DNA of 34,688 nucleotides from Bacteroidota bacterium (GTDB lineage: Bacteria > Bacteroidota > Bacteroidia > Chitinophagales > LD1). A model generated the notes under the pieces. The model did no database searches. It was not told the DNA's origin and was given only the letters and a program-made list of their open reading frames with translations. The stretch covers positions 220,673-255,360 of the forward strand of contig JAPLES010000002.1 in assembly GCA_026391075.1 (NCBI GenBank), given 5' to 3'. Made by a program: the position numbers and the translations under genes. Below, piece after piece: positions 1-34,688 of the stretch (position 1 is the stretch's first letter; every line of letters starts with the position of its first letter).

Positions 1-173
1 TAGGTATAAGAATCTGTAGAATCGGAAACAGTTGAAGAGGTAACCGCTGTGGTTTGAATTTCTTCGGCTGATGAATCATTATTCATCGGTTCTTCAAGAG
101 TGGTTTTTTCAGAAGAGGAAAAAGCACTTTTCATCTTCGCAAAAAATCCGGTTCCGGTTTCTTCAGTAAACAT
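1..173 (-). CDS. Unidentified protein, N-terminal 57 codons only (runs off window)
   Basis: An ATG at 173 opens a frame on the minus strand that stays open to the window edge. It begins MFTEETGTGFFAKMKSAFSS and continues with a Ser/Thr/Glu-rich, low-complexity stretch typical of a disordered N-terminal tail. It lies 70 nt downstream of ftsH on the same strand, so it may belong to the rsfS-ftsH transcript. In many Bacteroidota the gene after ftsH encodes a LUD-domain protein with a short variable N-terminus. That identity is inferred from position only, because no domain is visible in this piece. Confidence 0.45.
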   Translation of the reverse strand, partial: MFTEETGTGFFAKMKSAFSSSEKTTLEEPMNNDSSAEEIQTTAVTSSTVSDSTDSYT

Positions 174-243
174 AGTGGCAGGGTTTGTTCGATAATTTTT
201 TTATCGAATTCAAATTTAGTGCTGCACTATGGTAATGAAAGTT

Positions 244-2340
244 TTATGCTTGGGTATTCTCAACAGAAGGATTTTCAACGTCTGTGTTTATGGACACGGA
301 TGTAGTTCCATTTGTATTTGTTGTTGGCTCTGCAAGTTCAGGTTTATCGAAAGGATGTTTGCCGATAACCGCTTCCAAATCATCTTTGAAAAGAACCTCT
401 TTCTCTAACAATAGTTTTGCAAGCGCATCCAACTCTTTGCGTTTATCGCGCAATAAATTTTGCGCGCGCAGATATTGTTGCTCAATAATTTTTCTCGATT
501 CTTCATCAATCATTCTTGATGTTTCTTCGCTGAAAGGTTTGCTGAAAGAATTTTGATTTTGCATATCGTAGAAAGAAACGTTTCCGATTTTTTCGTTCAT
601 ACCAAAAATGGAAACCATTGCATACGCCACTTTAGTTACGTGGTCTAAATCGCTTTGAGCACCGGTAGAAATCTTATCGAACACCACACGCTCTGCAGCA
701 CGACCACCCAAGGTCATACACATACGGTCGAGCATTTCTTCTTCACGCTCCAAATATTTTTCTTTCGGTAAATATTGCGCGTAACCAAGAGCGGCCACAC
801 CGCGAGGAATGATACTCACTTTCAAAAGTGGATGCGCGTTTTCTAAAAACCATCCGCAAACTGCGTGGCCCGCTTCGTGATAAGCAATAATGATTTTTTC
901 TTCGGGCGAAATGATTTTGTTTTTCTTTTCGAGTCCACCAATAGCGCGGTCAATAGCGTCATTGAAATCCTGCATATCAATTTCTGTTTTGTCGGTGCGC
1001 GCAGCTATCAATGCGGCTTCGTTACAAATGTTAGCAATGTCGGCACCTACAAAACCAGGAGTAAGCGCAGCCAATTTTTGTGCACTAACGATACTTCCGA
1101 TTTTGATAGTCTTTAAATGCACTTTGAAAATTTGTTCGCGACCTTTAAAATCAGGTTTGTCAATAGAAATCTGTCGGTCAAATCTTCCCGGGCGAAGCAA
1201 GGCAGCATCCAAAACATCGGGACGATTGGTTGCGGCAATCATAATCACACCTTTCTCTGAACTAAATCCGTCCATCTCTACCAATAACTGGTTCAACGTG
1301 TTTTCGCGCTCATCATTGCTGTTCATTAAATTTTTTCCGCGCGAACGACCAATGGCATCTATTTCATCAATAAAAATTATACAAGGCGCTTTCTCTCTTG
1401 CCTGACGGAACAAGTCGCGCACACGCGAAGCTCCAACACCCACAAACATCTCTACGAAATCGGAACCCGAAATAGAAAAGAACGGAACCTGCGCTTCGCC
1501 TGCCATTGCTTTTGCAATCAACGTTTTTCCAGTTCCCGGAGGGCCAATCAACAAAGCGCCTTTCGGAATTTTACCACCGAGCGCAGTATATTTTTTAGGG
1601 TTCTTTAAGAAGTTTACAATCTCGTGCACTTCTACTTTAGCCTCATCTAAACCAGCCACATCATCAAAGGTGATATTGATTTTTTCATCCTTATCAAACA
1701 GAATTGCTTTTGATTTTCCTACGTTGAAAATATTTCCACCCGGTCCGCCAATGCCACCACCGGCTCTGCGCAACATGAACACCCAAAAGCCAATGAGAAT
1801 AATGATGGGAAGCATCCATGGAATAACTTCGCGTAACCAGTCCTGGCGCAATTCATATTTTATATCTGCCTGCGCTAAGGTTGGTTTGTCTTTGTAAAAT
1901 TCAGTAATGAATTTATCGAACGCATCGTTTGATGCTACAGAAAAAGAAAAGTGCGGACCTGGATTTGGACTGCCGAATTTTGTGTTGGCGATTTTACTGA
2001 ATGCGGCTTTCTTCAAAGATGAATCGCGCAGGTAAACCTCTGCTAACTTTTCGTTGACCACTACAATTTTTTCTACATCATTGTTGTTGAGCATTTGCTT
2101 CAACTCGGTTGATGTAGTTTCTTTTGTGTGTTCACCGTAAAACGACATGTAAACCGAAACCAAAATAAATCCGAAGATGATGGCATACACCCAGAAGTAA
2201 TTAAACTTCGAATCATCATCATTGTTTTTTCTATTCGGAAAAAGACCACCGTCATTTTCTTTGTTCGTGTTCTTCTCTTTCACCTCTTTGGGTTTGTTTT
2301 TTACTTCCTCTTTAGGTGTATTGTTCTCGTTGGTTTCCAT
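244..2340 (-). CDS. ftsH: ATP-dependent zinc metalloprotease FtsH
   Basis: Membrane-bound AAA+ protease that extracts and degrades damaged membrane proteins and some short-lived cytosolic proteins. The protein is 698 aa. After an Asn/Lys/Glu-rich cytosolic start it has a transmembrane helix near residues 48-68, a periplasmic FtsH-ext region, and a second helix near 173-191. The AAA domain carries Walker A GPPGTGKT (266-273), Walker B FIDEIDA (about 323-329) and the second region of homology with RPGRFDR (383-389). The M41 protease domain has the zinc motif HEAGH (488-492). The C-terminal tail is low-complexity, as in other Bacteroidota FtsH. It lies 59 nt after rsfS on the same strand, a conserved pairing in this phylum. 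The start at 2340 is the only ATG that leaves the first helix intact with a normal leader. Confidence 0.98.
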
Positions 2341-2399
2341 TTTTTGCTTTTGTAATTTGTCTCTTCTTGACGATTCTTAAATTCTTTTATTGTATTTCA

Positions 2400-2762
2400 C
2401 TACTCTGTGTGATTCGTTTTCTTGCCATCGCTCCATAAATCTTCGAGCGCATAAAAATCTCTTTTGTCCCGATAAAAGATGTGCACCGTTACATCTACAA
2501 AATCAACAATAATCCATTCGGCATTTTTACCACCTTCGGTATGATAGGGCTGTAATCCAAGTTTGGTGGTTTCGTCAATTACATTTTGACTGATGGCTCT
2601 TACATGTGTACTGGAGTCACCGTGTGTAATGATGAAATATTGCGATGGAGTATCTTTTATTTTTCGAAGGTCGAGGCAAACCACATCGTTGCCTTTTTTG
2701 TCGAGGATGGCATCTATCACCACCTTCTTTAAACTTATATTAATGGGTTTCTTTTTCGCCAA
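2400..2762 (-). CDS. rsfS: Ribosome silencing factor RsfS
   Basis: Small protein (120 aa) of the RsfS/Iojap/DUF143 family. The family binds L14 on the large ribosomal subunit and blocks subunit joining when nutrients are scarce. Family features visible are the YFIITHGDSSTHVRAI segment (about 42-57), the EGGKNAEWIIVDFVDVTVHIF block (about 76-96) and the C-terminal YALEDLWSDG (about 104-113). Length is normal. It is first in a probable rsfS-ftsH operon and is transcribed divergently from birA, with 69 nt between the two starts. This neighbourhood recurs in Bacteroidota. Confidence 0.95.
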   Translation of the reverse strand: MAKKKPINISLKKVVIDAILDKKGNDVVCLDLRKIKDTPSQYFIITHGDSSTHVRAISQNVIDETTKLGLQPYHTEGGKNAEWIIVDFVDVTVHIFYRDKRDFYALEDLWSDGKKTNHTE

Positions 2763-2803
2763 GCACTCAAATTTTGTTGATAAAAATCAATGTCAATACT
2801 CAT

Positions 2804-2811
2804 CAAAAGTA
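2804..2811 (-). promoter_or_regulatory. Possible -7 promoter element for rsfS-ftsH
   Basis: On the minus strand this reads TACTTTTG, an exact match to the Bacteroidota sigma-A -7 consensus TAnnTTTG. It lies about 42 nt upstream of the rsfS start in the divergent rsfS/birA gap. I see no convincing TTG (-33) element about 20 nt further upstream, so the call rests on the -7 box alone. Confidence 0.3.
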
Positions 2812-2831
2812 ATTAGTTTTCGGAAACAGAT

Positions 2832-3581
2832 ATGGATACACTTTTCATAGGAAAAAACATTGTTGCTTTAGAGTCGGTTGATTCTACCAATAATTACGCA
2901 AAAGATTTGCTGGCGAAAGAAAAGCCGGTGGAAGGAACGATTGTTCTAGCGCGCGAACAACACAGCGGTCGCGGACAAATGGGAAACGTTTGGCAAACCG
3001 AAGCAGGAAAAAATCTCACGCTCAGTGTAATTCTCTATCCCGATTTTTTAGATGCCGATAAACAGTTTTATCTGAACATGGCAATTTCGATGGCGGTTAA
3101 AGATTTCTGTGAAAGCGTGTTGAACGATGAAATAAAAATAAAATGGCCCAATGATATTTACCACCGCGATAATAAGTTAGGTGGCATTTTAATTGAGAAC
3201 ACGATTAGCGGAAACCGAATTTCATCATCCGTTGTGGGCATTGGAATCAACGTGAACCAACAAGAGTTTGATGCTTCATTGCCGAATCCGATTTCGCTTT
3301 TTCAAATTTCGAATGCGGAATATAAAATGGAGAGCCTGGTAGAACTGCTCGGATCTTTCATTGAGAAATATTATTTGCAACTGCGCCAGCTTCATTTTAA
3401 TTTTTTGGACAAGGCATATACGGTGGCGCTGTTTCGCTATCAACAAACACACGAATTCAAAAAAGGCGAACAGGTTTTAAGAGGCGAAATAAATGGTGTG
3501 GCAAAGGACGGCAAACTGATTCTGCATGCCAACGGAAAGGAAATGCGTTTTGGTTTTAAGGAAGTTGAGTTTGTCCTTTAG
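2832..3581 (+). CDS. birA: Biotin--[acetyl-CoA-carboxylase] ligase BirA
   Basis: Activates biotin as biotinyl-AMP and transfers it to the carrier lysine of biotin-dependent carboxylases. The 249-aa protein has the ligase motifs SVDSTN (15-20), GRGQMGNVW (46-54, the biotin/AMP loop), KWPND (near 104-108) and GGILIE (near 117-122), then a short C-terminal SH3-like domain. It has no N-terminal winged-helix domain. It is therefore a monofunctional class I ligase and not a DNA-binding repressor like E. coli BirA. It is divergent from rsfS. Confidence 0.95.
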   Translation: MDTLFIGKNIVALESVDSTNNYAKDLLAKEKPVEGTIVLAREQHSGRGQMGNVWQTEAGKNLTLSVILYPDFLDADKQFYLNMAISMAVKDFCESVLNDEIKIKWPNDIYHRDNKLGGILIENTISGNRISSSVVGIGINVNQQEFDASLPNPISLFQISNAEYKMESLVELLGSFIEKYYLQLRQLHFNFLDKAYTVALFRYQQTHEFKKGEQVLRGEINGVAKDGKLILHANGKEMRFGFKEVEFVL

Positions 3582-3650
3582 AAACGAAAGCAACCAATGA
3601 GCAAGTTTCATCGTTTTGTAAACGAGGTTTTATGTTCTAAAAATTCCGCT

Positions 3651-5144
3651 ATGAAAAAAAGTCTACTTGTCCTTTTTGCTGCAAGCATTTTTCAAATTTT
3701 ATCGTCACAAATTCCAAACAGCGATTTTGAATTGTGGGACAATCAACCTGTTCCGCTTTTGTGGGAAACAAACAGCCATCCGCTTACGCTTCCGCCTTAC
3801 GACCCTTATGTAGTTAAGAAAGATACAGACCGTTACTCAGGAAATTTTTCGGCTGACTTATGGGGCAACGGAGTTTTTAAGCCGTTTGTAAAAACCACTT
3901 TAGCGGTTTCGCAACATCCTGCATCGCTCTCGCTTTTCTACAAATTGCTTTTTCCTCCTTGTGTAAATGACACTTTATATTTTCAACAGGATACAGTTTC
4001 GGTGCGCGTAGAATTGCTAAACAATAGTAGCGTTGTTGATGTTGGCTATTGGGAATTTTCTGAAGGCAGTTCTATGCTTTGGCAATTACTGACAGTTCCT
4101 ATTTCAAACAACAGTTCGCAATTTGATTCTTGCAGAATCACCATTTACGGAGGTAAAGTTTATGGGGGTTGCGGTTTTGCTGCTGCAAATACCGAATTTA
4201 AAATTGACCACCTTTCTTTAAATTATTTATCGAGTTGCGCGTATAGTGGCGTGGTGGCACAAGGTGCCGAAATGGGTTGTTTGCTCATTGACACAGGAAC
4301 CTCCAATTTGTTGTTTCCCTGCAATGTGTCACTTGCATCGCTCGGGTTTATAGCTGGCGACTCTATTCATTTTTCTTTTGTGCCAAGCGGTTGTATTTCG
4401 TTTTGTATGCAAGGCACTGATGTAGAAATCACTTGTGTTGATACGCCACATGCGCATACGTGCAACGCTTCAGTCGCTCTACAAGTAAATCATCCTAGTT
4501 CACATATTGCTGTGAATGGTTCTGCAATTGCCACTGCAACAAATTCAATGGCGCCAATTTTTTACTTGTGGAGTAACAACCAAAGTGGAATTGGTATGGA
4601 CAGCATTGGTAGTTTAAGTGATGGCTATTATTGTGTTACAATTTCAGACGCCAATAATTGTACGGCAACTGCATGTGATTCGTTGATTGGTGCAAACGTT
4701 TGTATTGACTCCAGCTTAATTTGTGCGCCAGGTGGTTTGTGTTGCGATGCGCCATTGGTTGACCATGTATGCGGTTGCGACAGTGTCACTTATATTAATG
4801 GTTGTGTGGCCACCTATTTTGGCGGAGCTACAAGTTTTTATCATGGAGATTGTGTTACACCAACAGGAATAAAAACGATTTCCTCAACGCAGGAAAGAAT
4901 TTTTGTTTCACCCGTTCCTGCAAAAAATCAGATTGTTGTTACTTATCAAACTAATCGTGTAGACAATGCCGAAATCAATGTGCTGAATCTGCTGGGGCAA
5001 AAAATAAAATCAATCGAAATTGGTTTTGAAATTTCAGGGCGATACAAAACAGAAATTGCAATTGAAACTTTACCCGCAGGAATTTATTGGGTGGAAGTCA
5101 AAAGCAATACAGAGCACCTACTCGCAAAATTTGTGAAAGAATAA
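3651..5144 (+). CDS. Secreted protein with Kazal-like motif and T9SS sorting domain
   Basis: The chosen ATG (3651) gives a clean signal peptide, MKKSLLVLFAASIFQILSSQ. An ATG at 3597 in the same frame would put 18 polar residues before it, so I reject that start. The product is 497 aa. The N-terminal half resembles carbohydrate-binding or PCMD-like surface modules, but I do not assign it. A cysteine-rich stretch near residues 350-405 contains a string close to the Kazal-type inhibitor signature (VCGCDSVTYINGCVA, then GxTSFYHGDC). The last ~80 residues are a Por_secretion type A tail, with a VSPVPAKNQI start, a LLGQKI strand and LPAGIYWVEV near the end. This implies outer-membrane export by T9SS and surface attachment or release. 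It may inhibit proteases, but that is inference from the motif alone. Confidence 0.8.
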   Translation: MKKSLLVLFAASIFQILSSQIPNSDFELWDNQPVPLLWETNSHPLTLPPYDPYVVKKDTDRYSGNFSADLWGNGVFKPFVKTTLAVSQHPASLSLFYKLLFPPCVNDTLYFQQDTVSVRVELLNNSSVVDVGYWEFSEGSSMLWQLLTVPISNNSSQFDSCRITIYGGKVYGGCGFAAANTEFKIDHLSLNYLSSCAYSGVVAQGAEMGCLLIDTGTSNLLFPCNVSLASLGFIAGDSIHFSFVPSGCISFCMQGTDVEITCVDTPHAHTCNASVALQVNHPSSHIAVNGSAIATATNSMAPIFYLWSNNQSGIGMDSIGSLSDGYYCVTISDANNCTATACDSLIGANVCIDSSLICAPGGLCCDAPLVDHVCGCDSVTYINGCVATYFGGATSFYHGDCVTPTGIKTISSTQERIFVSPVPAKNQIVVTYQTNRVDNAEINVLNLLGQKIKSIEIGFEISGRYKTEIAIETLPAGIYWVEVKSNTEHLLAKFVKE

Positions 5145-5165
5145 GAATGTGTATGTTTGGTTTTC

Positions 5166-5744
5166 ATGACCACTTACTCACCACAACAAACGCTTCGTGA
5201 AGCGCTCGATGTTTTTTTCAAGCAATATAATCTAGGTGAAGAAGGCGGCTTGAATCAGAATTGGGCTTACCTTGATTTTAAATTCTTTCGTCTTCCGTTT
5301 CCGAATACTACTTCGCGCAAACGCGCTTTAATTTATCACGACATTCATCACATAGTAACAGGCTACAAAAGCGATTGGCAGGGCGAAGCTGAAATTGGTG
5401 CATGGGAAGTTTCAACCGGCTGTGGCGACCATACTGCCGCCTGGGTTTTAGACATCGGAAGTTTGTTGATGGGCGTTTGCTTTTTTCCGCGCAAAACATT
5501 CCGTGCATTTATAAGAGGTAGAAGAACCTTGAATTTGTATAGCAACACTTACAAAAAAGAAGATTTGCTGCCAATGAAAATTGAAGAAGTTCAAAAAATG
5601 CTTTTGCTCAACACAGAACAAAACCAACCGGCAACAGCCAATGAAATTTTTGCTTTTATCGGGTGGACACTTGTTTCGGCATTTACATGGGGATTGCCGT
5701 TTGCGATTTTTTATGGTTCAATCCTTTGGTATATTTTTAAATAA
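5166..5744 (+). CDS. Coq4-like protein with HDxxH-x11-E metal motif
   Basis: The 192-aa product begins MTTYSPQQTLREALDVFF at the ATG at 5166. The frame can be extended to a TTG at 5157, which I consider less likely. It contains HDIHH followed by 11 residues and a Glu (H58, D59, H62, E74 in this numbering). This is the HDxxH-x11-E zinc motif of COQ4, the protein needed for ubiquinone synthesis in mitochondria and proteobacteria. It ends with a hydrophobic segment (about 162-190) that could anchor it in the membrane. Most Bacteroidota make menaquinone and not ubiquinone, so the substrate here is unknown. It is 12-20 nt downstream of the secreted-protein gene and may share its transcript, with no evident functional link. 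Confidence 0.65.
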   Translation: MTTYSPQQTLREALDVFFKQYNLGEEGGLNQNWAYLDFKFFRLPFPNTTSRKRALIYHDIHHIVTGYKSDWQGEAEIGAWEVSTGCGDHTAAWVLDIGSLLMGVCFFPRKTFRAFIRGRRTLNLYSNTYKKEDLLPMKIEEVQKMLLLNTEQNQPATANEIFAFIGWTLVSAFTWGLPFAIFYGSILWYIFK

Positions 5745-5810
5745 CACTTGTTGGGGTTCTCAATTAAACCCACAAAACATTTCTTAGTCTATCTTTAACA
5801 ACCACACCCT

Positions 5811-6374
5811 ATGACCGACAGAGAACTTTTAGATTTATTTCATTCGGGCGCGCGCGAGCAGGCGTTTACCGTTTTGGTTGAAACCTACCAGCAAAAAGTG
5901 TATTACCACATTCGCAGAATGGTGCAGAACCATGATGACGCCAATGATGTAATGCAGAATACTTTTCTAAAAGTTTGGAACGCGCTCGAAAATTTTCGTG
6001 CCGATTCGCAGCTTTTTACCTGGCTATATAGAATTGCTACCAACGAAACCATCACGTTCATTAATTACAGAAACAAGAAGGCGACCATTTCATTTGACGG
6101 CACAGACAGCGATGATGACGACAACAATTATGCTCCGTCAAATTATATAAAAGGCGATTCGCATCAGGTGGATGGAGATGATATTCAGGCGCGTTTGCAA
6201 AAGGCGATTGACCTTTTGCCCGAAAAGCAAAAACTTGTATTTAACCTGCGCTACTATGATGAAATGCCTTATGAGCAAATGAGCGAAGTGCTGGGAACCA
6301 GCGAGGGAGCGCTCAAGGCAAGCTATCACCATGCCGCGCAAAAGATTGAAAAATATTTGTTGAGCGAGGATTAA
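5811..6374 (+). CDS. ECF-type RNA polymerase sigma factor
   Basis: Group IV sigma factor of 187 aa. Region 2 is recognisable from about 20 to 95 (HDDANDVMQNTFLKVWNAL, then FTWLYRIATNETI). After an acidic linker, region 4 (about 125-185) has LLPEKQKLVFNLRYYDEM and the helix-turn-helix YEQMSEVLGTSEGALKASYH. It starts a three-gene operon whose following products are a single-pass membrane protein and an exported small protein. This matches the Bacteroidota arrangement in which the third gene is annotated as a sensor for the sigma factor. The regulon cannot be read from the sequence. Confidence 0.93.
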   Translation: MTDRELLDLFHSGAREQAFTVLVETYQQKVYYHIRRMVQNHDDANDVMQNTFLKVWNALENFRADSQLFTWLYRIATNETITFINYRNKKATISFDGTDSDDDDNNYAPSNYIKGDSHQVDGDDIQARLQKAIDLLPEKQKLVFNLRYYDEMPYEQMSEVLGTSEGALKASYHHAAQKIEKYLLSED

Positions 6375-6414
6375 ACCCGAAACCAAAATCACAGTCAGAA
6401 CATTCGATTGAAAA

Positions 6415-7188
6415 ATGAAAACCAGAGAAGAAATATTAAAAGAATTGAAGGAGCTCGCTCCGAAACTTGCGTCACTTGAAAAAGTGAACACGGTTTCGGT
6501 TCCTGAGAACTACTTTACAAATTTCAAATCAGAAATGATTGAAAGGGTGACGTTGGGCGGAGTAACCGATGAGTTAAAAACAATCTCTCCGGAGTTGGCA
6601 AAGATTGAAAAGCGAAACACAGTGAAAGTTCCTGTGGGTTATTTCACTTCGCTTCCAAACGATTTGCTAGAGCAAATTCGTAAAGAAGAAGTGATGGTGG
6701 AATTGAAACAATTTGCTCCGGCTCTTTCACAAATGGAAAAAGAAAATGCTTTTGAAGTTTCAGCAAATTATTTCAAAGGCTTTCCTCAGCAAATGATGAG
6801 GACAATTGCCGTGCAGGAAAAATCGAAAGTAAAAGCAGTGGCTCCTGCATGGTTCAGTGGGTTGAATAATGCGATCGAAAATTTAGCACAGCTTATTTTC
6901 AAACCAAAATATTCGCTCGCCTTTGCAGGAACGGTTGCTACGGTAATTATTGGAGTAATGCTGTTTGCGAAAGTAGAACAAGCGAACGATTTAGATAGCA
7001 AACTGGCATCGCTTACCGATGAAGAAATAAATACTTACTTAGACAATAATGCCGATACTTATAACGATGAAATTTTTGAGACAACTGATGAAACAACTAC
7101 TGCAACGCCAACAAAAACAATTCAGTTTGAAAATGAAATGCTGAAAGATGTAAGTGATGCAGATTTAAATAACGCCATACTCGACTAA
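6415..7188 (+). CDS. Single-pass membrane protein with three internal repeats, probable anti-sigma partner
   Basis: The 257-aa protein lies 40 nt after the sigma gene. The N-terminal half is a triple repeat of about 43 residues at 10-37, 53-80 and 96-123. Each copy has the pattern ELK-x2-(A/S)P-x-L-x2-(L/I/M)EK-x-N followed by V-x6-YF and F/LP. One transmembrane helix follows (about 167-186, FAGTVATVIIGVMLFAKV), then an acidic C-terminal tail in the periplasm. Cytosolic N-terminus plus one helix in a sigma operon suggests an anti-sigma factor. I do not see a zinc-binding anti-sigma (ZAS) HxxxCxxC motif, so it would be a non-classical one. The repeats may be three sigma-binding or self-binding modules. 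Confidence 0.75.
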   Translation: MKTREEILKELKELAPKLASLEKVNTVSVPENYFTNFKSEMIERVTLGGVTDELKTISPELAKIEKRNTVKVPVGYFTSLPNDLLEQIRKEEVMVELKQFAPALSQMEKENAFEVSANYFKGFPQQMMRTIAVQEKSKVKAVAPAWFSGLNNAIENLAQLIFKPKYSLAFAGTVATVIIGVMLFAKVEQANDLDSKLASLTDEEINTYLDNNADTYNDEIFETTDETTTATPTKTIQFENEMLKDVSDADLNNAILD

Positions 7189-7233
7189 ACAAATTCTATG
7201 AAAAATATTTTTACAAACCGAAAACAGAAGACG

Positions 7234-7755
7234 ATGAAAACCATAACTAAAACAACGATGTATTTATTCGTGTTGTTGATGATGAACTTAACAACGGCAA
7301 CGATATTTGCGCAGGCTCCGCAACAACCAACCGATAAAGGAGAAAGAATTGAACAACTGCGCATAGCTTTTATTTCGCACGAACTGAACCTTAGCCCGCA
7401 AGAGGGACAAAGATTTTGGCCGGTATACAATCAATATCGCAACGATTTAAAAACGATGCACCAGAATTTTAAAATGAATCCGAATGGTCAAATGGATGCA
7501 AACCAACAATTGGATTTTGAGCAAAAGAAACTAGACCTCAAGAAAAAATACAAAAACGAATTTGAAGGCGCGCTCGGAAAAGACAAGGTAAATCAGCTTT
7601 ACAATCTTGAACATAAGTTTCAGGAAAAACTGAAGGACATGCGCGAGCAACGTCAGCAACAAAAGGGAAACGGAGGACAAGGCGGGCAAGGTGGACAGGG
7701 AGGAAACGGTGGTCCAAGACCCGGAGGTAACGGAAGACTTTTTGGTCCGAGATAA
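7234..7755 (+). CDS. Exported LTxxQ/Spy-like protein, putative sensor of the ECF system
   Basis: The ATG at 7234 gives a signal peptide (MKTITKTTMYLFVLLMMNL ... IFAQ). The frame also has an ATG at 7198 that would add 12 polar residues. The mature part starts with a segment found in Bacteroidota proteins annotated as sensors of ECF-17 sigma factors (ERIEQLRIAFISHELNLSP, then QRFWPVYNQY). It continues as a charged helical region resembling CpxP/Spy chaperones and ends in a Gly/Gln/Asn-rich tail with GGQ repeats. It is third in the sigma operon, 45 nt after the membrane protein, and is followed directly by a terminator. It probably reports envelope stress; the signal is unknown. Confidence 0.8.
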   Translation: MKTITKTTMYLFVLLMMNLTTATIFAQAPQQPTDKGERIEQLRIAFISHELNLSPQEGQRFWPVYNQYRNDLKTMHQNFKMNPNGQMDANQQLDFEQKKLDLKKKYKNEFEGALGKDKVNQLYNLEHKFQEKLKDMREQRQQQKGNGGQGGQGGQGGNGGPRPGGNGRLFGPR

Positions 7756-7781
7756 GAAATTGAATTTCACTAAATAGGAAG

Positions 7782-7806
7782 AGGAGCCGCATGGCTCCTT
7801 TTTTTA
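7782..7806 (+). terminator. Rho-independent terminator of the ECF operon
   Basis: A perfect 7-bp stem AGGAGCC / GGCTCCT with a GCAT loop is followed by eight T in a row. It lies 27 nt after the stop of the exported sensor protein. The next gene's frame can be extended to an ATG inside this hairpin (7791), which is one reason to prefer the downstream start at 7845. Confidence 0.9.
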
Positions 7807-7844
7807 TTTCTCTTATTTATATCTTTAGCAGAAATATTTTTGAC

Positions 7845-9647
7845 ATGAATAAAGTTTTACTCTTTGCATTTGCGCTTTTTATTTTTTCAAGCGAAAAAAT
7901 TTCGGCTCAGCTTTCCGCTGCTACAAGTTCTACAAATCCAACTTGTGCAAACAATAATGGCTCAGCCGCAGTTACATCAAGTGGAGGAAACGGCTACACT
8001 TATAAATGGAGCAACGGGGCAACTACTGCCACCGTAAACTCTCTTGCTGCGGGTACTTATACAGTTACGGTTTACTCAAGTGCGGGAACAATTTGGGACA
8101 CGCTTTATCTCGAAACTTTTGATGCAGCGCAAACATGGACGTTGAATATTTCTACAGGAACAAATGGTGCTGATCCAAACTTCTGGACAATTTCTGATAA
8201 CGAAGGCGGTGTTACTCCGAGTGGTTGTGGCGTTGCAAATAATGGAAACGCTACTTTGCATCTGACAAGTGTTTTTAATCCTACGGGTGGTGCTGCGTAT
8301 GATGCTGGAGGATTATGCGGTTTGTTGTTTTGTCCGCAAACAAGTGCAGCAGCACAATCGGCAAACATAAACACGAATGGCGCAAACAACCTTGTGTTGA
8401 GTTACGATTTTATTGGAGCAGGACAAGGACTTACAGATAACGCCTCTTCTCTCTATAGTATTAATGGAGGTGGTGCCTTTACTTCGCTCGACCCTGCGCT
8501 TAAATCAGTAAACACCGGATGTGGTGGACAGGGTAAGTGGACTAAGCGCAGTTACAATCTCCCAATATCATGCAACAACATCAGTAGCTTTATGGTGCGG
8601 TTCAACTGGGTAAATGATGATGATGGTGCGGGCACCGACCCTTCGGTTGCTATCAATAATGTTTTACTGCGCGACTCAATGCCCGGCACAGCTGATTCCA
8701 TTGTAAAAACAGTTACGCTTAGTCAACCCACACCACCACATTTTGTAACGGCTGCGTTGAGTGTTATAAATCCCTCTTGCGGAGTGAACAACGGTTCTAT
8801 AAATAATGTGGGCGTTGCAGGCGGAACTCCGAATTATACTTACTCATGGACAGTTAGCGGAGCGCAAATAGGCACAGCAAATTCAATTACAAATATTGGA
8901 GCGGGCACTTACACGTTTGAAGCTACCGACCAAAACGGATGTGTGATTGACACTTCGTTCACTCTTGTATCTACAGGTACGGGAAGCGCAACAGTAAGCA
9001 CAAATGATTCGTTGATATGCGCGAGCGACTCCACCGTTATTTGCACGCAAGGAAATTATGTTTCGTATTTATGGAACAACGGAGCAACCACGCAATGCAT
9101 TACTGCGCATAACGCGGGTAACTATTATGTCACCGCTACCGATGGAAATAATTGTTCCGCCATTTCTAATCACCTCAGCATTTTTGTTTATCCGCTGCCT
9201 CCCGTTTCGGTTTCGGTGAATGGCGATACGCTTATCTCGCACAATGGAAATTCGTATCAGTGGTACAGAAACGGAAATTTAATTCCGAATGCTACAGACT
9301 CAGTTTACATTGCCACACAATCGGGAAATTATACGGTAACGCTAACCGATGAGCATGGATGTTATGTAAGTTCGAATGGCATACCCGTTAACATTTCAGG
9401 AATTGCAGAAACAGAAATTTCGGATTTCGGATTTCGGATTTTTCCAAATCCCGCAACAGAAAACTTGAATGTAGTTGTAGAAAACAAATTAGTAGGAAAA
9501 CAAATTTCGATAAGTGATTTAAGCGGCAGAGTTTTGCTGAATGAAAAAATTACGACAACAAATCTGAAACTTGAAATTTCGCATTTCCCCAATGGCATTT
9601 ATATTTTGAAAGTAGGAAGCGTAGTAAAACGAGTAACAAAGCAGTAA
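7845..9647 (+). CDS. Secreted SprB-repeat protein with T9SS sorting domain
   Basis: The product is 600 aa from the ATG at 7845, with signal peptide MNKVLLFAFALFIFSSEKISAQ. A SprB-like repeat follows immediately (STNPTCANNNGSAAVTS ... GYTYKWSNGATT ... LAAGTYTVTV). A region of about 200 residues resembles the lectin/MAM-like modules of Bacteroidota surface proteins. A second SprB-like unit (INPSCGVNNGSINN ... AGTYTFEATDQNGC) and two Ig-like units (YLWNNGATTQCITAHNAGNY and SYQWYRNGNLIPNATDSVY) come next. The C-terminal ~80 residues are a T9SS sorting domain (FRIFPNPATENLNVVVENK ... FPNGIYILKV). It is predicted to be exported and anchored at the cell surface, perhaps as an adhesin or gliding-related filament. 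The specific role is unknown. Confidence 0.85.
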   Translation: MNKVLLFAFALFIFSSEKISAQLSAATSSTNPTCANNNGSAAVTSSGGNGYTYKWSNGATTATVNSLAAGTYTVTVYSSAGTIWDTLYLETFDAAQTWTLNISTGTNGADPNFWTISDNEGGVTPSGCGVANNGNATLHLTSVFNPTGGAAYDAGGLCGLLFCPQTSAAAQSANINTNGANNLVLSYDFIGAGQGLTDNASSLYSINGGGAFTSLDPALKSVNTGCGGQGKWTKRSYNLPISCNNISSFMVRFNWVNDDDGAGTDPSVAINNVLLRDSMPGTADSIVKTVTLSQPTPPHFVTAALSVINPSCGVNNGSINNVGVAGGTPNYTYSWTVSGAQIGTANSITNIGAGTYTFEATDQNGCVIDTSFTLVSTGTGSATVSTNDSLICASDSTVICTQGNYVSYLWNNGATTQCITAHNAGNYYVTATDGNNCSAISNHLSIFVYPLPPVSVSVNGDTLISHNGNSYQWYRNGNLIPNATDSVYIATQSGNYTVTLTDEHGCYVSSNGIPVNISGIAETEISDFGFRIFPNPATENLNVVVENKLVGKQISISDLSGRVLLNEKITTTNLKLEISHFPNGIYILKVGSVVKRVTKQ

Positions 9648-9732
9648 ATTTCGCTTACAACTATTCAGCCGTAATTTACAATGCCGGCACATCAATGTTT
9701 GATTGCTTTGTGCTCAACAAAAACGAATGATT

Positions 9733-11400
9733 ATGAAAACAACAAAATTATTTTTCGCCTTGCTAATAATTTCGCAGGCAACCATGGCTATCGGAAATTT
9801 TTCTCTAGTAGAAATTAATCCGCTACATGGCACGCAAGAATTTTTCTTTAGCGATAGCGCAAAAACTTTTTACGGTGCCGGGCAACTCAACAACCTGACC
9901 GAGTTCAACAACAAGCTTTATTTCGGAGCGCAAAGTTCACCTGACAATACAGAGCTATGGATGAGTGATGGAACTACCGGAGGAACTTTGCTGGTTAAGG
10001 AAATCAACGCAACCGGCTCTGCCGATATTGGAAATATAGCGGTGGCAGGCGGCAAACTTTTTTTTATGGCAACCGAAAATGGAACCGACTACGATTTGTG
10101 GATGAGCGATGGAAGCGACAACGGCACAACAAAAATTGCTGAACTCAATCAATCGTGGAATGGCGCTTTGTCTCCACAAAACATTTCTGTCATGGGAAGC
10201 CGATTGCTTTTTTGCACGCAAGATCAACTCATTATTACCGATGGGACTACGGCCGGAACAGATTCGCTTCATGCGATTACTACTTATGCGCAAGGTTTTG
10301 GGTACTGCGAACTGAACAACAAAGCTTATTTCATTCTTCCAAACGGAAACGGTACACAAGAGTTATGGAGAACAGATGGAACAGTGGCCGGAACTGAAAT
10401 GGTAATTGACCTTACAGCAAGTTCTTCTAACATCATTAGTATAGACGCCATGCTTTCGTTTAATCACAAATTGTTTTTGGTGGCCAGTGCTAGTGGTCAT
10501 GGTCCAGATTTGTTTGCGTTTAACGGAAACGCCACAGATACACTGGAAAGAAATATAATTGCAACAGGAGGAAGTTCGTATCCAACAAACGTAAGGTTTT
10601 ATAACAACGCTATTTATTTTATTGCGTCTACTATGACATCGGCAAACGTTTTTAGAATTGCAGAAGGCAGTAGCACTGCTGTGGAGCTCCTGCCTGGTGC
10701 AACATATAGCTGGTTGAGCAATTTGGGTTTTGCCAATAACAAAGCTTACTTTTTTGCAGATGGACAAAAAGAAATTCAAATTCTTGACCTAAACACATTA
10801 GCGCGAACTACTCTTGTGCTTGATGGGCTCTTTGCACCTAATTTTTTAGGAACTGATCAACCGGGAACAATTGGAGCCAACGGAAAAATTTTCTTTCAGG
10901 CGGTAGATAGCGCAAGCAACAAGCAAGTGTTTGTGGAAAGCGATGGAACACTGCAAGGCACACAAGTAGTTATGCCTGCGGGCGCAAATACAGAACATCC
11001 GTTTAATTTTATTTCGGGTTGCGGAACGCTCGATGTTTTTGATTTTAAAATCTGGGGCAACAAAGTAATTGTGCCTGCAAACTTTACTGATGCCGGAAGA
11101 GAGCTCTGGATTTATGAACCCGAAGCAACAACAGGAATTATTCAAACGCAGAACGAAAACACCTTCTCTTTATTTCCAAATCCTGCTAAAGGAGATGTAA
11201 CTGTAAAAACAAATAGCAACGGATATTGTGATCAGGAAATTGCTATTACTAATGTAAGCGGGCAAGTAGTTCTTAAAACGGTTTTCCAAAACGAGTCAAC
11301 CACTATAAAACTTTCTTTACTGGCTACAGGAAATTATTGCGCCACACTTTCTGAAAATGGAAAAGTGATAGGCACGAAAAAATTGGTTTTAGTAAAATAG
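9733..11400 (+). CDS. Secreted ELWxSDGTxxGT repeat protein with T9SS sorting domain
   Basis: The ATG at 9733 gives the signal peptide MKTTKLFFALLIISQATMAIG, 555 aa in all. The upstream in-frame ATG at 9703 adds a charged leader and is less likely. The body contains degenerate repeats built on ELWMSDGTTGGT, DLWMSDGSDNGTT and ELWRTDGTVAGT, each followed by a hydrophobic strand. This repeat type is common in Bacteroidota and Planctomycetota and is thought to form a beta-propeller. The C-terminus is a T9SS tail (FSLFPNPAKGDVTVKTNS ... LATGNYCATLS). It lies 85 nt after the SprB-type protein on the same strand. Binding partner and function are unknown. Confidence 0.85.
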   Translation: MKTTKLFFALLIISQATMAIGNFSLVEINPLHGTQEFFFSDSAKTFYGAGQLNNLTEFNNKLYFGAQSSPDNTELWMSDGTTGGTLLVKEINATGSADIGNIAVAGGKLFFMATENGTDYDLWMSDGSDNGTTKIAELNQSWNGALSPQNISVMGSRLLFCTQDQLIITDGTTAGTDSLHAITTYAQGFGYCELNNKAYFILPNGNGTQELWRTDGTVAGTEMVIDLTASSSNIISIDAMLSFNHKLFLVASASGHGPDLFAFNGNATDTLERNIIATGGSSYPTNVRFYNNAIYFIASTMTSANVFRIAEGSSTAVELLPGATYSWLSNLGFANNKAYFFADGQKEIQILDLNTLARTTLVLDGLFAPNFLGTDQPGTIGANGKIFFQAVDSASNKQVFVESDGTLQGTQVVMPAGANTEHPFNFISGCGTLDVFDFKIWGNKVIVPANFTDAGRELWIYEPEATTGIIQTQNENTFSLFPNPAKGDVTVKTNSNGYCDQEIAITNVSGQVVLKTVFQNESTTIKLSLLATGNYCATLSENGKVIGTKKLVLVK

Positions 11401-11421
11401 TATTGTCAAAAAAATATAGCG

Positions 11422-12279
11422 ATGAACAGACCGAATGAAACCTCTACGCCTGTTCATCGCTTTTCTTCTTCCAGCGAAATCAACTTTCGCTTTATCACCA
11501 TTACCGAACAAAGTTTTGAAACGCCTGATGTAGAACACCGCCACGGCTATTGGAATGTTTTTATTTTTTTAGAAGGCAAAGGCAAACACGTCATTGATTT
11601 TAAAGAAGTAAAAGTGAAGCCCGGAAGTATTCATATTGTTTTGCCGGGGCAGGTTCATGCGCTGCATGGCGGCAAAAATATTTTAGCGCACGCGCTCATT
11701 TTTACCGAAGACTTTTTTTTGATGCGCGATGAAACAACCAAATTGTTGATGCGCTTGTTTCGTTTTATGGATGCAGGAGAAGCGGCAGCTTTTGATATTA
11801 CAAAAGCGGAAAAGGAATTTTTTGCTTCATTACTTCAATTGATTAAGCACGAGTACGAAAACAATAGCGAGAGCAAAGGAGTTGTTCTACTCGATTTGCT
11901 TTCGGTTTTTATTAGCAAGTGTAACTGCGCGTTGAAATTGCCGCAGTTGCCGTCTTCGGCCGATGATTCGTTCCATTATATCCAGCTAAGACATGCGGTT
12001 GAAAAAAATTTCAGAGTGATACATACTGTGGCAGAATATGCAGAGATGCTTCATCTTTCTACCAAACAAGTGAACGAACTTTGCCGTGCGCATACGGGCT
12101 TGAGTGCGCTTGAATTTATTCATGCGCGAATTACTATTGAAGCCAAACGAATGTTGAAGTACAGTCACAAGCCCATTAAACAAATTGCTTACGATTTGCA
12201 TTTTACCGATGCAGCACATTTCACCAATTTCTTTAAGCAAAAAATAGGAAGCACTCCGGTGGAGTTTAAGGAGAAATAA
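11422..12279 (+). CDS. AraC-family transcriptional regulator
   Basis: The 285-aa protein has an N-terminal cupin-like domain (about 17-130; EHRHGYWNVFIFLEGKGKH, then IVLPGQVHAL) that usually binds a small effector. The C-terminal AraC DNA-binding domain (about 190-285) has two helix-turn-helix motifs: VAEYAEMLHLSTKQVNELCR and KQIAYDLHFTDAAHFTNFFK. The typical ending GSTPVEFK is present. It is only 21 nt after the preceding secreted-protein gene and convergent with the steroid-reductase-like gene at 12326. The targets are not evident. Confidence 0.93.
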   Translation: MNRPNETSTPVHRFSSSSEINFRFITITEQSFETPDVEHRHGYWNVFIFLEGKGKHVIDFKEVKVKPGSIHIVLPGQVHALHGGKNILAHALIFTEDFFLMRDETTKLLMRLFRFMDAGEAAAFDITKAEKEFFASLLQLIKHEYENNSESKGVVLLDLLSVFISKCNCALKLPQLPSSADDSFHYIQLRHAVEKNFRVIHTVAEYAEMLHLSTKQVNELCRAHTGLSALEFIHARITIEAKRMLKYSHKPIKQIAYDLHFTDAAHFTNFFKQKIGSTPVEFKEK

Positions 12280-12325
12280 TCCGTTTAAGGGTTTTTCCTA
12301 TCGCGAAGATTTTTAAATGTTTTTT

Positions 12326-13084
12326 CTATAAGACAAACGGAATCACCGCCATTCTCTCCTTCGGATAGTCGGAAAATTTTTGATGATACCATTTGTGGTG
12401 GTCGAGCGCACGCGGAAGTAAGTTGACAATAGTCCAGATAGGAAAACTATATGCTGCCGGTGAACCAATCATTAAAGCAAAACCAAACCATTCAATCATT
12501 TCACCAAAAAGATTAGGACATGAAATGTATTTGAACAAAAACCCTTGCGGAATTTTGTAGCCCGTTTCTCCGGGTTTACGCAAGCCAATTAGGATATTGT
12601 CGCTTTTTACATTAACAAAAACTCCGCTTAGAAAAATAATTATGCCGAGAATGAAACGTGGACTAAAAAAATACTCATCTGAAAAATTACCTCCGATGTT
12701 GCCAAGAAAATAACCGAGTATAAAAGTGTTGCACGCATTAAAGAATATGGCCGAACCGCAAATAGCCAATGGAATTTTTTTCCCTTTTGTGTTTGTTCGA
12801 AATGGAAAAATGTAAGAACGATAAATGTAATGCACGATATAAAGTGAATAGAAAAAATAACTCGCGTAAGTTTTTTCAATGCTTCCGGTCCAAAACCAAA
12901 TGCTGATGAAAAAAGGAGCCACTCCTTCCTGAATCATCCAGCCAATTTGATTGGAAATCATCGGACCCCAGTTTTCCGAGGCATGTCTTCCGTAAGGAGC
13001 AGTTTTCTTAAGTAAAAACGGAAAGGCAACTATTCCGATTCCAATCCATATATAGGTAATGAGGGTGAATGTTTCTGGAGTCAT
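12326..13084 (-). CDS. Steroid 5-alpha-reductase family membrane protein (3-oxo-5-alpha-steroid 4-dehydrogenase-like)
   Basis: The 252-aa protein has about six hydrophobic segments. The C-terminal part shows the family signature: GFLFKYISCPNLFGEMIEWF (about 178-197) with the conserved Asn-Glu pair, then HHKWYHQKFSDYPKERMAVIPF near the end. Characterised relatives reduce the C4-C5 double bond of 3-oxo-steroids or the enoyl group of very long fatty acyl-CoAs with NADPH. It is 15 nt downstream of a 3-beta-HSD-like epimerase on the same strand, so the two probably form an operon. Bacteroidota rarely make sterols, so the natural substrate is more likely a polyprenoid, a host or environmental steroid, or a fatty acyl chain. 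Confidence 0.85.
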   Translation of the reverse strand: MTPETFTLITYIWIGIGIVAFPFLLKKTAPYGRHASENWGPMISNQIGWMIQEGVAPFFISIWFWTGSIEKTYASYFFYSLYIVHYIYRSYIFPFRTNTKGKKIPLAICGSAIFFNACNTFILGYFLGNIGGNFSDEYFFSPRFILGIIIFLSGVFVNVKSDNILIGLRKPGETGYKIPQGFLFKYISCPNLFGEMIEWFGFALMIGSPAAYSFPIWTIVNLLPRALDHHKWYHQKFSDYPKERMAVIPFVL

Positions 13085-13099
13085 ACAATTGATTTTGTT

Positions 13100-14104
13100 T
13101 CAATAAAACGTGGCATAATTACTTCCTTTCTTTTTTGATTCGAGAAAAAGTGCTCCGCCTTCGTTTAACGATTGTCGAATAGAAATGAATTCGCGGTTTA
13201 TGACCGATTTAACTTTTTCGTTGTTGTAGTAGAACGGTATTCTGGAAATGCGCAAATCATCCCGTGTATAATCAGGAGGGCGCTGACTTAGCCAAGCGCG
13301 AACTGCTTCAAATCGCCACGCTAATTCGCTCATCCATTTCGTTACTCTCCATGTCGGTGGTGGTACATTCAAGGCATCTGCAGTAAGAGATAAAAATTCT
13401 TTGAGGGGTAAACTTTCTGCTACTGCAATAACCCTCTCTCCGTTTACTTCGCTGTTCATTAGTTGAATCATCAGCGAGCTTAAATCGCGCACGTCAATAA
13501 AACCGTTGGCGCCTTCTGTATAAAATTTCAAACCACCGTTTACCGTATTAAAAACATTCAGTGGTTCGTGCTGCCAGTGGCCCGCCCCTGTTATTCCTCC
13601 AGGGTTTACAATCACAGTTTCTAAACCTTCTGCATTAGCGCGCCATACTTCCATTTCGGCTAACCGCTTACTTAAAAAATAATCGAACTGAAGTTTCGAA
13701 GTATGTGCATTGTAATTTTCATCAATCGGCTTTTTGCTTTCAGGTAGTCCAAGCGCAACTACAGAACTTACGTGCAATAATTTTTTTGCGCCACTTCTTA
13801 GCGCAGCATTTACCACGTTGGCGGTTCCTTCTACATTTATTCTAATTAATTTTTCATAGTCGTTTGAATGAGAAGAAACGAATCCTGCACAGTGATAAAC
13901 TTTTTCAATTCCGTTCATAGCTTCATCCAATTCGCCTATATCATTCAAGTCTGCCTCTATCCATTCTATTTGGTCAACATAATTTCCCAGCATTTCAAAA
14001 GTTGAAGTGGAGCGCTTGGTAGCGCGCACTTTCTCTCCGCTCTGAAGCAAATCTTTTATGAGGTATGAGCCAACGAAGCCGGTGCCACCTGTAACGAGTA
14101 TCAT
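13100..14104 (-). CDS. NAD-dependent epimerase/dehydratase, 3-beta-hydroxysteroid dehydrogenase-like
   Basis: Extended SDR of 334 aa. The N-terminal Rossmann motif is TGGTGFVGSYL (5-15). The chain continues with the family's LNDIGELDEAM and VYHCAGFVSS blocks. The catalytic pair is Y157-x3-K in FDYFLSKRLAEMEVWR, followed by VNPGGITGAG. It resembles dihydroflavonol reductase / 3-beta-HSD-like proteins that oxidise or reduce hydroxyls on bulky hydrophobic substrates. It is first in an apparent two-gene unit with the 5-alpha-reductase-like gene. A joint role in remodelling a polycyclic or isoprenoid lipid is an inference from that pairing. Confidence 0.88.
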   Translation of the reverse strand: MILVTGGTGFVGSYLIKDLLQSGEKVRATKRSTSTFEMLGNYVDQIEWIEADLNDIGELDEAMNGIEKVYHCAGFVSSHSNDYEKLIRINVEGTANVVNAALRSGAKKLLHVSSVVALGLPESKKPIDENYNAHTSKLQFDYFLSKRLAEMEVWRANAEGLETVIVNPGGITGAGHWQHEPLNVFNTVNGGLKFYTEGANGFIDVRDLSSLMIQLMNSEVNGERVIAVAESLPLKEFLSLTADALNVPPPTWRVTKWMSELAWRFEAVRAWLSQRPPDYTRDDLRISRIPFYYNNEKVKSVINREFISIRQSLNEGGALFLESKKKGSNYATFY

Positions 14105-14163
14105 CTGGATATTGAAGATTGAAAATTGAAAATTAAAAATGCAACAGATTCATGTAACCGAAT

Positions 14164-14313
14164 TTAGATTGTCAAGCCACCATCCACACCAATCATCGTT
14201 CCCGAACTACACTGTGTCTCGCTACTAGTCAGAAAAATTTAAACGTTAGATACGTCATCTGCTGTTCTTGGTTTCTTCTGGCTAATACGTTTTGTTGAAT
14301 TGGGTGCGAAACT
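14164..14313 (-). pseudogene. Remnant of a short-chain dehydrogenase (C-terminal ~50 codons)
   Basis: The stretch between the epimerase and rlmD (14105-14442, 338 nt) holds no intact gene. On the minus strand, 50 codons can be read as the end of a classical SDR: PRTADDVSNV, an in-frame TAA at 14241-14239, then IFLTSSETQ and SGTMIGVDGGLTI, and the normal stop. The VDGG-x-T-I ending and the preceding (A)DDV-x-NV...FL-x-S block are hallmarks of FabG-type SDRs. A second stop lies at 14316 and no start or Rossmann motif is present further up. It is a dead 3' fragment. The rest of the gap shows nothing I recognise. Confidence 0.65.
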
Positions 14314-14442
14314 TCAAATGTATTGCCCGATATTAAAAAAATGTTGTTGCACTTTACTAATCTGGCTATCCTTTTCCCAAAGGGTCTAACACCAAATATA
14401 TTCTAACATTAAGCCGACAACAGAAAAACTATTTTCGCCCGC

Positions 14443-15852
14443 ATGAAGAAGAAAGAAAGAAAATTTTTGCAAGGCTTGGAAATAACCGATGTTTCAAGTG
14501 AAGGGAAAGGGATAAGCAAGGTAGAAGGCAAGGTGATTTTTACTGATTTTGGGGTGCCGGGCGATGTGGTGGATGTGGAATTGCGCAAAAGCAAAAAGAG
14601 TTTTTCAGAAGCTATTATTACGCAACTGCACACGGCTTCTCCCCTGCGTGTAAAGCCGCAGTGTTCGCACTTTGGTGTGTGTGGCGGCTGCAAATGGCAA
14701 CATATTGATTATGCCGAGCAGTTGAAGTTCAAGCGAAAAACTGTGGCTGATGCATTTGAGCGCATTGGCAAAATTGATTTTCCTGAAATTCCCGAAACCA
14801 TTGGTTGCGCAGAGAACTTTTATTACCGCAACAAACTCGAATTTGCTTTTACCGACCGAAGCTGGCTTACCGAAGAACAAATTCAAAGCGGAAAAAATTT
14901 TGAGCAGCGCAACGCGCTCGGCTTTCATGTGCCCAATAGTTTTTCGGGAGTAATTGATATTGAAAAATGCTTTCTGCAAGCCGACCCATCGAATCAAATC
15001 AGAATTGCGATTAAGGAATTTGCGCTGAAAAACGGTTACACGTTTTTCAATTTAAAACAGCAGAACGGCTTGCTGCGCAATTTGCTCATTCGCACTACTT
15101 CTATTGGCGAACTGCTCGTGTTGGTTTCATTCTTTGAAAACGATGAAGAAAAAATTGAAGCCCTGCTGAACTTTGTTGCGGAGAGTTTTCCCGCTATTTC
15201 TTCGCTGCAATATGTAATCAACCCAAAACGCAACGACACTATTTACGATTTGGAAACGAAGGTTTATAAAGGCAAAAATCATATCATCGAAAAACTCGGC
15301 AACTATCAGTTCAAGGTTAATCCCAAGAGTTTTTTCCAAACTAATTCGGTGCAGGCAAAAGTGCTGTACGACATCACCAAAGAATTTGCTGCGCTCAAAA
15401 AAGAAGATGTGGTTTATGATTTATACACGGGCGTAGGAAGCATAGCCATTTATGTTTCTGATATGTGCAAACAGGTTACGGGCATTGAACAAATTGAAGC
15501 GGCTATTGAAGATGCCAAAGAAAATGCGCGCCTGAACTCCATTAGCAATTGTTCGTTTTATGCAGGCGATGTGCGCATGGTTTTGCGCGATGATTTTATT
15601 ACTGCAAACGGCAAACCCGATGTAGTTATCACCGACCCGCCACGTGCAGGTATGCATGAAGATGTAGTGAAAACACTCTTGCAATTAGCATCACCAAAGA
15701 TTGTTTATGTGAGTTGTAACCCAGCCACACAAGCGCGTGATTTGCAATTGCTTTCAGAAAAATATTCGGTAGAAAAAGTGCAGCCAGTTGATATGTTTCC
15801 GCACACTACACATATTGAAAACGTGGTGCTGCTAAAACTTCAAATGAGCTAG
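14443..15852 (+). CDS. rlmD: 23S rRNA (uracil-5-)-methyltransferase RlmD/RumA family
   Basis: S-adenosylmethionine-dependent enzyme that methylates C5 of a uridine, U1939 in E. coli 23S rRNA. The 469-aa protein has an N-terminal TRAM RNA-binding domain (about 8-62). A 4Fe-4S cluster motif C74-x5-C80-x2-C83 (CSHFGVCGGCKWQH) follows, with a likely fourth cysteine in IEKCFLQ. The SAM motif is DLYTGVGSIAIY (about 326-337), then DPPRAGMHEDVV and the catalytic cysteine in YVSCNPATQARDL. The fold and length fit RlmD/RlmCD; which uridine it modifies cannot be told from sequence. It stands alone between the SDR remnant and the ABC exporter. Confidence 0.92.
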   Translation: MKKKERKFLQGLEITDVSSEGKGISKVEGKVIFTDFGVPGDVVDVELRKSKKSFSEAIITQLHTASPLRVKPQCSHFGVCGGCKWQHIDYAEQLKFKRKTVADAFERIGKIDFPEIPETIGCAENFYYRNKLEFAFTDRSWLTEEQIQSGKNFEQRNALGFHVPNSFSGVIDIEKCFLQADPSNQIRIAIKEFALKNGYTFFNLKQQNGLLRNLLIRTTSIGELLVLVSFFENDEEKIEALLNFVAESFPAISSLQYVINPKRNDTIYDLETKVYKGKNHIIEKLGNYQFKVNPKSFFQTNSVQAKVLYDITKEFAALKKEDVVYDLYTGVGSIAIYVSDMCKQVTGIEQIEAAIEDAKENARLNSISNCSFYAGDVRMVLRDDFITANGKPDVVITDPPRAGMHEDVVKTLLQLASPKIVYVSCNPATQARDLQLLSEKYSVEKVQPVDMFPHTTHIENVVLLKLQMS

Positions 15853-15934
15853 AAAATATTTTCTCCTCCTGAATGCACGCACCGAAATATTTTTCTCCTT
15901 CACGCGTTTCATTCATCATTCTATATTTGAGCAC

Positions 15935-17755
15935 ATGAAGAATCTTCTCCGCATTCTTTCTTACGTTCGCAAATACTCTTCGTTTGCGTTGTTGAACATG
16001 GTGTTCAACGTGCTCACCGTTTTGTTTTCTCTGTTTTCGGTGGTTATGATAATTCCGTTTTTGCAATTGCTGTTCAACAAAATCCCAAAAGTTGTAACCA
16101 AGCCCGAACTACATTTAAGTGCAACCTGGTTTATTGATTACATGAAATATGTTTTGAGCACCGAGATAATGAACGTTGGACAAGTAGTTGCGCTGATAAA
16201 ATTTTGTGTAGTTATTGCTGTTTTGTTTTTTCTCAAAAACCTGTTTCGATTTCTTGCACTGTATTTTCTTGCGCCTATTCGCAGCGGTTCGGTACGCGAT
16301 ATTCGAAACGAGCTTTATGCAAAAGTGTTGTCGCTTCCTCTTTCGTATTATTCTAAAGAGCGTAAAGGCGATTTGATTTCGCGCCTTACCGATGATGTGA
16401 AAGAAGTTGAAATCAGCATCATCAGTTTTATTGAAGTAACCGTACGCGAACCGCTGAACATTATCATTTTTTTAGGCGCGTTGCTTTTGCTCAGTCCGCA
16501 GCTCACAGCGTTTGTGCTAATCAATTTGTTGGTTACCGGTTTAATCATTGGCAGAGTAGGCAAAAGTTTAAAGCGACAGTCTATGGAAGCGCAATCTGTT
16601 TCGGGTCGCTTGCTTTCTATTATTGATGAAACACTTAGCGGATTGAGAATTATTCACGCATTCAATGCGGAAAATTTCATGCGCAAGCAATTTGATAGAG
16701 TGAATGCAGAATTCTTTTCGTTGAGTCGTGAGATTACCACGCGCAGAGAGTTATCGTCTCCACTTACCGAATTTTTAGCTATGGTGGTTGTTTGCACCGT
16801 GCTTTATTTTGGAGGAACGTTGGTGTTGCAGAAAAGTTTGGAAGCGGAAACATTCATTGCTTTCATGGTTTTGTTTGCGCAGTTGATTCCACCGGCAAAG
16901 AATTTTTCATCGGCTTCGTATAACATTCGCAAAGGATTGGCTTCGGCACAACGAATTTTTGAAGTGCTGGATGCAGAAGTGAAAATTGCAGAGAAAGAAA
17001 ACGCGAGTGCTATTAAAGAATTCAAAAACGAAATTGAATATCGTTCTGTAGGCTTTGCGTATCACAACTACGATAACAAAAAAATTCTTCAGAACATCAA
17101 TCTTAAAATAAGTAAAGGGAAAGTGATTGCGCTCGTGGGTCAATCGGGTGCGGGAAAAACAACAATGGTTGATTTGCTACCACGCTTTTACGATGTAAGC
17201 GAAGGCGAAATTTTAATTGATGGCAAAAACATTCGAGATTATAAGTTGAACGATTTGCGCGGTTTATTCGGAATGGTTTCGCAAGAGTCAATTCTCTTCA
17301 ATGATTCGGTGCTCAACAATATTGCTTTTGGAATGGAAGGCGCTACGCGCGAAGAAGTAATGGAAGCGGCAAAAATTGCCAACGCACATGATTTCATTGT
17401 GAAAATGGATAACGGTTATGATTCTACCATTGGCGATAGAGGAGGAAAACTAAGCGGTGGTGAGCGTCAGCGTTTAACTATCGCCAGAGCTGTTCTAAAG
17501 AATCCACCGATATTGATTTTGGATGAAGCTACTTCTTCGCTTGATTCCAACTCCGAAAAATCGGTACAGGATGCATTGACAAAACTGATGAAAGGGAGAA
17601 CCACTATCATAGTAGCACACCGCCTTTCTACTATTCAATATGCCGATGAAATCATAGTGATGCAGGATGGTTACATCTCTGAGCGCGGCAATCATATTGG
17701 ATTAATGGCTAAGAACGGCATCTACAAAAAGCTGGTAGAGTTGCAGGCGTTTTAA
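15935..17755 (+). CDS. MsbA-type ABC exporter, fused permease and ATPase
   Basis: The 606-aa half-transporter acts as a homodimer, most likely a lipid or lipid A flippase of the MsbA group. Its membrane domain (about 15-330) has six helices and the coupling segment EVEISIISFIEVTV. The ATPase domain (about 355-600) has Walker A GQSGAGKTT, a Q-loop in MVSQESILFND, the signature LSGGERQRL, Walker B ILILDEATSSLD and the switch histidine in AHRLST. The sequence TATATTTG at 15922-15929 matches the -7 consensus and ends only 5 nt before the ATG. If it is active, the mRNA would be nearly leaderless. The exact cargo cannot be inferred from the neighbours. Confidence 0.93.
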   Translation: MKNLLRILSYVRKYSSFALLNMVFNVLTVLFSLFSVVMIIPFLQLLFNKIPKVVTKPELHLSATWFIDYMKYVLSTEIMNVGQVVALIKFCVVIAVLFFLKNLFRFLALYFLAPIRSGSVRDIRNELYAKVLSLPLSYYSKERKGDLISRLTDDVKEVEISIISFIEVTVREPLNIIIFLGALLLLSPQLTAFVLINLLVTGLIIGRVGKSLKRQSMEAQSVSGRLLSIIDETLSGLRIIHAFNAENFMRKQFDRVNAEFFSLSREITTRRELSSPLTEFLAMVVVCTVLYFGGTLVLQKSLEAETFIAFMVLFAQLIPPAKNFSSASYNIRKGLASAQRIFEVLDAEVKIAEKENASAIKEFKNEIEYRSVGFAYHNYDNKKILQNINLKISKGKVIALVGQSGAGKTTMVDLLPRFYDVSEGEILIDGKNIRDYKLNDLRGLFGMVSQESILFNDSVLNNIAFGMEGATREEVMEAAKIANAHDFIVKMDNGYDSTIGDRGGKLSGGERQRLTIARAVLKNPPILILDEATSSLDSNSEKSVQDALTKLMKGRTTIIVAHRLSTIQYADEIIVMQDGYISERGNHIGLMAKNGIYKKLVELQAF

Positions 17756-17933
17756 AACTACCACCCCTAAATCCCCTTTGTAACCTTTACTTGTGCAACT
17801 AATTGATTACAAGCGTATTACAACATATAGTAGCTATTCCAGGGACTAAAAAGGGACATTTCGATGATAAAATTTCTATGAAGCAAACTTAGAAAATTAC
17901 AGATCCAAACTTGCCTTTCATAATATTATGACC

Positions 17934-17999
17934 AGACACGCAGGTCTTAAAATCCTGTGATACTTAAATATCGTGCGGGTTCGATTCCCGCCCGCGGTA
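17934..17999 (+). pseudogene. tRNA-Leu(UAA) 3' fragment, probable integration scar
   Basis: The sequence has the 3' part of a Bacteroidota tRNA-Leu: the end of the D arm (AGACACGCAGG), an anticodon loop CTTAAAA with anticodon TAA, a long variable arm and a perfect T arm (GCGGG TTCGATT CCCGC, 17975-17991). A 3' acceptor strand CCGCGGT and discriminator A follow. The 5' acceptor strand (which should read like GCCGCGG) and the 5' half of the D arm are absent: the bases upstream are AT-rich and unrelated. The anticodon stem also has a T-T mismatch where A-T is expected. Tyrosine recombinases commonly cut in the 3' half of tRNA genes and leave such copies at one end of an island. No integrase gene is visible nearby. 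Confidence 0.7.
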
Positions 18000-18009
18000 C
18001 AAGCCTAGC

Positions 18010-18039
18010 AAGGGTTTCAAGAGATTGGAACCCTTTTTT
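18010..18039 (+). terminator. Rho-independent terminator after the tRNA fragment
   Basis: A 9-bp stem AAGGGTTTC / GGAACCCTT with one G-T wobble and an 8-nt loop is followed by six T. It sits 10 nt after the tRNA fragment, where a tRNA terminator would be expected, so it was probably copied together with the tRNA 3' end. Confidence 0.8.
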
Positions 18040-18153
18040 ATTTCCGCAAAATTTGGATGGGTAAAAGCAGGGGTAAAAGTAAAATGATTCTTTTCCCGGT
18101 TTGTCAATTGTATATATAACATCACTCCTTTATTATTTGACTATTTAGATTGA

Positions 18154-18282
18154 ATAAACGTTATTTCAGACGTCACCCTTGGCAGAGCTATAGGAGTCGG
18201 AGGCTTTGACCGTAATAGGCTGGAATTTAAAATCAAATACCGGCTTTTCCACCAGATGGTTTACGAGTTAAAAAATGAATAA
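18154..18282 (+). pseudogene. C-terminal remnant of an unidentified gene
   Basis: The 18040-18380 gap has no intact gene. After an in-frame TGA at 18151, 42 codons read with a natural protein composition to a TAA (LGRAIGVGGFDRNRLEFKIK, then LFHQMVYELKNE). There is no start codon, and the frame is closed just upstream. The alternation of charged and hydrophobic residues could be the last strands of a beta-sheet or barrel protein, but I do not recognise a family. It lies between the tRNA fragment and the carotenoid island, consistent with a rearranged junction. Confidence 0.4.
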
Positions 18283-18380
18283 TCTAAATGAGTTTCGGTA
18301 TTACCCTTTAGTTGGTCCAGAAACTTTTAAATTATTATTTTGTTCTACCAAACATTGTTATTAATTCTAAAGTTGCACCA

Positions 18381-19400
18381 ATGATAAAGAACCAATGGTA
18401 TTTGGTATGTTTTAATAATGAACTTAAAAAAGGGCAAATCCTGCGTAGGAAGATCATGGGTCAAGAAATAGTGGTATTTAGGACAGAATCCGGAAAAATT
18501 TCTGTTCTGGAAGACCGCTGTTGCCACAGAAATGTTCACCTATCCTTGGGTTACGTAAAGGGCGAGCACATCAAATGCGGTTATCATGGTTGGGAATTTG
18601 ATAGCACCGGAAAGTGCGCTCGTATACCGTCACTAAAATCGGATGATAATATACCCAAAGCGGCTTGCATAAAGCATTATGATGTTATACTTAAACATCA
18701 ATGTATTTGGGCGTATTTTGGAGATGAAGAGAAAAAGCCAGAGGCGGAGGTTCCCCCGTTTAATGAGTTGGACAAATGGCCAATGGTGTATAATTATCAC
18801 CTGGTTAAGGGAAGTTTAAAACTTGTTGCCGAAAGCCTTTTCGATTCGCATCATATTAACCATGTTCATCGCAAAAGCATAAAAACGCTGATGGGTAATC
18901 TGCATAATGAGCCCCCAGATTATCACCTATCCGTAACAGAGAAATCGCTCAATGGATGGTACTTACGCGATAACGAGAATAGCATTCTGGAAAAAATTTA
19001 TTTCGGATTTAAGGATAAAGTAGAAACGCATTTTGCTTTTTGGTTTCCGCACAGCAGTAAACTCGATTTGCGTTTCCCCGCTCATCTAACTATGCCCTCT
19101 CGGCAGATGGTTATTTATGAACACTTTTATCAGGTGGATGAGGACCACGTGATGATGATACAGATAACTTCCTGGCATAAAATATTTGAATACAATCCGT
19201 GGTTTGCTAAGTGGTTTATGTTACAAAAAAGTATGCGTATAGTTGAAGAGGACATAGCTTTTTTAGAAAGTAATAAGTACTGGCACGATAAAAAAAGGCT
19301 AAATGACCTTTTGATTAAACCGGATGAACTAACTTTTGAATTTACCAGGTTGTGGAATAAAAACGTAAAAGAGAATGATAAGAAAACAGATCAGGAATAG
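18381..19400 (+). CDS. Rieske non-heme iron oxygenase, probable carotenoid-tailoring enzyme
   Basis: From the ATG at 18381 the protein has 339 aa. The frame extends to a TTG at 18312, but the family normally begins as here with NQWYLVCF. The Rieske cluster motif is C47-x-H49-x16-C66-x2-H69. The mononuclear iron site is D155-x2-H158-x4-H163 in ESLFDSHHINHVH. This is the single-component oxygenase layout of vanillate/phthalate demethylases and of chlorophyllide a oxygenase-like enzymes. Its 3' end overlaps the next gene by 26 nt, so the two are probably translationally coupled. With no crtZ or crtW in the cluster, the likely job is hydroxylation or oxidation of a carotenoid end group. This is inferred from context. 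A separate reductase/ferredoxin would be needed and is not seen. Confidence 0.85.
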   Translation: MIKNQWYLVCFNNELKKGQILRRKIMGQEIVVFRTESGKISVLEDRCCHRNVHLSLGYVKGEHIKCGYHGWEFDSTGKCARIPSLKSDDNIPKAACIKHYDVILKHQCIWAYFGDEEKKPEAEVPPFNELDKWPMVYNYHLVKGSLKLVAESLFDSHHINHVHRKSIKTLMGNLHNEPPDYHLSVTEKSLNGWYLRDNENSILEKIYFGFKDKVETHFAFWFPHSSKLDLRFPAHLTMPSRQMVIYEHFYQVDEDHVMMIQITSWHKIFEYNPWFAKWFMLQKSMRIVEEDIAFLESNKYWHDKKRLNDLLIKPDELTFEFTRLWNKNVKENDKKTDQE

Positions 19401-20871
19401 GTTACAGAACTATAAAGTAAGTCTCAACTCGCCAGATCCTGAGCTTCCATTCAATATTTTAACCCCCAAAAAGGTGGCGGTTATTGGTGGTGGTTTGGCC
19501 GGAATCAGCACTGCGTGTAATTTAAGCGAACGTGGTTTTAAAGTTGATCTTTTTGAAAAAGAAAATTTTTTAGGTGGCAAAGTAGGAAGCTGGACTTTCG
19601 ATTCTAACGGTGAAAAACTTAGAGCGGAACACGGATTTCATGGTTTTTTTCGCCAGTATTATAATCTGCGAAGTTTTTTAAAGAAAATAGGTGCGTACCA
19701 TCACCTCATTCCCATTGATGATTACGTAATACTCTTCGACAAAAATAAGAAGCAGGGTTTTAAAGGGCTAGACAATACGCCAATATATAACATATGGGGT
19801 TTACGTAAATTCGGAATTGTTGATTGGAAAACATTTCTGAATCCTATGGCTTTGCCGTTTTTAAACCTTTTAAAATTTGATTCTGATACTACTTATAAAA
19901 AATTCGATTCAGAAAGTTTTGCTGATTTTGCCAGGCGCACCAGAATGAATGAAAAAATGCGTCTTGTGTTCAACTCTTTTTCCAGGGCTTTTTTTTCAGA
20001 GCCTGAAGACATGTCTATGGCAGAACTGATTAAAAGCTTCCATTTTTATTTTTTAAGTAATGAGGAAGGATTGCTTTACGATGTACTGGATGATGATTTT
20101 CAACTTAGTTTTATATCCTACTGTGAGACATTTCTTAAAAAGCATAACGCTAACATCCGTTATAAAGAGCCTGTAATTAGTTTTGAAAAAGCCAATGCCG
20201 GATTTTTGATAAATGGCGAAGGTTTTGATTATTGTGTACTGTGCACGGACGTAAAGCATACTAAACAACTGATTGCGGGTGCAAAAGGTTTTGAGCCATA
20301 TCCGGAAACTACACGTAAACTTGCCGGGCTTAAGCAATCTGGCAGATATGCTGTGTATAGGCTATGGACGGATAGATTTGAGGCTGATTCAACACTGCCC
20401 TTCTTTATTTTTACCGATAGGTTAAAATGCCTGGATAGTGTTACGCTCTATCATAAAATGGAAAAAGAATCAGCAGAATGGAGCGAAAAAAACAATGGCG
20501 GTATATTTGAACTTCATTCCTACTCTATACCGAAAAATATAATGGATGACAAGGAGCTTAAAACAGAATTATTGTTGGAGCTTTTCCATTATTTCCCGGA
20601 GTTGAAGGGTATGCATCATAAGCACGAATATTTTCAGCATAGAGATGACTTTCCCGGATTTCACACCGGTGAGCACGCATCGCGCCCCGAGGTTGAAACA
20701 GAAGTGCCTGGACTTTATTTAGCCGGTGATTGGGTAAAAATGGATAATTGCGCGATGTTAATGGAAGCAGCCTACACCTCAGGTGCAATGGCGGCAAATT
20801 ACATTATGCAAAACGAAGGGCTTAGAACAAACGTAATAGAAAGTGTGCCCGTAAAAGGCCTACTGGCTTAG
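19375..20871 (+). CDS. FAD-dependent carotenoid desaturase family protein, CrtU/CruE-like
   Basis: The 498-aa protein starts inside the Rieske gene (ATG at 19375). A ~30-residue leader precedes the FAD-binding motif VAVIGGGLAGISTACNLSER (34-53), then FEKENFLGGKVGSW. The block AEHGFHGFFRQYYNLRSFL (84-102) is the pattern of the plant-type desaturase branch that includes zeta-carotene desaturase and the aromatic-ring-forming enzymes CrtU (isorenieratene synthase) and CruE. The C-terminus has GLYLAGDWVKMDNCAMLMEA followed by a helix. In CrtU/CruE the beta-ring is desaturated and a methyl group shifts, giving an aromatic ring. Whether this protein does that, or another desaturation, cannot be settled here. 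Strong coupling to the Rieske gene suggests sequential action on one ring. It meets the methyltransferase gene tail to tail with a 4-nt overlap. Confidence 0.82.
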   Translation: MIRKQIRNRLQNYKVSLNSPDPELPFNILTPKKVAVIGGGLAGISTACNLSERGFKVDLFEKENFLGGKVGSWTFDSNGEKLRAEHGFHGFFRQYYNLRSFLKKIGAYHHLIPIDDYVILFDKNKKQGFKGLDNTPIYNIWGLRKFGIVDWKTFLNPMALPFLNLLKFDSDTTYKKFDSESFADFARRTRMNEKMRLVFNSFSRAFFSEPEDMSMAELIKSFHFYFLSNEEGLLYDVLDDDFQLSFISYCETFLKKHNANIRYKEPVISFEKANAGFLINGEGFDYCVLCTDVKHTKQLIAGAKGFEPYPETTRKLAGLKQSGRYAVYRLWTDRFEADSTLPFFIFTDRLKCLDSVTLYHKMEKESAEWSEKNNGGIFELHSYSIPKNIMDDKELKTELLLELFHYFPELKGMHHKHEYFQHRDDFPGFHTGEHASRPEVETEVPGLYLAGDWVKMDNCAMLMEAAYTSGAMAANYIMQNEGLRTNVIESVPVKGLLA

Positions 20872-21590
20872 GTTCTTTTAGTTCCAATGATTGAATACAA
20901 AATTGGTTTTCGCCAACTTGCGTGTGACTGTACTAATACGCTTTCAAAACCATTATTAATAAGCAAAAATTTTATTTCGTTCGGGCTAAGAAAAGTCAAC
21001 ACACTTTTTATCAGATAAGTGTAAATTTTTGAGCTTCGGGAAAGAAAGGTGCATAAGGGAACTATGAAGCCATAGCCTAAAATGAACCAATAAGCTTTAG
21101 TGAAAATATTTTTGCTCAAAGAATAATCATGTATGCATAATTTACCGTTCGGTTTAAGAATACGATAAATGCCTCTTATGGATTCTTGGTAATCAGGCAT
21201 ATTACGTAACCCGTATGCCATAAATACTGCATCAAAACTATTATCCGGAAAATCCAGATTCATCGCATCTTGAAGCAGGAAACAAATTTTGCCTGAATTA
21301 ATTTCTTCAGCGAATTTGTGTTTTGCCTCCTTCAACATTCCTTCGGAGTTGTCTACGCCTATTATGTAGCCGTTTGGTAGTTGTTTTAAACAAGCAAGGG
21401 TTGATTTACCAGTACCGCAACAAAGGTCAAGTAATTTTTCGTTTCCCTTAAGCTCCATTCTTTGTGCACTAGTATCCAAATCATCTTGATAGCCTTGACT
21501 CATTTTCGTAGCAAAATCATACGAAGAGGCAACTTTATTAAACTCTTTTGGAACCAATACTTTATTTAAAATTAATGGTGTTGAGGTCAT
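20868..21590 (-). CDS. UbiE/MenG-type SAM-dependent methyltransferase
   Basis: The 240-aa class I methyltransferase has SAM motif I in LLDLCCGTGKSTLACL (about 53-68), the acidic loop VDNSEGM (about 79-85), LQDAMNLDFPDNSFDAVFM and GLRNMPD (about 127-133), then LKPNGKLCIHDYS. These motifs match UbiE/MenG enzymes that methylate demethylmenaquinone or polyprenyl benzoquinols. It sits inside the carotenoid island, convergent with the CrtU-like gene (stop codons overlap) and 34 nt after the broken YceI gene. It could be an extra MenG or could methylate a carotenoid. I favour an isoprenoid substrate because of the neighbours, but the sequence does not prove it. Confidence 0.85.
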   Translation of the reverse strand: MTSTPLILNKVLVPKEFNKVASSYDFATKMSQGYQDDLDTSAQRMELKGNEKLLDLCCGTGKSTLACLKQLPNGYIIGVDNSEGMLKEAKHKFAEEINSGKICFLLQDAMNLDFPDNSFDAVFMAYGLRNMPDYQESIRGIYRILKPNGKLCIHDYSLSKNIFTKAYWFILGYGFIVPLCTFLSRSSKIYTYLIKSVLTFLSPNEIKFLLINNGFESVLVQSHASWRKPILYSIIGTKRT

Positions 21591-21624
21591 ATCATTTTTT
21601 TAAGGAGGTAAGATCGTCCCATGC

Positions 21625-22177
21625 TTAACCTATTTTACTGGTAGGAATATTGAAAGTTATCTGTATTTCGTTTCCTACCATTTTTGCTTTAATACCTGAG
21701 CCGTTTACGTGAAATTCTTCTCTGTTAATCTTAAAATCTCCCTTGAATATTCCTCTGCCATTTATTTCCGTATAACTGGCAGGTATCTTCATCAGTTTTT
21801 TTACACCGCATATTTCTAAATAACCAGTTAATAATATAAGAGCTATTTTCTTTGGTGATTTCTGTTGAAGCAAATTTAACGAATGGGAAGGAGGCAACAT
21901 TTAACCAATCCTGACTTTTTGCGTGAGTATCTTTAAGACTGTTGCCTGTATTAATTGTTGAAGCATCAACGGAAATATCTATTTTGGATTTCGTGTATTC
22001 GGAGGGGCTAAAATACACTTTGCCCTCAAGACCATAAAAAGTTCCGGAGGCGAGGCTGGTCGAAAATTTTAGCGTGTAATCTTTGTCAATACTTCGGTTT
22101 GCTTGTTCGTAAACAGCAAAGGCTGTGGTAAAAATAACAGATGACAGCACCGTAAAAGCAATTAATGTTTTTTTCAT
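21625..22177 (-). pseudogene. YceI-like polyisoprenoid-binding protein, frameshifted
   Basis: The 5' part (from the ATG at 22177) encodes a signal peptide (MKKTLIAFTVLSSVIFTTAFA) and the first half of a YceI lipocalin-like domain, ending at FPFVKFASTEI. At about 21830-21838, in an AT-rich run, the frame breaks. The other half (TGYLEICGVKKLMKIP ... GDFKINREEFHV) continues one frame over to the stop at 21625. One extra base, or two missing ones, explains the shift. YceI proteins carry isoprenoid chains in the periplasm and often accompany quinone or carotenoid genes, which fits this location and the UbiE-like gene 34 nt downstream. It may be a true mutation or a sequencing error; both halves look well conserved, so the event is recent. 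Confidence 0.8.
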
Positions 22178-22208
22178 ATTCTACTCATTTTTAATTACGA
22201 GGTTTAAA

Positions 22209-22216
22209 CAAAATTA
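22209..22216 (-). promoter_or_regulatory. Possible -7 promoter element for yceI/methyltransferase unit
   Basis: The minus strand reads TAATTTTG, an exact TAnnTTTG match 32 nt before the YceI start. No good TTG (-33) box is found at the usual distance. The 275-nt divergent gap between YceI and crtD is very AT-rich and must also hold the crtD-side promoter, for which I see no exact match. Confidence 0.3.
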
Positions 22217-22452
22217 CCATTACAAGGTTTTATAATATTATTTATGTGGCTATTCAAAGTTAATACTTGTGTTGTATATTATTCCTTAAAGTCTTTTCTA
22301 AGTAATTTTAACTTATACCGTAATAACGCATAAATAGAGGGCAAAATTATTTGATTTTTTATTCAAAATGCGTTATTTAAGTCTGAGTATGTTTTGGTTT
22401 CTGGTCTCATAACTCCATAGATATTATACCACTATAAACTGTAGCAAAAAAA

Positions 22453-23934
22453 TTGAGCATTTCGAAAAAGATAAATTCCCACGTTTGTGTTATTGGCAGC
22501 GGGGTTGGCGGGTTGGCTGCTGCAGCACGTTTAGCGGCAAGAGGTATGCAAGTTAGCGTATTTGAAAAAAATGATGCGTACGGGGGCAAGGTGAGTCCAA
22601 TTAGGACTAATGGATATTTATGGGGTTTTGGGGCATCTTTATTTACATTACCCGAATTGCTTGATGAGTTATTCGTCAGTTGTCGACAGTCACCATCAGA
22701 CTATTATAGTTATACACAAATAGACCCGATTTGCCGCTACTTCTTTCCGGACGGAACTATTATTAATGCATTTGCGCAGCCCGATTTATTTGCCGCAGAA
22801 GTAGCCTCAAAAACAGGCGAACCGAGCGCGCATATACTATCCTTTTTAAAGGAAGCAGAACGAAAATACGAACTCACAAAAGATATATTTCTTTTCCACT
22901 CACTTCATAAATTTTCTACGTATACTAACCGTAAAGCAGTACATTCTTTGTTCAACCTAAGTTCTCTGGGTATATTGAAAAAGATGAATGCCGTTAATGA
23001 AAATTATTTTTCCGATGCCCGCATAGTGCAGCTTTTTAACCGCTATGCGACTTATAACGGATCTAATCCATATGTAGCACCATCAACCCTTAATGTAATA
23101 GCTCATCTGGAGTACAATAAGGGAGCATATTATTTGCAAGGAGGAATGCCCGCACTTACGCAAACCCTTTATCAACTTTGCCTTAATATGGGTGTTAAAT
23201 TTAAATTTAATGCAATGGTAAATGCCATTCATATTACAGATAACCGGGTAACAGGTATTAATGTGGGAAATACTAATTACGCTGCCGATGTAGTTGTAAG
23301 CAATATGGACATTGTATACACTTACCGTAATTTGATGCCTGAGCTACCTGAGCCCAAACGCTTCTTAGCGGGAGAAAAGTCAAGTTCGGCAATTATATTT
23401 TACTGGGGCATTAAACATACATTTTCAAATCTTGAATTACACAATATTCTTTTTAGCGGAAATTATAAAGCAGAATTTGATTGTATTACAAACAAAAAAA
23501 TAGTTTATGATGACCCGACTATTTATATCTACATCAGTTCCAAAATGGATAAGGCACATGCTCCAGAGGGTTGCGAAAATTGGTTTGTTATGGTTAACGC
23601 CCCACATGATTGTGGTCAGGATTGGTCGCAAATAATTACGGAGGCACGAAAAAATATTTTAAAAAAATTAAAAATTGAAGCTGGTTTAGATATTGAAAGC
23701 TTGATAAGTTGTGAAATAGTAAATCATCCGGGTACTATTCAAGAAAAAACGCTTTCACACCTTGGCGCACTTTATGGCAACAGCTCTAATACTATCTTGT
23801 CAGCGTTTTTGCGCCATCCAAATTTCTCACAAAGTATTAAAGGGCTTTATTTTTCAGGTGGTAGTGTACATCCGGGCGGTGGCGTTCCCCTTTGTTTACT
23901 TTCAGCAAAAATTGTAGATGAACTGGTTGACTAA
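22453..23934 (+). CDS. crtD: Carotenoid desaturase CrtD (1'-hydroxy-carotenoid 3',4'-desaturase)
   Basis: CrtI-family FAD oxidoreductase of 493 aa. The FAD motif is VCVIGSGVGGLAAAARLAAR (11-30), followed by FEKNDAYGGKV. The C-terminal dinucleotide region is GLYFSGGSVHPGGGVPLCLL. I call it CrtD and not phytoene desaturase because it overlaps cruF by 17 nt, the usual crtD-cruF pair in Bacteroidota, and because a second CrtI-type gene (24603) is a better phytoene desaturase. CrtD introduces the 3',4' double bond into the hydrated open end. The start is unusual: a stop codon lies 15-17 nt upstream in frame and no ATG exists before the FAD motif, so a TTG at 22453 must be used. Confidence 0.8.
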   Translation: MSISKKINSHVCVIGSGVGGLAAAARLAARGMQVSVFEKNDAYGGKVSPIRTNGYLWGFGASLFTLPELLDELFVSCRQSPSDYYSYTQIDPICRYFFPDGTIINAFAQPDLFAAEVASKTGEPSAHILSFLKEAERKYELTKDIFLFHSLHKFSTYTNRKAVHSLFNLSSLGILKKMNAVNENYFSDARIVQLFNRYATYNGSNPYVAPSTLNVIAHLEYNKGAYYLQGGMPALTQTLYQLCLNMGVKFKFNAMVNAIHITDNRVTGINVGNTNYAADVVVSNMDIVYTYRNLMPELPEPKRFLAGEKSSSAIIFYWGIKHTFSNLELHNILFSGNYKAEFDCITNKKIVYDDPTIYIYISSKMDKAHAPEGCENWFVMVNAPHDCGQDWSQIITEARKNILKKLKIEAGLDIESLISCEIVNHPGTIQEKTLSHLGALYGNSSNTILSAFLRHPNFSQSIKGLYFSGGSVHPGGGVPLCLLSAKIVDELVD

Positions 23935-24559
23935 ATTTAGAATTTCTGCGTTTTTAATCATGGTATTCAATGCGGTAGGTTGTATTGGCCTCAATAGCCA
24001 CTGTTGCCGCAATTACTTTGAAAGACTTTCTGCAGCTAATCTTCTGTTATCATTTGCCTTAGTGCTTTGGTGTCATCATCCGGTTTTTAATAAGAAGAAA
24101 TTATTTGCATTTATACTATTAGTTTGGGTATTTGGAATTTTGGTGGAAGCTATCGGTGTTAGCACCGGTGTAGTTTTTGGTAAATATCATTATACAAGTG
24201 CGCTGGGTATAGCCATTTTCAAAGTGCCGCTGATTATTGGTTTAAATTGGGTTCTACTTACTTATGCAACCGGTGTGACTTTTTCCACTTTGCGCATTCC
24301 TTTTTGGGTAAAAGTAAATGCTGGTGCTTTACTTATGGTATTGTGCGATATTTTGCTCGAGAAATTTGCTATTAAGCATAACTTTTGGGTATGGGAATTA
24401 ACAGGCCATCCTCCTCTTTTGAATTTTTTTGCTTGGTGGGTTTTCTCTTTGTTTACCATCACATTGTTTAGCTGGTTGATACCGGACACTCGGAATAAAC
24501 TGGCCGTATTTTATTTTATGGCACTATTGCTTTTTCTATTGACCGATTTTCTGCTATGA
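23918..24559 (+). CDS. cruF: Carotenoid 1',2'-hydratase CruF (DUF422)
   Basis: Integral membrane protein of 213 aa with about six or seven hydrophobic helices. The family pattern is visible as EAIGVSTGVVFGKYHYTSAL (about 69-88), then KVPLIIGLNWVLLTYA, and later DILLEKFAIKHNFWVWE. CruF adds water across the 1',2' double bond of the acyclic psi end of gamma-carotene-like molecules, giving the tertiary hydroxyl found in myxol, saproxanthin and flexixanthin. Its start lies inside the end of crtD (17-nt overlap), indicating coupled translation. Confidence 0.87.
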   Translation: MNWLTKFRISAFLIMVFNAVGCIGLNSHCCRNYFERLSAANLLLSFALVLWCHHPVFNKKKLFAFILLVWVFGILVEAIGVSTGVVFGKYHYTSALGIAIFKVPLIIGLNWVLLTYATGVTFSTLRIPFWVKVNAGALLMVLCDILLEKFAIKHNFWVWELTGHPPLLNFFAWWVFSLFTITLFSWLIPDTRNKLAVFYFMALLLFLLTDFLL

Positions 24560-24602
24560 ACATTTTATTCCGTTTATTGTTTCTATATTGGAATTCTGAG
24601 TT

Positions 24603-26093
24603 ATGTCCGATAGAAAAAAAATTGTAATTATAGGGAGCGGTTTTGCCGGACTTTCTGCCTCATGTTTTCTTTCAAAAGAAGGCCATGAAGTTACGCTTCT
24701 GGAAAAAAATGATCAGCCCGGGGGTCGAGCCAGGGTTTGGCAAAAAGATGGTTTTACTTTTGACATGGGACCAAGTTGGTATTGGATGCCGGAAGTTTTT
24801 GAGCAGTTTTTTAATCATTTTGGCAAATCTACCAGCGACTTTTACGAACTCAAGCGTCTAAATCCATCTTACCGAATTTACTATGAAGGTACCGAAAAAA
24901 TTGATGTTTCGGCAGATTTTAATGAGTTGGTAAATTTATTTGAACTGAAAGAAAAAGGTAGCGGTAAAAAATTAAAACAGTTTCTGGCCGAAGCAGAGTA
25001 CAAATACAACACGGCCATGTCCGATTATGTAAATCGAATTTCGGATAAGGTAACTGAGTTTTTTGACTTTAAACTCATCGGCAAAAGTTTTCAACTTCAT
25101 TTGTTGCAATCGCTGCGAAAGGATATAAGATCTAAGTTCAAACATCCCCATCTGGTGAGTATGCTTGAGTTCCCATCCCTCTTTTTAGGGTCTACCCCGG
25201 ATAATACTCCAGCCATGTATACCATGATGAATTATGCCGATATAATGCTGGGCACCTGGTATCCGATGGGAGGCATGAATCGTATAGTACAGGCCATGGT
25301 TGCAATAGCTGAAAACAATGGGGTTGATATAAAACTGAATCAGGAAGTAACCAAAATTGAAATCCTTAAAGGGAGGGCAAAAAAGGTTTATACCCAGGAC
25401 AAAGTTTATATAGCTGATACGGTAATTGCCGGAAGCGATTATCACCATACAGAACAAACTCTTTTAGAGTTGCCCCACCGTACGTATGATGAAAAATACT
25501 GGAACAGCAGAGTGATGTCTCCATCTTCCTTACTTTTTTATTTAGGGGTAGATAAAAAAATTCAAAACCTCTTACATCATAATCTTTTTTTCGATGAAGA
25601 TTTTGATAAGCATGCCTCGGAAATTTATCATAAACCGCAATGGCCTTCCGCTCCGCTGTTTTATGTTTCGGCTCCTTCAAAAACCGATGCCACCGTTGCA
25701 CCTGATGGTATGGAAAACCTATTTATGCTAATGCCACTCGCTCCGGGTATTGAAGATAATGACCTAATGCGCGAAAAATACTTCGAACTAATGCTTCAAA
25801 GACTTGAAGAAAAAACGGGAGAAACTTTGAGAAATAACATTGTGATAAAAAGAAGTTATTGCATCAACGATTTTAAAACTGACTATAACAGTTACAAAGG
25901 CAATGCTTATGGCCTCGCCAATATCCTTTCACAAACGGCTATTTGGAAGCCCAAGATGAAATCGCCTAAAGTGAATAATCTATTTTATACCGGACAACTC
26001 ACCGTACCCGGTCCTGGTGTGCCACCCTCAATAATATCCGGAAAGATAGTAGCCGCGGAAGTAAGCAGACAAATTAAAGCTAAGTTATTGTAG
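24603..26093 (+). CDS. crtI: Phytoene desaturase CrtI
   Basis: The 496-aa FAD-dependent enzyme turns phytoene into lycopene. The N-terminal FAD motif is IVIIGSGFAGLSASCFL (7-23), then LLEKNDQPGGRARVW. The bacterial CrtI block FDMGPSWYWMPEVF (54-67) is present. The C-terminus has the typical NLFYTGQLTVPGPGVPPSII. Two CrtI-type genes in one cluster usually divide the work between phytoene desaturation (this one, next to crtB) and 3',4'-desaturation (22453). It is followed by crtB after 12 nt. Confidence 0.92.
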   Translation: MSDRKKIVIIGSGFAGLSASCFLSKEGHEVTLLEKNDQPGGRARVWQKDGFTFDMGPSWYWMPEVFEQFFNHFGKSTSDFYELKRLNPSYRIYYEGTEKIDVSADFNELVNLFELKEKGSGKKLKQFLAEAEYKYNTAMSDYVNRISDKVTEFFDFKLIGKSFQLHLLQSLRKDIRSKFKHPHLVSMLEFPSLFLGSTPDNTPAMYTMMNYADIMLGTWYPMGGMNRIVQAMVAIAENNGVDIKLNQEVTKIEILKGRAKKVYTQDKVYIADTVIAGSDYHHTEQTLLELPHRTYDEKYWNSRVMSPSSLLFYLGVDKKIQNLLHHNLFFDEDFDKHASEIYHKPQWPSAPLFYVSAPSKTDATVAPDGMENLFMLMPLAPGIEDNDLMREKYFELMLQRLEEKTGETLRNNIVIKRSYCINDFKTDYNSYKGNAYGLANILSQTAIWKPKMKSPKVNNLFYTGQLTVPGPGVPPSIISGKIVAAEVSRQIKAKLL

Positions 26094-26105
26094 GGAATAA
26101 ATTTA

Positions 26106-26960
26106 ATGTACATGTTCGAACTATTTGAAAAAACTGCTGCCGATTGTAGCAAAAACGTAACTCAAACATACAGCACTTCGTTTTCGCTCGGTATTAGAAC
26201 GCTTCATTCACGTTTTTATGCCCCTATTTATGGTATATACGGTATGGTGCGCTATGCCGATGAAATAGTAGATACCTTTCATAATTATGATAAAAAATAT
26301 TTGCTCGAAAAATTTAAACGAGATACTTATGAGGCCATTGAAAGTGGTATCAGTCTTAACCCAATATTATTCTCTTTTCAAAAAGTGGTAAACGAGTTTG
26401 GTATTCCGATGGATTTGATTGAGTCCTTTTTTATAAGTATGGAAACAGATTTATTCAAAGTGTCGTACGATAAAGTAGATTACCAGGAATATATCTATGG
26501 TTCTGCCGAGGTAGTAGGGTTAATGTGCTTAAAAGTATTTGCCGAAGGAGATGATGAGTTGTATCATCGGCTTATTCAACCGGCTAAAGCTTTAGGTGCA
26601 GCTTTTCAAAAAGTGAATTTTCTTCGTGATATGAACAGTGATGCTAAAGATCGGGGGCGAGTATATTTTCCGGGAATAGATTTTGATAATTTTGAAGACA
26701 TAGCCAAAAAACAAATTGAGCGTGAGGTGGCAAATGATTTTCATGCGGCTTACAATGGTATACTCAATTTGCCGGCTGGTGCCAGAGAAGGTGTGTTACT
26801 GGCTTATAATTACTATCAGGCTTTGTTTCATAAAATACAAGGGGTTTCTGTAGAGCAATTAAAAAAATCAAGAATTAGAGTGCCGGACTTCAGAAAACTT
26901 TTAATACTGTTTAGAAGCGTGGCCGGAAGACCATTCAGGTATAACCTATTAGGATCATGA
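26106..26960 (+). CDS. crtB: Phytoene synthase CrtB
   Basis: Condenses two geranylgeranyl diphosphates head to head into phytoene. The 284-aa protein has the first Asp-rich motif ADEIVD (51-56) and the second NFLRDMNSDAKDRGRVYFP (171-189), both needed to bind Mg-diphosphate. The opening FSLGIRTL and VRYADEIVDTFH are typical of Bacteroidota CrtB. The start could be either of two ATGs two codons apart (26106 or 26112). It overlaps the lycopene cyclase gene by 4 nt (ATGA). A GGPP synthase gene (crtE) is not in the window. Confidence 0.95.
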   Translation: MYMFELFEKTAADCSKNVTQTYSTSFSLGIRTLHSRFYAPIYGIYGMVRYADEIVDTFHNYDKKYLLEKFKRDTYEAIESGISLNPILFSFQKVVNEFGIPMDLIESFFISMETDLFKVSYDKVDYQEYIYGSAEVVGLMCLKVFAEGDDELYHRLIQPAKALGAAFQKVNFLRDMNSDAKDRGRVYFPGIDFDNFEDIAKKQIEREVANDFHAAYNGILNLPAGAREGVLLAYNYYQALFHKIQGVSVEQLKKSRIRVPDFRKLLILFRSVAGRPFRYNLLGS

Positions 26961-27724
26961 TTCTAACACTGTTTAAGAGTGAATCATTTTCAAGATTTAC
27001 ATACCTCGCTCTTGATGTGTTTACGCTCTTGTTTCCTTTGATTTTTTCTTTCGATACCAAAGTTCACTTTTTCAAGCGCTGGCGATATCTATTCCCCGCT
27101 ATATTTTTCACTGCGTTTTTCTTTATCATTTGGGATTACTTTAAAACTAAATATGGCGTGTGGAGTTTTAATGACCAGTACATCCTTGGTTATCGGTTAG
27201 CCGGTATGCCGGTGGAAGAATATTTATTTTTTTTTGTGGTTCCTTACGCATGTATTTTTATATATGATGTACTGAGATTTTATCTTAAACCAAGATCATC
27301 GCCCAAAAGCATCACTTACATTGTGCAAATAATAGGTTTAGCAATGCTGTTCTCATCTTTCTTCTTTATTAACCGCGCATATACTTTTGCAGTGTTATTT
27401 ATACTTGGTTTATTACTGCCAATTTCGGCAGCAATTTTAACAGCTGAAAAACTTGTCCGGTTCATTCAGATGTACCTGCTTAGCTTTTTGCCCATGTTTG
27501 TAGTCAACGGTTATTTAACCGCTTTACCAGTGGTAATTTATAACAATGCGCATAATATAGGTTATCGGTTAGGTACTATTCCTATAGAAGATTTTTTGTA
27601 TAGTGCAATTTTGTTGCTAATGAATGTGGCAGTGTATGAATGGTTCCAAATACAGAATAATACAAATCCTAATATACGATTGACTTGGAAATCTAAATTT
27701 AGAAATCTGGTGAAATGGAGGTAA
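26957..27724 (+). CDS. crtYcd: Lycopene cyclase, fused CrtYc-CrtYd type
   Basis: Membrane protein of 255 aa built from two homologous halves. Each carries the catalytic signature: YRLAGMPVEEYLFFFVVPYA (about 76-95) and YRLGTIPIEDFLYSAILL (about 203-220). The enzyme closes the ends of lycopene into beta-ionone rings. In actinobacteria the halves are often separate crtYc and crtYd genes; in Bacteroidota they are fused, as here. Overlap with crtB by ATGA suggests coupled translation. Whether one or both ends are cyclised is not readable; CruF and CrtD downstream of it in the pathway imply that at least part of the flux stays monocyclic. Confidence 0.92.
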   Translation: MILTLFKSESFSRFTYLALDVFTLLFPLIFSFDTKVHFFKRWRYLFPAIFFTAFFFIIWDYFKTKYGVWSFNDQYILGYRLAGMPVEEYLFFFVVPYACIFIYDVLRFYLKPRSSPKSITYIVQIIGLAMLFSSFFFINRAYTFAVLFILGLLLPISAAILTAEKLVRFIQMYLLSFLPMFVVNGYLTALPVVIYNNAHNIGYRLGTIPIEDFLYSAILLLMNVAVYEWFQIQNNTNPNIRLTWKSKFRNLVKWR

Positions 27725-27866
27725 GCAGAAAGTAACCTATACTGAAAAACAGTTTGCCTGCAAAGTAAGTTATACGGAAAGCAAAATTTTTTGATAGAGT
27801 TACGTTCCCTTAAAATAACTGTCTATTGAAAATATCCGCGCATTAAAGTTAGAATACGAAGCAGCT

Positions 27867-28028
27867 ATGTTAGAGCTGGATAGTGAGTTACGCGAAGTTA
27901 TGAGCAAAAGTTTGTCATTGTTTTTAAAACAATACTCAAATTGGTTTGTTACTAATCTAAGTTGTGGGTTGAAATCAATCGAACAGAACTTGGAGTTTCC
28001 GAAAATCCTTAAGAGTAGGAAAAATTAA
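27867..28028 (+). CDS. Small ORF before the rhodopsin gene, possible remnant
   Basis: The crtYcd-rhodopsin gap (27725-28039, 315 nt) contains one coding-like frame. From the ATG at 27867 it gives 53 aa (MLELDSELREVMSKSLSLFL ... FPKILKSRKN), ending 11 nt before the rhodopsin ATG. The frame is open 17 codons further up (ENIRALKLEYEAAM) to a TAA but with no ATG. The first part is a charged amphipathic helix. It may be the 3' end of a lost gene, or a short leader peptide coupled to rhodopsin translation. No family recognised. Confidence 0.3.
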   Translation: MLELDSELREVMSKSLSLFLKQYSNWFVTNLSCGLKSIEQNLEFPKILKSRKN

Positions 28029-28039
28029 AAAACAAACAA

Positions 28040-28759
28040 ATGGAACATTTAAAAATTGCCAGCGACAATTACGTTGCGTTCACGTTCTTCATCGGAACAA
28101 TGGCCATGATGGCCGCATCAGTATTTTTCTTTTTTGAAGTAAATAATACTTCACCTAAATGGCGAACCTCTGTTTTAGTTTCAGGAATCATTACCTTTAT
28201 TGCAGCTGTGCATTATTATTACATGCGGGGCTACAATCTTGAAACAGGAGATTCTCCAACATTTTTCCGTTATGTTGATTGGATATTAACCGTTCCATTA
28301 ATGTGTGTGGAGTTCTATCTAATTACGAAAAAAGCAGGCGCTAAAATCGGTTTATTGTGGAAACTAATTGCGGCATCTTTAGTTATGCTAATTACTGGTT
28401 ATTTTGGAGAGACAATCGATCGAGGTAACAGTGCTATTTGGGGAGCCATATCAGGTTTAGCTTATTTCTACATTGTTTATTTAATTTGGTTTGGCGAAGT
28501 TGCCAAACTTGCGCAAACAGCAGGTGCACAGGTTGCAAAAGCAACTCGAACTCTTGGATGGTTTGTTTTAGTAGGCTGGGCAATTTACCCTCTCGGATAT
28601 ATTTTGGGAACACCTGGAGGTTTCGCTGGTATTCAATTGGTTTCAAACCCAGAAGCAGCGGCTCATTCAATGGACATTGCCTATAACATCGCAGATGTTA
28701 TTAATAAGGTAGGATTTGGGTTGGTTATATACGCTTTAAGTAGGTCGGCTGAAGATTAA
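28040..28759 (+). CDS. Green-absorbing proteorhodopsin, DTE proton pump with antenna-type fenestration
   Basis: Seven-helix retinal protein of 239 aa that pumps protons out on illumination. Helix C (RYVDWILTVPLMCVE) holds D80, T84 and E91, equal to D97/T101/E108 of green proteorhodopsin, so it is a DTE outward H+ pump. The spectral tuning position is M88, as in green-absorbing Bacteroidota proteins. H58 matches the PR H75 that partners the counterion. The retinal lysine is K223 (ADVINKVGFG). Aligning helix E (AIWGAISGLAYFYIVYLIW) to bacteriorhodopsin puts G135 at Trp138, and at a Phe in green PR. This is the small residue that lets xanthorhodopsin bind a carotenoid antenna. It follows the carotenoid operon on the same strand. 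Blh, which cleaves beta-carotene to retinal, is not in the window. Confidence 0.95.
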   Translation: MEHLKIASDNYVAFTFFIGTMAMMAASVFFFFEVNNTSPKWRTSVLVSGIITFIAAVHYYYMRGYNLETGDSPTFFRYVDWILTVPLMCVEFYLITKKAGAKIGLLWKLIAASLVMLITGYFGETIDRGNSAIWGAISGLAYFYIVYLIWFGEVAKLAQTAGAQVAKATRTLGWFVLVGWAIYPLGYILGTPGGFAGIQLVSNPEAAAHSMDIAYNIADVINKVGFGLVIYALSRSAED

Positions 28760-28771
28760 TAGCCAATAACA

Positions 28772-28884
28772 TTGCAATTGCGGATTGGGCGGATTTAGAA
28801 GTGTAAAAAATATTCTGCATCAAAGAAACATTTGGTGTAAAATCACATAAAGCACCTCTAGGTCCGCCCATCGCAAATCTGCAA
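28772..28884. repeat. Imperfect inverted repeat downstream of the rhodopsin gene
   Basis: The arms TTGCAATTGCGGATTGGGCGGA (28772-28793, shown in two parts here: TTGCAATTGCGG and ATTGGGCGGA) and TCCGCCCATCGCAAATCTGCAA (from 28863; TCCGCCCATCGC and AAATCTGCAA) are imperfect complements separated by about 68 nt. They begin 13 nt after the rhodopsin stop. They could fold in the transcript end or mark a small non-autonomous element. The rest of the 28760-29410 gap contains a terminator-like hairpin and a gene remnant, listed separately. Confidence 0.45.
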
Positions 28885-29113
28885 AATCTGAGGCTGTGAA
28901 AAAGCCTGGATGAGCCGGACTCCGAGGTCAATCAAGGCCGTGGCGGATTGAGCATCCCGTTTGGACAGGTTAGTATATAATGAAGTACCTTTTAAAGACT
29001 TGATTTGCATGATTTTAGTACTAAATAAATGCTGGTCAAAAATTTCCGGCCTCTGTTGATTTGCAATTCCGGCCTAATATGGTCTAAGCCTCCGGCTCCT
29101 CCACATATACTAC

Positions 29114-29143
29114 AAAGGCAGCCCCTTTTGTTGGGCTGCCTTT
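29114..29143. terminator. Strong hairpin, probable bidirectional terminator
   Basis: A perfect 11-bp stem AAAGGCAGCCC / GGGCTGCCTTT closes an 8-nt loop CTTTTGTT. With AAA on one side and TTT on the other, it could stop transcription from either direction. It is 355 nt after the rhodopsin gene and not directly behind any intact gene, so which transcript it ends is unclear. Confidence 0.6.
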
Positions 29144-29189
29144 GTTATAATCTGCGGCTGTGTTGTCAGGTAATTAAAGATAACAACAC

Positions 29190-29352
29190 CTAACTTCCCG
29201 CTGCTTTTACTTTTTCTTCAAATTCGTTATGTATCACCTTGTTATTTTCTAAGTTGTGCCCACCGAGCAGGTATTTGGCTTAGACCGTTAATGGCACCTA
29301 CAATATTCCCCGCAATAGCACCGGTTAAAAGAAATACCTACCACTGAATCAT
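29190..29352 (-). pseudogene. Remnant of a small single-helix membrane protein
   Basis: An ATG at 29352 starts MIQW, then an in-frame TAG, then VFLLTGAIAGNIVGAINGL, a clear membrane helix. After one extra base the neighbouring frame continues AKYLLGGHNLENNKVIHNEF and EEKVKAAGS to a stop at 29190. The total, 163 nt, is one base more than 54 codons. The recombined product would be a protein of ~53 aa that I do not recognise. One nonsense codon plus one frameshift argue for real decay and against a single read error. Confidence 0.5.
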
Positions 29353-29357
29353 TAGAC

Positions 29358-29387
29358 TTTAAAATCCACAGTATTCTTTTATTTTTG
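29358..29387 (+). promoter_or_regulatory. Probable sigma-A promoter of the response regulator gene
   Basis: The -7 box TATTTTTG (29380-29387) is an exact TAnnTTTG match. A near -33 box TTTA (29358-29361; consensus TTTG) lies 18 nt upstream, within the known 17-23 nt spacing. The expected transcript start is about 15-20 nt before the ATG at 29411. Confidence 0.45.
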
Positions 29388-29410
29388 CATTAAATAAATA
29401 TAGCAGTATT

Positions 29411-29839
29411 ATGATAGTAGTTGTGGAAGATTCAAATGCAGAAGCTGAAATTACAACAATGTCGCTAAGAGCGGTAGCTCCTTTATCTGAAATCACTCGA
29501 TTAAGAGATGGGCGGGAACTCTTGGATTTTATCGATTGCAATGGAAAGTATTCCTCGAGAAATTGCGCAGATAATCAAAAAGTGCGATTTATTCTTTTGG
29601 ATATTAATATGCCTCGAATGTCAGGTATTGAAGCCTTATCTGCCATTAAAAAGAATGAAAAATCGAAAAATATACCGGTAGTGATGTTTTCTTCCTCTGA
29701 TGTAGAAAAAGATGTAGAAAAGTGTTTTAATCTAGGCGCCAATAGTTTTGTTAAAAAGCCGGTAAGTTTTAGTGACTTCAGAATTTCAATTGATAAAATA
29801 GCTAATTACTGGTTAGATTTTAACCTAAGCCTCTCCTGA
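29411..29839 (+). CDS. Single-domain response regulator (CheY/Rcp-like)
   Basis: The 142-aa receiver domain has no output domain. The acidic pair is E6-D7, the phosphoacceptor is D64 in FILLDINMPRMSG, the conserved Ser is S94-S96 in VMFSSSD, and the Lys is K116 before P117. The insert before D64 resembles that of phytochrome-type Rcp1 regulators. It converges with the H-NOX-linked histidine kinase, whose stop is 31 nt away. It could be that kinase's phosphorylation partner, acting through protein contacts. This is inferred from proximity. Confidence 0.9.
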   Translation: MIVVVEDSNAEAEITTMSLRAVAPLSEITRLRDGRELLDFIDCNGKYSSRNCADNQKVRFILLDINMPRMSGIEALSAIKKNEKSKNIPVVMFSSSDVEKDVEKCFNLGANSFVKKPVSFSDFRISIDKIANYWLDFNLSLS

Positions 29840-29870
29840 TTTATTAAAGAAGCTGTTTATTGATAATAAG

Positions 29871-31859
29871 TTAGGCAGCTACAACTTCCAAGGTAAAATT
29901 AAATTTTGTTCCTTTCCCAAGATCACTTTTCGCCCAAATATCCCCTCCGTGTTTTTCTATAATTGATTTCACTATTGATAGCCCAATTCCGGTACCTTCA
30001 AATTCTTCTGTTGAATGACCCCGTTGGAAGGGTTTAAATAACCGCTCTGCAAAACTCTCATCAAAGCCGGCTCCATTATCAGCTACGAAAAATGATGATG
30101 AAGAAGATTCATCAAATTCCGTTCCAATCGTTATTTGTGGATTTTCATTTTTGCTGGAATATTTCAATGCATTCGAAATCAAATTCTCTAATGCCTGCCT
30201 TAATAGGCCGGGATCTGCCATCACCGTTGGCATGTCCATTATTTTAACATCCGCTTTCTTGTAATTTTCTTGCTTTAGATATTCCGCTGAGATAACTTCT
30301 GCAAGTGCCTTTACATCCACTCTCTTTTTTTGAATTTCTAATTTGCTGAGTTTTGAAAGATTTAATAAATCTGAAATGATACTATTCATCCTTATGGTAT
30401 ACTGCGATATTATTTTAAGGAATTCCATAGAACGCTCAGGGTCATTCGGATATCCTTTGCCTTCAATCAGCATAGTAGCAAAACTATTTATTAATCGAAG
30501 TGGCGAGCGCAAATCATGCGATACGGTATATACAAAAGTTTCTAAATCATCATTCTTCGCTTTCAGTTCTTTTGTTCGTACCGCAATTTTTAAATCTAAC
30601 GAATTGTTTATTTCTTCAAGCTTTGACTGGGCTAACTTAATATCGCTGATATCGTGAAAGTTCTTAACAATACCATTAATGGCTGGGTTTTCAAACTGTT
30701 TAGTAGCTGTTAATTCAACCCATTTCCAGCTACCATCTTTATGCTTCATTCTAACATCAAGCCTGCGATAGGTGCCGGTTTTATCTCCCATCAACTCACG
30801 CAACGAATCCTCTACTTTTTTTTGGTCATCTTCATGGTAATAAAGTTTGTATTTTTTTCCTGTAATCTCATCTTCCTTGTAACCTAATATGAACTCAAGC
30901 GCTGGGCTTACATAGATAATATCTCTATCTTTATTGCTTACGGCTATTACTTCCTTACTATTTTCTACGAGAGCTCTGAATCTTTTTTCGCTGGCATTAA
31001 TCTGTTCTTCCGCCAGCTTTTGTTCAGTAATGTCTTGTACAATTCCATATAGCCCAATGGGCTTACCTTCTTTATTAAATTTGTATATTATCTTTTGTGA
31101 TACAAAGGCAGACGTACCGTCTGCTTTAATTATTCTTGCGGTTATCGAAACAGGACTCAGATCTTCTTTCGAAACTTCTATTTTATTTTTTACAAAATCC
31201 TGGTAATCCGGATGTATCATGGCTAACCACTCTTCATAGCTGTGCCGATTATTGTTATTATGCAGCCCATATATATCGCAGCAGCCTGACGAAAAAACTA
31301 ATTTTATTTCGTTGAAATTAAAATACCAGATTCCCATTTTTGCTAATTCCATAGCCTCATGCAATAAAAACTCTCTTTCCTGCAGCTCTTTCCTTTTGTC
31401 TTTTTCCTTTTCAGAATAATCTTGGGCTTCGGCCATACTGCGCTTCATGCCTTCCATCAAGAAAAGAAATTCTATTAATGAGTCGTGTTGCGGCAGATCC
31501 TCAATGCTTAATCCATATTTTTTTAGAGAGTTGTCGCTGTCATTAAGTATGGGGTAACCCACATACAATTTTTTGTCTTTTGCTATTTCAATCCCTATCA
31601 TCTTCATTTCAAGACCTAAATCCTTCGAAACCATGATAAAGAGTGAATGTAAATCTACTACCTCTGTAAGTATGGAATGAACCGAACTTTTTAGACTGAA
31701 GTGGTCATAGAGATTGCTACCTTCTATTATTTGGCTAAATACAATTTTAAAAGACCTGCCAAATTGTATAAATCGGTAGTCTTTGTCTAACAAGAAATAA
31801 AAGGGGCATATTTTATTGATGGCCTCCTCATTTAGAACAATGTCAATCATTTTTACCAA
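29871..31859 (-). CDS. HNOBA-PAS-PAS sensor histidine kinase, partner of H-NOX
   Basis: The soluble 662-aa kinase has no membrane helix. Residues ~8-135 match the H-NOX-associated (HNOBA) domain: PFYFLLDKDYRFIQFGRSF at 19-37, and KKYGLSIEDLPQHDSLIEFL near 113-132. A coiled segment (~135-165) leads to PAS 1 (~165-283) and PAS 2 (~290-410). HisKA has the phospho-His H448 in VSHDLRSPLR. The ATPase domain has the N box NLISNALKYS (559-568), G1 DNGAGFD (594-600) and G2 GTGIGLS (622-628). The annotated start overlaps the H-NOX stop by 7 nt; an ATG three codons in (31850) would avoid the overlap. In studied systems NO-bound H-NOX inhibits the associated kinase. No receiver domain is fused. Confidence 0.93.
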   Translation of the reverse strand: MVKMIDIVLNEEAINKICPFYFLLDKDYRFIQFGRSFKIVFSQIIEGSNLYDHFSLKSSVHSILTEVVDLHSLFIMVSKDLGLEMKMIGIEIAKDKKLYVGYPILNDSDNSLKKYGLSIEDLPQHDSLIEFLFLMEGMKRSMAEAQDYSEKEKDKRKELQEREFLLHEAMELAKMGIWYFNFNEIKLVFSSGCCDIYGLHNNNNRHSYEEWLAMIHPDYQDFVKNKIEVSKEDLSPVSITARIIKADGTSAFVSQKIIYKFNKEGKPIGLYGIVQDITEQKLAEEQINASEKRFRALVENSKEVIAVSNKDRDIIYVSPALEFILGYKEDEITGKKYKLYYHEDDQKKVEDSLRELMGDKTGTYRRLDVRMKHKDGSWKWVELTATKQFENPAINGIVKNFHDISDIKLAQSKLEEINNSLDLKIAVRTKELKAKNDDLETFVYTVSHDLRSPLRLINSFATMLIEGKGYPNDPERSMEFLKIISQYTIRMNSIISDLLNLSKLSKLEIQKKRVDVKALAEVISAEYLKQENYKKADVKIMDMPTVMADPGLLRQALENLISNALKYSSKNENPQITIGTEFDESSSSSFFVADNGAGFDESFAERLFKPFQRGHSTEEFEGTGIGLSIVKSIIEKHGGDIWAKSDLGKGTKFNFTLEVVAA

Positions 31860-32395
31860 TTTACAAGAAAAATATCGTGGTCTGCACCGGTGGCCTTAAA
31901 CTCTATTTGGTTTACAAGGCATACAAGGTTAAATCGTTTGCCCAGCCCTTTGGTAAGGCCAACCACCATTGGAGCCAAACCGGCTCTTTTACTTCTATAG
32001 TGTAATATTAAAGAGTTGCTTTCCTCCTCAGTCACTTCAAATTCAGGCATTACCAATTCAGGCATAATATTACCTAGCCGGTAGTGCATCATGTTCAGAT
32101 TTCTTAAAAAATCAGGAAACGTACGACCACCGGCCTCCATCATTTTTCCATAACCTTCTTCGCTGGTGTACAATATCCAATATTCGCCAAAGGCTTCTAG
32201 CAATAATTCAGGAGTAATTTTGGTAACATCCGAAGCCGCCATTACCAGTTTATAGGTTAGCGAATCAGGATAGGTTTTCATTCCAATAAACCCGCTTTCA
32301 TCAAATTCTGCCTTAATTTTAATTTCTTCCCAAACATCAGTTCCAAATTGTTTTACTATCAAACCCTCAATTGCTCTGTTTACCAATCCGTACAT
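31853..32395 (-). CDS. H-NOX heme nitric-oxide-binding sensor
   Basis: The 180-aa heme protein begins with the family MYGLVNRAIE. The proximal heme ligand is H104 in LNMMHYRLG, and the heme propionate motif YxSxR is Y133-S135-R137. The distal position that is Tyr140 in the oxygen-binding Thermoanaerobacter protein aligns with P142 (GLAPMVVGL), so the pocket lacks an oxygen-stabilising tyrosine and should prefer NO. It is directly upstream of, and overlapping, the HNOBA kinase gene, so the two form a sensor pair. NO sensing through such pairs controls biofilm or attachment in other bacteria. The promoter region (32396-32549) shows no exact TAnnTTTG box. Confidence 0.95.
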   Translation of the reverse strand: MYGLVNRAIEGLIVKQFGTDVWEEIKIKAEFDESGFIGMKTYPDSLTYKLVMAASDVTKITPELLLEAFGEYWILYTSEEGYGKMMEAGGRTFPDFLRNLNMMHYRLGNIMPELVMPEFEVTEEESNSLILHYRSKRAGLAPMVVGLTKGLGKRFNLVCLVNQIEFKATGADHDIFLVNW

Positions 32396-32549
32396 AATGT
32401 TTTTTTTATTTGCGATTATAAAATAATCTGACCTTTAAAAATATGATTAACTTTACTCATTCTAAATTCTTCGTTATCCGCAGGGCATGTGGTAAAAGAC
32501 CTTGGGGCTGTTAATAAGTAGCCCACAATAAGCGCAGGGTTCTTTTACT

Positions 32550-34688
32550 TTATTTTTTTATAGATAAAGAAACCCTACGGGGAATGAATTCGTCAATCTG
32601 CTGCTGCATCCGTTCGTTTTGTTTCTGAAGCACTTCTATCATTTGCTGTTGCTCCTGCATGGCTTTTACCATAGGCGATAGCAAATCGTTGTAGCGCACG
32701 CCATACATGCCTGCATCGTCTTTACTGATGATACCATTGTTGGTGGCACCCGACTTAGTCAAGGCTTCGTCCAGCTCCTGGGCTATAAAACCATACTCGG
32801 TCTTTTTGCTTTCATCGTTTAGGCGGTAGTAGCTAACGGGGCGCAGGGTATTAATAAAGCCCAGGCCCAGGCTGCTGTTTTGTATATCGGCTTTCCATCT
32901 TCTATCGCTGGTGGTGGTTAAGGCCACCTGTGCCTCGAAAACAGTAACTGATGTATTGCCTATGCGCACCTTATTGCTGGCATTTACCACTGCCCCATAG
33001 CCTATAACCGTGGCATTGGTAAGTGCACCTGAATACACATCGGCATTAGTGCCCAAGGCAGTGTTGTTGGATCCATCGGTGTTAGATTGAAGCGCACTCC
33101 CTCCGCTGGCGGTGTTCTCGCTTCCTGTGGTGTTGTTCAAAAGCGCATAAGATCCGCTGGCGGTGTTGCCGTATCCTGTGGTGTTGGTAATAAGCGCCCA
33201 TGATCCGCTGGCGGTGTTGTAGTTTCCTGTGGTGTTGGAAGAAAGCGCATTCAATCCGCTGGCGGTGTTCTCGTATCCTGTGGTGTTGGAATAAAGCGCA
33301 TTCAATCCGCTGGCGGTGTTCTCGTTTCCTGTGGTGTTGGAATAAAGCGCCTGCACTCCGCTGGCGGTGTTCCTGACTCCTGTGGTGTTGTTAAAAAGCG
33401 CAGATTCTCCGCTGGCGGTGTTAAAGTCTCCTGTGGTGTTGGAATAAAGCGCATCCACTCCGCTGGCGGTGTTCTTGACTCCTGTGTTGTTGGAAGAAAG
33501 CGCAGATACTCCGCTGGCGGTGTTCTTGACTCCTGTGGTGTTGGAATAAAGCGCATTCAATCCGCTGGCGGTGTTGTCATATCCTGTGGTGTTGGAATAA
33601 AGCGCCTGCACTCCGCTGGCGGTGTTTTGGTTTCCTATGGTGTTGTAAATAAGTGCAGAATTTCCGCTGGCGGTGTTGTAGTTTCCTGTGGTGTTGGAAG
33701 AAAGCGCAGATACTCCGCTGGCCGTGTTAGAGTATCCTGTGGTGTTGGAACGAAGTGCATTCAATCCGCTGGCGGTGTTGTCAAATCCTGTGGTGTTGTA
33801 ATAAAGCGCATTCGCTCCGCTGGCGGTGTTGTCAAATCCTGTGGTGTTGTAATTAAGCGCAGATTCTCCGATGGCGGTGTTAGCGTATCCTGTGGTGTTG
33901 GAACGAAGTGCATCTCTTCCGATGGCGGTGTTGGAGTTTCCTGTGGTGTTGAAATAAAGCGCATAATATCCGCTGGCGGTGTTGTCAAATCCTGTGGTGT
34001 TGTTACCAAGCGCCCACACTCCGCTGGCGGTGTTAGCGTATCCTGTGGTGTTGTTAGCAAGCGCAGTCTTTCCGCTGGCGGTGTTTTCGTATCCAGTGGT
34101 GTTGGAAGAAAGCGCACTCGCTCCGCTGGCGGTGTTAGCGTATCCTGTGGTGTTGGAAGAAAGCGCAGTCGCTCCGCTGGCGGTGTTAGCGTATCCTGTG
34201 GTGTTGGAATAAAGCGCTCTCTGGCCGATTCCTGTATTATAATTGTTTCCTGAATTGGAATTGCCTGATTGGTAGCCAAAGAAGGTATTACCTGCTGTGC
34301 CTACATCTATTCTTCCGGCTTTCTGGTTATTCACTCTTATAGTAAAAGGAATGCTATCGGTGGTGCCAATGAAGTTTGTGCCATCCACCGTACCTGCATT
34401 ACCGGTTAGCGACCAGGCCGTTAAAGCACCGTTGGCACCTGTGGCGCCTGTGGTTCCATTAGTTCCGGTTACTCCTTTGGCGCCTGTAGTGCCTGCTAAA
34501 CCTTGTAAGCCTGTTGGGCCGGTTACGCCTACACCGGTAGCTCCTGTAGCCCCATTTGTTCCGTTTGTCCCATTGGCACCTGTTGCTCCGGTTGCACCGT
34601 TTGTTCCATTAGCACCAGTTGCCCCTGTAGCTCCCGTTGCACCAGTATTTCCGTTCGTTCCATTAGCACCTGTTGGTCCTGTTGGCCC
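32550..34688 (-). CDS. Repetitive surface protein: Gly-X-Y repeats, 17-residue repeats, S74 chaperone domain (5' end missing)
   Basis: The frame is open from the stop at 32550 to the window edge, 712 codons; the start lies beyond 34688. The first ~85 visible residues are collagen-like GxY triplets ([19 protein letters not shown] and similar). After a linker ending in [14 protein letters not shown] come 23 copies of a 17-residue unit of the form NTASGxxALxSNTTGxx. The C-terminal part has the Peptidase_S74/endosialidase chaperone motif ([12 protein letters not shown], then [19 protein letters not shown] and [10 protein letters not shown]), then a Gln-rich coiled coil. S74 domains help trimerise fibre proteins and then cleave themselves off. 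Trimeric fibre or adhesin is the best guess. An ATG at 34388 is internal and not the true start. Confidence 0.85.
33066..34238 (-). repeat. Tandem array of 23 x 51-bp coding repeats
   Basis: Exactly 1173 nt, 23 units of 51 bp, each encoding 17 residues. The strictly kept core is NTA(S/I)G-x2-AL-x2-N(T/N)(T/I/D)G-x2. The variable positions are the two after G, the two after AL and the two at the end. Most units share the + strand string CCGCTGGCGGTGTT and the string CCTGTGGTGTTG. The first unit reads NTGIG and the last NTDG, so the ends have drifted while the middle is homogeneous, as expected from unequal crossover. The pattern resembles the head repeats of trimeric adhesins that stack as a beta-roll. 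Confidence 0.92.

Follow-up and report, generated by a model that had tools for sequence, protein, structure and literature searches.

The ORF calls in the window, i.e., the whole 34,688-nucleotide stretch of DNA analysed, agree with the first-pass annotation: a carotenoid cluster at 18381–27724 is followed downstream, as that annotation had claimed, by a rhodopsin gene at 28040–28759. The features are as follows.

18381–19400, + strand: Rieske non-heme iron oxygenase, 339 aa (PF00355; CxH..CxxH and D-x2-H-x4-H motifs)
19375–20871, + strand: CrtU-type carotenoid ring desaturase/methyl-shift enzyme (putative; aromatase homologue), without internal Rieske domain (homology, tree)
20868–21590, − strand: UbiE-like methyltransferase (PF01209; under NCBIfam cut-offs; synteny)
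21625–22177, − strand: YceI-family gene, frameshift-interrupted (PF04264 on the first part; the rest continues in another frame)
22453–23934, + strand: CrtD, 1-hydroxycarotenoid 3,4-desaturase (NF042421, 586.6 bits, cut-off 500)
23918–24559, + strand: CruF-like carotenoid 1′-hydratase (PF04240, 87.3 bits, cut-off 25; under NCBIfam CruF cut-offs)
24603–26093, + strand: CrtI-type phytoene desaturase (NF058655, 741.7 bits, cut-off 640)
26106–26960, + strand: phytoene synthase CrtB (PF00494)
26957–27724, + strand: CarR-domain (CrtYcd-type) lycopene cyclase (PF18916 and TIGR03462)
27972–28039, + strand: pre-rhodopsin stretch aligning with relatives that have no crt genes beside their rhodopsin (blastn)
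28040–28759, + strand: fenestrated proteorhodopsin, DTE, K223, with G135, Y187, T191 and P192 at the carotenoid site (PF01036, alignments)

The end of the Rieske ORF overlaps the start of the CrtU gene by 26 bases. The rhodopsin gene lies on the crt strand, only 315 bases 3′ of the lycopene cyclase gene (crtY), so co-expression is possible. The UbiE-like methyltransferase gene and the frame-broken YceI gene, both on the − strand, interrupt the carotenoid set; by synteny, many actinomycetes and some relatives likewise have a UbiE-like gene adjoining CrtU. The gene functions are putative and follow from homology of ~32–43% to named relatives outside the clade. Gene families, synteny, phylogeny, the rhodopsin transfer and the rhodopsin site residues were established by the analysis.

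The CrtU-type protein shows full-length homology to CrtU proteins of known context and groups with them, with identities of 32–34% to CrtU relatives from Streptomyces, Thiodictyon and Calothrix; among the matches listed, its best segment reaches 40% against a Chlorobiaceae CrtU. The top NCBIfam matches of this FAD protein are the HpnE and ZDS models, both far under cut-off, which would suit another relative of the plant-type desaturases (e.g., HpnE- or ZDS-like) and a beta ring that is kept and then modified by the Rieske oxygenase. However, in an unrooted tree the protein lies on the same side of a 100/99 split as actinobacterial CrtU, and the two have the GFHxFFxQYYN motif and their genomic context in common, which makes that alternative highly improbable. 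Judged from its sequence, a CrtU-type enzyme probably makes the carotenoid ring aromatic. The tree leaves out a Binatia CrtU (L122), an insert-less form dropped by the motif filter, and another locus (L134) has no readable CrtU motif. An internal Rieske domain, present in seven tree rows, is absent from the window CrtU. The homologous CrtU proteins of aromatic-carotenoid Actinomycetota and Chlorobiaceae are often encoded beside crtB, crtI and crtY and have a linked Rieske protein, and those of Actinomycetota are insert-less like the one in the window. The window CrtU, however, has another kind of Rieske oxygenase as its partner, and CruF and CrtD accompany it for a monocyclic product.

The two Rieske motifs were found in all 14 relatives checked. 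Of 149 genomes, 24 possess CrtU, and 23 of these also have the window-type Rieske (E ≤ 1e-40), which none of the genomes lacking CrtU contains; the CrtU of the one exception (G054) is cut at a contig edge. The two genes adjoin on one contig in 21 of the 23 genomes and in all 16 loci fetched, while in G140 and G135 they lie on separate contigs. The open-access PMC literature on CrtU, CruE and aromatic carotenoids yielded no report of such a Bacteroidota CrtU–Rieske pair. The arrangement resembles the neighbouring aromatase and Rieske oxygenase of CruE–CruH, the cyanobacterial synechoxanthin pathway with CruH as its Rieske oxygenase. Identity of the window protein with CruH was rejected, as the Rieske tree puts the window type and the CruE-adjacent cyanobacterial proteins in separate clades. 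The window also differs from that pathway in that its CrtU has no Rieske insert and only one aryl end is expected. A Streptomyces DUF5914 row stands on a very long branch of this tree, and its position is thus unsure.

Named CrtU loci (L118–L161, from 80 listed of 180 confirmed matches) usually show either a Rieske domain inside CrtU, as in Chlorobiaceae, cyanobacteria and one purple sulfur bacterium (the Thiodictyon form), or a Rieske oxygenase gene nearby. Among the matches listed, 27 of the 38 insert-less loci read have such a gene, and the genes fall into three Rieske groups, a pattern expected if the Rieske protein were the working partner of a split aromatase, replacing the built-in domain during aromatisation rather than tailoring the ring afterwards. 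A search of 395 genomes of the phylum, with six family f49 genomes of weak matches set aside, points the same way: the window-type Rieske (E ≤ 1e-40) is found in all three genomes with a full-length insert-less CrtU and in none of the 77 genomes of family f38, whose CrtU carries the internal Rieske motif in 27 of 27 read. However, among the matches listed, 11 of the 38 insert-less loci have no Rieske gene nearby, and two of five insert-bearing loci have a separate one as well; the window type is wholly absent from a Spirochaetales genome. Moreover, the separate Rieske proteins retain the oxygenase mononuclear-iron motif, which is absent around the insert in all five cases, and Krugel is said to have found in 1999 that Streptomyces CrtU works alone in E. 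coli. A role in aromatisation itself is therefore rather unlikely, and oxidation of the ring is the role that we assign tentatively to the Rieske oxygenase below.

Alignment of the rhodopsin confirmed the DTE proton pump (D80, T84, E91, K223) and the glycine at the bacteriorhodopsin Trp138 position that the first-pass annotation had described; this glycine is Gly135, and W134–Gly135 stands opposite W–W of 4jq6. Because all 25 rhodopsins aligned from elsewhere in the order (24 genomes; a weak PF01036 match, L026, was left out) carry the same glycine, it is no marker of this locus. On helix F, the carotenoid-site residues are Y187 and the polar T191, with P192 at the next position; the residues linked to carotenoid binding in Table 2 of an earlier study (Gly, Tyr and a polar one) are thus all retained (PMC12308411). 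The nearest structure by both sequence and fold is NM-R1 (PDB 9jou), a zeaxanthin-bound proteorhodopsin whose carotenoid site has the same four residues, i.e., Gly, Tyr, Thr and Pro (57% identity, 224 aligned residues and Z 22.0 in a fold look-up with a predicted model). The AlphaFold2 model reached a pLDDT of 47.7 from the single sequence and 62.9 with one viral-contig relative, the latter good enough for fold look-up only. The antenna rhodopsins Kin4B8, KR1 and EinA29G6 likewise keep Gly and Tyr and have a polar residue at 208, but bear Tyr, Asp or Glu at 209 where the window rhodopsin has Pro (PMC12308411). Membership in the salinixanthin-type xanthorhodopsin group, which has Met/Ala at 208/209 instead of Thr/Pro, was rejected, as the window rhodopsin is by E-value much closer to proteorhodopsins.

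The rhodopsin is 84–89% identical to those of G112, G109, G043, G032 and G097, where RpoB is only 73–78% identical; judged from these identities, it is horizontally acquired. Directly before the gene, at 27972–28039, 68 bases align with G112 and 39 to about 48 with five other relatives (blastn). None of the 29 other genomes of the same family contains a rhodopsin, 11 of the same 29 contain CrtU, and rhodopsin-free members of the family have the crt module as well. No blh lies beside the rhodopsin within the window, and neither PF15461 (blh) nor PF03055 (RPE65-type) matched in the genome (98.12% complete), with positives elsewhere, although a blh may sit in an assembly gap. If blh is missing, retinal would have to come from outside or from some unknown enzyme. 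A rhodopsin genome without a known retinal gene has a precedent in Aurantimicrobium minutum, which lacks blh and diox1 but has C50 carotenoid genes rather than an aryl C40 cluster (PMC7734400).

Based on these results, we favour, with a probability of about 0.64, two separately evolved modules that lie side by side, i.e., an aryl carotenoid pathway and an acquired fenestrated proteorhodopsin; their chemistry, the pigment structure, the retinal supply and any pigment–pump pairing are what we infer. In the first module, which recurs in the family, CrtB and CrtI would form lycopene, the CarR-type cyclase would close one ring, and the open end would be hydrated by CruF and desaturated by CrtD. CrtU would then render the ring aromatic, the overlapping Rieske oxygenase would oxidise the aryl ring or one ring methyl, and a methyl group may be added to the product by the UbiE-like protein. 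Given this CrtU-type aromatase homologue and the Rieske oxygenase, the pigment would be a monocyclic aryl carotenoid, in keeping with the earlier claim of an unusually modified ring, and would by default serve to protect the membrane. The second module, the horizontally acquired pump, could hold a xanthophyll ring as NM-R1 does.

The first-pass annotation had further proposed that pump and antenna pigment are both products of this locus, the ring of a monocyclic carotenoid entering the Gly135 window and passing energy to retinal. Gly135, Y187 and T191 as in carotenoid-binding rhodopsins, the zeaxanthin-bound NM-R1 structure and the short distance to crtY on the same strand favour such a dedicated unit, as do a fuller island in the same order (G066, see below) and salinixanthin, which has no second ring and yet serves xanthorhodopsin (PMC12308411). 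However, the fenestration glycine is clade-wide, and crt homologues lie beside the rhodopsin at just two of 25 other loci (G066 and G088), many of them on short contigs. Rhodopsin and CrtU occur in 25 and 24 of the 149 genomes, respectively, and together in six, i.e., no more often than by chance (p 0.19). Rings known to function are beta rings with a 3-hydroxy or 4-keto group, unlike the one predicted here, and Kin4B8 does not bind carotenoids whose ring is of the epsilon type or bears a 4-hydroxy group. With no retinal gene found in the genome and no crtZ-like gene in the window, the claim is not supported, and we regard a dedicated unit as unlikely. The missing crtZ-like gene also speaks against zeaxanthin, the pigment bound by NM-R1, as the carotenoid made here. 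The aryl pigment of the cluster as antenna of the pump is only a possibility. Its most specific form, in which an oxidised aryl carotenoid (e.g., a phenolic 3-hydroxy-aryl product of CrtU and the Rieske oxygenase) sits in the Gly135 window with its oxygen on Thr191, is a long shot. If true, an aromatic-ring carotenoid would serve a rhodopsin through an antenna born when a mobile opsin landed beside an existing pigment cluster; no such pairing is known to us from earlier work.

The crtZ-like protein of G066 has no PF04116 or NCBIfam match, so a PF04116 search of the window genome could miss a crtZ. That search gave ten matches, and six loci scanned with NCBIfam and two frame-split places read contained none at a carotenoid cut-off. 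When the G066 protein was compared with the window and 15 loci of the window's own genome, no convincing match appeared (best E 2.6e-4, L221). As for a CrtW-type 4-ketolase, the best CrtW-model score among the six PF00487 proteins of the genome was 28.6 bits against an NCBIfam cut-off of 350, and none of the six reached a carotenoid cut-off.

Aromatic carotenoids in rocks are read as traces of sulfur-using phototrophs. It has been cautioned that CrtU may be more widespread (PMC9342728), and a CrtU–Rieske–CruF–CrtD cluster in Bacteroidota other than Chlorobiaceae would add one source, with an expected monocyclic skeleton like that of chlorobactene. The pattern of fused or nearby CrtU and Rieske also makes the partner role of the Rieske protein testable.

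Adjacency of rhodopsin and crt genes is rare but not unique, and such islands are a real arrangement in the order. In G088, crtD adjoins the rhodopsin gene; in G066 (L275), a crtZ-like gene, crtY, blh, rhodopsin and crtD lie together. The G066 island resembles the window in combining a fenestrated rhodopsin with neighbouring crtD and CarR-type crtY genes, but has blh and the crtZ-like gene and no CrtU match, where the window has CrtU and the Rieske oxygenase instead. An antenna system takes more than a fenestration glycine with a crt cluster close by, and, owing to its crtZ-like gene and blh, the G066 island is the better antenna candidate in the order.

The rhodopsin of the window (28040-28759, + strand) carries D80, T84 and E91 of the DTE proton-pump motif together with K223 and G135, the latter at the site of bacteriorhodopsin Trp138, and the other genes from which the first-pass annotation proposed a dedicated pump and antenna-pigment locus are also present within 18381-28759, as ORFs and profile matches. 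The best solved match of this rhodopsin is proteorhodopsin 9jou/9jov, with 9jou titled as zeaxanthin-bound NM-R1 (Z 22.0, rmsd 3.1, 224 residues aligned, 57% identity, using a weak query model with pLDDT 62.9). For Kin4B8, passages of PMC12308411 report that replacing Gly153 by a bulkier residue prevents carotenoid binding, that Tyr204 is conserved among known binders, and that the 3-hydroxy ring depends critically on Ser208, a position occupied by Thr in both KR1 and EinA29G6. The carotenoid-site residues of the window rhodopsin are G135, Y187, T191 and P192, and all four (Gly, Tyr, Thr, Pro) are identical in NM-R1. Because these residues match those of carotenoid binders and NM-R1, the fenestration is likely open by homology. 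The fenestration Gly does not set this protein apart, since all 25 other rhodopsins in the alignment, drawn from 24 genomes of the order, have it; of these, L024 is partial, and L010 and L025 do not belong to the DTE type. A viral-classed contig (IMGVR_UViG_3300046323_000337) also encodes a fenestrated proteorhodopsin, 62% identical to that of the window.

The window occupies a contig end in a 3.6 Mb genome (91 contigs, 98.12% complete), and its aryl module and adjacent genes are as follows.

18381-19400, + strand: Rieske oxygenase gene
19375-20871, + strand: CrtU-type, FAD desaturase-like gene
20868-21590, - strand: UbiE-like methyltransferase gene adjoining CrtU
21625-22177, - strand: frameshift-broken YceI-family gene between the aryl module and crtD, either a pseudogene or an assembly error

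The window CrtU is 32-34% identical to Streptomyces, Candidatus Thiodictyon and Calothrix proteins, and the Streptomyces match lies in a crt cluster, which we take to be that of isorenieratene. An unrooted tree has a 100/99 split: on one side stand the window CrtU and its counterparts from Bacteroidota, Melioribacteraceae, Spirochaetales and actinobacteria, on the other the Rieske-domain-containing CrtU of Chlorobiaceae, Thiodictyon and cyanobacteria. The window Rieske gene overlaps CrtU and encodes the oxygenase iron motif; among NCBIfam models its product scores highest against SdmA, a sterol-methyl oxidase (107.8 of 600 bits, well under the cut-off), a hint that it may oxidize a ring methyl. 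The carotenoid predicted from these genes would be monocyclic, its one ring aromatic and carrying extra oxygen and its open end modified by CruF and CrtD, in agreement with the unusually modified ring that the first-pass annotation proposed.

Rieske and CrtU genes adjoin in 16/16 loci compared, several of which also carry crtI, crtB, crtY, crtD, cruF or a UbiE-like gene, and 0/16 carry a rhodopsin. Among the matches listed (80 of 180 confirmed), 44 named CrtU loci were analysed: 5 have an internal Rieske domain, 38 lack it and 1 was unread, while a separate Rieske gene lies nearby in 29 (27/38 insert-less and 2/5 insert-bearing; 23 of the DUF5914, 3 of the window and 3 of the cyanobacterial kind), and a UbiE-like gene in 19, all Actinomycetota. 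Across 395 phylum genomes, the window-type Rieske occurs in 3/3 genomes with a full-length insert-less CrtU and in 0/77 genomes of family f38, whose CrtU has the internal Rieske motif in 27/27 loci read, one identical to the Chlorobiaceae record. By these counts Rieske and CrtU are linked, and both the insert-less and the insert-bearing loci include exceptions; the Rieske protein may act either in aromatisation itself or through lineage-wise recruitment to decorate aryl rings. According to PMC9342728, relatives of CrtU are found outside phototrophs, and biomarkers based on aromatic carotenoids may be tied less closely to particular taxa than had been assumed; the portion of PMC9560492 consulted places these pigments in a sulfur-bacteria and cyanobacteria context, and CrtU was left aside in the CrtI analysis excerpted from PMC2889829. 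No description of a Bacteroidota CrtU-Rieske pair was found in the open-access PMC literature.

By sequence comparison, the pump itself is mobile. PF01036 scores over cut-off in 25/149 same-order genomes and in 0/29 other same-family genomes; the window rhodopsin is 84.0-89.1% identical to those of G112, G109, G043, G032 and G097 (RpoB, 72.6-77.6%), and DNA homology with close relatives spans the gene plus 39 to 68 bases upstream. The retinal-forming gene blh (PF15461) is found in 18/25 rhodopsin genomes and 0 genomes without rhodopsin among the 149, including 3/5 of the close-rhodopsin relatives (in the other two, G112 and G043, the rhodopsins lie near contig ends). Neither PF15461 nor PF03055 (RPE65-type) has a match in the window genome, with positive search controls for the latter, and two near-complete same-order genomes, G124 and G129, likewise have a DTE rhodopsin with no PF15461 match. 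The pump need not be dead, since PMC7734400 shows that retinal can be present in a strain that has neither blh nor diox1.

Whether the window pigment serves the window pump was weighed against the gene surroundings of all 25 other rhodopsins, many on short contigs. Homologues of window crt genes lie beside the rhodopsin at 2/25 loci, with crtD in G088 and crtY and crtD in G066, the latter within an island.

5857-10595 of the G066 locus: crtZ-like gene, crtY, blh, fenestrated rhodopsin and crtD together

The G066 crtZ-like protein (153 aa) has no PF04116 match and no other match at E<=1e-6 among 287 loci; its histidine pattern is presumably that of CrtZ. CrtU has no match in G066. By gene content, this island would hold what known 3-hydroxy antennas need and makes a stronger candidate for an antenna island than the window does. 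An antenna role for the window pigment draws on this precedent and on the carotenoid-site residues of the pump, but it is unlikely: rhodopsin and CrtU co-occur in six of 149 genomes, four in one genus (p 0.19), so the association behind a dedicated pair was not found; neither a crtZ-like gene of the G066 type nor blh or another retinal gene was found in the window; and the predicted ring differs from those of known antenna pigments. Pigment binding need not bring energy transfer either, as stated in a section of PMC13093654. Less likely still, with a probability of roughly 0.1, is the narrower reading in which an aryl carotenoid of this cluster is the antenna of the window pump.

Immediately 3' of the rhodopsin are a response regulator and a sensor histidine kinase, the latter assigned by sequence (29411-31859). 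Elsewhere in the window, steroid 5-alpha-reductase-like and 3-beta-HSD/epimerase-like genes adjoin (12326-14104, - strand), and a 51-base repeat of about 23 copies (33057-34217) lies within an ORF with a Peptidase_S74 domain.
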